From assembly GCA_021234155.1 (NCBI GenBank), contig JAJEKV010000023.1:9557141-9621140 (forward strand): a DNA stretch of 64,000 nt, in the 5' to 3' direction. The position numbers were made by a program, and so were the translations under genes. This DNA is from Isoetes taiwanensis (taxonomy: Eukaryota > Streptophyta > Lycopodiopsida > Isoetales > Isoetaceae). Positions 1 to 64,000 of this stretch are shown here, one piece after another. Within the stretch, counting starts at the first letter, position 1. Each line of letters starts with the position of its first letter. The notes below the pieces were generated by a model. It was not told where the DNA came from. It did not search any database and saw nothing but the letters and a program-made list of their open reading frames with translations.

Positions 1-1557
1 CCTCAAGGAGCCATCCTTTTTCTTAACAAAAAGGATAGGAGCGCCAAAGGGCGAAACACTAGGTCGAATGAAACCTAGGTTTAGTAGCTCCTGAAGTTGC
101 TTCTTAAGCTCTGCCAACTCTGGGGGACTCATACGATACGGGGCCTTGCTGGTAGGCTTAGTACCTGGCTCCAGAGCTATCTCACATTCTACTCCTCTAA
201 AAGGAGGAAGTTTTTGGATCTCATCTGGAAAAAGATCGCTAAATTCTCGGAGAAGATTGGCAATCCCTTCCGGCAAGGTATCAACTACTTGCTTCTGCTT
301 GGCATCTGATTCAATGGAGGCAAGTCTAATAATGTAAAGCAACTTATCTTTACGTATAGCCTTATCTAACTGCCTGATGGTGATAGACTGCATAATGGGG
401 TTTAAGGAGTCACCTTTTATAGTTACGCGGACTCCATTAGCGGCGTTGAAGGTAACTTCCCGTTTCTCGCAGTCTATATTGGCTTTTGCAGATGCCAAGA
501 ATTCCATACCAACAATAAGATCATATTTGCCAATATCCATTAATTCGGCACCCAATGCAACTGGTGCACCTGGCAGCTGCATCTTAAGATTAATGCGACG
601 GCCATGCGTATGTCTGATCTTACCACTGGCTAAAGTGACAGGCTTTGGTCGAGATCTCAAAGTTTCAAGCCGCAATACCTGGGCCATTCTAGGAGAAGCA
701 AAATTATGTGTACTACCCGTATCCATCAGAATTATAAAAGGTTTGCTGTCTACTTGACCTATGGTGGAAATAACGGCAGGCTGACTTTCAGCATTGCCGG
801 TTTCAATGGCTGCAAGGATATGGGACTCACCGTGAATGTACACGGGAGCCTCCTCCTCGATAGGTAGTGTAGACTCCAGATCGTCCCAATCGAGATCGGC
901 CATGGCCAGCTGGGCAGTTTGTGTGACATAAGGGCAATTCTGCATGTAGTGCCCGGGTCGCATACACCTGTAACATGCCTTATCTCTGCGTAACTGATCT
1001 CGGGCCTCTTTGGGAATAGACTGTAAGAGATTCCGAACTTCCTTGCCGACATTATCCGGTTTGTCGGGCATGTTGAAGGTGACTTTCTTTTTCTGGCGGC
1101 TGTTGGAGTTCTGCTGAGAGGGCCCCGGACTCGGTGAGCGGGGTTGATAAGGTGTGGACGGGCGTGGCTGCGAGTAAGGAGCAGGACGCGGATACTGGTT
1201 CCTTGGTGTGTCCTCCTCGAGGCTCAATGCCTTAGCCTCAGCCTCTGCAACTGATTTTGGGTCTATGGCCTTAACCATTCGCTTAATGGATGGGGCCAAT
1301 CCTTCAATGTAGCCCTCCACCGCCCTCTTTTCATTCATCCCTGGTACATACAGCCTCAAGCGCATGAACTCATCAGTGTAGGCCTGAACTTACATACCCT
1401 TCTGCTCTAACCTGTAAAAGGTCTGAATTTGCTGGCATTTGTGCGCACGAGGCACATAATGCGACTTAAAGGCCTTAGCAAACTTCTTAAACTTGCACCT
1501 GCTTCTGTCCAGATGCTTGGCTCTAGCATAGCCCTTCCACCAAATACGGGCAGCTCC
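1..1557 (-). pseudogene. gypsy A gag C-terminal half, CCHC, protease, RT start
   Basis: One minus-strand reading frame runs from 1557 to 1. It encodes the rest of the retrotransposon gag domain (ARIWWKGYAR near 1530), a Pro/Ser/Gln-rich spacer, a CCHC zinc knuckle CYRCMRPGHYMQNC (about 935-976), the aspartic protease active site MDTGSTHNF (about 705-730), and the gypsy protease-RT linker ending with ILFVKKKDGSLR at the window edge. These parts package, process and copy the element RNA. The frame has one internal stop, TAA on the minus strand at 1390-1392 inside gag; everything else is open. It joins 7181-7725 in frame once the CACTA and its duplicated TCC are ignored. Confidence 0.88.
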
Positions 1558-1589
1558 CACTACTAGAGAACGGGCTATTAGCGACGTCG
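1558..1589 (+). repeat. CACTA left terminal inverted repeat
   Basis: The 32 bp start with CACTACTAGAGAACGGGC. They pair with 7146-7177 except at positions 9, 15 and 26. The transposase is expected to cut here. Confidence 0.93.
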
Positions 1590-1960
1590 GTTTGCGACGT
1601 ATGGCAAACGTCGACGTCGCAAAATAATCGCGCGTTCTTAAAAGGTCGCTAAGATTTTTTCACGACGTCGCATGTGCGACGTGCCACGTCGCATTACAAA
1701 CGTTCAAGCAGACGTCGCAATGGCCTACGTTGCAACAGCAACGCACCACGTCGGAACTGCAACGCGCCACGTCGTATGGGCAACGCGTAACGTCGTTTAT
1801 ACAACGCGACGTCGCATATGAAACGTCCGACGTAGTGCATGCGACGCCACGTTGCATGTGCGACGTGACACGTTGTATGGTCAACGTCTAATGTAACACA
1901 TGCGACGTCATGTCGAAGGTGCGACGTCGTGTACGTTTTATGTGCGACGTCATGTCTGAT
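1590..1960 (+). repeat. CACTA left subterminal repeat array
   Basis: About twenty copies of a short motif built on ACGTCGCA / TGCGACGT in both orientations fill this stretch, separated by variable spacers. In En/Spm elements such subterminal arrays bind the accessory TnpA protein and must be present for excision (family knowledge). A minus-strand open frame at 1660-1884 is a by-product of the repeat and is not called as a gene. Confidence 0.85.
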
Positions 1961-2046
1961 ACGTTATTTTTAGTAAAACCCTAATAAAAACCCGAGACCT
2001 ATTTTCTTTTGTATGCTTGGCTTGCACCTAGAAGAGCCTTCTATTA

Positions 2047-2820
2047 ATGGATGATAGCGTTCTCAACCCCAAGCACAGGAAAGCTTTAGAAAGTGCAATG
2101 AGAGAAGAACAAGAAACACTAGAGGGTGCTCCCTCTTCTTCAGAGTTTCGTGGCGAGGAGGATATGTTAGAAGCTCTTAATCCCGATGTTGATTTGGATG
2201 ATTTAGAATACGAGGAAGATGTTGGTGATGGAGGACAGACACATGACTATTATGGTAATGATCCCATGATGGTGGAGGCAGAGACAAATCTATTTCCAGG
2301 CTCTCAAACATCAAGATTGTCTGCTTGCTTGTTAATTCTCAATTTACAAACGAAGTATGGATGGAGCAACACAAGTGTGTCTGACCTTTTAAGGTATGCA
2401 ACTTGACTAATTTGTTTGTTGATTAGTATGGGCTTTTCTTTACTATCTTATCAATAATCGTTATATGTTGGACTCGTCTTCATGGTATTAGCAACAATTA
2501 TTAATTGGTCATTTATCATATTGGTTATGTAGGTTATTGCACGAGAAGATCCTTCCAGAAGGGAATAGTTTACCCAGTCATCGAGATGATGTGAAGAAGA
2601 TTATTCAGGCAACTGGCCTTGGTTACAAGAGCATTCATGCATGTCCAAATGATTGCATGATCTTCTATCCTCTTGAAACATTTAGCAAAACTACGCATTG
2701 TATGGTGTGCAATGCCTCTAGGTACAAAAATGATATGCAAGGTAAGAACGTACCTGAGAAGATGGTTCGCCATTTCCCATTGCTTCCTAGGCAATGGTTC
2801 GGCATTGTTGTGCAGATGGT
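2047..2820 (+). pseudogene. TNP2-like CACTA transposase, N-terminal remnant
   Basis: Exon 1 (2047-2391) encodes an acidic N-terminus; a GT donor at 2392 and an AG acceptor ending at 2531 remove a 140-bp intron. Exon 2 (from 2532) encodes LLHEKILPEGNSLPSHRDD, ACPNDCMIFY, CMVCNASRYKND and VRHFPLLPRQ, the cysteine-containing N-terminal region typical of TNP2 (Transposase_21) proteins. The similarity stops near 2796, just before the part that continues to the DDE catalytic core, and a stop follows at 2902. The catalytic domain is absent from the whole element, so this is a deletion derivative. Confidence 0.82.
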
Positions 2821-5407
2821 AGTCACATGTTTTATGAAATTGCGCAAGAAATCATATTATATATCATTATGGTCTATATTAAGATGTATTATTGTCTGTT
2901 GATGATTGAGGTTAACTGCTTAGTTCACTTGATCGATGGCGTATAGGTCTCAGTTCAAGTCCTCGTATAGACATGCAATATAAAGTGAATGGGGACCAGA
3001 CCATAAATAAACCTTAGTGTAATGGTGTGTGCATCTCTAGACATGTTGCAATTGTTGCAATATAAAGTTAATGGGCAAAAGAAACAGCAAGGGGCTTGAG
3101 TGTCGCCTAGTTCGAAAAGATCCGCTTATAGCACTGCGGGCATTTTCAGAAGCCTTGTCTGTGTTGTGGTGAGAGTAAATAGCAGCTGAAGTTGCTTTCT
3201 TTTTGTTCATTACATGCTGCGTATTGTTCTTATATAGTTGTGTTTCCCATTTTTCATTTGCATGGATGGCAAGCTCGGGGACATTTCTGCCAGGTGATGC
3301 ATTATGGGACCGATTAACTTTGGTGGGGTTCAAATCCCCATGCTTCATCTTCCTTGGCTCTTGAGATTTCATTTTCTGCTGTCTGTTCATGATAGGTTGA
3401 TGTGTTGGATCGTCTAAGACACATTTGCATTTCCTGCAGTCCATGTTTCTGGAAGTTGAAGTGCTTTCGGTTACATTTCAACTATCCTTTTCAGTCATAG
3501 TGCCCTTTTCATGTTGCTTTTGTGTCTGTTATGTTGATGTGTGGCAGGCAGAGCAGCTTCTCTGGACCATGCTAACATGTAACATAAAGGACGAGTGTTG
3601 CATAGATGTCGTCTGATTTGCAAGGTAGTGAGCAGATGTGCATCATGTCCATGTACTTTTGGATGGCTATTTCCATGCTGTAAATATTTCTAACTATAGA
3701 AACAGTCTTTAGCATTGTCGTTTGTGAAAGTGTAGATGCAACATTTGTAAGCATCATTTCTGTGTAAACTGTAGCCTTTGTGTTATATGTTCACTCGTGT
3801 TCAATACCGTTGTAGGAGTTTGTGTTAGAGTAATGAAAAGACTTCACGAAAATCTCTGTGGAAGGTACTTTCTGTTTGGATCCTGTGTAATGATTGATTG
3901 TATGACTGACTTCTACACCTTTCCATCCTTTGCATTCATAGTGTTCTCCTCACGTTTATCTGTCTGTTATATGCACGCATGACAGGTTCCTGTAGTCCTA
4001 AGGTGATGAACAATCTATACATTTCTATGTCAGTTGAAGTGACTATGGTCTTGAAACCTTAGGCTGGTGTGGATATTGGGTTTTGATCCCATCTTCAATT
4101 TGGCCCTATGGCCAAGGTTGAAGGATATGGTATATTCTCTGGTATGTTCCCTGGTTCGGATGGAGGAGTATAAGGATGGAACAAGAATATTCTTAATAAT
4201 GGAGAAATATTATTGCGATGTATAATCTAGACCTAACCCTAAGTTATCTTATTTTTCAATCGACAACAAAAAGCGATCGGATTTGTTGAAGGCGCCTGGA
4301 GGAGAGGCCATGCAAAGCAGAGCAAGTCATTGAGTTAAAATAGGCAACGGTTGAGATGGAGCATGTACTCGATTGATCTCTTCTTTACTTATGGTCTCCA
4401 GGTTCTTATAAATGATGATATTTCCTGTTAGGCTCAAATTGTCATAGAAGCACTTCAATGCAAGGAATGTTCCATGGATCTTGAGTGGTGTCGCAAGAAG
4501 GTACAATATGACTGCTACTAGTTTTAAGTAGGTGTAATTTTTGACAAGTATTTTTCGAGGTGTATATCCAAGTAAATATATACACTAATATCAAAGTCGC
4601 CTCTTTTTTCCCTTCTTCGTGACAATAAAAAGGAAAAAGGGGCAAACATTTTAACGACTTTAAATTTCAAGGGGAAAGAAGGGGGGAAAATTCTCACGTG
4701 CTATTTTTCGGCATTCTTTCATCTGATGATCTCTTGGCTATGGCGAAGCGAACTACTGAGGCTATGGCGCCAGCAACCTTGGCGATTTTGGTGAACTTCC
4801 GGAAAGCCCTGGCTCAACTTTAAGGTAGTAGATCATTTGGTCTTCTTTCCTCTTTGCATTTATTTTTGCTTCAGCCGCTGATCTTTAGTCTTCTGGGCCT
4901 GGCTTTTGTATACAGATTTGCGATGGAGCTTCCCTTTGACATCTTCATAGCCACGGCGGCATGTGCCATCTTAGATTTAGAGAGATGATTTTGGTAGCTA
5001 AATCGCTGGGGTTAAGACTCATAATTGAAATATTGCTCTGAAAATATGCGGGAAGGGGTCCTGGCTTTATACATTTTGGATTTTGCTGGCCAGTTGCTTG
5101 TGGTAGCGATTCTATCCTGAACTCTGGTGTTAATGTTAACAGTTTCTTGATCTTTTGGCATGCATGATTGGATTCTCTGATGATGATAAGCATCGAGTAT
5201 GTCTGGCCCAGAAAAGCTCGAGGAAGAGGGTGGTTCATAACGTCTTAGGTTGGTGGCATTTTAGATTCTTCAGCAAACACGGGTGCCCATTCTGTACAAA
5301 TAGATAACCAGGTAACCATGATGTGCCGTTATTTCATTTTTTAAGGGGTTAGTATATAGTGTGCCAGCGTGCTATGGCCCTGATTCCTATGGTTTTACTA
5401 AGGTTTG
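2821..5407. other. CACTA interior without recognisable gene
   Basis: This 2.6-kb stretch separates the TNP2 remnant from the ROP gene. Open frames are short (up to 135 codons on the minus strand at 3037-3444) and I recognise none. Splice-like sites occur but do not join to a known protein. It could be further captured host DNA or transposase introns. Confidence 0.5.
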
Positions 5408-6534
5408 GTTAAGTGCATTACAGTAGGTGATGGTGCCGTTGGTAAAACTTGCATCCTGATCTCCAACAACACGTTTCCAACTGTAAGCTTTGAGACTTCT
5501 GCTTTACTTTTGGAATTATAGACATAGTTTCTTATTTAAGACACCAAAGCTATGATCATCATGTTATAATCCGATTTTGAGTCTATGCCTAATGTTCTTT
5601 CTAGATTTGAGTCTAATGTTCTTTCATGTTCTTGTTCTTAATGTTTCTTGTTCATGTTCTTAATGATCATCATGTTATAATCCGATTTTGAGTCTATGCC
5701 TAATGTTCTTTCTAGATTTGAGTCTAATGTTCTTTCATGTTCTTGTTCTTAATGTTTCTTGTTCATGTTCTTAATGTTTCTTGTTCTTTCATCATGCCTA
5801 ATGTTCTTTCTAGATTTGAGTCTATGTGTATATGAGTTGCTCATATTTGATGTTCTCATGCTACCTTATCATGCTTAAAAAATAATGGGCATGCTTTGCA
5901 GGACAAGAAGATTATAACAGACTTCACCCTAGTTATCGAGGGGCAGATGTATTTCTCCTGGCATTCCCTCTCATCAACAAGGTTAGTTATGAAAACATTT
6001 CTAAAAAGATGGTTATATGCTTAAATATTTGGCTTATAGACTAGTTTATATAGCATTCAATATGGTTTGATGGCAATATTGGTGTGCAGTGGATTCCAGA
6101 ATTGAGGCATTGCGCTCCTTCATTTTCTATTATTCTTGTTGGGACGAAAATAGGCTAGATGAACTTTGAAGATACATTTCAGTTTTTATTTTTCTTGTTA
6201 CAAAAAATTGATTGTCTGAAGCAGCTGTTATATTGTTAATATTGTTTATGCCGTCTTCTAGTATGCTTAAGTAAATTACAATGGATATTTAGGTGTTGAA
6301 TCATATTGACTTATTGCATGTCTATTTTTACATCTCCATGATGATAAGCAGTTGTTGCTGACCATCTTGGAGCTGCTCCAATAACCACTGCTCAAGTAAT
6401 GTCAAGCAGGTAATACTTAGATATTTTTTTCCTTCAACTTTTTAGAGAAGCGAATCTTGCATTATCTGGAGTTACAGAATGTGAAAGCTGTCCTTAATGC
6501 AGCTATTAAGATTGTCCTCCAGCCCCCAAAGTAG
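5408..6534 (+). pseudogene. Captured ROP/RAC small GTPase gene
   Basis: Five exon-like blocks with intact splice sites encode a plant ROP GTPase. 5408-5482 gives [19 protein letters not shown] with the P-loop GDGAVGKT and a GT donor. 5902-5981 gives [18 protein letters not shown] after an AG. 6090-6155 gives [10 protein letters not shown] and LVGTK, then a stop. 6352-6409 gives VVADHLGAAPITTAQ. 6478-6534 gives NVKAVLNAAIKIVLQPPK then TAG. Exons for the start codon, switch I and part of the G domain are missing or damaged, so it cannot make a working GTPase. Keeping introns, it was captured as genomic DNA, not as a retrocopy. It lies wholly between the CACTA termini. Confidence 0.85.
5552..5815 (+). 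repeat. 111-bp tandem repeat in an intron of the captured ROP gene
   Basis: Two near-identical units (5552-5662 and 5663-5773) begin ATGATCATCATGTTATAATC and are followed by a partial third unit. Each unit itself contains iterations of TTCTTGTTC and TAATGTTC, so slippage is the likely origin. Confidence 0.85.
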
Positions 6535-6716
6535 AAAACAGGAAAAAATAAGCACAACTATTTGTTATTTGTTGTTTGTGGCTATGGCTTGCTTTTTTTT
6601 ACTTCTTATTTTCATGTCTGATTGGAGTTTTTTGGGTTCGATTCCCAAAAAGGCTTTTGGAAACTTTGTATTGTTTTTAGATATTGTTTTTTTAGAACCT
6701 GTGTCATTATTTGAGA

Positions 6717-7145
6717 AAGACGTTACGACGTGTGAAGGACGTTCTAGACGTTGCAAATATGTTGCACGCACGTCGAAAACAACGTTTCATGGGTAACGTA
6801 AATAGAACGAGATTAGAACGTCCTAGCCACATATTAACAACGTCTTAAAGACGTTACGACGACGTGTGAAGGACGTTCTGGACGTTGTAAATATGTTGCA
6901 CGCACGTCGAAAACAACGTTTCATAGGTAACGTAAATAGAACGAGATTAGAACGTCCTAGCGACGTATTAACAACGTTACGGCCGACGTCCACGGACGCC
7001 GCCAAACATGACGTTTCACTGCGGCGTGGCGACGCCGCCGCCGCGGCGAATCCTAGGCGACGTCCTTTGCAACGTCCGTGCAACATTTGCAAGACGTCCT
7101 CATGCGACGTCTGACGTCTCTAATACGTCAATGTGACGTTGCTAA
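6717..7145 (+). repeat. CACTA right subterminal repeat array
   Basis: Two long units of about 131 bp (starting near 6717 and 6848) share GACGTTACGACG, GTGAAGGACGTTCT and AACGAGATTAGAACGTCC. They are followed by denser ACGTC-core motifs up to the terminal repeat. The core matches the left array, as expected for transposase accessory-protein binding sites. Confidence 0.85.
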
Positions 7146-7177
7146 CGACGTTGCTAATAGCCTGTTCTGTAGTAGTG
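7146..7177 (-). repeat. CACTA right terminal inverted repeat
   Basis: On the minus strand this reads CACTACTACAGAACAGGC and matches the left terminus at 29 of 32 positions. TCC at 7178-7180 is the second target-duplication copy. Confidence 0.93.
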
Positions 7178-7180
7178 TCC

Positions 7181-7725
7181 TGTAAGGTTTGTGGTGGCAA
7201 CCTTTCCTGTATCCTTTTTTGTCATGCCATAGGACTTCCCAAACTCCTTCATTTCGTCCAACCAAGACTCTGCGTTCAATCCGCCTCTAGATTTCCCATC
7301 AAACTGGGCCAGTTTCCTATTCTTCCATATACTAGTTATGGTTGTATCAACCGTCTTGCGGTACTCCTTATCCCGGCGCTTTGCATGGTCACCGGATGAT
7401 ACAGACGACTCAGAAGACACGGAAGTGGCTGATGGTGAAGAGGTAGCACTATCCCTTGAGGAACTTCTATGGCGTTTGGAATGGTGCTTCCCTCGTGCGG
7501 GTACAGGGCTTGATTCATGTGCAAGTGGCTGCTGGGGTGGTGGGCTTGGCGGCAACGGAGGTAACTCCGGTCCATCCTCCTGTACGTGTTGCGGTGGGTT
7601 GGCATTCAACACATAAGTTTGTAACTCGACTAATTGCCTCTTCATCAACATAAGTTCCTGCTCCGGTGTTAGTCGACTGGCATTCGAAGGTGTCTGCCAG
7701 GCGGCATTGCGTGCACCGTCTATAT
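7181..7725 (-). pseudogene. gypsy A gag N-terminal half
   Basis: The minus-strand frame encodes a Pro-rich, Ser/Arg-rich N-terminus (HHSKRHRSSSRDSATSS) followed by the start of the retrotransposon gag domain (KNRKLAQFDGKSRGGLNAES, WLDEMKEFGKSYGMTKKD, VATTNLTG). It stops at the CACTA insertion and continues in frame at 1557. I take the region from about 7690 (LTPEQELMLMKRQLVELQ) as coding; a start codon is not obvious because the frame extends further upstream (IDGARNAAWQTPSNAS) to a stop near 7745. Gag forms the virus-like particle of the element. Confidence 0.82.
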
Positions 7726-8018
7726 TGAGTATAAGAAGGTATAAGCAGAATTACAGTGATATCAAGTCTCACAGAGAAGGTCATATCGGATAGTATTTAG
7801 AGAAAGTAGATAGAGGAGTACAACAGAAAAGGTTTTTATTATCCGAGTCATTACATTGAAAGTCACTTACAACTTAAAGTTATTTAATTAATAATTTTAT
7901 TTTTAAATTCACACGAAATGGCGGGAAAAAAACATTTTTATATCCACAACTCCAAAATTTGGAATACTTCACATAGATAAGTGCACAAAATTTTTACAAC
8001 AGAAAAGAAGATAGTCGC

Positions 8019-8650
8019 CTAGTCACCGAAACTCCCCTCGGATCGCTGGAGGTCCTTGGGCATGATGGTGACCCTCTTTGCGTGTATGGCGCAAAGGTTG
8101 GGTCGCTCAAGATTTCGATGAGGTAAGCCTCGGCAGCCTCCTGGAGTGCGAGGATTGCAAAAGCTTGAAACCTCAAATCGGTTTTAAAGTCTTGGGCAAT
8201 TTCCCGTACAAGCCGCTGGAAAGGGAGCCGACGAATCAATGGCTCAGTTGACTGCTGATACTTACGTATCTCCCGAAGTGCTACCGTGCCTGGTCGGTAT
8301 CGATGGGGCTTTCGCGGCTTGAGGGTCGCCTTCAGCGATGGGAGGGATTTCCCACCTGTTGTTGGATGCTTTGCCCGCTGGACGATCTGCTCACGTCTCT
8401 GGGCCGATGTCTTCTTGGCGATGGCGGCATTCTTTTGTAATCGGGTCTTGTAACCTACACCTCCCTTAACGGGTTTGGTGTTCTTTCTCTTCAACGTCCT
8501 GTTGCTCCACTCCGTAGCCTTCCTAGTCCTGGCCCCTCCCTGCTCCACAGGTTGATCTTGTTGCTGGCCAACAGTTGGATCCACTGTTTTGTTGATCAAC
8601 ATGCTGGTTTTGGCCGTCCTCCGCTTCCTTACGGAGCCTCTCCTCTTCAT
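8019..8650 (-). CDS. Histone H3-like protein with long divergent tail
   Basis: From an ATG at 8648-8650 the minus-strand frame gives a basic tail of about 113 residues unrelated to the canonical H3 tail, then an unmistakable H3 core: [52 protein letters not shown] one-base frameshift near 8096-8103 changes frame; in the shifted frame the end of H3 continues as [19 protein letters not shown] to TAG at 8019-8021. Loop 1 has canonical length, unlike the longer loop of centromeric H3, so the core is closest to ordinary H3/H3.3 while the tail is unique. No intron is seen. It lies in the gypsy leader between primer site and gag, same strand. Function unknown; it could alter nucleosomes at the element or be a retrocopy caught by the element. 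Confidence 0.82.
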
Positions 8651-9260
8651 CACCCCCTAACATCTGGTGCAGGGTGTGAGGGAAGGTCGGCTATGGCGGA
8701 AACAGAGCTCGGGTCCGGCGGCTATGGCGGAAAAGGGCGCTCAGAGAAAGCACACGTTCAAAAAAAAAATGGTTCAAAATTCAAATTTTAACTTTTAACT
8801 TTTTATTAAAATTTTCAAAAATAATTTTTTTTTTTTTTTTAAATTTTTTTAACGGGCGCGTATAAAAATACGCGCGACCGTATGGGGCGCTGTGTTACTT
8901 ATACGGCCTTAACTTTTCAAAATAAACACCTCCGAGGACAGCAGCGCCCCTTTTGATTTTGCGGCCAGCTGTTGTCTGTTCGCCCTCGGGAGACATGCCC
9001 CTTAGAGTATTTGGGAGGTGCCCGATCCATTGGAACCATTTTCGCCTTCATCCGAGCTACCTACAAAAAGTTATAGCCCTTCCAAACTTGGGTCTTCCAG
9101 TCGCCCTAAACTTCTTAAGAACTTACATCCTATTACATTAACCTAGCACAAAACCAAACATCAGAGAGCCAACAACCGCACTAGTTTAACTCCCTCCTAA
9201 CTACCGGACTAACGAGTTAGGGTTTGGTCAGTGCTATGATTTCGAGTAACCGAAATCACG
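8651..9260. other. gypsy A leader, non-coding
   Basis: Between the H3-like ORF and the primer site I see an A/T homopolymer tract (about 8821-8850) and no convincing coding frame. The part next to the primer site shares short similarity (TAGCACTGACC, CTAACTCG on the minus strand) with the leader of the element at 33289-45169, so the two families are related. Confidence 0.55.
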
Positions 9261-9272
9261 GCTCTGATACCA
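9261..9272 (-). promoter_or_regulatory. gypsy A primer binding site (initiator Met tRNA)
   Basis: On the minus strand TGGTATCAGAGC follows the LTR end CGTCACA after one base. It is complementary to the 3' end of plant initiator methionine tRNA, the usual primer for these elements. Confidence 0.9.
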
Positions 9273-9273
9273 C

Positions 9274-10949
9274 TGTGACGCTCCCTGAACATATACGACC
9301 CTCGGACGTATACATACGGGGACTTTCCCCTCCCATGGCGACCAACTCGCCACGAGCAGGGCCCTCCGTATAACCCGGGCCATCTATAATAAGACGCTCA
9401 AGTGAAGGACACAGAGGGGTCATTCGGCCCATGCCTTCAATGGGGCTCCTACGTCGCGGAAGCGTGAATACAAGGGTTAGCACACAGCATAAATCACATA
9501 TAAATAACCACCACGAAGGGTGGCGCATCATCCAAATACCAACGGCAAAGAATATGCATCTAAACCTAAGAAAACACCCCAAACCCATGGTTCTACCCCG
9601 CTCGGACTCGGTGAGGATCGGCCGGCGGCTAGGTCTCAAGAGATCAGCGAGACGAAGCATAACACGGCGTTGGGCGGCATAGAACATCGGCTAGGGTTGT
9701 CCACTCCATCCGCCCCTCACGTGCACACTTTGCGGATGAGTCGAATCATGCTATGGCATCGCTATAGCCTATACGGACACGCTTGAGACTCAAGGTATCA
9801 CCCGCCGAGCCTACTACGGGGTTCATGAAGCCCGTCCCGATGAGGCAGGGAGGGGAAGCGTCCCCTTCCGGGATCGCGGTGGTTCCATGGGTGGACTAGA
9901 GAATACGTGCGCATCGGCTGACCCCGCATCCGTGCGGGCTTACTGCGCCCTAAATCTACTCAAAGTACAGGATGCCCCATGCGGGTCACACCTCGTACCC
10001 GGGGAGTGTCGGACCCATACCCGGCTGGATCGCGCCTAGCTCAGGGTAGGCTATTAGGCCTAGTCCTTTGTAGGAGTCTCGGGGAGCCTTTTATGTTAGG
10101 TGCAAGACCCCACCCCCACTTCACCCTTTGTGTCCCTTGTTTGGTGCTAAGCCACTCCATAGCATCCACGACTCGGTGGGCTCTTGTGCATGTGCCGCAT
10201 TATTGGGATAATCTGAGGGCTCTACCTAAGAGCATACTACAATATATGGGCTCAGAGGTCTCTACCCCCCTTATTTCCCCCATTTCCAGAGTAAGACTAT
10301 GCAAAGAACTATCAATCCATCCTTTGAGAGCAAATCCAGAATCAGAATATAAAGAGAACTTACCTTTACAACCAAAGGTTAGTTCCTACTGAGTAAAACA
10401 CGAGAGAGAAATGACAAAACAACACAACAAGTGCCCCATGGGCGCTACCCTAGAATATCAACCTATACTAGCCACCTACCCGAGTTTCTCCTTGGCCCGT
10501 TATCGTTGGGCGCTTCCATCTTCTTGGGATTTGACGTTTAGCTCTGGCTACGTAGGTACGTGCTAGGCAAGGGTGGCGCTCAGCTGGGCAAAGGTAGGTA
10601 GGCGCTCAGCTCCTCAAAGGTGGCGCTCAGCTCCTCTTGGCTCCTCCTGGTCGATTATGGTTGATATGGGGGGTAGTGATCCACCTTGATGCCTCCAATT
10701 AGCATCACCATGTTAGCCAATCGATTTTGGCCAAGTGGCACCTTCCCAAACCATAATTAACTTAATTATCCCTTTTACATATTAATTCCTTAATTATAGG
10801 TTATTATCCTTAATAATTAAATTAGCATAGCTAATTTAATCCCTTTTAGGTCAACCCCCTAGGTTACCATACCCCATGGTGGCGTATCTATACTGGGTGA
10901 CGTGTCAATATATTTATACATATACCGTATAAATACTTGGAACGTCACA
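9274..10949 (-). repeat. gypsy A 5' LTR
   Basis: The 1676-bp LTR reads TGTGACGTTCCAAG... to ...GAGCGTCACA on the minus strand, with TG/CA ends. Its right edge interrupts the copia ORF. Its first 11 bp are the same as those of the LTR at 33289, so the two elements are relatives. Open frames within it (for example 9256-9687 minus) are not called. Confidence 0.9.
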
Positions 10950-13454
10950 ATCAGCTAGTTCCTTTTTTAGCTTTTCTGCCTCAGACATTCTTCTTCTTTG
11001 TTTAACAATATTTTGTCCTTCTTGTACAACCCCTGGAACAGAATCATTAATTCTAATGTCCCTTTGTACTAATTTATCTGTGTCTCCATCATCATCATCA
11101 CTATCAGACTCAAGACTATAACTTGGCTTTTCTACCTTTTCTGTCATAACCTTTTTCTGCAGATTCACATCCTTGAAGTCTTTGTACAACTGCTCTTCTA
11201 TAAAGACAACATCTCTACTTACTAGAATTTTTCTTTTCTCTGGGTCATATAGCCTATATGCTTTAGATTCCTCATCATATCCGACCAGAAAAGCTACTAG
11301 TGCCCTTTCATCCAACTTACCCCTCAATTCTTCTGGGATATGAACATAAGCCACGCATCCATAGGTTTTAAAACCTTCGTAAGTGGGCATTTTCTTAGTC
11401 CACAACAATTCTGGAATTTCCCCATCTAGACTTGCACTTGGCAGTCTATTTTGTATGAAGATAGCTGTTTTTAGAGCTTCCTCCCATAGCATATTAGGTA
11501 ACCCAGCATGTTTTAACATTGCCCTAACTGCATTCAAGCATGTTCGATTTTTTCTTTCTGCCACCCCATTCTGCTGGGGAGAGTACCTGCAGGTCAACTG
11601 TCTTCTAATGCCATTTTCAATGCAAAAAGATTTGAATTTCTTTGAAATGTATTCACCTCCCCTGTCTGATCTTAGACACTTAATTCTAAAACCAGTTTCT
11701 CGTTCCATTTCTGTCAGACATTCCTTAAATGCTCTCAGAGCTTCATGTTTCTTTGCTAGACAATAACATTTAGCTTTTCTAGTGTAATCATCTATAAAAG
11801 TAATAAAATACCTTTTTCCAGAATAGCTCTTGACGTTGAGAGGACCACAGATATCTGTGTGCACCAGCTCCAAAGGTGTATCAGCCCTTTTTGTTCTTCT
11901 GCCAAAAGGTAATCGAGTGCTTTTCCCAATCATACAACCTCTGCATACAAAGTTCTTCTGATCCTCATCTGCTGCATTAATGTATCCAGACTTATTTAGG
12001 GCTCTCACATTATTCATGTTAGTATGGCCAAGACGTTCATGCCAAATCCTTAAACTAGGCACTGAAACATTATTTACTGTTGGACAATTTTCAGAAGTAT
12101 GCATCTCAAATAAATCTCCAACCCTTTTGCCCAGAAAACATATTTTATTATCTTTCACAATCTTGCATACAAACTTGTCAAATAGGACTTGGTAGTCCAA
12201 GTCAACTAATTGACTTACTGATATCAGATTTTTTACAATGGAAGGTACACAAAGGACCTTTTCTATTTCTACTCGATTTCCTTGCAGATCATATAATTTT
12301 AGCATTCCTGTTGCTTTAACCTTTTGAGTTCTCCCATCTCCTAGCCGAATATTTTTTGTCTTCAACTCCTTGTCCCAATCAGAAAGCAAATCTGAAGAAC
12401 CTATGATTGTTCTTTCAGCATTGCTTACAGAATTTGAGAACACATTTGTTACCTCTTCTTCTGAGTCCTCTTCATCAGATTCTATGACAGCAACATTTGT
12501 GTTTGCTGCCTTACCACCTCGGCCTCTACTCCTATTGGTATTCCAATAAACTGTTTTCCCTTTGCCTCTACCTCTGCCCCTGCCACTGTCCTTTGGACTT
12601 GGGCATTTAGATGCAAAGTGCCCTACACCTCCACATGTGTAGCAGGTTTTCACATTCTGCACATTCCTCGGGCAGTTGAATTTCAAATGCCCTACTTCCC
12701 CATAGCTATAACATGGCCCAATCTGCTTACCTCTGTCACTAGAGGATTTCCCTTTTCTCACAGCCAACACCTCTGCTGTTTCTTCATCATCATTCTCACT
12801 ATCCATTACAGATTTTTGCTCCACTTCTGTCGTGGCAATCTGTTCTGCCTCCTCCCTAGTTCTGGCAACAGTCCTTATGAGTGTGGACAATGTCCCATAA
12901 TTGGCAAACATCTTTGAAATTGCCAAGATTTGATGGCTTACTGACATGGTCACCCCAGCAGCCTCTAGATCTGCACAAAGAGAATCAAACTTGTGGAACA
13001 TTGCAGTTAGATCTGTCTTTTCATCAAATTTCATTTTTCTGATCTCCTTTTCCAGCACATCAATCTGAGATGAGCTTTTAGTCTGGTATGTTTTAATCAA
13101 ATATTTCCAAGCATCTCTGGAACTCATGTCCCTTAACTTGAGCATAATACTCGGTGCAACTTTGCACATAATTATAGCTTTAGCTTGACTTATTTTTAAA
13201 GCATCACCTGCCTTATCACTGCTAACACTTACCTCTTTAGATTTTGCAGTAGACTCCCCTGATTTTGCAGTTGAAGCTTCTCCCATTGTTGAACTGCTCA
13301 CTTCATCATCAACGTTAGTGCCAGGCTCAATTATATACCATAATCCTTCAAACTGTAAAACCTCTTTAACTCTCTCTTTCCATATCTGAAAACCTCCAAC
13401 TCCCTGAAAAACTTCTACTGAGCTTAAGAGAGTAGCACCGAAATGTGTGGACAT
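10950..13454 (-). CDS. Ty1/copia gag-integrase polyprotein, 3' truncated
   Basis: From ATG at 13454 (MSTHFGATLLSSVEVFQG) the frame is open for about 835 residues. In order: a UBN2-type gag; two CCHC-type knuckles, the first (CYSYGEVGHLKFNC) with Tyr in place of the second Cys, the second (CYTCGGVGHFASKC) intact; a region where the DSGA protease active site should stand but is absent; the GAG-pre-integrase zinc site (HERLGHTN ... CRGC); and the integrase core with VHTDICGP, LRSDRGGEY and PQQNGVAERKNR supplying the D,D,E residues. The ORF is cut at 10950 by the gypsy LTR, so reverse transcriptase and RNase H lie left of the window. The missing protease motif suggests the copy was already defective. 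Confidence 0.92.
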
Positions 13455-13464
13455 TGTGCAATTT

Positions 13465-13476
13465 GCTCTGATACCA
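13465..13476 (-). promoter_or_regulatory. copia primer binding site
   Basis: TGGTATCAGAGC on the minus strand, one base after the LTR end, complementary to initiator Met tRNA. Confidence 0.88.
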
Positions 13477-13477
13477 C

Positions 13478-13899
13478 TGTTGAGGTAACTTTGATCTTAT
13501 ATTAATATTAGCTAAGACAACTTCTTCTAAACAATGTCACACACCAAAAACAACGTTAAACAATCAAATGATCGAAAATATCAGTGAATAAATCATATGC
13601 ATATGTCGGGACTTCGAACTCCTGTATATATCTGTACCAAATAAATTTCTAGTTATACATTCTTGAAGACCACCGAAATCCGGCAATCCCAATATCCAGT
13701 CCATTCGATCATCTAGGCGGTTGCTAGATGATTGCTTGTAGTTCCACCTGGCCGGTGACACTGTTCACCGAGCTAGGCTCTTGGGTTATCCAAAAATAAC
13801 ATTAGAATTTCATGCTGCCGGATAACCATTGAACCATTACATCAAATATTCAATGAACATAAAATTATAATGGTCGTGACCATGCTTACATCTTCAACA
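13478..13899 (-). repeat. copia 5' LTR
   Basis: The 422-bp LTR has TGTTG...CAACA ends: on the plus strand it starts TGTTGAGGTAACTTTG and ends ATCTTCAACA. I set the outer end from this short inverted terminus; the partner LTR is not in the window. Confidence 0.78.
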
Positions 13900-13903
13900 C
13901 ATT

Positions 13904-14292
13904 AGATAATCTCATAAAATAACAAACTAAAGTTGCTTATTACTTGTTGTTTATGACAGAACTCTATGCACGCAAAAGTGGCAGTTCGAAGGGTAGAAGT
14001 AGCGGTTGTGATTACTTCAACTGCTCTGTGTAAGAGATAGAGAAAGGTATTCTCTCATATTCATATCTGCCCAGCATTTTTCTTTCTTTGTTTCATTATC
14101 CCATACATTTTCTGTTAACCAATCCTTTACATAACCACTAGAAGTTGCAACTTGCAGTGATAATGTGTCGATAGTAAATTTGAGATTGAATATTGGAAAT
14201 ACCACTTTTGAAGCTATCTCATGTTAAAGATCTAAGCCAACACTTTTTTAGATCATGGGACATTCTACTACATTTTTGCAATGACAAAGAGA
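13904..14292. repeat. Direct repeat copy 1 (partner at 16066-16460)
   Basis: About 390 bp match 16066-16460 in the same orientation with scattered substitutions and small indels. Shared landmarks include GTTGTTTATGAC, AGGGTAGAAGTAG, TGTTTCATT, ATGTTAAAGATCTAAGCC and GATCATGGGACATTC. The minus strand carries a short frame (VVFPIFNLKFTIDTLSLQVA...) seen also, with stops, in the partner. I do not recognise that peptide. Confidence 0.8.
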
Positions 14293-14800
14293 GTTGTATT
14301 CACAATGTTCTTAACTAACTACAGCTTGTTGTCCTAAGAAATCAAAGTTTTAGAGCATAAAACTTAAGCTTGCCTGAAAATTAGCTCGTATAGAAATAAT
14401 GCTGCAAAGATGGCCAATTGAAGTAGCCGTGTTTGTATAGATAAGCATGAATTTCCATGGCATCCATGAAACTGCTGCCACTACTTCTAATTTCTCAAAA
14501 TATGCAGATGATACTGATTAGCTGAAACAGAAAAGGATCAGGTTTACAGAGAAGTTAAGGCATAGCTTACCAAATAAATGCATGTTATTGGTTGCCAATA
14601 TGTTTGTTTCATGGTTTATGTCTAGATCAAATGGATGTCACACACACTCGAGAAGGACCCATGCTTAAGACCTTGTTACACCTGTATTAAAGTGGACATC
14701 TTATCAGATCCGAAGAAATATTTAAAATTTGAAATTAAACAAATAAATGACAGCTCGTGTCGAATAAAAATGGCATGTCAGACTCTCCACAGCTCACGTC

Positions 14801-14822
14801 AAATAATAATAATAATAATAAT
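14801..14822 (+). repeat. (AAT)n microsatellite
   Basis: Seven AAT units in a row at 14802-14822. Confidence 0.9.
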
Positions 14823-14953
14823 TTATTCAAGCCATTTCGGACCCTCAGGCCCATATGGCAAACTGTACAATCAATCAAAGTCCACACTGCTTTCTAACAT
14901 TTCAGCATGATTAAACAACTCAATAATATTCGCACGCTCCTTCCAAACCTCTC

Positions 14954-15505
14954 TTAGGTATGAACTAGTTTAATGCGCGGTGGAGGCTTATGAAATGGCT
15001 TACTGCTTGTCTTTTGAGAATCAATCCATAAAGCAATTGGAGCATGATCTGAGTCTGGAGAATGCTTCAAGATTTCCAAATCTCTTATCTCCTTTATATT
15101 TTCTGGGCAACCAATAACCAGATCCACAGTGCTAGATCCATTGGGCTGGAAGCAAGTTAGAGAACTTGACTTGGAAAAGGATTGGATCCCGTTGTAGACT
15201 ATGAAGTTAAATGCTTCACATAAAGAAAGGACATGGTTTCCCATCCTATTTTCAGAAAAGTCGTTGGTCACTCTGTCATAAACAGTATCTTCCATAAGCC
15301 AAAGCATATCTCCTTCACCAGATAGAACCGTTGCTTGCCTAGCACCAATTCTACCATTAAAGTCCCCAGCCAGATAAACAGTCCCCTTTGTTTTGAAATA
15401 AGTAATATCAGAGGCCAATCTAGCAAATGGGTCGTTCATATCCAGATCTGGATGGATAGCAAATATAATGGCATGTTGGGATCCCCATAAGAAATGAGCC
15501 ATCAA
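14954..15505 (-). CDS. Endonuclease/exonuclease/phosphatase-fold protein, partial
   Basis: The 183-codon minus-strand frame holds GTVYLAGDFNGRIG, SSTVDLVIGCP and SDHAPIALWI. These are the DxN, D and SDH motifs of the EEP nuclease fold found in LINE-type reverse-transcriptase proteins and free-standing nucleases. The N-terminal part with the first catalytic Asn/Glu residues is not in frame upstream, and no reverse transcriptase follows downstream (lower coordinates). It lies between the two direct repeats at 13904 and 16066. It may be a LINE remnant or a captured nuclease exon; I cannot decide. Confidence 0.68.
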   Translation of the reverse strand: MMAHFLWGSQHAIIFAIHPDLDMNDPFARLASDITYFKTKGTVYLAGDFNGRIGARQATVLSGEGDMLWLMEDTVYDRVTNDFSENRMGNHVLSLCEAFNFIVYNGIQSFSKSSSLTCFQPNGSSTVDLVIGCPENIKEIRDLEILKHSPDSDHAPIALWIDSQKTSSKPFHKPPPRIKLVHT

Positions 15506-16065
15506 CGTAATGATCAGATCATTGACAGTAACATTAATTAAAGATGATAATAATACCTAGATTGTTTGAATTGTCGAGCTTGATATATGGCAGATAAAAG
15601 TTTATGATAGACACTGATCGAACTTCAGTTGCCACATAACAGTTAATGGTTGTATTTTATTTGGGACTAACATAGCCATCAACTGTGCACTTATTGATCT
15701 CTGCATAAGATAGCAAAATCTCAAATAAGAGAAACTGAGCAAAAATCATATGCAGCAAATGAGTTTGATCTATAGACAAAATTAATGATGAAATCTGCAG
15801 AACTTCCATGAAGCCAACAATAGATATAGAATCTTCAATTTCATAAACGACATGGGGATATGACGTTATCAAAAGAGCTCTTGTAAAAATATCGAGCTCT
15901 ACAATGCAATGAAGGTAGGTAACTTGAATAAAACATGTTCCAAGGTCTTTAAAACACTGAAAGATGGAAAGATAGTAGTTTAGAGCATAGAACAAAGTAG
16001 TGGCTTATCCTAGAGCACATAACAAAGTAGTGGCTAAAGAGAGCTTAAAAATAGTTGGCATTAGA
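15506..16065. other. No recognised gene
   Basis: AT-rich sequence between the nuclease ORF and the second direct repeat. A 112-codon minus-strand frame (15657-15995) has no motif I know. Confidence 0.5.
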
Positions 16066-16460
16066 TTATAATGTCATAAAATAATAAACTGAAGTTGCTC
16101 ATTACCTGTTGTTTATGACGGAACTCTAAAGTTGCAGGCAGATGCAAGAGCGACAGTTCAAAGGGTAGAAGTAGAGGTTGTGATTACTTCAAAACTGTCC
16201 GCATAAGAGATAGAGAGAGGTATTCTCTTATATCTATATGCCCAGCACTTTTCCTTCTTTGTTTCATTGTCCCATACATTTCATGTTGGCCAATCCTTTA
16301 TGTAACCACCAGAAGTCGCGACTTGGAGTGATAATGTGTCAATAGTAAATTTGAGGTTGACTATTGGAAATACCACTTTTGAAACTATCTCATGTTAAAG
16401 ATCTAAGCCAATATGTTTTCAGATCATGGGACATTCTACTACATTTTTGCAATGGGAAAG
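16066..16460. repeat. Direct repeat copy 2 (partner at 13904-14292)
   Basis: Second copy of the 390-bp repeat, same orientation, 2.2 kb away. Neither copy has TG/CA ends or a primer site next to it, so they do not look like LTRs; a local duplication is simpler. Confidence 0.78.
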
Positions 16461-17560
16461 GGAGATGGGGAAACCACAAAATACCTTGACAAAAATGCTT
16501 GGAAGTCCTACAGTGTGAAATTCCTGTATAGTGGCTTCCAAAACTTCTAGAGGTATATAAAACTCCGGGTTTGTTTTTTTGGCCGTTCATGCTTTAAATG
16601 TCACAATGGGGACATTATTGCCCCCTTCAAAATGTAGAGATATAATTGCTACTAACAGCAATGGATTCTTATTGAGTTAAGTGCAGTACCAAAGTAGATG
16701 TCATTGTATGTAGTGCATTTGTGAAGCTTCTTGCATGTTAAAACATGAGAAGTAATATTGCTAGTTGATACAACTACACATACAACATCAACTTCTAGAT
16801 GCATTAATTTAGGCATTGTTGCGATGTTCTTGAAACGCAGTCTAATTTGTCACCTGTGCACACTCTAATTTGTGTGTGAACTTGTAGATTGTTGGCTCTT
16901 TTATTTATGTTCATTGAAGAGGAACTGTAGACAATGAGTTGAGTAACAAATTGATTCTTGTAGAGCAGTGAACATCTATAAGGAGGATGGAATAACCAGG
17001 ACGTTGCACTCAATATTTACTTGAATTATGAGAAGTCCAATATGACTAAGAGCTTATGCAGATGGAGATATAAACTCTGCAAGGACTTGCTACAGGTTAA
17101 ATATAAGTAGACTGTAGTGAAATGAAAGGGAGACAAAGAATCTAGAGTTCTCCACTGGAATCTAATGATTCTAAGTGATAAGGGGCATTCAAACAATATC
17201 TAATATGCACTAACTCTCTGTGCATTATACAAAGTCTTATATAAGCTCATGTAAACTGATTGAACTGTGTACCTCATGCAACTGCATGTTGCAAGACCTG
17301 TGAGTAGAGATTCACTGAATACATTCAACTTTCTTTGCTCTTGTACCCTGTATGTAACAACAAACACAAAGCAGAATTGGTTCAGAAATCACAATGCACA
17401 TTGATATCATAGTACAACAGTACAATCATACATTAGAAATTTATCTTTAGGATCGCATTTTACAAATAAGTCGTATTTAATTAAAGTGGGTCTCATTCCA
17501 TTCCCACTTTTTTTTGGAACCCTGTTATTTTACACAAAAAGGACCTAGGAAAATTACTCG
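16461..17560. other. No recognised gene
   Basis: AT-rich stretch with frames under 70 codons and no similarity I can name. It ends where the first TTCTCGACTCG-type palindromes begin. Confidence 0.5.
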
Positions 17561-17624
17561 GACTCGAAAACTGTCGAGAATTTGAATATTTGTCTGTTAG
17601 TGTGTTTCCAATCTTTCTCTCCAT

Positions 17625-17646
17625 TTTCTCGGATCGCGAGTCAAGA
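17625..17646. repeat. Family-1 palindrome (degenerate copy)
   Basis: TTCTCGGATCGCGAGTCAAG and two more bases, an imperfect version of the 22-bp palindrome seen at 19753-19774. Another half-similar copy precedes it at 17561-17580. Confidence 0.65.
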
Positions 17647-17689
17647 ACAAAAAGAATACACTCAAACAGCTACAATGTATTTTACATCG

Positions 17690-18027
17690 GACGCAGAGAC
17701 CATAGCGGTCTTGCTGTCACTACAGTTACATCATCGTGGTAGGTGGTCCACCTTAGGTGATGAACGTGCGGGGCTTCTTCTTGTCGTCTGTAAGCCTTGG
17801 GGGCAACCTGAAGAATGTGGAATGCCTCACGAGGAGGTGCCTTGGGAACCACCCGTTGACCTGTCCACCCGATTTCTCCACTCTCCTCCCGCAGCTTTTC
17901 ATCAATTGCCGGGTCGAATGTGCTCCTTTCCCAACCTCCGTGGATGTCATGCAATGCTTGCAAGATGCTTTGAGCTTTCTGGACTTGCGAAATGTTCTTC
18001 CTCTCTTCTTCATCCCTTGAGGTCAAG
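17690..18027 (-). CDS. Unidentified exon of module 1
   Basis: After an AG acceptor at 18028-18029 (TTGCAG) the minus-strand frame reads RLTSRDEEERKNISQVQKAQ, ALHDIHGGWERSTFDPAID and RVVPKAPPREAFHILQVAPK before a stop near 17682. It is charged and has no motif I recognise. It lies downstream, on the same strand, of the FCP1-like exon at 18410-18780, with a palindrome copy (18334-18354) and the 18064-18190 repeat between them, so it may be a later exon of that gene. Confidence 0.45.
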
Positions 18028-18063
18028 CGTCTGCAATCACGAGCAAGCTTATCTCAAAGCCCG

Positions 18064-18190
18064 GGTAAGAGTGTAGCCTGAGCGGGATCTGTGCCAGAGT
18101 GGGATCTCTGCCGCCTGGAGCGGGATCTGTGCCGCCTGGAGCGGTAAGAGTGTAGCCTGAGCGGGATCTGTGCATGAGCGGGATCTGTGC
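18064..18190. repeat. Tandem GAGCGGGATCTGTGCC repeat
   Basis: Five variants of GAGCGGGATCTGTGCC are separated by GCCTGGAGCGG or TGAGCG spacers. The block lies in the presumed intron between the unidentified exon and the FCP1-like exon. Confidence 0.75.
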
Positions 18191-18333
18191 CTGAACCACC
18201 TGGAGCAAGGAGAGTCCATGATTAACAATTACGGTGCCGTTAGTCAAAATGAAGAAAAGAATGGAGAATTCAACATAGAATAGAGAACATTCATTCCATA
18301 TAGCTGCATATAATCACATGACAAGCAATGCCT

Positions 18334-18354
18334 TTCTCGATTCGCAGTCGAGAA
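18334..18354. repeat. Family-1 palindrome copy
   Basis: TTCTCGATTCGCAGTCGAGA plus one base: the family-1 palindrome with its centre altered. Confidence 0.65.
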
Positions 18355-18409
18355 GGGCCCTGGAAAGTCAAAGTACAACCATTTTCATTTCAGAATATGG
18401 CTGCATCCA

Positions 18410-18780
18410 ATCACACAAAGAAGTATACAAATGGTTTCATGATGGCTGGATCGAGGTTTGACACATGTTCGACCCTTTCATTTTCCCAAACAAACTTGAA
18501 CTTCAAAACTGGAAGGCCGAGAACACCAAGGACATTGGCAACATTTTTTTTTTGCCATATAAGACCATATAGCCACTTCGAATCCCCGTTCCAGGCACCA
18601 TTCAATAATTTTCTTTGCTTTAGGCCGAGGATACATGATTTTAGACCCAACCTTTGTCGGCTTCTGCGAGGTGTTAAGCTCGGGGACTTCACCATCGTGG
18701 TATACTGCAGCCAAGACTCCATTGACGTCAAAAATTATAAGCTTGGTGGGCGCCTCTGGATCCCAATTAGAGTTTGGCTC
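18410..18780 (-). pseudogene. FCP1/NIF-like HAD phosphatase domain
   Basis: The minus strand encodes TKLIIFDVNGVLAAVYHDGE, IMYPRPKAKKIIEWCLERGF, EVAIWSYMAKK, then after a frame change NVANVLGVLGLP and KFKFVWENERVEHVSNLDPA. The layout matches the FCP1 homology domain: motif I (hydrophobic strand then D-x-D-G), the R-P strand and the W-S-T/S motif. The second catalytic Asp of DxDG is Asn (DVNG), so activity is doubtful. The frame change falls in a run of ten T on the plus strand (18544-18553) and may be an indel or consensus error. FCP1-like enzymes dephosphorylate protein substrates such as the RNA polymerase II tail (family knowledge). Confidence 0.7.
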
Positions 18781-18789
18781 TGACTAGAT

Positions 18790-19700
18790 TTCCTCTTGAT
18801 CGGGATCCATATGCGGGATCATTATTCTTTCAGGTTTTTTCTTGGTGGTCGCAGTATCTTGTTCTTGACTGTCTTTTCTGGATGCAGTATCCTCCCATTG
18901 AATTGAAGCGCCAGTAGATCCCTGTGATAGTTACAATGATCCGGATTGGTTGCGCTTGATGTCCCTAGAATGATGAAAGACGTCAGTTACGAACAGGGTT
19001 GCCCTTAAGGCCAAATTTGTCTAAGCATAATTTAGAAGGTCAGGCGAATAATAGAGTTGCAAGATTAGTTATGCTGGCGAATGTTTTCTAGACATGAATG
19101 TTTTTTATAGAAATCTAGGCGAATCATGACCAATATTATTTTGCCAAGATTTAAGTGTCTTCTTTTCCAAGTGCAATTTCTGTGGTGAAATTTTATTCAT
19201 CAGCATCCATATTTAATCAAGGACACAAACACATTATGACTATAGTTGCATGATGCAATACCACAACTTAACCTTTGCAAATGAGAACGTGGCTTATCCT
19301 TATCTATTAAAAGGGAGGTCTGTAAAAAAATGCTCTCCAGTGCATCCTTAGAAATATTTGAAACACAATAGCTACAAAAATAACTTTTAAAATTATCATA
19401 TGTACCTGAATGGATATGGAGAATAGATTAGGTTATGAAGAACGCCTACAATATTAGGCGATTCCTTAAGAAATCTTCAAGAAGGAGAGTAGAGGATAAG
19501 GTGAATCCATAGTTATGACGCTTAGCGGATGTGGCGAATTTTCCAGTGGAGTGAGATTTGTTTGTAGAAAAGTTGGCTAATTTTATTTTTTTCATCTATA
19601 ACGGGCCCTACTAAACCATAGCATCAAAATTTCTCGATACCCTTAAAAAATAGCCTTTTGGCGAACTTTCGTCCTTAAGGGCTACCCTGGTTACGAAATG
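18790..19700. other. Spacer with repeated GGCGAAT motifs
   Basis: No coding frame recognised. The motif GGCGAA(T) recurs (near 19033, 19076, 19119, 19543), and AAAAGTTGGCTAA occurs at about 19570. Comparable motifs in the opposite orientation occur at 46990-47200. Confidence 0.45.
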
Positions 19701-19703
19701 AGG

Positions 19704-19774
19704 TTCTCGACTCACGAGTCGAGAGAGGAAAAAGTTAAAGACTCGGGAGGGCTTCTCGACTCGCGAGTCGAGAA
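19704..19774. repeat. Family-1 palindrome pair
   Basis: A perfect 22-bp palindrome with half-site TTCTCGACTCG lies at 19753-19774; a copy with one changed base lies at 19704-19724. Other copies are at 17625, 18334 and about 17561. All known copies of this family lie in 17.5-19.8 kb. Confidence 0.85.
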
Positions 19775-19877
19775 ACCCTCCCAGAGCAAAGTTCACTCAC
19801 CTCAATCTCAGATTCTCCACTATTTATTTCGCAGCAAGCTCGCCTAAACCTTGGACATCTCCCTCATCTTTATCTCC

Positions 19878-20192
19878 CTAGTTGTCAGCTTTGTCTCCAT
19901 CATCTTCGTCCTTACTGCTTCCAGCTGTCTTCCTCTCTTTGAAATGCTTATGAAGCAGGTCCAGGTATGACCGAATGGTCTCAACCATGTCCTTGTTCCC
20001 AACCACAGATATTGGTTTCATTCCATAGAGCATAGCCCCTTGAGAGAACAGGCCATTCATGTACCACTCGCATACAATTTGATCTTCCTCTACCAAGCTG
20101 GTTATGAAGTACTTGATAACTCTTGGCCGGATAGGAATTCTATGTATTGGACCTGTCACACCATCAGTGCTGACTTTGTCAATCGATGGCAC
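19878..20192 (-). pseudogene. Degenerate DNA methyltransferase C-terminal fragment
   Basis: The frame reads HRIPIRPRVIKYFITSLVEE, DQIVCEWYMNGLFSQGAMLY, KPISVVGNKDMVETIRSYLD and an acidic tail KDEDDGDKADN. The pattern (helix, G/E-D-x-V strand, loop, new strand with acidic residue, long helix) matches the motif X-I end of a beta-class amino-methyltransferase, as in the genes at 27376 and 20812, but the FxGxG loop is replaced by WYMNG. It is therefore unlikely to bind AdoMet normally. The acidic end resembles that of the 27376 gene (DEDYDLDL). Confidence 0.5.
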
Positions 20193-20811
20193 ATCCTCCC
20201 TAAATCTGCCGCCCTTCTAGGGTTCCATATGAGCAAGAATTAATTAATTAGAGAAATTTGGGATTCTCGTTTAGTATGAAATAGGTTCTTGGTTCTCTAT
20301 AAAACTCCGTAAGTCGTTGCAACTGAGTAAAAGTTGCCGTTTATTTTCATGATTTTCTCCCACAACCAGCGATGTATCCGAATTCGACATTTATAAGGCT
20401 ATCCCAAGCTCCTTTCATAGTAAGAGTTGTCCATTAGAAAGAGTAAAAACACTCAGCAGGATCGCGACGGTGAACATTTGAAGCTGCTTAGCTACACCCA
20501 TAGATAGAAGATCACAAGTCCATACAGGTCTAAATATGGATGACAGACAAGTAAGTGATAGCGAAGATCGCGGCGGCGAATATTTTGAGCTGTTTAGCTA
20601 CCTCTTTTGATCCGAATTGTTAAGCCAGAGGAGGTCTGCAGAAGGCCATCAACCTAGAAAGTGCTAGCAAAGATCGCGGCAACGAAAGTTTAGACAAGAA
20701 ACAAAACTCAAAATAATAAAAAACACAAAATTGTGCAATTAATCAAAACCTTATAGATTATAATCCATAGAAATAGCAGTGTACAATTGTTTGCCATAGC
20801 GGAAGAATTTA
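20193..20811. other. Spacer with half-palindromes of family 2
   Basis: Three left halves of the GATCGCGGC motif, each followed by a weaker right half and a (T)GAGCTG-like tail, occur near 20459, 20562 and 20661. No gene is seen. Confidence 0.55.
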
Positions 20812-22775
20812 CTACAACTGGGTTTCTGATACTGATTCAGGTACAACACCTAACTCCGCAGGTATCCTAGCAATATGTTCATGGTCCCTTCTTATAATCT
20901 GGGATGTATCCATCTCTGTATAGCCTGTTACATATGGGATGTCTACAGACATGGCCTGTGCAAGGACTTGGACATGTGGATCGGGTTCTTCCGTCTCAGT
21001 ATCCATTGTGCTGCCTTTCGCCGATGCGGCATTTTGGACACCACAGTCGATTTCTGGTGTATGGAAGAGCTTCTTTTTCTTGGTTACAACCTGGTGCTCT
21101 TGTGTAGCACTTGGCTCGCCCTCATGATCCGCAGGTTCCTCGGTGATTTCTATGTATTCAAAATTTGACCCGCCTGTCAGGAAAGGCATGTAGGCATCAA
21201 ATTTTTTGTTTAAAGCCCAATTTTTGAAACATAGGCTCTAGCGCATCAATACCTTTCTTTGTAGACTCTAAAAGTCTTTTCGTCTGCTGCATCCTTTGCT
21301 CGTAGCTCTCTGCATCCATTTGATCCAAGATTTCATCAAGCTTAGATATATCTGTTTTCTGGGTAATATTTATATTGATCTTGCCAGGATCATTTGCAGT
21401 GTCTGCTTTCTCCTCTTCGTCTGTCTCCCCAGTGCCCTGGCAAACCATTTTTTCAAGCTTATCCAAAAAAGCCCTAAGAAATCGGCATACTTTACCTTGG
21501 CTCTCGAAATACTTTTCTTTCCTTGCATTAAGGCGACACGGGAAGCAGTACCAGCTGAGAAGAAATCAAGGACACAACCATCCTTGGGCACCAGCTGGTC
21601 AACAATGTAGTAAGCATATGATGTCTTTAACTGGCACTTTAGCACATGATCACCTTCCATTCCGACAAACTTGTATCTTGGTTTACCCGTAAAGTAAGTC
21701 TGCCATTGTTTCCTCGTTTTCTCATCAGCTTCTTCATTTCCAATGACAGGCATTGGTAGCAAGGGGGTGTTCTTTGGTGCTAAGCTCACCGGTGTCAAAC
21801 AAAGCTCCAGCTCATGCAATATCGACATTACCCTGGAATCGCTTCTGTTAATGCACATATGGGTGATGTAATACTGATACTCCTTTACTCTTTTCTTGTT
21901 CACCTATCCTTGCTCGTCATACGTGCCTACAGAAATATGGGAGCCGCCTTGAATCTACTTTTGACTGTACAAGCAATCTGGCAAGTTCACAGACCGCATC
22001 AGAATAATCAGGTGATAAAGATTAGCAGTTGTCATGCTGGATATTCTTGTAAAAAGCTCCATGTACTTTTTGCAGGACCATATTGTAGAGAACCCCCTGA
22101 TGTCAATGAACACCAGTGTTGCATTCTCAGATACTGGAGTGGACGTAGGAATCCCTTCCTTTGTCACTGCGTGAACAACATTTTTTTTCTGTTTGATTTT
22201 GATAGCCTCTTCAGGTTTCAAAATCGATCTGATCGGCTCTAAAAATGCAACGGGCAAATTACCCATGACATGATCTTTGTTGTAATTGGACTTCACGTAT
22301 TCTATATCCGAATCAGAAATATCAAGAATCCGCTGTTTAGTGAAATCAGGAAACTCAGACAACAATTCTTCAAAAGAAGAGTATTCTTTCTGAAGCAAGC
22401 TGGAAGCATAGAACACAATCTCTCTGCGCATGAAGGTCAAGCTTCTAATGTCAATGGCGCGCTGCTTGCAATCATACCTGCTGTGATATCCCGCTTGCAC
22501 CTTAAGGTATGTCTTTCCTTCCAAAATCTCATCTAGCAGCTGAGAAACCTCTGCATTAGACCTCTAAGGAATCTTAGCCAAGTTTTGTAGAAGAAGCCCT
22601 TCGTTGGCCTATCAGGTAGATCCCCATGTTCATCACTCACCCTTTTGCTGGCCACTTCCATTAGTTTTTTGAAGACGCGCTCCTCCATAAAAATGAACTG
22701 CTTTTCATCTTTAAGCTACTTCACCTTCAATGTTGTAGTAGCTATCTCGTGGAAGTCCTGAAAAATAAATGGTCA

Positions 22776-22800
22776 GCAAAATCGCGGTCGCGATGTTGGT
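22776..22800. repeat. Family-2 palindrome copy
   Basis: AATCGCGGTCGCGATGTTGG followed by TGAGCT: family-2 palindrome with one degraded arm, at an intron position of the module-2 gene. Confidence 0.7.
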
Positions 22801-24422
22801 GAGCTAAAAATACAAAATACCTTCCATGCCGATGTTATAGCAGTACCAATGGGCCTTTGTGGAGGACATCCATATGCCTTGTGTTGATGCCATAGTTGTT
22901 GCAGCTTCTCTATCAAAGGCTCTCTATACACGGTGTTTGCTATGACTTCATTGCACTGAATGCTCAATTCAATATATTCTCTATCTGACAAATTTCCATT
23001 CAGCACTCTGGTCCTTCTCCTGGCATAGGCTTTAGCAAATTCGAGCCGTTGTTCCAGTTCTCCGACAACATCGCAAAGCAATTGAGCTGCACATTATGGT
23101 TACCAGAAATTATCCAAATTTTTTTGCCCTTTAAATCAGCTTCTGTGCTCCACGTGACCTTTCTCCTGAAATAATGCGCACCGATTAGATAAGAAGCCAC
23201 AGAACAAATATGATGGATAATAACAATCACCTTGTAATTGGGTCAAAGGGGACAACGTCGGCCGGTGTGAGGACCTCTGTAGGATACGCCTTGAAGCTCT
23301 TCACAAGTGTTTGCACATGGTCGTTCGACTGCATTCGATGGGTGAGATTAGCAGGAGCTGGCTCGCAATAAAAAATAGATACTTTCATAAACCAGTTCAC
23401 ACCAAGCGGATAAAATCATTTAAACTCTTCAAGCTTCTGTGCAGTTTGCTCAGCCATCTTACATTCTTCCTCGGGATTGAACTTAAGCTCAGTTGGCAGT
23501 TCAGGTACAACCGGCCATGCCAAGGTATTCGAAGAAGATAAACCTGTGACAGAAGGGGGGGTGGGAGATGACGAAGGCTCTCTACTATCCGATGTTGTCA
23601 GTTTGCACAGGTTGATCGTGAACTTTGATATCTTGTTGGGGACCAACGTCTCTTTCATTGTAACAGGTGGAGCACAAATAGCCAGAGGCTGTGTCGGATC
23701 AACAATAGCTGAGGGAGGGGCCATGGTAACAGGCTCTACAGACAAGGGCCTGGTCTGGGAAGAGTCCCCTGCCAGGCCTCACATTCTTCTTCTTGGCCTG
23801 AGCTCTCAGCCAGTTTGTGTCCATCACCGAGGGCATTTTCTCATCACGCTTTGCTTTCAACCCAATGCTCGGTGGTTTCTTGTCTGCTAGCAAACCTTTC
23901 CTGCATGCTGAGAAACCTGACAGGATATCCCTGTTTCCCTTTATTCCGGATAGAGACAGAGATTCATACGACTGCAGCTCCCAGCCATATCCTTTTGCAC
24001 TAGTGGGGACATTTTTCCCTGTTGCCGGTTTGTTCAACTTGCTAGCCGACATCATTGAGGGGTCGTAGTTCCGCCATTGCAAAACGTACTCCAGGAACTG
24101 CAGTTGCTGTGTATCCTCCACGTTGCATATGATGGCGTCCTGCACATTGTTTTTTGTGCCCTCCCACATAGCAATCACTATCCCTATCTGTTGTATGTCT
24201 TCAACTTTCTTGCCAATCCGGAGGAACAAGCACGGGTCTTTTCTGCGGTCACCTTTAGTTTGAGGAATTGCTTGTACAATTTCAATGCACCATTTCCTTT
24301 CATTTGAAGGTGTGTTGATCTTTGTAGGCTCAACATCTGGACCACAATACAAATCCAAAGCTGCAAGCAAAAGAAATGCTTTGTTAAAGCTGATGCTACG
24401 AAACCAAACCACAAAGCACTCC

Positions 24423-24765
24423 ACAAGATCGCGGCCGCGATCCTGCTGAGCACTAACTTACCACAGTTTCACGTTAGGACTAACTTAGCGCAAATCCGGC
24501 TGAGTACTAACGTAACTAACGTAACATGAAGGCCTAGTCTGAGAACGAGAGTGCTAGTCTGTAGGCCTACAGAGGACTAAGCTCAGTAGGATCGCGACCG
24601 CGATCCTATTGAGCACTAACATAACAAAGGACCTTGGCACTACATAGGTTCTGCTCAGTAGGATCGCGGCCGCGATCCTACTGAGCACTACAACAGTGTA
24701 AAATAAAACAAGCATACACCAAAAAAAAAAAGAAAACGCGGCCGCGATCTTCATGAGCTGAGGGG
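24423..24765. repeat. Family-2 palindrome cluster (NotI-centred)
   Basis: Four copies lie in the first intron of the module-2 gene: 24423-24452, 24581-24614, 24652-24687 and about 24737-24765. The copy at 24652-24687 is a perfect 36-bp palindrome; its half-site is TGCTCAGTAGGATCGCGG. The core GATCGCGGCCGCGATC holds a NotI site. Further degenerate copies lie at 20459, 20562, 22780, 25950, 26026 and 26212. Confidence 0.9.
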
Positions 24766-24805
24766 ACGAAATCTTACCTTCTTTGAGGCTGGCTTTAGGT
24801 GCCAT

Positions 24806-25480
24806 GGATCGCGGGCGCCGGAAAAGATTGAAAACTGGCTTTCCTAGGTCGGCGATCGAAGGCGCAAATTAGTTGAAGGCGCGGAATTCGGCGATGGCAC
24901 TGCTCCTTAAAATTTCAGCGAATTCTGAGAATGAATAGTCATCCTCTAGACGCCGAATTTAGTGCCACACGTGCGGTTTCTGACGCGCCATAAGTGCACG
25001 CCATTATTGCAGCCGACATCATTAATTATACGCCATTAATTCAGCCGCCATCATTTATGGAGGCGTAACAAATTTGCTATAATTAAGACATATTCCGGAC
25101 AAGAGGTATTTCTGGACTTGGACGTCCGGATTCGAAATCTGTACCTTGAGGGAGACATGCAACTACATTCTGTACGAAATCACCGCGTAATAAAAGCACC
25201 ACGGAATAAAGCAATCTTTTCTGGCATGTCTGTGCAGAAGAATTACGGACGGAAAAAGACAGCTAGACTTCAAATTAGTAACTGAATTTCGCGCTCGCTC
25301 TTCTTGGCGGGGATTCAATTTTGAGTTCAAGCCAGCTGTTCCTGAAGGCGCTCTGTTCTAGAAGGCATCCGAACTGTTCTTGAAGGCCCCAGATCTGTTC
25401 TTGAAGGCGCTCGATCTGTTCTTGAAGGTGCTCAAGTCCCCAAGCTGCCAGGGTTCACAATCCTAAGGCGTTCACTGCAT
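24806..25480. promoter_or_regulatory. Divergent intergenic region, modules 2 / DUF8039-like
   Basis: The 675 bp lie between the start of the minus-strand methyltransferase gene and the presumed first exon of the plus-strand gene, so both promoters must be here. I see paired ATTATA/CGCCATTAATTCAGCCG motifs near 25010-25060 and the repeat at 25338-25440, but no clear TATA box that decides a start. Confidence 0.5.
25338..25440 (+). repeat. Short tandem repeat (CTGTTCTTGAAGGCGCTC)
   Basis: Four to five variants of CTGTTCTTGAAGGCGCTC with different spacers lie directly upstream of the plus-strand gene. The position suits an upstream regulatory array, but this is inference. Confidence 0.75.
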
Positions 25481-27023
25481 ATGCTGCCCGACATTACTCA
25501 AATCAAGAGGTAAGTGCTGTTTTGTTGTTTATGTATGGTAGATAAGAGTAATATGTGATTTCAAAGTGCTAGCTAAGAGGATTGCATAATTCCTGTATGC
25601 TAGATAAGAGTATTCTGTATTTTTGGAACTCATAAGGGGTTTTCTGGAAGTCTAGCCTCAAATTATTTATGATTGCCTCCCTCGACAACAACACCATTCA
25701 TTTTACTGTAATAACACCATCCCTAATATTTTATATGCTGTTTATGGCTCTCTGTAATCTGCTATATGAGTATAGATATGCTATATGGGTATTAAATTAG
25801 GACAGTTCTCCTATGTAATTAACAGTGAAAGTGACATTTGTTTTGGAAATAACAGTTGCAATTAACATTTATGTTTACAGTTGCTTTGGAAGACTTTCAT
25901 ATGGAGGGTCTTCTTGTGCAACTGCATAGGCTCGGATCTCTGCCTGAAAGAATCGCGACTGCGATCCTGCTGGGGTGTTTTTGCCACAACGTCAGATACA
26001 CATTCCAAATCTACTCGCTCGAAATAATCGCGACTGCGATCTTGTGGAGGTATTCTGTCCTGAAATCCTAGAGCAAAATAATATTTGAGTGGGCCATAAA
26101 TATTTTAGTTAGAGCTGATGAAGATTTTAGTTTGAGCTCAGCTGATAAAATAATATTCGAGTGGGCCATGAAGACTGCTATTCAGTTATTTTTTTGCCAA
26201 TGTGGTCCAGAGGATCGCGATCGCGATGTTGACGAGCAAAAGCTAACATGTTTTGTAGGATGGAAGCCTTACAGTCATTCTACCTGTTGGGGAAGAAAGT
26301 GGCAGAAGGCAGAGTGCACAACTTCATGCACCACCACAACGTTCCTGTACCAGAAGATTTGATAGTAGTTTCCGTTGTAGTTGTGTTTGATGGCCAGATA
26401 CCACTTCCGTTTCCCGAATCGGAAGTGGACAAGCTAGGGGAAGCTATCGGTAGCTTTGTTCTTTGGTGCAAAAACGACATTAAGAATGAACTCGATGCAG
26501 CAACCGATGTTTGCACGCCACCTGGTCAGATTAAAGGGATAAATTGGCAGGTCAGATAAGATGATAGTGTAGAAAACAGTAAACCTAGTGAAGTGCATGG
26601 GATTTCTAGAGATCAACTAGTGGAGAAGACATGCGCGTTACTGCATGAGTGCTGCAATATGCCTTATGCTTCAAGTGTCATCGTCTTCGCAGATCCAAAC
26701 CATGCTGTGTCTTACATGAAGCTGGGTGAAGAATGGATAGGGGCTTCTATTATGAACCTGTTCCCCATGCCCGAAAATATTTCTATGTGCTGTCAGGTTT
26801 GTGCAGAAATGCCGCAGGTGCATGATTTGGTGAGATGGCCAATAGCATTGGTTCTAGTAGACAGTATTCCTATTTCAAGTCTAGTGTCGGCCGTGAAGGA
26901 GACAGAGGTCGCGGAAGAACCTTATGCCATCAGGCCGGAGGTTGGAATACCAAGAAAAAGACAATACCACATGGTTAACAGGCGACGCTCCGCCCAAAAC
27001 AAATGTGAAAGGAAAACCAGGTA
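25481..27023 (+). pseudogene. DUF8039-like transposon-associated ORF
   Basis: A short ATG exon (25481-25509, MLPDITQIK) followed by GTAAGT may be exon 1. The main exon (about 26229-27023) encodes LGKKVAEGRVHNFMHHHN, PEDLIVVSVVVVFDGQIPLP, EVDKLGEAIGSFVLWCKNDI, then PYASSVIVFADPNHAVSYMK and a basic end RRRSAQNKCERKTR. The middle resembles the DUF8039 region of plant transposon proteins (strands, LPxP, then gxAxGsFvxW), which I recall only as a pattern. One in-frame TAA (26557-26559) splits it; the second copy at 60.6 kb has no TAA there. It faces the 27376 gene (convergent). Family-2 palindromes flank it at 25950, 26026 and 26212. Function unknown. Confidence 0.5.
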
Positions 27024-27038
27024 ACATGATTGCAAATT

Positions 27039-27066
27039 AAACGGGAGTGTTGCAGCACTCCCGTTT
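27039..27066. repeat. Hairpin between convergent genes
   Basis: AAACGGGAGTG, a 6-base loop, and its exact complement form an 11-bp stem just after the stop of the plus-strand gene. ATTAAACGGGAG recurs inverted at about 46985, after the transposase gene. It may act in 3'-end formation. Confidence 0.65.
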
Positions 27067-28930
27067 CAAAGATTCCCTTGAAAAAAACAGCCTGCTCTAG
27101 AAAATGACACTTTTTTCCTTCTAATTGGGAATTCCAATAGGCTTCATTTTTTTTTACCTCCTTTTTTGCCCCTTAGTGCAAAAGAACTTGGATTTTGCCA
27201 AAAGCAGCACTTGAAAAGGGAAGAATTTAGACATGCTTTTGTATTCTCAAAAAGTATTTTCTTGAAAACACCAGAATGCAGTGAATAAAATAATTATTAT
27301 ATAATTAAAGTGTTTCAATGACATCAATTTGTAACAACACATGAAGGTGTAATAAATCTTTTTGTAAAAGACAGACTAAAGGTCCAAGTCGTAGTCTTCA
27401 TCATTCTTTTTGCTTGTTTCTGCTGTGCCAGATTCTGTAGTATGTTCCTTTTCTTGTGCCTTACCCTTGTCTACTTCTGCAGTGTCTTCAGGAACGGTAG
27501 CTAGTGCCACTTCTTTCAGCTCTGCAAAGGTAGCTTCATCCTCTAAAGAGCTAGTGAATGGAGGCTGTATCTCAGAAGAGGTCAGCTTGGCAAAATCGGA
27601 TGAGGATCTGGCGCCTAACTCTTGGTGCTCATCTGGTAGAGTAGGCAAGACTGGCAGTCTCATCTTGATAAAGTTTACAGCTTCTTTATCAATGTCTTTA
27701 TCAAGTGCACAAGCTATTGTTGTACCAGAGCCAGAGAAGGCATCAAGCACCCAATCTCCTGGACGTGAAAACATGTCTAGGAGATGGTTGATTAGCTTTT
27801 GAGGCTTCTGGTAGTGATTAACAATTCTACCTTGTGCACTAGGGTCTTATAGCTTTTGAAGCACAGCTGGAAATTCCAAAACATTAGAAAAATTCTGGCA
27901 TGTTGCTGTGTTAAAATGCTCCATGGTGCGTTTGCCATCGAAACTCCAGTAAGCAACATGGAGGTATTCAACCTTACTCAGCAACCTCGGCCCTCCGCCA
28001 TGGTAGTTTATATTTGTTTTGTACCTGTAGAAATTAGAGTGTCACTAACGAAAACAGAACAAGAAACAAACAAAGAGAACAAGTCAAAGGCAATCATATT
28101 CTGGAATAGAAAACTAAAACAAAAAGAAGAAACATTCCCAACGTATTCCAGAATAAAGTACTCACCAAACCAAATTCTCATAACCAGCTTGCACTGGGGA
28201 TCCGAAATGATTTTTGAACGTGGACTCCACAAGGCCGGATTGCATGCTCGAATGAAAAACGACAAGACGCCAGTGCTTGGCCGTTGTGACTTGTTTGATG
28301 CTGTCGACGAAAGCATTAAACTCTGAATTTTTAAAAGGCTGATCGTCGTAACAGCTGTCCTTTAGTTTAAAGCTATAAGGAAGGTCCGCTATGACCAGTG
28401 TAAAATCCTGTGGCTTTACTGTTCCAACCAGTTTAGTGCAGTCCCCGTGGATAATAGAAAACAAATTATTTTGGTCGTATAAATTAAACTTTTCATAATC
28501 AGACGGCTGCACTTCTAGAGTCCTCCTATCTGCCAGTGTTCTTTCTTCTCGTGCCAGTCTCACGAGGTGCATGAAACCTTTTGGCAGGTCCTTATTTTTC
28601 TTCTTGTTCTGCAAACAAAGGGAAGATTGAGATAGAGACAAGTCAAGTATGACGAGTTTAGTCAGCGTACACATCCTTCAAAATTTGGAGCGTACTGAAC
28701 AATACGCTCGTCGGAAGTAGCTATGGGATAAAGCTCCTTGCACCTCTCCCACGTCTCCACGTTAAGTTGCTCCATCAGACATGTCTGCAGGTGATGACAT
28801 TTTTTTGGCTTGAAAGAAAACCACAACCGTTTTAGCAGTTGGAAAGTGAAAAAGTAAAGTAAACTATCTTGTGCCACGTAAATTTATTCTAGAATACAAG
28901 TGCCTTAGACAACAATTTTGTTGTTGCAGC

Positions 28931-29120
28931 AGTGTATTTTAGAATACACTTTAACTGCAGAGAAGGAGCGAAAGTGTATTCCGGAATACACTTCTACAAC
29001 GCAAGAAGTTAGAGTGTGTATTCCAGAATACGTTTTCGCTGACTCGAAGGATCGGAAGTGTATTCTGGAATACACTTTTACACTACACGAAGTGGGAAGG
29101 TGTATTCCGGAATACACTTT
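28931..29120. repeat. Family-3 palindrome cluster (GTGTATTCCGGAATACAC)
   Basis: Five copies lie in the intron 28795-29228: 28931-28950, 28972-28993, 29016-29034, 29057-29078, 29099-29120. Two are perfect, with AAGTGTATTCC as half-site; the others vary at the centre (CCAGA, CTGGA, TTAGA). Single or partial copies also lie in other introns and upstream (28095, 28143, 29505, 30930, 31117, 31157, 31410, 31490). Confidence 0.9.
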
Positions 29121-31116
29121 CGATCCCGCGAGGGGGAGAAAGCATTTTTGGGAGTACCCGATTGCTCTTCTTTTGTGGTAATTGTAGAAGTCTACAAGTG
29201 AAAAGGCAGCAATGATGGTAATGCTTACTTGTGCAACTCCTTCGACATTTCTTCAAGTGTGAACTCCTTGTCCACCACCTTCTGCAGAAGCCGTTCTATT
29301 AACTCTGTGTCTGTAAACCCCTGCATCTCCCTCTAGACAGTGGTAGTCATTTCTTTCTTTGGCACGTCTGTGCCTTTCTTCTTCTCCGCGACCTTGCCCT
29401 TACTCCTTAGCTCATCACTCTCAAACATATTAAATATTTCGTTTTGGAGCTCCCAGATCTGCAAACAAAAAAGAAACTCATAAGCTAGTTGTACACTAGA
29501 TCTTATTCTGGAATATGCTTCTAACATACCCGGTCGTCTCTGAACGCTAGCTGAAACCAGTTGTCATGACCAATGAGTGATGCACGTTTGTTCGTCTCGT
29601 CATATTTAAGGCAACACTCAATGGCACAAGCTTCTTTAAGTTCAAGGAGTACTGTGGCTTTTTTAAATCCTCCCCATACTTTTCCTTGAAGATGACATAT
29701 TCTCTATGCATAAATCTTATTTTGTCGACAAAGCTCATTTTTAGCTTGTACTCGTTGTCAGCGTTGTGAGTGTTGGCAACGATTTTGGCTTCCTCGTAAA
29801 CCACAGTAGACTGCACAAAGGATAGACAAGTACCTAGGATTCTTTTTTTCTTTGTATAATTGCCTCCTTGCCTTGAAGCTGTGGTTCCCTCCCAAAACAT
29901 AATGCGTATATGTGTCCGCATTTTCTCTATCGTACTCTGCAGGAGTTGTGCACTGCTCTCTATCAACAAGAACAACAATTGGAGCAACATGGGCGTTTGG
30001 ATTGCTCCGAATTCTGTCCTTGAGGTTCCTTAGATGATCTGCATATATCTTTCGAACCTGCAGTGGTCGTTCTCCAGCTTCATTTTTTAGAGGAAGCTTC
30101 ATTGATGTGACGGGCAAGTAAATGACACCTTGCACAAACTTGTGCAGGTTAATCTCTTCCATTTTCTCTGATGTTTTATCAACCTTTTTTTCTTTAATGG
30201 CAACACCAGGTGCTTTGCCCTTCCCCTTCCTCTTCTTGGGTGCTTCCTCAGGAGCATCTTCTGTTGCAATTAAAGCCATTTTTCTTTTTTTAGGCTCTTT
30301 AGCAGCAATGGTTAGCCTCTGCTTCTTTGGTGGTGGTGATGGTGGCTGCTCTTTCGACCCTGATGGACTGCTCGCAGACCCTGATGGGCTCCCTTGTTCT
30401 TCCTCTTCCCCCTGCTCTGACTCGCTGTGGGCGAAGTCTTCGCTCTGTGTGCTTCGAACGTCGTTGATTATGGCACTGAGCGTTCTCTTGTTGATATAGT
30501 GTGAAATATACTTGTAAAGTGCCGGTGGGTTTACTTTGACAAGTCTAAAAAAGGCTTCATCAACATGAATGAAATCTTGGGATGTCTGAAATGACAGTCT
30601 CCCTCTTTGTCCGGACTCCCCAGCTACTTCACTCACAGCTTGTATTGTGCCCATGCAGACAAATTCTCTGTCATCATACCTTTTTGCACTAGGACTCCGA
30701 CAAACATGTAAGAAAGTAAGGGTGTTGTACTTTCCAGCTGTACCCCTTGTGAAGAACCACTGAGTTTGGAAGTTCTCGTATATCACAGGCGCAGCAGTAT
30801 CATCAACCCTTCTCTGTGGGTGTGCTTTCTGAGAGATTTTGATGGTCTTCTTGTGTTGTTTCTTGCTGTTGTCTTGCCTGTACACATTGTGTGTAAACAC
30901 GACTTTTTTTAGAGAAAGCACTGGCATAAAACTATTCCAGAATACAAATGGTCTTAAACAAATGACAAAAAGAGTACAAAAAGAGGACAAAAAGGCCAAA
31001 ATAACAATGCGCCCTTGACAAAAAAACAGGCCTAAACACTTCTAAAAATCGGAAAAAACGCCTAAAATTTACGAGAAAATTCGAAAGAATTGTCCTTTCA
31101 AAACCTAAAGACACGA

Positions 31117-31138
31117 AAGTGTATTCCGGAATACACTT
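31117..31138. repeat. Family-3 palindrome, perfect copy in intron 1
   Basis: Perfect 22-bp palindrome with half-site AAGTGTATTCC in the first intron of the methyltransferase gene, comparable in position to the family-2 cluster in intron 1 of the module-2 gene. Confidence 0.88.
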
Positions 31139-31238
31139 TCGCCTTCGTGCGAAGGCGAAGTGTATTCGGGAATAAGAAACAAACTTAGAAATGATTGTAC
31201 GTTGTACTTTGTTGCTCACCTGTCCATGTCTTCTCCAT

Positions 31239-31561
31239 GTGGATCGGAATACAGTCTCTGAATATTATATTCGAGGCGCTGGCGCTGGCAACTTGAGCTC
31301 AGAGACTGGAATACGCAACTGAAGGCGCCAAAATTTCCTTTTAAAAGTATCTATTTCGTCTTGCTCGTATTCTTTGTGAAATGGAATACATTTAGCCTTA
31401 TTGTTCTGCTCGAGTGTATTCCGGAATAGCTTTTAGTTTGCCTTTCACTTAATTGTTACAGGAACTTCTACTTGTATTAAGTGGGCTTGTATTCGGGAAT
31501 AAGAAAAGCTCTGCAGTAGAGAAAGTTTCTCAAATCTCTACACTGTTTTGCAGTTGTTAAG
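31239..31561. promoter_or_regulatory. Divergent promoter region, methyltransferase / transposase
   Basis: The 323 bp separate the methyltransferase start (31238, minus) from the transposase start (31562, plus). It holds several family-3 half or full sites (near 31245, 31307, 31384, 31410, 31490). A protein that binds this palindrome could affect both genes; that is inference. Confidence 0.55.
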
Positions 31562-33288
31562 ATGTCGAACCGCTTCGTGAACAAACTTCCACCACCTTTT
31601 GTTGTCTCAAGCTCGTCTAGTTCTGAGGACACGCTCGGGAACAACGTCGTTTCTTCTGAAGACCGGTACTCTCCGACTCCTACCTCTACTTCATCGTTGT
31701 TGCTTCTCGAAGAGACACCGAGTCCAGCACCTAACAGACTTCCACCACCCTTCCAACCGTCACCAAGTCCCTAGACATGACACTGGGATCTCCTTCCAAA
31801 GCATCACCACCAGTTCGAAGCATGCTGCCACCACCCTTCGTTCCATCTGGACCTACAGATGCTCCACAACAACGGGTGCAAGAACAAGCTACCCCCCCCT
31901 GTAGTTTCGCCCCCTTCGTGCAAACAAACAAGGAACACAGAAAACACAGAAGACTGTGAGATTCACTACAATTTCTCTCACCAGGACTTCACTACAAATG
32001 AAGACGATCCTGCAGCATGTACTCCTCTTCACACAACGGTTGTGACACATGGATTTGCAGAATTCCAGTCCACTCTAAAGGAGATATTTGCAAGAACTCC
32101 TTTTCAGGATGGTACAAGAACAGCTGATGCCACAACCTCTTATGGGCCATCACCATCCTTTAACACTGTACTACCGCCTTTTCTGGGAACAACTTCACGT
32201 GGTCTGTTTTCCTCTACAAATACACCACTCAGGACAGAGGAGGTCACCCCCAGAGTAGAAGTTTCATCAGAAGATGATGACACCAACGAGGAACAACGAG
32301 ATTACATGTTCTCTAGCCAATCTTCAAAGAAATTCAAGGTGGATTTTGGTTTGAGAGCATGCTCCTCTGTAAGAAGAAGAAACCTTATGGATGAACACAA
32401 AATGAGAAGACTCCTGAGAACTAAATGCTGCTCATTGGGTTGCATCAACAGATTTAACATGGCCAAACTACGAGCAGTTAGAGACAACTACAGTTCAATG
32501 ACATTGGCAGACCAGAATGGCTACTTAGCTTATCATGTAAGACCAGACCGCAACATCTTCTTGCACTACATTAACCGTGAACAAGTCTGCCAAAAATCGT
32601 CATGGTTGTCCACCGTCTAGGATCCACAAGAATGTCTCGAATTCACAAAAGACTGGACAAAAACCCAGCAATTGATGATCACTGTGGTCCAAGAAGAGTT
32701 GTAACTATGCATGCCCTGGCTGCTGTTACATGGATGGAGAAATATTTTAGAGAGACATGTGAGAAGTTGCCTAATAGCAATATGTATCATCTCACAGACA
32801 ATATTACAAAAAAAGATGTCTTCAAAGAATACAAAGAGACATGCATTCAGTTTCAGCACATCTCTTACTCACACTTCACCAGACTGTGGAAAAGTGAATT
32901 TGGCCTTGTGAAAATTCCAAGGAGACATAGAATGCCTGTTTGCTCGAGATGTGCAGAATTAAAAAGTCAACGAGAAACTGCAAAGACAGAGGTCGAAAGA
33001 AGTAAGCTCATGTCCTCCATCCTATCACTTGCTTTGAAGAAAAATTTTTAACCTGATTTCTTTTACAGATATTGTGCAACAGAATCTTGCCAGACATCGT
33101 GAACAACAAGCAGCAGAGAGAAGAAAGCTCGCCAAACACAGAAAAAAAGCTCTCGAACGTCCACTACAATATATGTCTATTGTAATTGATGGAATGGATG
33201 AAAAAAAGACAACTCTACCCCATTTCCTAAATATTCCAAAAGATGTGCCAGAGGAATGTTTCGTTAAAATCCACCTCGTAGGAGCCAT
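31562..33288 (+). pseudogene. DUF7869-type putative transposase, 5' part
   Basis: From ATG 31562 a Pro/Ser-rich N-terminus with frame changes near 31770 leads to RRLLRTKCCSLGCINRFN (Cys motif), HYINREQVCQKS, then after a one-base shift near 32600 MVVHRLGSTRMSRIHKRLD, RLWKSEFGLVKIPRRHRMP and CSRCAELK. An intron (33002-33068) is followed by LQYMSIVIDGMDEKKTTLPH with the first conserved Asp, and HLVGA at the gypsy insertion point. Coding resumes at 45170. Proteins of this type have an RNase-H-like fold pattern (D ... DNT..NKN ... GHTHxxID) and are multicopy in many eukaryotes; transposase function is inferred, not proven. It is divergent from the methyltransferase gene, 324 bp away. Confidence 0.75.
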
Positions 33289-35094
33289 TGTGACGTTCCA
33301 GCACAGTATACGCTCCCAGGACGTATATTGTACTGCCACGTCACGCGTACACGCCACCCCGACTGACGTGTACGCCAACGTGTAGCCAAGTGGGTAGCCC
33401 CTAGGGGGCAACTTGCTAAGAATGTGCATTAGTATTAATGTGCACATTTTCCAATGTACACATTAATGTGGGCACACATTTCCATGTGGCCACTTGATGC
33501 CAAGTGGGCCATACCCATAGGTGCAATTAATGTGCACATTTTCCAATGTACACATTCATTAATGTGCACACATTTCCATGTGAGCACATTTGGGTGCACA
33601 CATTTCCATGTGGGCACATTTGGCCACCTAGCCCTTAAAGGCAAGTGGGCCCTTTTCCCAATTATCCCACATGCCTAAAGGGGATAATTGGAAACCCTAG
33701 CCACCCCCTTGTCTATTTAAGTAGGAGAACCCTAACTTGCCCATTTTCGTTTCTAGGGCTTTAGAGCTCCGTTTTGGCTGCCTCAAGAGCCAAAACCGCC
33801 TCCCAGACTCTGTCGGAGAGAACTGCATCATTAGTTTTCCTTGATTCGAGCATTTCAGCAGGATGGTCGAGTTCAGGTCAGGAGGAGGAACTCAAGGATC
33901 AGGTATTTAGGCAATTTAGTAGTCTAAACCCCATTTCAGCCATCGAATCAGTAGGTTTAGCCTCTTAAATTGCCCATAGCAGCCCTCTAGCACTCTAGAT
34001 AGCAGATTCTAACTAAAGAACCTAACTCTATGATATAGATTAGATCTTGTTCTTTAGTTCTTCTGTGATGTATATGGATGATGTATCTCTGTGAACTCCT
34101 TGTATTGGGAAGGGGGGTAGAGACCTAAAGCTTGGTAGTAGATGCTCCTAGATTAGCCTCTCTAGCACACTATAGATGCGGCCTGCGTACAATAGCCCGC
34201 CTGTGTTGTGTTCTTAGGGGTCAGACCGGTTGATAAGGGTGGCTGTGTCCATAGCGGTTGCTCTCTCGGGATGTAAAGTCTACCCGGGGAGCACTGCAGA
34301 CTAGCGCTTAATACTCAGGGACTGCGTGCACCCTGAGTATGAGTTCGACACCCGTTGGGGATAAGAAGCCGTGCCTGGCGACGGTGCCACCAGGGGTTTC
34401 AGCCGAGGTCCTGTGTGCAGTGGTTGTGCTGGCACAGGGGTCGGGACCTGGTCGTGGTGGTAGTTCCCTTCAAGTGGGTTAAAGTCGAGTACGGACAGTT
34501 GGTGTCCTCTAGTCTGCCTGCTATGGCATTGATCATCTGGTGGGAGAGAAACCTCCCTACCTGCCTCATCGGGTCTGGGGAGATGTAACCTGGCTATAGC
34601 CCCTTTGGCTATGATCCCGGCAGGCTACGGTCCAACCCCGAAGTTCTTCAACCTATCTGCAAAGTGTACGCAGGAGGGGCGGATGGAGTGGACAACCCTA
34701 AGCCATGTTCATGTGCCAGCCAAATCCATTGCCATGAATTCTGTCTGCAATGAACTCTGGAGACCCAAGCCGTCAGTCATCCCTTTGAGTCTGAGCCTTG
34801 GGTAGGATTCCCTATGTGATGTGCTGATCTTTGTCTATGCAGATATGTGGAGGGCCATCCTTCGTGATGGTCATATGATATTGATGTATGTGCTACTGAC
34901 ATGTATGTTTACGCTTCCGCAGCTAGGTAGGCCCTGAGGGAGACGGGGTGCAATGACCCTTCCACTCTTCCCACTGGAACCCGTCACGGTTGCAGTGTCA
35001 TGTGGAGGGCCCTGTATTAGCATGGAGCTGGTATGGGGGATGAACTCCTGTTTGTGTACGGTGAGGGCACCGTATACGAGTAGGGGACGTCACA
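33289..35094 (+). repeat. Element B 5' LTR
   Basis: Starts TGTGACGTTCCAGCAC and ends GGGGACGTCACA. A TATA-like TATTTAAG lies at about 33714. An internal array (33424-33620) repeats ATGTGCACATTTTCCAATGT and CACACATTTCCATGTG. Confidence 0.94.
33424..33625 (+). repeat. Short repeats in LTR U3 region
   Basis: Alternating copies of AATGTGCACATTTTCCAATG and GCACACATTTCCATGTG, some mutually inverted, just upstream of the presumed LTR promoter. Such U3 arrays often bind host transcription factors; here that is inference. Repeated again at 43490-43690 in the 3' LTR. Confidence 0.8.
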
Positions 35095-35095
35095 G

Positions 35096-35107
35096 TGGTA
35101 TCAGAGC
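35096..35107 (+). promoter_or_regulatory. Element B primer binding site
   Basis: TGGTATCAGAGC one base after the 5' LTR, complementary to initiator Met tRNA. Confidence 0.93.
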
Positions 35108-35219
35108 AATGTTCTTGGAGACCAAGAGCAAAGCACTGACCATGCTCCCAGTAGTACTAACTCGATAGGATTCTCAGACCTCGAAGAATGGGAAAAAAAT
35201 TTTCTCATTTTTGTAGTAT

Positions 35220-35365
35220 ATGCTAAGCTAGTAACAGTTAAAGTGAATTAGTAATAGTTAAAGTGAATTAGTAACAGTTAAAGTGAAAAATTAGTGAGCC
35301 AAATAGGATAGTTAAAGTGAATTAGTAACAGTTAAAATGAAAAATTAGTGAGCCAAATAGGATGG
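35220..35365 (+). repeat. Tandem repeats in element B leader
   Basis: GTTAAAGTGAATTAGTAAC-type units are repeated five times, and a larger unit ending AAATTAGTGAGCCAAATAGG occurs twice. Confidence 0.85.
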
Positions 35366-35431
35366 TCTCACACGTCGCGCCAGAGCCGATTTCTGAGATG
35401 TAGAAACCTGTCTGGGCGCAACGTGTGAGAC
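35365..35431 (+). repeat. 67-bp hairpin cassette, copy 1
   Basis: Arms GTCTCACACGTCGCGCCA and TGGGCGCAACGTGTGAGAC can pair with one or two mismatches around a loop of about 30 bases. Copies 2 and 3 lie at 36172-36238 and 36371-36437, all exactly 67 bp. Confidence 0.88.
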
Positions 35432-36171
35432 ATTGATCTGAAAACAGCTTAAAAAGTCAAAAAAAATTCAGAGAAGTAACTTAGTAATTCGAATTTCAGC
35501 CTAGGAATTAGCTAGATTAGCTTTCTAATCTATTTAAACCTCATCTTAAAAGAATTCCCACAGTAGCGGGAATTGAACCTCCCACCCACAGGGTTGAACC
35601 CCCCCAAACCCCCCCGTGCCAACCACTGAGGGCGGGCATCGTTTGTGTTTGAATTATAATCCTTAATTAGATTTAAGCTGTAATAATGTTAGATAATATT
35701 AATGGCCAAGCCTTAGACTTAGAACCAAGACCCTTAAGCTAGATAGAGTCAGCATCCTGATAGACACCAAGCCTCCGATCGACATGACGCGCACCAAACA
35801 GACCACTCGACTCCCTCGACAAGGCGAAACAGCCAGAGGCCAAGGAGGCTGAAGGAAACAAGAAGAGGAGAGGGCAGAACGAGAGCGGGAGGTCAGGGGT
35901 CAAGAAGCAGCAGAGCAGAAGCTGGTCCGACATTTTGAAGACTCAACAGCCGCACAGTACACACCAAGGGAGTAACTCTAATGAAGAAAGATATGCACTT
36001 ACCAATCATATCAAAGGAGAACCTTATTAATTTCGTAAATGATAAAATTTGTTTAATACAACGTGTTTTAGAGTAAATTATAACTGTATAAAGTTACTTA
36101 ATTAAGTTAAGTTATAGAATTCTAGCTTTTGTTTTAGTCAAATTGGAGCTTTTGAGCAAAATTGAGACGAT

Positions 36172-36238
36172 GTCTCACACGTCGCGCCAGGACAGATTTC
36201 TACATTTTAGGAATCGGGCTGGGCGCAACATGTGAGAC
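36172..36238 (+). repeat. 67-bp hairpin cassette, copy 2
   Basis: Same arms as copy 1; the loop holds GACAGATTTCTACATTTTAG. Confidence 0.88.
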
Positions 36239-36370
36239 CATGCCCAAAAATGCCCAAAACAGCTCCAAATCGACCTAGTAAGGGGTCAATTCTGCCTAAC
36301 TCGATGAGTTTAGTGGAATTACAGCCTTAGATCACTTAAATTGAGTAAGCCTAGCCCAATTAGGACCCAT

Positions 36371-36437
36371 GTCTCACACGTCGCGCCAGGACAGATTTCT
36401 ACATTCTCAAAATCGGTCTGGGCGCAACGTGTGAGAC
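36371..36437 (+). repeat. 67-bp hairpin cassette, copy 3
   Basis: Same arms; the loop is closest to copy 2. Confidence 0.88.
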
Positions 36438-39400
36438 CTCCAAATTTTGAACCTCCATAACTTGAGCTACAGAGCTCCAAATCGCCTGAAATTTGTTACG
36501 TTAGGACCGTTAGACAGCCTAGAATCCATTTATGACCTCAAATTAGGATAGAAATGTCGAACCCCATCTCAAAATGACCAAAATTGCTCAAACCCTTGAA
36601 TTGCTTTCCCAAACTGTAGTTTGTTTGTAGATAGAAGCATACCCCATTAGTAGCTCGCAAGTACTGCTCTCGGCTCGAAGCTGATGCCTTAGTCCTAGGT
36701 AGAAGTGCTCAGGAACACCCCTTTGTTATAGTCATCTAGACCTTAGCATAGCAACCCAAGTCCAACTGTTGGTACACCACCTCTGCTCGAGCCAAAGGCA
36801 TAAACCTTGACCTAATTCTGTGTCCTTCTAATAGAGTTTGACTTATATAGCCGCCACATTGACACTCCCTATTGCCAGGATACCTAGAAAGGAGCTAGAG
36901 CCTAGAGCTGCCCAAGTCATTCCATGTGTAGAGATTGGACCCCCCCAAACCAACTTTGCTAGGACCTTAGAGTATACCTCAAACACCATGAGGGCTTTGC
37001 AAAACAACCCTCATGTCATGCCATACCACACGTCCTAATGTCCATAGACTTGTAGATTATACATATGTCTCTAGTAATGCCGCTCGCTCGAGCCATCTTG
37101 CTTGCTTATAGAGCCCAGAATATTGTAGGAGAGCCCTTCAAGTAGACTCTAGGATACACGAGCGTTGCTTTCGAAGGACGGGGCCAGAGCCACAGAGGCG
37201 AGCTAAGGCGCAACTTCTTGAAGACATCAAGGTCCCAGCCAGCGCACAAGCAGATAAGGAGAGGAGACGAAAAAAGGCAGACCCAAGAGGGGGAAGCACA
37301 ACGACAAACACCTCAACCGACAAACGAGTAGAACAGGACACCACCGACCTATCATCAATCTCCATCAAATGGGAAGAATATTGGTAACCAACGGCACCAA
37401 GAATGTTCTAGATGTCAACCTCCCGGCTACCACGTCCACGAGCTCACATCAGAAAGAGGACCTCAACGCCTTCACCAACTCGACGCACATGAGTTTCAAA
37501 TGGAAGAATGCGAGACAACAAAATACAGGTACAGGAAGATGTTAGGCATCGATGTCGCGTTAGCATCACGAGCTAGGGCCAGAGGGCATAATCTTCCGTC
37601 GAGGAGACAACTCATGGCGACACAGGAGCGTATAGAAACCGGAGGGAAGATCACCACGACCTTGCAGCCCAGCAGCTCAAGCGCAACGTCAACAAAAGGA
37701 GTAACCAAGCTAGGCAACCACAAAGCACCTAAGGCTGACCAAGATGAGCCTCCAGCTCCCTTGCACCAGCAGGAGAACTTTCATCGGTTCCAAAAAGGTA
37801 GGAGACCATGAGAGGGAGGAGACGCATATCAAGGAACATTTCCGACTCGAAGGCCTGTATCAGCACTAGGGGCAAGACCAAGGAGGAGAATATTCTGCTC
37901 AAACAGGAATTCCGGACCCAGGAACACCTAGAAACCAAAGGAAGGACGGCTTTACTACGTCAGCCAAGGAGTGCGAGACTCGAATGGTTAGGACCCAAAG
38001 GACGGAGGAGACGACCTAGCCAGCAGGTACAAATCACGCAAAGGCGACCAGAAGGAGCCATGGTAGGGGCAATGGAGATGACCACACTTCCAGGCACAGG
38101 AGAGCCACCTCGGAATGAAGCAAAGACCAAGCAACAGGAGTCGCACTCAGAAATTCAACCTGCGGGGGATTGACAATGCCTGCCTACTGACCACGATCTC
38201 AGAGCTTCGAAGACATTCAAGAATGCCCGACTGCAACAGCCAGGTGACCCTACTCAAGCTCGATCAATGGCACCGCAATCAGCAATCTTGCAACAACACA
38301 CCGCATGTAGGGACGTGAGCGGTTACCGCATTCCTCGCGACGAACATACACAACAAGGAGGAGCATCTTTTTCAAGGGATCACATCGACGAACACTGTTC
38401 GCAACTTGAGGTGATCAGCTCGGATCAGACATAAAGCTCAACAATAGTAGCAGCATCTCAAGGAATCCCGGAGTCAACCAGAACAAAGAAGATGCAGCAA
38501 AACCGAAGGATCAAACGCGATCGAGGAAGGGAAACCTAAAGGAGTATAAATAATTAGGTAGATCTTCGTAGTTGTTTTGCAAAAGTGGATGAATTAAAAT
38601 CCCAATGTAAATGCGTATATGTCTATTGTATATCTAGGGTGTCCACATATATAGTGGAGAAACATGAGTTTAGAGTCATGTTTTACGGATTTAGCGCTTA
38701 GATCAAGAAGCTCCTTCACTTCGACTACCAAAGGAGGAAGCAAGGAGGCACAACTATAGCCCAAGATCAAAATGGAAGAGCAACTACGAGGGAGAAACGA
38801 CTAGAGGCCAAGCAAACCTTCAACTCCAAACACTTCGGGAAATGCCCTCAAGCAGAAGACTGCTCGGCCACCCAATGTTAGAATAAGAGACAACACCGAT
38901 CATGTCAAGATCATCAACGCGGCACCAGGACATCGTCAGGGCGCAACACTACCTCTTGTAGCAGTGGCAGCACTTGACGAACTTATGACATGAGTGGCCT
39001 CAACAATGGAAGGAGGAACACCCCGACATCAACGAGCCAACTAAGAAGGCAACATCTCGACGACCATAATTCCAACTTGTGGTAATATAGGGGGATGTGC
39101 TATGACACGTGTATTAGATGGAGATGCACTTACGAAAGGCACCGCGACGAGGAGATATGCCCCCAACAACTAGGTGATGGCTTCGTCAGGTACTCCTACC
39201 AGTAATTAGAAGAGAAGAAGCCGACCATATCTCTGACATGTGGCACGTCAAACGCCCAAGGTAGAAGCATTCGACGCCTTAACGACAAGGATAGCAACTG
39301 AAGCACCTTCGGCGAAAAGAGAGTTCAAGATAATAGCCAGGCCATTCAACGACAAGAGTATATCTAAGGCAGGTACTTCTTCAACGCAAGGGTCAAGCTG

Positions 39401-42400
39401 CGCAGAGATAAGGATCCATCATCCCGACAACGGAGCCATCAGGGAGGAGAGTCATGATGCCTTACTTGCCAAAGAGACCGAAATGCATAGAAGGACAAAG
39501 GTCAGGAACTGAAAGATGGAGAAGTGCTAGCAACCGACTTCTTCCACGAGCTTCCCAGAGGCAACAGGAGGATCAAAACTGACGAGCACAATCAAAGCCA
39601 CCGGAAGGTACCTCAAGACAAGAAGACGGCATAGCACTGTGGAACGTGACAACGTCCAAGCCATGTGATCGAGGGGATCAAACGAAGAAGTTTGGAAGCT
39701 CGATGGAGAACCAACTAGGTGAGGCGAGCCGATGACTTGCACGCGGCCTTGCATGCAACTTGGTGAACCCAAGGATGAACGATTCAAAGAACAACTGCAG
39801 AAGAGAACAACTCCAGAGGAGTATAGCCAAAGGAATCGCGCACAGCCTCAAGAGACGCCTTCAAATAGCTTCAAGTATCATGAAGGGGGGAACAATTATT
39901 GCCCGAGAACAGGATCAAGAAGCAGACTGAAATGTCGAAGCATCAACGACAAGCACACCTTAGTTAGAATGTGATGCAAAGCGGTTGTGCCATAGCCGAC
40001 AAACATCGGAGGGCCCAAGTATATCAACAAGTTACCCCGGAGTACGAGCCGACGTACAAATAGGAGGATATAGATCGTCAACACCATTGCACCGGGAGGA
40101 ACACCGATGACATTGCCAAGGAGTAGGTGTCCAACTCGAAGGGAGGCACAAGGGAGACCTAATAGCTCTAGTAGTAATTGTAATTATGTAAGCTATATGT
40201 TGTGCATATATAGTTCCCTTGTTATTCCTTCCCTTCCATAGCATAACAGATCAAAGGAAGAGATGTCATGCAAGTTGCAGGGGCGAAACAATCAACATCG
40301 TCAACACTCTTTGGGCAACACGATAACGACAAGAGGACTCGACGTATGAGACATCGATGGAGTCGAGGAAACAATATCGGATACAGAGTCGTCCTTTAGC
40401 TGCCAAGACAAAGAGTTCAAGATGAAAGATCTCTTTCAACGGCGCCACCTTCAGGCTTTTGAAAAGCGGCATGGAAGATTTCAAGTGATCAACTACACCA
40501 TCAAGCCACCAGCAATGAGAGGCTTCTAGCGAACGAAGTCAACCTCTACTTCAAAGAGCATCCACCGTCAAGGAGACTGAAGTATCGAGCGACTCGGAAG
40601 AACGTTACCTTGCTCCTTCAAGCAGGCAACAAGTGGATGAGCTTCTAGCAAGCTCAAGGATCTAAGGCCACGGGGCCTAGTAGGTTAAATGTATGGATGG
40701 TAACATCCATATTGGGATTAGAAGGCATTTCGGATATTCTCATTTGAAAGGATTGCCCCAATATTGAGCTAAGCGTCAACATTGGGAAGGAAATGCATAG
40801 GAGTAACTATAATTATACGATTGTTAACAGACATCCAATGTATTGAAACCACTTGGTGAGATTGATCTCCTCACTAAGAAGGAATCATTACTAGGATAAT
40901 TGTTGACCATGTATAAATCTAGTATCTCCTAAAGAATAATCAAGCGAAAGAAAAGAAGTAATCTAACAAGTCCGCCAACTTGTTACGATGACATCAATTC
41001 GATTGGTAGGAATATTCCAAGAGTTTAAATAACTAAGAAAGGGGAATCTCTAGAATAATAAAATAATAGTACATGCAAGGTACATCTAAAATAAAATTAT
41101 AGTAATCAAATAGTCCTTTGAGACAAAAGGAATTGTCGTCATGACAAAACCTTGTGGTTTAGAATCGTTCTAACTAAGTAGATAACCCATAATTATATTG
41201 AAATAAATGATAACATAATATGTGCATCCATCTTAGATGGTTATATATGTTAGCTAAGGCTAGTAACTTAATGCGCTAAGTAAGAAGCGTATAACCTCTT
41301 AAGGGGAGAGAATAGATATGCGTTGTGTGCAATGTCATTGAAGAGGGTGAGGACCATTTTCTTTTGAGAAGAAAGTGGGAGGGCTCAATCTTATGATTGA
41401 GCGTACTTGCACCGAATTGACTAACCCGTAGAATAGAGTTCACTCGGCAATGGCGAAGCGAATAGAGCGTAAGTAAGATAGATAGATAGATAGCTCGGGG
41501 AGGCCTTCAGCGTGCGAGGCCCGGCGTAGTAGTGATCTACACCAACGAAGTGGAGCAAAACTATGGGAGCAATGAGCGACCAAGTCACCTCAAACTACTC
41601 GGACGCCCGGCTCAATGAGTGGATCGTTCTAGCCTTAGGTAAGGTATGCGCATGTATTATAAGCTTTAATGTGTCTTATTGATAAGTTAAATATAGACCC
41701 TAATAAGCGCATAGAAATTGTTGTGCGTATATGTATCATAGGGAAATAAGTTAAATAACAACGATAATGTGAAGTAGCATGTTAATTAATCCTTTCGCAA
41801 GGATGCAATTCCTTCAAGGATAGCTATAGGTCCTTATAAATATAAATAGAAAATAGAATTCGGATATACTTAAGTGCATCTTAGGGATATACTTCCAAGG
41901 GTAATGCAGGACCCAAGGAAGAGAATAAGAAACACATCTAATTCTTGTGTATGATAATTAAAACCCTGTCTATAATACAATAGGTCTAAATCAGGGTTAT
42001 TGTTTAAATAATTGCGATCTAAAAGTCGTTAAATATTGCAAAGATTAGAGTAAATATAATGGTACTATCGGAAGTAATGTATCCGATAATATGATAATGT
42101 TAATTCATAAATATTACCTTAGGGTAATTATGTTAATCACATGCATTAAAGGAGCCAGCAAAAATCGGCTCAGGCATGTCGATTTGTGTAGATTAATTCT
42201 ATGTGTATTTAAGATTAATCTGCGCATGCAACCTATGCTTGGTATGGATTGCATGCGTTGTTACCGATGATGAGACCACTACGGTGATCTCTAGGGCGTG
42301 GTGTAATGTCAATGTAGGCATGACCGGTTTTTTCACCTGGGCGAGTGGAAGGTAGATTAGAAAGTCTACTTACGTCCCCACGGAGTAGGCGACCTCGAAG

Positions 42401-42735
42401 AAAGGAGGTCATTAAGGAATGCATTGATAGGAAAGGCACCTTTAGCCCCATATATGCTTTGATAGGAGGAATCTATCCTTCCGCCCCCACGCGGGAAGGA
42501 TATCCTCCTGTTGGGCAACTAGAGGTGTAGGCATGGCGGCATATAGGCATATATATTTGTCTCCACGGCCATAATGGAAGATCCACCCTCTTCCTACGCC
42601 GGGAGATTAGCCATGCATCCATGTAGATAGGTGGGGTGGTCACCATATAACCAAATTTTTTTGTAATAATTAATAATAGGTAGTGTCGACCTGCAGGCCA
42701 ATAGAGCGCTCCGGAGGGCAAGGAGGTCGAACTAC
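36438..42735. other. Element B interior without recognisable gene
   Basis: Six kilobases with only short frames in all six phases. The 37.1-40.7 kb part is Arg/Lys/Gln-rich in translation and purine-rich on the plus strand, perhaps a remnant of a gag-like region; I found no zinc knuckle, DTG, RT or integrase motif. The 40.7-43.3 kb part is AT-rich. Confidence 0.6.
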
Positions 42736-43262
42736 GAAGGCTTGCAACACAAATTTTGTTATAATGTGTTGCAAGGGATGAAGAGTACCTTAGAAGTGTA
42801 AATTTTGTATGAAATTGATAAACTTTGATTAACTTAAATGTTGTATTAAGTAAAGTTAATAATTACCTTGCGTGGATTAAGTTATGATGTGATAAGTTAA
42901 TTGGATAACGAAATAGTAATGTCTTAAACATTACCTTAGAGTAATTCTAATAAGTAAGATAGTAAGTAGGCAATTATAGATATTGTAAAATTAATGCAGG
43001 ATTTTAAGGTGCGAAGACTTGCAACACAAACTTTATTGGAATGTGTTGCAAGGAATGAAGAGTATCTTAAATAATAATTGTATATGAAAATGTTAAATTG
43101 TGATAAACCAAATGTTGTGATAATGGAGACTAATAAGTACCTTGTTTTAATAGAAGTTACGAATTGATAAGTTATTTCATAATATAATAATGGCGTAATA
43201 ACGATTTAAAAATATTATCTTAAAGTAATCGTAATAAATGTGTAAGTATTTATAGTAGTATA
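42736..43262 (+). repeat. Direct repeat pair near 3' end of element B
   Basis: Two copies about 275 bp apart share CTTGCAACACAAA, ATGTGTTGCAAGG and ATGAAGAGTA (from about 42745 and 43018). They contain a small inverted repeat TTGCAACACA / TGTGTTGCAA. Confidence 0.75.
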
Positions 43263-43341
43263 TCGTATGCATCGGGTTGATTGCGGGTTAGGAAGATTCC
43301 AAGGTGGGAGAACCACGATCTTTGCGGACAAACATCATTTC

Positions 43342-43354
43342 AAGGTGGGGAGAA
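43342..43354 (+). promoter_or_regulatory. Element B polypurine tract
   Basis: AAGGTGGGGAGAA directly precedes the 3' LTR; it primes plus-strand DNA synthesis in LTR elements. Confidence 0.9.
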
Positions 43355-45169
43355 TGTGGCGTTTCCAAAGACAATTATACGCTCCCGGGGCGTATATTGT
43401 AACGCCACGTCCGCCGTATTACGCCACCCCGACCGGCGTGTAATGCCAGCGTGTAGCCAAGTGGGTAGCCCCTAGGGGGCAACTTGCTAAGAATGTGCAT
43501 TAGTATTAATGTGCACATTTTCCAATGTACACATTAATGTGGGCACACATTTCCATGTGGCCACTTGATGCCAAGTGGGCCATACCCATAGGTGCAATTA
43601 ATGTGCACATTTTCCAATGTACACATTCATTAATGTGCACACATTTCCATGTGAGCACATTTGGGTGCACACATTTCCATGTGGGCACATTTGGCCACCT
43701 AGCCCTTAAAGGCAAGTGGGCCCTTTTCCCAATTATCCCACATGCCTAAAGGGGATAATTGGAAACCCTAGCCACCCCCTTGTCTATTTAAGTAGGAGAA
43801 CCCTAACTTGCCCATTTTCGTTTCTAGGGCTTTAGAGCTCCGTTTTGGCTGCCTCAAGAGCCAAAACCGCCTCCCTGGACTTCTTGGAGAGAGGCGCATC
43901 ATTAGTTTTCCTTGATTCGAGCATTTCAGCCGGGATGGTCGAAGTTCAGGTCAGGAGGAGGAACTCAAGGATCAGGTATTTAGGCAATTTAGTAGTCTAA
44001 ACCCCATTTCAGCCATCGAATCAGTAGGTTTAGCCTCTTAAATTGCCCATAGCAGCCCTCTAGAACTCTAGATAGCAGATTCTAACTAAAGAACCTAACT
44101 CTATGATATAGATTAGATCTTGTTCTTTAGTTCTTCTGTGATGTATATGGATGATGTATCTCTGTGAACTCCTTGTATTGGGAAGGGGGGTAGAGACCTA
44201 AAGCTTGGTAGTAGATGCTCCTAGATTAGCCTCTCTAGCACACTATAGATGCGGCCTGCGTACAATAGCCCGCCTGTGTTGTGTTCTTAGGGGTCAGACC
44301 GGTTGATAAGGGTGGCTGTGTCCATAGCGGTTGCTCTCTCGGGATGTAAAGTCTACCCGGAGAGCACTGCAGACTAGCGCTTAATACTCAGGGACTGCGT
44401 GCACCCTGAGTATGAGTTCGACACCCGTTGGGGATAAGAAGCCGTGCCTGGCGACGGTGCCACCAGGGGTTTCAGCCGAGGTCCTGTGTGCAGTGGTTGT
44501 CTTGGTACGGGGGTGGACCTGGTCGTGGTGGTAGTTCCCTTCAAGTGGGTTAAAAGTCGAATACGGACGGTTGGTGTCCTCTAGTGCCGCCTTGCTATGG
44601 CATTGATCATCGGTGGGAGAGAAACCTCCCTACCTGCCTCATCGGGTGCAGGGAGATGTAACGGCTATAGCCCCTTTGGCTATGATCCCGGGAGCTACGG
44701 TCCAACCCGAAGTTCTTCAACCTATCTACGCAAAAGTGTACGCAGGGAGGGCGGATGGAGTGGACAACCCTAAGCCATGTTCATGTGCCGACCAAATCCA
44801 TTGCCATGAATTGCATGCGCAATGAACTCGGAGACCCAAGCCGTCGGTCATCCCTTTGAGTCCGAAGCCTTGGGTAGGATTCCCTATGTGATGTGCTGAT
44901 CTTTGTCTATGCAGATATGTGGAGGGCCATCCTTCGTGATGGTCATATGATATTGATGTATGTGCTACTGACATGTATGTTTACGCTTCCGCAGCTAGGT
45001 AGGCCCTGAGGGAGACGGGGTGCAATGACCCTTCCACTCTTCCCACCGGAACCCGCCACGCAGTTTGCGGTGTCATGTGGAGGGCCCTGTATTAGCATGG
45101 AGCTGGTATGGGGGATGAACTCCTGTTTGTGTACGGTGAGGGCACCGTATACGAGTAGGGGACGTCACA
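43355..45169 (+). repeat. Element B 3' LTR
   Basis: Matches the 5' LTR almost base for base in 43440-43850 and 43990-44470, but its first 80 bp and 44480-45070 carry clustered small indels. Many of these remove or alter a CTG or CAG of the 5' LTR. It ends GGGGACGTCACA, then GCCAT. Confidence 0.93.
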
Positions 45170-46640
45170 GCCATGGTCTTTAAAGGAAGTCTGAAGTGCA
45201 AAGTATTTTTGACGTATCCAAACTTGCATGGTGACCCAAACCTGACAATTACAATCCTTAACAAGATCCTGTGCGAGCAAGAGCAACTACCACCTGTGCT
45301 CTACTTTCAACTTGACAACACTATAAGAGAGAACAAGAATCAAACACTCTTTGCTTATTGTGCTATGCTAGTGGAGCTAAGGATCTTCAGAAAAGTAAAG
45401 CTCGGATTTTTACTTGTAGGGCACACCCATGATCAGATTGACCAGATGTTCAGCAGATTTTCTGTGCGCCTTAGAAGTTTTTGTCTTCCTACTTTAGTTC
45501 AAGTCATTGAAGATTCTTACACTCCTACTCCAGTGGTCGAGCTTCTTAAAGAGACTGCAGACTTTAGAGAGTTTGTTTTTCCTCAACGTTCAGATAGAGA
45601 ACTAGCTGTGAACAAGTTGAATGATCTTACCTTTCAACATCACATCAAGTTCTACTTGAAGGATGGACAAAGCTTCTTACAGGGGAAGAAGTACACCACA
45701 ACTAAGGATTGGAGTCCAGCAGAGGGATTGCACTTCCTTAAATTTGTTCCAGACCATTGCCTCATAGAGCGTGCTGAGCAACTTCCTCTCAAAAATCCTA
45801 ACGAGTCCAAGCAGAAGAAAAGTACACCATTGACATCCTTAAAAGCCATTGAAAATGGCATTTCCTCGGGCTTCAAGTACTTCTCAGAAGAAGATCAATT
45901 GTGGTGGACAAATTTCTTTCTTGACCAGAAAGAGATCTTGCAAAATCTAGCTCTAAGACAGTTGCAAGAACCGTTTCAATGGCCTGATACCTTCCATCAA
46001 CCCCAGAACCAAACAGGTCCAAGCAATGCTACAATAGCACCTACAGCAGAGGAAGACGAGACCGAGTCATGTACCTTGGACTAAGACGTAGGAATGAGCC
46101 TCAAGGCAATATCACAGAAATTGCCAAAGGTATGCTGATTGCTCTTTCAAATGAGGAAGATGACAAAGTCGACCCTTTTGGATAGCAAAAGTTCTTGATA
46201 CAGTCAAGGAGGAAGGCTTAGTAACTAAACTCAAGATTCATTGACTGGTGACACGTTCAGAAAATGCTTTTGAAGGTAGGTATGAATTAGAAATGAGAAG
46301 TCAAGGAAAAGGGAGGAAGTCTAAGAAAGTGGGTCGTAGGGATGAGCTGAACTTGAATAATGTGACTATATTATGCTATGATTTCAAATTGAAATCAGAC
46401 AATCGTCTGCACCAAAAAACTGTTAATTTGCTTAAAAAGGCTTGTAATTACGAAGAAGAGGATGAAGAAGGGAGTGGTGGTGGCAATGCTTCACCATCTG
46501 TTGATAGTGATGAGGAAGACAACTCAAGCACTTCCTCGAGTGACAGTGAAAGAAGTGAAGGAGATGAGAATGGCATAAATGAACATGATGACGTCCTGGA
46601 TCCCTCCTTCATCACTCCTCACACTTTTGCACATAACTGA
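45170..46640 (+). pseudogene. DUF7869-type putative transposase, 3' part
   Basis: The frame resumes as MVFKGSLKCKVFLTYPN and continues to LPPVLYFQLDNTIRENKNQT (second acidic/Asn site) and VKLGFLLVGHTHDQIDQMFS (third conserved His/Asp site), the hallmark of DUF7869-type proteins. It is open to 46084. The C-terminal domain continues in another frame: RRRNEPQGNITEIAKGMLIA, then PFWIAKVLDTVKEEG after a one-base loss near 46180, a TGA at 46241-46243 where Trp is likely, and an acidic Ser/Glu-rich end to 46640. Together with 31562-33288 it would make about 1000 residues. Broken by element B and by at least three small lesions. Confidence 0.78.
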
Positions 46641-47689
46641 GTCTTAGAAAAAGACTGTAAATTTTGCATGTGAATATGAAGATTTTATCTTCAAATTTTG
46701 AGAATACTACAGTATCAGTTACAGACTTTACTTCAATTTTTTGTTAAATATTTTATCCTTTGAAATTAGAGTTTCTCTCTAAAAACGTACTCAAGAACAT
46801 TCTATTTGCTCAAAAATTGTCACTTTAAAAAAGTTAATTCTTTCGTTCCACAAAAAAACTAGTCATTTGGAAGGGGTCGAAATTGAATTTCATGCAACTT
46901 TTTTTTACCTCATTTTATCCCCTTTTTTTGTAAAAAAATGAATCTTTTAGGAATATTCCTTTTGCTCTCGTTTCGATGATTTGCTCCCGTTTAATTAGTG
47001 TTGTCTCTAAGGGCGAATATTTGCAAAAGGCGAACATTCCAATTTTTTTAAAAAGGTTGCACGAATCTTAGGTAGGCTTAAAAATAAAAAAATAAAAAAA
47101 TATTAGCCAAGATTTTCTTGGATCCTCCCGCCCGAGGTCAGAATTTGCCTTTCCTCCGGGAGTGTGTTGGAGGGAATTTAGCCAACTTTTTGACGCCCTT
47201 GAGGATCGCAGGTTCCGGATTCGCCATTATTGCTCTTCTGGTCATTCATTAGTTTTGTAGCTTTAGTTTCAAAAGTTTCTTTGAAAGCAAAATCGCATGC
47301 CTTTGAGCTACAAATTTGAAACATTTTTTTTATGTGTGTTTGAATATTTGCAGTAGAACAACAAGGCATTTTTAACAGCATGGCATTTTTAACAACAGTA
47401 GAAAGGCCTGATGCTGCTACTTCGGCTTCTTTCCACTGCAACAAATTTACCAAATGGATTACTTCGTGAGGTAAGTTGCACCATTTCTTCTGCCTTCGTT
47501 TTTCCTTAGGTTCTGCTTTATGTCGCTATACTAGAGTTTTTGTATTCTTCAGGATTACAGCCCATAAATGCCTCCAGGTATGGTTTCTTGATATGCATCA
47601 GTAAGGTGTAAAGTAAATTTGTCTAAAAAAATTACCAACCCCACATGCATGTATAAAAATCATGGAGGTTTGAGTCAAATACCTGAAAC
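46641..47689. other. Spacer after transposase
   Basis: No gene recognised. TGCTCCCGTTTAATTAG (about 46978) mirrors the hairpin arm at 27039. GGGCGAATATTTGC, GGCGAACATTCC and TTTAGCCAACTTTTTG (47010-47195) resemble, inverted, motifs at 19030-19590. These could be subterminal repeats of a large element, but I could not define ends. Confidence 0.45.
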
Positions 47690-50225
47690 CTCTCTCTGAT
47701 GGAACATGGTTACCTGGAGCAGTTTTAAATATAGCAGAATGTTGTGTCTTACCAAACCCTTCAATCAAGAAGACGGATAATTACAAGGCCGTCATCTGGA
47801 GGGATGAAGGCAAGGACGATGCACCTGTAGATTACCTTACGCTTTTGGAACTTCGTGCAAGTGCCAGGTACTGTCCCTTTTCTAGACACAATGTTTTGCA
47901 CATCATTGTAAGATCTCAAGAATTTATTCCATTGTTTATTTATGCGGATGTGATGCTCTCATGTTGGAAGAACTTAAAATCAAGCCCCAGTCTGGCAGAT
48001 GAGAAAGTAAGGACATAGGGAGTTAGATGAGTACCCTTCTTTTATTTCAGGGGATAACTATGTTCAAGATCTTCTATATGACTGCTGGGGCAAATTCTAA
48101 TGCCTTCAGCTGGCCTTTCAAATGGCAATTTACATCTGTCAACATTTCTTGGGTAATATCCAAGTATATAACAGAATTTTCAAGATAATGTTTGCTGCTT
48201 CAAAGCATTCTACTTAATATGTCTTGCCGATGGAAATTTCATTGACCAATTGACAATCGTGGTTACAAAGGCAGGAGCTAGTCTGTCAAGGACTCTTGTT
48301 ACTTGTTAATAGTTCCTCTCATCCTGACATTTTTGCTCTTCTTTCCTTTTGCAGCCAGGTAGCAAATGCTCTAGAAGTCTATGGATTTCAAAGAGGAGAT
48401 GCAATAGCAATTGATATGCCAATGCATGTTGAGTCTGTGATAATATACCTAGGAATTATATTAGCAGGCTGTGTAGTAGTCTCAATAGCGGACAGCTTCG
48501 TTCCGGCAGAAATTGCTACATGGCTTCGTATTTCCAAAGCCAAAGCAATTTTTACACAGGTTTAAGCTAAGCACATATAGAAAACTGTTACTTGTTTTCT
48601 TTCATCAATAGTTGTCTATAGCTATGCTTCTAGTACAGATGCTAGATGCCTTCATAATGGGATTGTTTGACTATGGTACATTAGCTTATGATAAAAACTT
48701 TTCTGCGGGACAAGATCCTTAGAGCTGGCAAAATAATTCCGCTGTACAGGTGAGCAGCCATGTATGGGCAGGAGAAAACTTATATATTGTTTATCTAATA
48801 CATGCATTTTTCAATTCTGAGTTGCATGCAGTCGCGTGGTTGAAGCAAAATCACCAAATGCAATTGTTATTGCACTCGACGGAAAGAAGCTAGGTTGTCA
48901 GCTACGGCCTGGGGATATGTCGTGGAGTCAATTTCTTACTTATGCCACTAAAAGAAAGAGGTAAGTCTTAGCGTCTTTAGTTAGACATTATGTCATGCAA
49001 AGGGACATAACTTCAGTGAGTATATTTGTAGATATCAATTGAGGAAGAAAGTGAGCAACAGAAATGGTCAGTGGATGATATATATACTGGCTTATTTAAA
49101 TTGAGTAGTTTTATTAAATCATTCTTGTATTATGGCTTGGAGCTCTTGGGCACCCTTATCTCTGAAATAGATATGTGAAGTATAAATATATATTTTTCTG
49201 GCAAGACAGATCTTTATAGCCTTCCTTAAGACCGCTGTCAAAGGTCGGAAATAGGAAAAACTCCAAAGGAAACTGGACTTCTGTATTTAACGAGTTTAAA
49301 GTGGAATTTAATCAGATATTGGGACATAAGTGCCCACATACAAGAAGAAACCCTGTTGTTGGATAAGAAAGAAATCTATTATTGGGTTTAGTCATCCCGA
49401 TTTTATGGTCATTTAGATTAAAAAGACCACAAGAATATAAGGCTATCCATCAATCAGTCGCTGCTGTGGTAAATATACTATTTTCTTCGGGTACTACAGG
49501 TATGAATGGTTTTATTAAGTGCAATAATATGTTCACACCTATTGCTTATTATTTTTGTTTTTCCATTTTCATTTCTATACGCTTAAGAAAGTAATAGAAA
49601 ATGGTTGACCTGATCAAATAATGTATCACAGACCTGATTACCTGTTAAACATATCGAAAGCAAGTGAGTACTGTTAAACATATGGAAAGCAAGTGAGTAC
49701 TGTAAATATATGATCAAGCTATTGATGCATGCATATGGTTGAAAACAATGAAATGTTGTGTGCTCAGGCTTAGACTTAACAGGTTATAAACAATGATAGG
49801 CATTCTTTCTCTATGCTGCTTAGAGGCTGGCTTGTTTTCACACCAATCATCTTGGTATGTTTCTCTAAAGTGGCCTTGGTATCATTTGATATAAAGGATG
49901 CAAAAGTCACAACCTTGGGTACGGTACCAAGTATGGTGAAGTACTGGAGGAAAACATCCTGTATGGAGTCACTTGATTGGTCTAGTATCAGGTACCTGGT
50001 TGAAAAATGCATATGGATCTCGGCATTGCTAACTTCACGAATTTGACAGATCCTTTGGGACTACTGGCGAAGCATCAAGTCCAGATGATGACCTGTGGTT
50101 GAGTGCAAAAACAGGGTACAAGCTAGTACTTGATTGTTGTGGGGGCACAGAGCTTGCTTCAGTCACAAGCATTTGCACATTTCAGAACCCCTTGTATGAC
50201 CACATCATTTGTGATACTCGATGAT
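47690..50225 (+). pseudogene. Acyl-activating enzyme 17/18-like gene, fragmentary
   Basis: Exon-like blocks with mostly intact splice sites: about 47690-47877 (GTWLPGAVLNIAECCVLPNP, AVIWRDEGKDDAPVDYLTLL), 48355-48559 ([40 protein letters not shown]), 48708-48748 (RDKILRAGKIIPLYR), 48832-48960 (SRVVEAKSPNAIVIALDGKK), about 49430-49501 (NILFSSGTTG, the AMP-binding loop), 49870-49991 (DAKVTTLGTVPSMVKYWRKT) and 50050-50190 ([23 protein letters not shown]). The order matches plant peroxisomal AAE17/18, which activate acyl substrates with ATP and CoA. The N-terminus, the block after SSGTTG, and everything after GGTEL are missing, and the acceptor before the third block is lost. It is a relic. Confidence 0.85.
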
Positions 50226-51128
50226 GATAAGAGTTTTCAGATGATGTAGCCGTTTGGCAGTAAGGTTTACACAGGTGGATCTATGAGTCCCTTTATCTTT
50301 GGGCATCTTTGGGCATGTAAAATGAACATTTTTTGTACATATGAAAGGCTTAACCTAGTGAGATCTATTAATGAGCTTAAAATTGTTGGTTCCAACCTAA
50401 ATCAATGATGCTTGTCTATGACTTTTGTTGTTAGTTTTCAGGATGTGAAAAGATGGTACGAAGAAAAGGTTCCAGCCCCTTTGTAATAGCTCTGTGTAGG
50501 CACTAGAGCTTGAGTGTTAAATCTACAGAAGTTTGGACTTGTGTGTTAAAATTTTAAATGACGAGCTTGCAGAACTTATGCAAGTTATGAAGCTCATTTG
50601 CGGGAAAAAGAAAAAAATGTATAAAATTGGTTAATTAGCTAAATGATAAATATAAACAATGTGGAAGCATATCGTTATCTTTGGTTCCCAATCCATCATT
50701 TGCATGTTTTCTTAGCTCTTTGTCTGCTATTTTAGGTGGTTTCATGGGTAATATCTGGGGAAATCATTGTATTTACATGCATAAATAAGGAGCAAAGAAA
50801 CACGAAGTTTTTGTGCTTAGTAATGCATGCTATTAGCTTTTGTCTAAGGTAGCCTATCTTAAAAACAAACGTAATGTAATTTCCAACAATTAGGTCGAAT
50901 GCAAATTTTTTTATGCAATGGCTTTTTGTCCTTGAATAAGTCACCACTTGTCCACACACATGATGTACCGCATGTCCCTACATAGTCCGATGCTAGTGTG
51001 CCCACCAACACCGAGCTCCTATTAATAGTAGTGCAGACAGTAACTTTGATACATATACCTCCTGCTCACATGAGGAGAAAACCACAATGTCGCAGTAATA
51101 GAAACATCAAATTTTTCAAACCAACCTT
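50226..51128. other. No recognised gene
   Basis: AT-rich spacer between the acyl-activating enzyme relic and the second DUF7869-type relic; no frame over 80 codons. Confidence 0.5.
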
Positions 51129-52886
51129 TTGCTTTTCTCTTACTTGTCGTACTTGGTTTGGTTAGGTGTCTTCGATCAAGTGCAGTTGGGATTCATGATG
51201 GTTGGACACACCGATGATGACATAGATGCCCTCTTTGGAAACTACTCTACTCTAATGAGAAGATCAGATGCATTGACTATTCCAGAGCTTATGCAACTCT
51301 TCAGGCAGTGTAGTTCCAAGTCTCCTTCACCTTACCTTGTGACTGAGGTTCCTAATTGGAAGGAATTCGTGAAAGGTTTTATCCCTGATAAGAAGGACCG
51401 TTTATGTGGTCATTTGGAACCTCTACTCTTCAAGTTCTGCATGAAGGATGGATGGCCACTAATGTTCTACAAGATGAGGCCAGGGCATAGGGAGTGGCTC
51501 CCTGCAAAGGGAATCAGGATGTGGAAGGAGGATGTCCAGGGTTTACCTACCATTCCGACCAGGGAATAAATTACTAATCGCATATTTCTTATTAGCCAGA
51601 ATGACTTTAGCTAAACTTGCTCGATATTAATCCCAAAACTTTCTGTGGTTTAGCTAAACTCTACACATTTTTCCTCTCATACTTTCTAGCATTTAGCTAA
51701 ACTAACCCAAATATCACCCCAAAATTTCTATGGTGTGACCAACAAAAAATTTTAAGACAAATTACTACACTTTTTTTTCAATTGTTTCCACTTATTTTAG
51801 TCATTTTCTTTGTGAAATCATTCTAAAATAATGTTAACTAGCAAAGTCTAGGACTCAAACTAATTCATAATGCTAGAAAACTAAACTAGTAATCATATAT
51901 TTCATATAAACTAGGATGATGTTAGCTAAACTAGCCCGAAATTCATTCTAAAAGTTTCTATGGTTTGGCTAAACAATACAAAATTTCACTCTCTTACTTT
52001 CTAGTGTTTGGCTAAAAGGCTCCAGGGTTGGTGTAGTCCCGAAAAAAGTTAAGCTAAAATTATTATTTTTTTCCCAATTTTTTCCATTTACTTTAGCCAA
52101 TTTTTTTTGAAATGTGCTAAAAAATCGCCAAATAGCTAAGTTTAGCCCTTAAATTATTCCATGATTCCGACAGGGTCACCTAAGGTCGTGCAACCATATG
52201 CGAGCTTGAAAGATATAGGTGCATTGAGATCTTCTATTGCCAAGTACATGATGCATTGGGCAGCTATTTCTAGAACTGGCGATAACTCGTGGTCCAACAC
52301 ATATATGAATGAAGTAATTGACTACTGGTCCACCTTGTTGCGAGTGCTTGGGGACGTTCAGCCCGGTAGAGCAGTCATTCAGGATTTCTGGCCCAACACC
52401 AGGCAAAATGCATTGCAAGAACACAAAAATGTGTTGGTGGATGAGCAGATTGAAGCATCTCACTATGTAGGGCCTTTCTCGGGTAGACCAAAGAACCCAG
52501 TTGAAATATTTGATCCCTACCAAGATGTCAAGAAAGGAATGCCCTTGCTAACTAGGCCACATGATAACTGCCCGACGTGGATGGCTTTTGCCGAAGAGGA
52601 CCCAATAGAGGATCCTAATCTCCCTCATTACGAAGAGGTGTTTGTTTCTTGATTAGAGCTTGTTGCCAGAAAGGGAACCTCATATGCAATGTAGTATAGG
52701 GATTGCTGGAGCAAGAAGTGGAGACCCAATCCTAATGACCCGCCACGCTACCAACATTTGAAAACAATAGACTACGGTTGGGCGGTAGAGACCAGGCCGT
52801 TGTTAGTGGTGATCCCCAATAGTGTGGGGGCTCAGTTGCAGGAATTAGTGGCTAAAGAAGCTAAGGACGATGATGAGAACTCTTGA
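51129..52886 (+). pseudogene. Second DUF7869-type gene, C-terminal remnant
   Basis: The first block (51129-51569) gives LGVFDQVQLGFMMVGHTDDD, IDALFGNYSTLMRR and FCMKDGWPLMFYKMRPGHRE, parallel to LGFLLVGHTHDQIDQMFS in the 45-kb gene but clearly another subfamily. The second block (52161-52652) gives VVQPYASLKDIGALRSSIAK and IEASHYVGPFSGRPKNPVEI. A third, in another frame, gives RDCWSKKWRPNPNDPPRYQH and ends NSVGAQLQELVAKEAKDDDENS at 52886. The N-terminal half with the first two catalytic-type positions is absent, so the copy is 5' truncated. Confidence 0.68.
51570..52160. repeat. TTTAGCTAAACT-rich spacer
   Basis: Between the coding blocks of the second DUF7869-type relic, TTAGCTAAACT and related words recur at least seven times (51608-52140), with CTTTCTAG(C/T)(A/G)TTTGGCTAAA variants. 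It may be a decayed intron filled by a short-repeat element. Confidence 0.6.
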
Positions 52887-54190
52887 GGTATGCAATGCTC
52901 TTTTACGTAATTACTATACCATATATAACATGCAAGGTACAATAGAGTAGCTATTATTCATTACGCTCTGCATTTTTCATCTTAACACAAGAGCTCTTAC
53001 ACTATACATTGCAGAATAGGTGATTCACTCATCATCACCACCTGCTAAGGTGATCCCACTTATCTCATAGCTATTGCGCTCAGAAAGCCAAATAAGGTGG
53101 ATCATAACACGAATCAACCTGAGGCAACGAATCTCAGCACCGTTAGCTTTTGATTGCAAATAGGGATCAGGAAGAATACCCCTTATTTGGCAACCGACAA
53201 GATCATTGTAGCTCATTGAGCACTTGATCGCCTCGATGTGGTGAACAGAAGAAGGCGAATAATCCATGGGAGATGAATGAACTCTACCCCCGATTGGAGC
53301 TGCTTTTATATTCCTGAAAAATTATTGATGTGAATTATTGGAGTAGACTATATCGCCATTATTGAGCGCGTACAAGAGTCATGTACACGTACAAGTATAA
53401 TGCATATTTTGTATGGATATGTGTGTCAAGTGAAAACATGCTTTGTATCTTGGATTTTACTAAGGTAAAAGTATTTATGCTTGAATAATTTAGGTGTGAT
53501 TGAAATTAGGGACTGCTTGCAGATAAAGTGGAGGTCGAAGAGCACAACCTTACAAATTACTCAGGTTCGGTACATCAAATAATATTGATTAAGCTTATTA
53601 CATCCTTACATCCTGTAGAAGTGCTCATATATCATTATTATATCCTTAACAGATACACAAGTCTTCAACGATTCACTCATCATCAACACCTGCTGAGGTG
53701 ATGGCATTCAGCTCATAGATCTCCTGATAAGGAAGGAAGGTATTTTTATCGTCCACAATGTGGCGCAGCACAATATAGTTGCTTATATCTAAACTTGATT
53801 AATTTGTGAGCTTGCAAGTGCAAATTGTTTTGCCAGAATACAGTCATTTGCCTAGTATATGTAGCATTATGATAGGGGTTTTTTTTTTGTATTTTTATAC
53901 AGTTTTTGCTATGGTTTTCATATGATTTGATGGGCGTATTGTGTGAGGCATACTAATTAGTATATCTAGAGCGCACACTGTATTCTCATATTCGCATGCC
54001 ATATTATCTATGATTTTGCAATGGTTTAGCTTTGAATAATTTCTCCATGAAAAAACCAAATTTTTTTAGTGCCCAAAAAACACATGCAAGCATCGAGCTC
54101 TCTTATTTTAGGGTTTGTGGAAAAGAGGGCATGCTTTAGGGTTCTATAGTCCATTTTTTTTTCTTTGAATTCGAGATCTTCGTTTTTCGT
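52887..54190. repeat. Spacer with a duplicated 100-bp segment
   Basis: 53016-53110 and 53668-53760 share GATTCACTCATCATCA, CACCTGCT(A/G)AGGTGAT and CTCATAG in the same orientation. The minus strand of the first copy has an 80-codon frame (53025-53267) I do not recognise. Otherwise AT-rich, no gene. Confidence 0.55.
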
Positions 54191-54514
54191 TTGTTCTATC
54201 CTTCTGTTGGTGGACCGAGTTCTCTTGAGGCAGCCGAGTTTCTTTCCTATTTACATTGTGGAATGCAATCTTTGAGTATACAGAACCCAGGGCCTGAACA
54301 AGGCAGTGACATAGCTCAAGGGCAGGAAACGGTTGCCGGTTTCAAGAAGGCCAAGAGAGATTATAATATTTCTTCGCCTCCCAACAGGCCTGACCAAAAT
54401 CTTCCTTTCTCTTTTTGTTATACATAGCTTTCCTGTAAAGATTCACATCCTGTCTCTTGTTTTTGCTCACCCTCTGTTGATGCTAATATTAATGCTTTTG
54501 TGTTCCCTGTAGGG

Positions 54515-55712
54515 TTGCTTGGAACAGTTTCTCAAGAATTATGGAGGGCCCATTAAAGCCTTCAAGGGCACTCAAATTTGATCTTGATATTGCAAGGTAG
54601 AAGCAAAATTTCTCTGTCAAGGAAAACAAGGTTCTTACATATCAACTTATTTTTCATTTCAGAGGATTAAGCTATGTTCATGAATGGAAAAACCGGAGCC
54701 AATTATGCATAGGAAATTAAAGCCAAGGTAGGTGTAGTTATAATATATCAAGTAGTCATACATCATTTGAAACTCTGGTTCAAGTTGACATTTATTAACA
54801 TAATGCAGTAATCTATTACGAGACAAGGCAGGGCACCTCAAAATAACAGACTTTGCTTTTCGAAAGTCACTTGGGGTGGTGATGGATCAGAAAAATCACA
54901 AAGTGCAGTTCAAAGGCTCTTTCTATAAGCTACATAACATGCTCTTTAAAGATTTGAGATGTAAACTATTACGTGAAAATTTGTCCTTAATTAATTGGGC
55001 ATAATGTCAACAAAGAATAACAACATTAGCTGCTTGGCGGTTAGCAACAATCTCTTTTGCTCTCCACTACTTGTGCGGTGGTTCTTTTTCTATGCTTGCA
55101 AAATGATTGTCACCCTACCATAAGGGTTTGCAAGTTTTGATTGGGATAATGACCATCTCATTGCATTGGATCGTAGTCTACTATTTACGGAATAATTAAA
55201 AGAGATATTAGGGGTTCTGGATTAATTGCTTGATTGCTAATAAGCAGGTCGGTACATGGCCCGGAAGTTCTTTTACAAAAGGAATATGACAAGGCGGTCG
55301 ATGTCTTTTCATTTGGCTTGATACTTTTTGAGGTTTGGTTTGCTCTTTTCTCGAGGGATTGCATGTTAATAACTAGATATGCTAAAGCGTGGTTATATAT
55401 TCTTATTCATGTTATCATAGATGATGGAGGGAAATAAACCTTTTGAAGATGAGTCACACGAGAATTTCTTTGCAAAAGCATATTGAGAAGAAAAGAGATC
55501 TCCATTGAAATAAACTCGGATACTACGAGGGATTCGAGGGAGAGTAAGTACTTGCCTTCTTGATAAAATTTTCTCACATTAACCTTCCTTGCTCACGTGT
55601 GTATGTTTTGATTTGCAGATTGATTCAAAACTGTTGGCATCACGATCCGGCACAAAGGCCACAATTCGTTGATATCATTAAAAGGATTGAAGGAATTAGA
55701 AATTCTTATGAT
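54515..55712 (+). pseudogene. Raf/ILK-type (VIK-like) protein kinase fragment
   Basis: Kinase subdomains occur in order: EQFLKNYGG and LKPSRALKFDLDIARGLSYV (54525-54680); EPIMHRKLKP at a GT donor (about 54693-54730), where the catalytic HRD Asp is Lys; NLLRDKAGHLKITDFAFRKS (54809-54870), with DFA for DFG; PEVLLQKEYDKAVDVFSFGL (about 55252-55330); MMEGNKPFEDESHENFFAKA; and LIQNCWHHDPAQRPQFVDII (55619-55690). This is the pattern of plant ankyrin/ILK and VIK-like kinases. The N-lobe is not recognisable and there are in-frame stops and frame changes, so it is a relic and would be inactive. Confidence 0.78.
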
Positions 55713-55912
55713 AAGAATGCATTTAAGCAGATCTTATAGCTTTTTTGAATTAGATTCATCAAGTGTGTCTTCTTTTTGGATCATGCATCAAGGCAAGGCC
55801 AGCGTGGTGATCTTTGAAAAAGATCATGCATACCCTTTTTCTTTGGTCATGTAAATGTGAAAATGCACTTTGAGGGATTGTGCTGCTTTGTTGGGGAGAT
55901 GTAACATGGGCA

Positions 55913-56155
55913 GATATCTGCTGTGGAGTACACGAAGAAGAAGAGTATCTCGCACGCGTTTCCTGGATGCTAGATATCTCTCTGATGGTTCAAGTTCAGA
56001 GTTGTGATCACACTAAAATCAAACTATTAAGGATCAATTCAAAAACTGGACATTGTGAGCTTCTGTTTGTAGAGGAAAGTGACATATATGTAAACGTATC
56101 TAATTGTTTCACCCCTTTGCATAAGGGCAGACTTTTGCATTGCAAAGAGAAATAA
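55913..56155 (+). pseudogene. DPP8/9-like S9B peptidase, beta-propeller fragment
   Basis: The frame encodes EEYLARVSWMLDISLMVQVQ, DHTKIKLLRINSKTGHCELL and VNVSNCFTPLHKG. This matches the DPP-IV N-terminal propeller region of prolyl-peptidase S9B proteins in plants (WMxxxxLxVQVxxRxxTxLxL...TG...E...WVNxxxCFTPL). Only this one exon-sized block is present; no catalytic domain follows. Confidence 0.68.
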
Positions 56156-56245
56156 AGGTTTTATAAATAAAGGTTTTATACTTCTACACAAGATATGTTG
56201 CCATCTCTTTGTTTCCCTAGGGCATATTGTTTTGTTAAATGCAGG

Positions 56246-56590
56246 TTGGGCAAAAAAGGTGGAAAGCGGACATTAATGCAAAGCAAGATACACAATTGAT
56301 GATGGCAGGAGGCATCCAGGTTGAGTTGATTTTTTGTTGTCTTTTATATTGTCGTATCTTATGCAGTATATGTTATGCTCTTTACAGAGGAGGCGTGTTG
56401 CTGTAGAGAACAGAACATGTGACTTCTTTATGAAGAAGATGATCTTAAGGACTTGTTGTTTGATTTATCATGTTTGTTCTTTTTGGAACAATCCCTAAGC
56501 TTCTGCATTTTCTGTAGTCTGAGGTGCAGGCTATACATCAAGAAGGGACATTTGATTTACACATTCGAAGCCTCAAATATGGAAAGGTTG
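56246..56590 (+). pseudogene. RRP4: Exosome subunit RRP4 fragment
   Basis: Three short blocks match RRP4 in order: VGQKRWKADINAKQDTQLMM with AGGIQ and a GT donor (56246-56320), RRRVAVENRT (from about 56391), and EVQAIHQEGTFDLHIRSLKY with GK (56519-56588). RRP4 carries S1 and KH domains and caps the RNA exosome. The blocks come from the end of the S1 domain; the start, KH domain and C-terminus are missing. The middle block is damaged (FFMKKMILR where an acidic ICAEV-type stretch is usual). Confidence 0.72.
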
Positions 56591-56631
56591 CAATTTTTTT
56601 CATTTTTAGTAATTTTCCTCTTATTTATAAA

Positions 56632-56662
56632 CTAGAAAAAGTGCCCAGCGTTGCTGGGCTTT
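56632..56662 (-). mobile_element. Helitron-like 3' terminus
   Basis: On the minus strand the hairpin GCCCAGC-AAC-GCTGGGC is followed after 7 bases by CTAG and then T, the CTRR/T ending with upstream hairpin that marks Helitron 3' ends. If real, the element extends to higher coordinates on the minus strand. I could not find a matching TC 5' end or a Rep/helicase ORF. Confidence 0.45.
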
Positions 56663-58250
56663 TCATTGGATTAATTTCAAAACTTAATGAAGTTATGGTC
56701 ATTAGAAAGAATGGGCTTTCCTTATAAATTAAAGTTTGAAATTGTTCCTTTAAAATGTTTATTTATTATGCTTGAAGCTTAAATACAACTTTCAAAGTTT
56801 TAAAATATTAAGATCGATCAGTTTGTTGCACTAAATATATTAATTTTGATATTAGATTGTATCCTATGCAATTCTTATCATGGCCTAACCTGTTTGCAGT
56901 TTCGTAAGGCCATTTTGCATCTGCATAGATAGTATCTAGGCAGTGTTTAAATATGGGCCAAACTCTCCTATGCCAAACCGTAAAATGAAAATACTACAAC
57001 ATGATTTTGCTCATATATCTTAAACATGCAAAATCATGTTAGAAAAATTTGGTGTGCAAAGCGTAAAATGAAAATACTACAACATGATTTTGCTCATATA
57101 TCTTAAACATGCATATAGTTTAATGGTGCACGTAATAAAAACATTATAAGGTTAATCTTTTTGTTCAAGATTATGCCATGGAGGAACTTTGCCATGTTAT
57201 AGGGCATGATATGATTTCATGCATACTTATTCTTTATAAATTTTCTCAAAATATGCTCTCTTACTACTACACTTTATAATGGTTTCTCAACTTAATTCCA
57301 TTTTTATTGCTTTTGTCAGGTGTATAGGTTATGAGCTTTTAGCATTACTTGGCGCATTCCTTTAGTTGCTCAATCGGGCTACTTTAATCGTGCTTAACGA
57401 CATTAGTTTGTGCCTCACATTTCTTACCATGCGAGGCGGCGTGAATATAGGTAATATTATGAATGCTCAAGGAAGGCCCACTTCTTAAATATCTGGGGAC
57501 ATCCCTCCATTGACATGTCAAGAGTTGCAAAAGAATATAAATGGGCCGGGAGTATCAATTTGAGACATATCAAATGTTGATAGATAGTTGGGATTGTGGC
57601 GTGTATCGTGGACCTCTATTAGAATTCAATTATTTGTTAACAAAGAACTTGTGTTTTGGACCATGTTCTAAGGCCGAGAAGTCATAGAAGAAAATATATT
57701 AGTAATTCAATTTATTTATGTGTGTGGTCAAAAGAAATATATCATTCCATCAAAGGGACAATTTTGATATTTTGTCTCCTATACCTATCTTCTTCCACGT
57801 TTCAATGCTTGTCTTTAACTTGCAAAGATCAGGTGATTTACATGCTCAAGCTGGTATAACAAAATCTGGTAAGAATATCCACCCATACCATTTTGCATCA
57901 ATCGATGTTACAAATGCCAGAGCTAGAACATGTTATAGAAGAAGTTGCGGCCGGATGCATGCTATAGAACATCGTCACTTATTAAGATACCTTTGGCATC
58001 GAAAAACATAAAATTTCTACTAAATGCTTGTTGTCCATCTAGGTCAGAATGTTCTTTAAACCTTCCGTTTGAAGAGCCATGAGCTACTTTCATACACATT
58101 TTCATGTGACATGTGTTCTCGAGTGCGAGACCTTACGTAACATGTGTTCTCGGTCATTTTATTATAAAGTTTTTGGCGACATACATGAGTGCGCTTAAAG
58201 TAGATGTATAAAAACAAAAATTTGCACTTGCTAGTGTTACGAGCTAGTTA
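56663..58250. other. AT-rich spacer with a 52-bp tandem duplication
   Basis: 56979-57030 and 57062-57113 are the same 52 bp (start CGTAAAATGAAAATACTACA). Other short frames here are not recognisable. If the Helitron end at 56632 is real, this is Helitron interior. Confidence 0.55.
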
Positions 58251-58251
58251 C

Positions 58252-59166
58252 CTGAAGGCATATCCAGGTCTCACAAAGGAATGGAACTGAAACTTGAGTC
58301 TTCCACGTGAGTCCATACTTTTTGCACCCTGCTGCGCATCAAAATCACGCCCTTTGCGTGTAAACATAAGAATTGTTATAGCAGCATAGCCTAATGGTGG
58401 TATTGTCTCAATTATCTCTTCGATATCTTCCCATAAAAGTGAGAAAAAGTAATGCTCCTGGAAGGTCAGATACCAATACCAAATAACATTAAGACATGAA
58501 GTTGTTGTTTGCCAACTTTGAAGTAGTATTTTCTTCTTTATTCTTGTGGCAAAGTCATTTATTAGAAATTCTTGAGAAGGAAGTGAGAAAAGCTTACGAA
58601 AGAATGGTTTTCTGTCTTTGCTGATCTTTTCACAATCGCCTTAAGCGACATAAAACAAACATGATGAAGTTAATAGTCAAGCCCGTATTTACGTCAAATT
58701 GTTGTAAAATGAATATATAAATTTCAAACATAGTTATTAAACAACTTTGTGTAAACATGCTTTGTTCTTTCTTACGAAAATGTTCATTTTGCCTATCAAG
58801 TATGGGTAGCGACTTTTTACGTACCAAGGTCTTTAAGTAAGAAAAAGTTCTCTCTTTCTTTGCCATTCTTATCCTATCAATCCCTATCTTACTAAACAAT
58901 AAGCCTAACGAGGAAAGGTATACTTCCTACCTTTGTGCCAACCTCCTTCTCCACCCTTTGCACATACTCAACAAATATGTCGGATTGCTTAGTATTGGTC
59001 GAAAAATTCTTAGGTGCAATCAAGATCCCGAGGCCAAAGCTGCGCTTCTAGCAGGAAAATGGAACGAGCTCGGACATTTCTTACGCTTTGTATTTAAGGA
59101 AGTTAATTTCAGCATATCCAGGAGATTCCCCTTCGGAAAATGGTCCATCAAAATCATAAACTTCTA
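58252..59166 (-). pseudogene. C2-GRAM domain protein fragment
   Basis: The upstream block (59166-58931) encodes EVYDFDGPFSEGESPGYAEI with NF, two in-frame stops, IAPKNFSTNTKQSD and EYVQRVEKEVGTK before a GT donor: the end of a C2 domain and the linker. The downstream block (58457-58252), with AG and GT sites, encodes HYFFSLLWEDIEEIIETIPP, ITILMFTRKGRDFDAQQGAK and GRLKFQFHSFVRPGYAFR: the GRAM domain. Order and sequence fit plant C2-and-GRAM proteins that bind membranes. The exon between them (58500-58900) is not recognisable, and the rest is absent, so it is a relic. It lies on the strand predicted for the Helitron-like end at 56632. Confidence 0.75.
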
Positions 59167-59169
59167 AAT

Positions 59170-60045
59170 GAGATGGGTCAGAATATGCAATTATTATTCT
59201 CTATTGTTATACATGAGGCAAATGCTAGGGCTTAAGGACCTAATGCTAGTTTTCTTACATTGATTTACTCTACATGTTCTGTAGGAATGTGGACCCTATT
59301 CAATAGAATAAGAACCATCGATAGGAAATAGGAAATAGCATTAGATAGAAGATAAAAGCATTCAACAAACTGTTCCTAAACTCAGAAGCCCTAAATAAGA
59401 GATAGGAACAGAAAAATGAAAATAGGAAATAGGATTAGCATCTGAGAACTTTTAAGCCATAGAACCAGCGATAGCGAAAGGAAATAAAAAGCGAGGAATA
59501 GCATCGAGAAGTTAGGAATTGCATTACAATTCTAACCTCGGAGAAGCGGTCTTGGAGAAATGCAGCTAGAAGAATCGCTAGAAGTCTCGAGAAAAATTGA
59601 AATAAAGGAATCAACTTTCAAGTTGAAGCCGTACACGAGTATCATGCCATACTAAAATTCGAAGCAAGAGAAAAAAATCCACGTTAGTGGCATTATCAAC
59701 AGAATCAAAATGAAATTGCCCTAATGCGACTTCAAGAACTGTTTTTACACAAAAATCCTCTCCACGATGGTGAAATCCTTTGCTAGTTCGAAATCATGCG
59801 AGAAGGCCACGGATATGAAAACGGTTTGGTTGAGAGAGAGGGTGGTCCCACGGTCGCTCTAGCAGCAAAGCGAGAGGTTGCGGCACCAAAGCGTCATTTT
59901 TTTCCCTGGCTGGAAAGTCCTTTGCATTGCCAAAACCAAATCTGGAAGAACCGATGCAAATTTTTCACTAAATGGCTCATTTGAACATCTGCGCCCTTCT
60001 TCAGAACCCATGCCTAACCGATGCCTTAAGCGAAAAAAAAAGGGG
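59170..60045. other. No recognised gene
   Basis: AT-rich, with runs of GATAGGAAATAG-like words at 59310-59480. It ends where similarity to the 26-kb module begins. Confidence 0.5.
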
Positions 60046-60309
60046 TATCTTTGAAAGCTGCTTTTACACAACGCCGATACACATTCCAAATCTACTGGCC
60101 ACACACCGCATCATGACCTCCAGGAGGTATTCTGTCCTGAACGAGCAAAATATTTGAGTGGGGCTATGCAAATATTTTAAGCAGCCGATGCGAAGATTTT
60201 GGGTTTGGAGCTCACTGATAAAAATAATATTCGAGTGGGGCTATGAAGACGCTATTCGCTTATTTTTTGCCAATGTGGTTCAGAGGATCGCATCGCTGGC
60301 GTTGACGAG

Positions 60310-61075
60310 CAAAAGCTAAATATTACGTTTGTGGTAGGAGGAAGCCTTGCATACCATTCTAATTGCTGGGGAAGAAAGCGGCGTAAGGCGTAGAGTGTGC
60401 ACAACTTCATGCACCACCACAACGCCTCTGCATTCAAGATTTGATAGTAGTTTCCGCGTATTGTGTTTGATAGATACCACTCCGCTTTCCTAATCGAAGC
60501 GGACAAGTTAGGAAGCTTACCTGCAGCTTTGTTCTTGGTGCAAAACGACATATTAAGAATAACGAACTCGATGCGCTAGAACCGATGTTTGCACGCCACC
60601 GGGTCGATTAAAGGGATAAATTGGCGTCGAAGGCGATGATAGTGAAATGTAAGAAACCTAGTGAAGCATGGGATTTCTAGAGATCAACTAGTGGAGAAAG
60701 ATAAGCACGATGAGTGCCGCAATATGCCTTATGCTTCAAGTGTCATCGCCCGCAGATCCAAAACCATTACGCCGTGTCTTACATGAAGTCGGGTGAAGAA
60801 TGGATAGGGGTTCTATTATGAACCCGCCCCCCATGCCCGAAAATATTTCTATGTGTCACAAGCTTGTAAAATGTCAGCAGGTGCATGATTTGGTGAGATG
60901 GCCAATAGCATTGGTTCTAGTAGACAAGATTCCTATTTCAAGTCTAGTCGGGCCGTGAAGGAGACAGAGGTCTGAAGAACCTTATGCCATCGTGCCGAGG
61001 TTGGAATACCAAGAAAAAGACAATACCACATGGTTAACAGCGACCACCAAAACAAATGTGAAAGGAAAACCAGGT
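60310..61075 (+). pseudogene. DUF8039-like ORF, second copy
   Basis: Collinear with 26229-27023. Pieces such as ACGACATATTAAGAATA, ATTAAAGGGATAAATTGGC and GGCCAATAGCATTGGTTCTA align, but frameshifting indels occur throughout. At the place of the 26557 TAA the copy reads GTCGAAGGCGATGAT, so that stop is not shared. Confidence 0.72.
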
Positions 61076-61436
61076 AACATGATTAAATTAAACGGAGTGT
61101 TGCTAGATTCCGCTTTCAAAGATTCCCTTGAAAAAAATGTACCGCCTAGAAAAATGACAATTTTTTTCCTTCTAATTGGGAATTCCAATAGGCTTTATCA
61201 TTTTTTTTACCTCCTTTTGCCCCTTAGTGTAAAAAAAAGAACTTGGATTTTGCCAAAAGCAAAGACTTGAAAAGGGGAAGAATTTAGACATGCTTTTGTA
61301 TTCTCAAAAAGTATTTTCTTGAAAAACACCGCACGCAGTTGAATAAAATAATTATTATATAAATTAAAGGTTTCAATGACATCAATTTGTAACAACAACA
61401 CATGAAGGTGTAATAAATCTTTTTTGTAAAAGACGC

Positions 61437-64000
61437 ACTAAAAGGTCCAAGTCGAGTCTTCATCATTCTTTTGCTTGCTTGTTTCAGTCGCATTCTGAGT
61501 ATGTTTCTTGTGCCTTACCCTTTTGTCTACTCTCAGCAGTTGTCTTCGTGAACCTGTAGCTAGTGCCACTTCTTTCAGCAAACAGCGCAGGTAGCTTCCA
61601 TCCCAAAGAGCTAGTGAATGGAGGCCGACCGTAAGAGGTCACTTAAGTAACCTGATGAGGATCCGGGCGCCTAACTCTTGGTGCCCATCCAGAGAGTAGG
61701 CAAGACTCGGTACTCTATCTTGATAAAGTTTGCCTTCTTTATCATGTTTTATCAAGTGCGGTTATTGTTGTACCGCCAGAGCCGAGAAGGTATCAGCACC
61801 AACCCGACCGGAAAAACATCGTCTAGGAGATGGTTGATTAGCTTGGGAGGCTTCGGGTGATTAACAATTCTACCCAGCACTAGGGTCTTATAGCTTTGAA
61901 GCACAGCTGGAAATTCCAAAACATTAGAAAAATTGGCATGTTGCCGTGGTTAAAATGCTCCATGGTGCGCTTACATCGAAACCCAAGAAGCAACATGGAG
62001 GTATTCAACTCCATTTCCAAAGAACTACCCGCCATGGTAGTTTATATTTGTTTTGTACCAGAGAAATTAGAGTGTCACTAACGAAAATGTAACAAGAACA
62101 AACAAAGAGAACAAGTCAAAGGCAATCATATTCGAATAGAAAACTAAAACAAAAAAAGAAGAAACATTCCCAACGATTCCGTAGAATAAAGTACCACCAA
62201 AACCAATTCAAGGAAAACCAGCTTGCACCGGGATCCAAATGATTTTTGAACGGACTCCACAAGGCCTGGATTGCATGCTCGAATGAAAACCATTAAGACG
62301 CCGCTGTTGGCCGCTAGACTTGTTTGATGTCACGACCTAAAGCATTAAACTCTGAATTTTTAAAAAGGCTGATCGTCAGAATACCGCCCTTTAGTTTAAA
62401 GCTATAAGGAAGGTCCGCTATGACCAAGTAAAAACTCGTGGGTTTTACCGCTCCAACCAGCTTAGTGTGCTCCCCGTGGATAATAGAAAACAAATTATTT
62501 TGGTCGATAAATTAAACTTTTCATAATCCATCGGCCAAGACTTCTAAAAGTCCTCCTATTCCGCCAAGTTTTTTTCTTCTCGTGCAGCCTCAACGAGGTG
62601 CATGAAACCTTTGGGTGTCCTTATTTTTCTTCTTGTTCTCAAAAAACAAAGGGAAGATTGAGATAGAGACAAGTCAAGTATGACGAAGCCTAGTCGGGCC
62701 AGACACATCCTTTTCAAAAATTTGGAGCCGCATCAACAATACGCTGCCGGAAGTAGCTGGGATAAAAGCTCCTTGCACTCTCCCACGCCCCACGTAAGTT
62801 GCTCCATCGACATGTCCCGGCAGTGATGACATTTTTTTTGGCTTGAAAGAAAACCACAACCGCTTTAGCAGCTTGGAAAGTGGAAAAAGTAAAGTAAACC
62901 ATCTTGTGCCAATTTAAATTTATTCTAGAATACAAGTGCCTTAGACAACACTTTAGAAAGTTGGCAAAGAAAGTTGTATTTAGAATACACTTTAATCCGC
63001 AGAAGAAGGAGTTTAAAGTGTATTCCTATCACACTTCTACAACGCGAAGAAGTTGGGGAGTGTGTATTCCGTAATATTGCCATACAAGACTGAGGATCTG
63101 GAGTGCATTCTCAAATACTTTACACTACACGGTAAGTGGGTGTGTATTCCGAATACACTTTTCGACCCGCTGAGAGGGAGAAAGCATTTCAGAGTACCCT
63201 GAATACCTTCTTTTGTGGTGTAATTGTAGAAGTCTAAGGCGAAAGCGCGTTAAGAATGATGGTGTACGCTTACTTGTGCAACTCCTTCTGCCATTTCTTC
63301 CTTCAAGTGTGAACTCCTGTCCACCACTCCGCAGTAGCCGCTCTATTAACTCGTGTTCAGAAACCCCCCTGCATCTCTAGACAAAGGGTAGTCATTTTTC
63401 TTTGGCACGCTCCCAGGCTTCTTCTCCTCGCCGAATCTTGCCCTCTAATACTCCCAGCTCAATACCTCAAACATATACAAATATTCCTTCGCTTTGGAGC
63501 TCCCGTGACTGCGAACAAAAAGAAACTCATAAGCTTAGTTGTACACCAGATCTTATTCGAATATGCTTCTAACATACCCTCACTGCCAACGCCTTAGTCG
63601 AACCAGCTTTGTCATGACCAATGAGTGATGCACGCTTGTTCGCCCGTCATATTTAAGGCAACACCAATGGCACAAGTTTTGTCTGCCAAGGAGTATCGTG
63701 GTTTTTTAAATCCTCCCCCATATACTTTCCTTGAAGATGACATATTCTCTATGCATAAACTTATTTTGTCGACAAAGCTCATTTTAGCTTTGTAATTTCA
63801 AGGTCGGGCAAGTAGAGTGTTGGCAACGATTTTTATTTCCTCAGAAACCACAAGTGACTCCCACAAAGGATAGACAAGTACCTAGATTCTTTTTTTCTTT
63901 TGTATAATTGCCTCCTTGCCTTGAAGTCGTGGTTCCTCCCAAAACATAATGCGATATGTGTCCCAAGATTTTCTCTATCGCATCAAGTAGAGTTGTGCAT
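61437..64000 (-). pseudogene. ParB-methyltransferase gene, second copy (partial)
   Basis: Collinear with 27376-29960: the acidic C-terminus, exon 7, exon 6, exon 5, the palindrome-bearing intron (62930-63160, motifs broken), exon 4, and part of the ParB-coding exons up to the window edge. Frames are lost almost everywhere by short indels. One difference helps: at about 63715 the copy has five C where the first has four, which would remove the frameshift near 29675. Confidence 0.8.

Follow-up and report, generated by a model that had tools for sequence, protein, structure and literature searches.

The palindromes concentrated at 17-32 kb of the window (the whole 64,000-nucleotide stretch of Isoetes taiwanensis DNA analysed here) are parts of three transposon families, A, B and C, nested as A(B(C)) (Table 1). 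Their arrangement modestly favours the view that they serve as double-stranded binding sites, specific to each family, for a protein that the element encodes, and thereby as a tag for self-recognition in mobilisation or de-silencing. A sequence-only reading had divided the region into modules, each with palindromes of its own; this division stands, but the boundaries between modules are insertion boundaries of nested transposons.

Palindrome families and their link to the elements

Nine strong palindromes were detected in the window, compared with 0.43 expected (30 shuffles, maximum two), and eight of them lie at 17-32 kb, where 0.1 would be expected; one of these eight, a hairpin at 27039, is outside all three families. 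A de novo scan of the window for repeated palindromes gave a cluster of seven for C, one member of which lies in a noisy copy at 62.9 kb, and a cluster of four for B. For A, it gave a cluster of two only, as for five other pairs, and because a pair was also obtained in three of ten shuffles, A is not significant in the de novo scan of the window alone. The existence of three families, each in its own range, is nonetheless confirmed, and the 36-bp perfect palindrome reported earlier is present at 24652-24687 (B family). Outside these ranges, there are only C-like words at 6089, 27254, and 52031, all with five mismatches, and two degraded C sites (62918 and 63062). Since shuffles also yield one to three C-like words with five mismatches in all, some five-mismatch sites in Table 1 may be due to chance. 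The degraded sites belong to a second, noisy copy of the segment 25.98-29.95 kb; inferring evolution from these two window copies was rejected because their differences, which track CHG/CG contexts, look like base-calling errors. An alternative genetic code (TAA/TAG read as Q), prompted by one-sided in-frame stops, was also rejected, since an 860-aa copia frame contains no stop and M2 also has TGA (by eye). The window had no Rfam match at gathering scores.

Exact matches were counted over the 1.66-Gb genome, with each pattern read backwards as the control. The 18-bp C palindrome, with the conserved core AAAGTGTATTCCGGAATACACTTT, occurs at 2585 sites (control 0), the A 20-mer at 3786 (control 0), and the B 16-mer GATCGCGRCCGCGATC 527 times forward and 533 times reverse (control 1 and 0), its fully palindromic form being counted on both strands; the chance expectation is below 0.2 for each exact pattern. 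In the loci sampled, the palindromes are not scattered without link to these genes, an outcome that would have contradicted the earlier claim. Rather, each family accompanies its own module: C in 20 of 20 loci (genes or left end), B in three of three, and A in one of two. Among the C loci, 15 contain C-element genes and the other five lack such genes but have the C left end; module 2 and gene X are absent from all 20. All three B loci carry module 2 and gene X, and none carries module 3, while module 1 is present in one of the two A loci and modules 2 and 3 in neither. Two C loci (L007 and L012) also carry A sites and weak A-module fragments. On contigs up to C64, an exact C site lies within 5 kb of 10 of 11 exact C left ends (chance 1.5% each), and an exact A site lies within this distance of none of the 11; at the exact left end C21:39260, no exact C site occurs within 10 kb among the sites listed. 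In viral contigs, the C palindrome has no occurrence and the B 18-mer occurs in two stretches.

Structure of the elements

C is a DNA transposon with terminal inverted repeats (TIRs) and target site duplications (TSDs). Its ends are inverted over approx. 25 bp (AACA..TGTT); the left end is common to 15 sequences and the right end to eight (the window counted in both), and the left-end sequence AACAMGRTTGCAAATTAAACGGGAG has 476 exact matches genome-wide (219 + 257; control 0). A 4-bp TSD is found in five of five copies read at both ends: TAAA (L008), GTAT (L011), TAAT (L018), TATA (L016), and CCTT (L022). The right TIR of the window copy has decayed; the TIR and 4-bp TSD are seen in other copies. 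Helitrons have a CTRR end without TSD and CACTA elements have CACTA ends with a 2-3-bp TSD; the AACA..TGTT ends and 4-bp TSD of C agree with neither class. The two divergent genes of C encode an N6_N4_Mtase-domain protein (M3), with relatives in 15 of 20 C loci, and a DUF7869 protein, for which the PF25273 match in the L021 copy has E=2.9e-46. The latter, in which the acidic motifs IDGMD, QLDN, and GHTHDQID occur, is likely to act as transposase in a TIR element that duplicates 4 bp of its target; no paper in the full-text collection searched mentions DUF7869 by name.

Within the 15 gene-bearing loci, coding matches contain none of 128 C sites, and 108 of these sites lie in two places, 59 between the divergent genes and 49 in one intron. 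Neighbouring C sites are 41-42 bp apart in 86 of 136 distances, and where neighbours are 42 bp apart (58 pairs), the palindromes are 88% identical, compared with 49% for the spacers. Among the 466 arm pairs that have changed, the change is one-sided in 395 (107 of which would still permit a G-U pair in RNA) and both-sided and complementary in 28. Gene-less C copies (L008, L011, L016, and L018; 3.2-4.3 kb), 17-34% of whose length resembles gene-bearing copies, retain 6 to 11 sites. Distances to the right end are 359-890 bp, apart from one of 1303 bp, and those to the left end are 465-834 bp in three of the four copies.

B follows the pattern of C in all three of its loci: it has a palindrome of its own and encodes a methylase-like protein. 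Its end motif TTCATTAATTAGAGAAA occurs at 20240 with one mismatch and is exact in L027, L028, and L029; this is the one common end, and a right end was not found in the comparisons made. C is inserted at the 3' end of gene X, and the sequence that follows gene X in L028 and L029 corresponds to 51.1-53.2 kb of the window. In the window, M2 contains in-frame stops. One B site of L027 (5053) is a perfect longer palindrome in which both arms have changed, as would be expected if symmetry itself were constrained. For A, the similarity between the window and L030 spans 17468 to 20231 and stops there, and the comparisons made revealed no common end. NIF (PF03031) is matched at E=1.2e-10 in L030 and at E=0.014, below the cut-off, in the window piece. 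The 49-bp spacing of A palindromes is seen again in L012. Imperfect A palindromes were also noticed by eye near 17561 and 18334.

Table 1. Features of the nested elements in the window
Feature	Position	Strand	Remarks
A element (part), NIF-phosphatase-type gene	17468..20239	-	similar to A locus L030
A palindrome	17626..17647		3 mismatches
A palindrome	19704..19725		2 mismatches
A palindrome	19753..19774		exact; 49 bp from 19704 site
B element, first part	20240..27022		interrupted by C
B palindromes, all	20459, 20565, 22779, 24426, 24589, 24661, 24733, 25950, 26025, 26212		0-5 mismatches; shuffles 0-2
B palindromes 20459, 20565	20459..20582		5 mismatches each; downstream of M2
B helper gene M2	20818..24806	-	'GNH' region and methylase-like domain, altered motif IV; model by eye
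B palindrome	22779..22796		5 mismatches; short M2 intron, GT..AG by eye
B palindromes 24426, 24589, 24661, 24733	24426..24750		M2 intron 1 (by eye)
B palindromes 25950, 26025, 26212	25950..26229		gene X intron 1 (by eye)
Gene X of B, main exon	26259..27024	+	beside M2 in L027, L028, L029
C element	27023..46995		8.1 kb + 11.9-kb nested insertion (33292-45168)
C left TIR	27023..27047	+	1 mismatch to AACACGATTGCAAATTAAACGGGAG
C helper gene M3	27379..30927	-	N-part, 'GGNHSFKARRQL' region, beta-class amino-methyltransferase domain; model by eye
C palindromes, all	28141, 28882, 28932, 28974, 29016, 29058, 29100, 30930, 31119, 31160, 31414, 31487		0-5 mismatches
C palindrome	28141..28158		5 mismatches; intron between both methylase exons of M3
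C array	28882..29117		six sites (28882 to 29100) in M3 intron; last five at 42-bp spacing
C palindromes 30930, 31119, 31160	30930..31177		just 5' of M3 reading frame
C palindromes 31414, 31487	31414..31504		between divergent genes
DUF7869 gene of C, 5' part	31571..33291	+	relatives in C loci
DUF7869 gene of C, 3' part	45169..46084	+	PF25273 E=1.2e-45
B element, second part	46996..53215	+	own DUF7869 gene, about 51.1-52.65 kb

Helper proteins

A methyltransferase had been postulated for every module; however, A has a NIF-phosphatase-type gene, and the catalytic motif of B is altered. M3 matches PF01555 (N6_N4_Mtase) above the cut-off (E=6.3e-11 for one exon, E=1.2e-12 when spliced by eye), a PHROG methyltransferase (E=3e-17), and CcrM in the PDB (E=1.5e-7). 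Its motif IV reads ADLPY in the window, i.e., DLPY and not DPPY, and DLPYG is found in 9 of the 11 C loci whose match covers this motif; motif I (FSGSGTT) is exact in the window and in five of nine loci. The corresponding motif IV of B reads IDIRGF in the window, VDMRSF in L027, and IDMRAF in L028, and the frame of L029 is broken there; M2 lacks a methylase-type motif IV, and those of its exons that were scanned against Pfam gave no methylase match.

Searches of Pfam and the PDB with pieces of the window, with five copies, and with a profile built from these gave no match to the ParB domain proposed earlier. A weak match was to a PHROG of unknown function (E=0.002). No recognised DNA-binding domain was found in the C helper, and single-sequence fold models of the helper (pLDDT 39 and 35) were unusable. 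The M1-M2 profile comparison is marginal at best (E=0.004 to 0.01), and homology between M2 and M3 was not detectable with profiles (E=0.035). Nor is the suggested co-change of palindrome and helper visible within family C: the helper pieces of L010, which are approx. 3 kb apart and may not be one element, are 42-57% identical to those of the window, yet two C sites are exact. A search of viral and prokaryotic collections that detects close relatives only confirmed no relative of M3. A phage tblastn search gave 24 records; the 15 matches listed, mostly methylases where annotated, are 22-27% identical to the query across 32-37% of its length; DUF7869 gave no phage tblastn match.

Function of the palindromes

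For C, the basis of the tag reading is the link to the family in every locus read, the non-coding place of the sites, their retention in gene-less copies, and their conservation relative to spacers. Each palindrome set would form a cluster of double-stranded sites recognised by a protein that the same family encodes, probably in the form of a symmetrical dimer; four helical turns (41-42 bp) between C sites would place the bound proteins on the same side. The likeliest binder appears to be the helper encoded beside the sites, i.e., the methylase-domain protein in C and the methylase-like protein in B. Once bound, it may mark the DNA as self, and the element and its gene-less relatives could then be de-silenced or readied for mobilisation. 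Of the self-recognition tag as first proposed, the pairing of each family with its own module is upheld, whereas ParB and a methyltransferase in every module are not.

It is rather unlikely that the palindromes are instead internal sites bound by a transposase, the DUF7869 protein, which would assemble both ends for transposition. The acidic motifs of this protein, the presence of its gene in both B and C, whose palindromes differ, and the four gene-less copies, three of which retain sites close to both ends and the other close to one end, are consistent with such a role. However, in the window the distance of the C sites is approx. 1.1 to 4.5 kb to the left end of the element and at least approx. 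3.6 kb to its right end (nested insertion discounted), the TIRs are separate sequences, and DUF7869 was not found in two A loci (8.8-9.9 kb of each covered). Moreover, introns and the promoter region, where the sites are positioned, are an unusual place for transposase sites. Alternatively, the palindromes might act as operators or enhancers that a factor of the element or of the host binds to control the two divergent element genes. In favour of this, the region between the divergent genes accounts for 59 of 128 C sites, and several B sites fall within apparent first introns of both B genes (introns by eye). Nonetheless, palindromes are retained in copies that lack genes, 49 of the 128 C sites are in a distant intron, and the different words of each family argue against one host factor, which leaves regulation of this kind with a low probability.

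The methylase domain of M3, with DLPYG and FSGSGTT kept in the loci counted above, could indicate that the palindromes are modification sites of the encoded methyltransferase and carry a self/non-self methyl mark. This is very improbable, because the same kind of site arrangement occurs in B despite its altered motif IV, the A pieces scanned gave no methylase match, and the palindromes, at 18-34 bp, are longer than usual methylase sites. Spread by DNA-hairpin copying, or as functionless tiny parasites, might account for the tandem units and for arms that stay symmetrical, including the variant B palindrome with both arms changed, but it can hardly be reconciled with the same two positions in diverged copies, the regular 41-42-bp spacing, the conservation of sites relative to spacers, and the predominance of one-sided changes; no target duplications were noticed at single palindromes (by eye, not systematic). 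The tiny parasites and intron hairpins that the sequence-only reading had offered as alternatives are disfavoured, since sites are also found 5' of genes and in copies without genes, and changes are mostly one-armed; the sites sit in much larger elements.

Relation to known systems and significance

The closest known analogue is the VANC/VANDAL system of Arabidopsis, to which homology was not detected as far as tested. Both have family-specific motif arrays, in tandem, in the non-coding DNA of an element together with an element-encoded protein. VANDAL elements have a MULE transposase and a 9-10-bp TSD, whereas C has a TIR, a 4-bp TSD, and DUF7869; unlike VANC, the helper is a methylase-domain (C) or NIF-type (A) protein, and its binding and de-silencing activities are presumptive. 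Similarly, in ParB/parS a short palindrome adjoins the gene of its binder; here, a short palindrome also lies beside the gene of a supposed binder, but no ParB domain was detected.

PMC5735166 describes VANC motifs that form tandem repeats, are enriched in a single family, and occur both in introns and in regions upstream; its VANC21 motif is 9 bp long and arrayed in one orientation, unlike the 18-34-bp palindromes of this study, and the term 'palindrom' is absent from its main text. According to the same source and PMC10398659, VANDAL families differ in motif, and the element-encoded VANC goes with the motif. Mobile elements with DNA-modifying enzymes have precedents in fungal DNA transposons carrying TET/JBP (PMC12730594) and retrotransposons carrying DNMT (PMC5890265). 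In contrast to these, the enzyme class here is a beta amino-methyltransferase, and family-specific palindromes are central.

Tentatively, and with considerable doubt, these elements might represent an undescribed group of DUF7869 DNA transposons. Each family would then pair its own palindromic address with an element-encoded DNA-recognition protein that descends from a ParB-methyltransferase fusion of bacterial type, and a VANC-like self-recognition system would have evolved independently a second time, one branch having kept catalysis and another having lost it. If the palindromes are tags, they would constitute a second, independent case of transposons acting on their own copies via private DNA words, would show how protein-address pairs diversify among families, and would make available symmetrical recognition sites of 18-34 bp together with their natural partners.

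Nested elements and their borders

The module borders described in the sequence-only reading are the insertion borders of nested elements belonging to three transposon families, A, B and C. Similarity to A ends at window position 20231, adjoining the B end motif at 20240, and B was thus inserted into A; in two B loci elsewhere in the genome (L028 and L029), gene X, a B gene divergent from the helper gene M2, is followed by a DUF7869 gene matching window 51.1-53.2 kb, so that C was inserted into B. The left end of C (27023) is common to 15 sequences including the window, and the right end to eight. The ends form inverted repeats of approx. 25 bp (left, AACAMGRTTGCAAATTAAACGGGAG; right ends differ from it by 3 to 5 mismatches), the right end of the window copy is decayed, and all five copies read at both flanks have a 4-bp target duplication (TAAA, GTAT, TAAT, TATA, CCTT). 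The strict C left end has 476 matches genome-wide (219 + 257; control, 0). The hairpin just within this end has few changes among the 15 left ends compared.

Coordinates of features in the window and at two comparison loci
Feature	Position	Remark
Copia-type gag-integrase frame	10914-13496	860 aa, stop-free
Frame like LINE endonuclease	14954-15556	by eye
Helper gene M2 (B)	20818-24806	in-frame stops in otherwise good frame (by eye)
C element	27023-46995	
Hairpin within C left end	27039-27066	AAACGGGAGTGTTGCAGCACTCCCGTTT, 28 bp
Helper gene M3 (C)	27379-30927	in-frame stops in otherwise good frame, homopolymer frameshift (by eye)
Insertion splitting DUF7869 gene of C	33292-45168	11.9 kb
Direct repeats of this insertion	33307-35095 / 43376-45170	1.8 kb, 96% alike
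Second copy of 25980-29952	60062-64000	82% identical
Perfect palindrome in B array	L027:5042-5079	38 bp, both arms altered vs B consensus
DUF7869 piece outside C element	L018:8595-9480	41% to B's copy, 30% to C's

Confinement of palindromes to their own elements in the loci read

Within the window, B and C palindromes are far more frequent than expected by chance, and A palindromes show a weak excess there and a strong one genome-wide. Across the 1.66-Gb, 1110-contig genome, in which the window spans 9557141-9621140 of one contig and chance expectation is below 0.2 per family, there are 3786 exact A sites and 2585 exact C sites (no control matches for either), and 527 and 533 exact B sites on the two strands (one control match). 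As had been proposed, palindromes are tied to their own module, i.e., in 20/20 C loci by genes or left end, in 3/3 B loci and in 1/2 A loci; the C loci were the first-listed rather than a random draw from at least 22 C clusters among the matches listed, the A and B loci were picked, again not at random, for several sites, and the negative controls were comparisons among A, B and C loci only.

Module 3 pieces are present in 15 of the 20 C loci, most with a DUF7869 neighbour; in the other five (L008, L011, L013, L016 and L018), no module-3 gene was found and the C left end is present. Module 2 and gene X are absent from all 20 (E 1e-3). Near 11 strict C left ends (contigs up to C64), an exact C site lies within 5 kb in ten cases and no exact A site was found; the eleventh lacks a C site within 10 kb among the matches listed. 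Two C loci (L007 and L012) carry A sites as well as weak fragments of the A module, which probably come from A elements nested there or adjacent. All three B loci contain module 2 with divergent gene X, and none contains A sites, C sites or module 3. One A locus (L030) carries module 1 (M1 piece 93% identical, NIF-type piece 78%); the other (L031) has an A array, with module 1 absent.

Placement and conservation of the sites

None of the 128 C sites with up to four mismatches in the 15 gene-bearing loci lies inside a coding match: the space between the divergent genes holds 59, the intron preceding the first methylase exon 49, and two other introns eight, and 12 are unplaced. When up to five mismatches are allowed, the 20 loci together with the window, taken up to 59 kb, contain 225 sites, and 86 of 136 neighbour distances (≤130 bp) are 41 or 42 bp, which is four helical turns. 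Because sites were selected by motif similarity, the conservation fractions are biased toward conservation: in 58 pairs at 42-bp distance, identity is 88% in palindromes (conserved core AAAGTGTATTCCGGAATACACTTT) vs. 49% in spacers, and 395 of 466 changed arm pairs are changed on one side (107 of these are G-T, still pairable in RNA), with 28 both-sided changes complementary and 43 not. Since arm changes are mostly one-sided, the DNA word, not RNA pairing, is preserved.

In the three B loci, 22 of 23 B sites lie beyond coding matches; by eye, the match at the lone exception (L029:6355) seemingly bridges a short intron, which contains a B site in the window. B sites look bipartite by eye (TGCTC-n5-GATCGCGGCCGCGATC-n5-GAGCA). 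In A arrays, 48-49-bp spacing is frequent.

Genes of the C element

The C helper gene (minus strand) is divergent from the DUF7869 gene (plus strand). The C-terminal half of the helper contains a beta-class amino-methyltransferase domain (PF01555, E=6e-11); motif DLPYG is found in 9 of 11 loci whose match spans it, and FSGSGTT is exact in 5 of 9, the others being shifted or changed. The DUF7869 protein (PF25273, E=1e-45), which is named in no paper of the full-text collection searched, has the motifs IDGMD, QLDN and GHTHDQID, which would be compatible with a DDE/D transposase. The DUF7869 piece at L018 perhaps belongs to another element family.

Gene models were drawn by eye. The stops in M2 and M3 and the M3 frameshift reflect either decay or sequencing error, and the window copies may therefore be dead or poorly polished. 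The insertion splitting the DUF7869 gene is probably a young LTR retrotransposon; the window also contains introns and a copia element. Differences in the second copy cluster in CHG/CG contexts, at CTG (77%), CGG (69%) and CAG (49%) vs. AAA (4%), as if nanopore reads of CHG/CG-methylated DNA had been miscalled or the duplicate left unpolished. Together with the introns and the copia element, this pattern makes a plant genome probable.

Possible role of the palindromes

Four gene-less C copies (L008, L011, L016 and L018) are 3.2-4.3 kb long; the share of this length that resembles gene-bearing copies is 17-34%, palindromes included. Each retains 6 to 11 sites, which measured from the right end lie at 359-890 bp (one exception at 1303) and from the left end, in all but L016, at 465-834 bp. 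Retention in these four copies points more strongly than any other observation to sites working in cis on a factor supplied in trans. Within the stretch read, L013 has only a left end and three sites.

It had been suggested that the palindromes are recognized by a ParB-like protein or methyltransferase of their own module. The box GGNHSFKARRQL in the middle region of the C helper prompted the ParB identity, for which Pfam and PDB searches gave no match. A pure methyl-tag is disfavoured, as motif IV of the B helper is changed in the window and in L027 and L028 (L029 is unreadable), yet B sites are laid out in the same manner. Tight co-change of helper and palindrome inside a family is likewise disfavoured, as the L010 helper, whose pieces may not belong to one element, is only 42-57% identical to that of the window and accompanies two exact C sites. 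Between B and C, both helper and palindrome differ; motifs and layout are the sole basis for a common origin of the helpers, since profile comparison detected no homology (E=0.035).

A limited literature search on transposon-encoded methylases, ParB and anti-silencing (titles and abstract openings of the matches listed) gave no match to the palindrome/helper system; related ideas there concern VANC, DNMT retrotransposons and TET transposons. According to PMC5735166, VANC motifs form tandem repeats enriched in one family; VANC21 and VANB21 carry them in their introns, and VANA21 has them upstream. That layout closely parallels the putative binding sites here, whereas motif type, enzyme and transposon class differ.

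The C palindromes are confined to their element in the loci read, placed outside coding matches, conserved, and retained in gene-less copies. They are probably bound by an element-encoded protein as a symmetrical dimer; this could be the helper, for de-silencing or preparing mobilisation, or the DUF7869 protein, for transposition.
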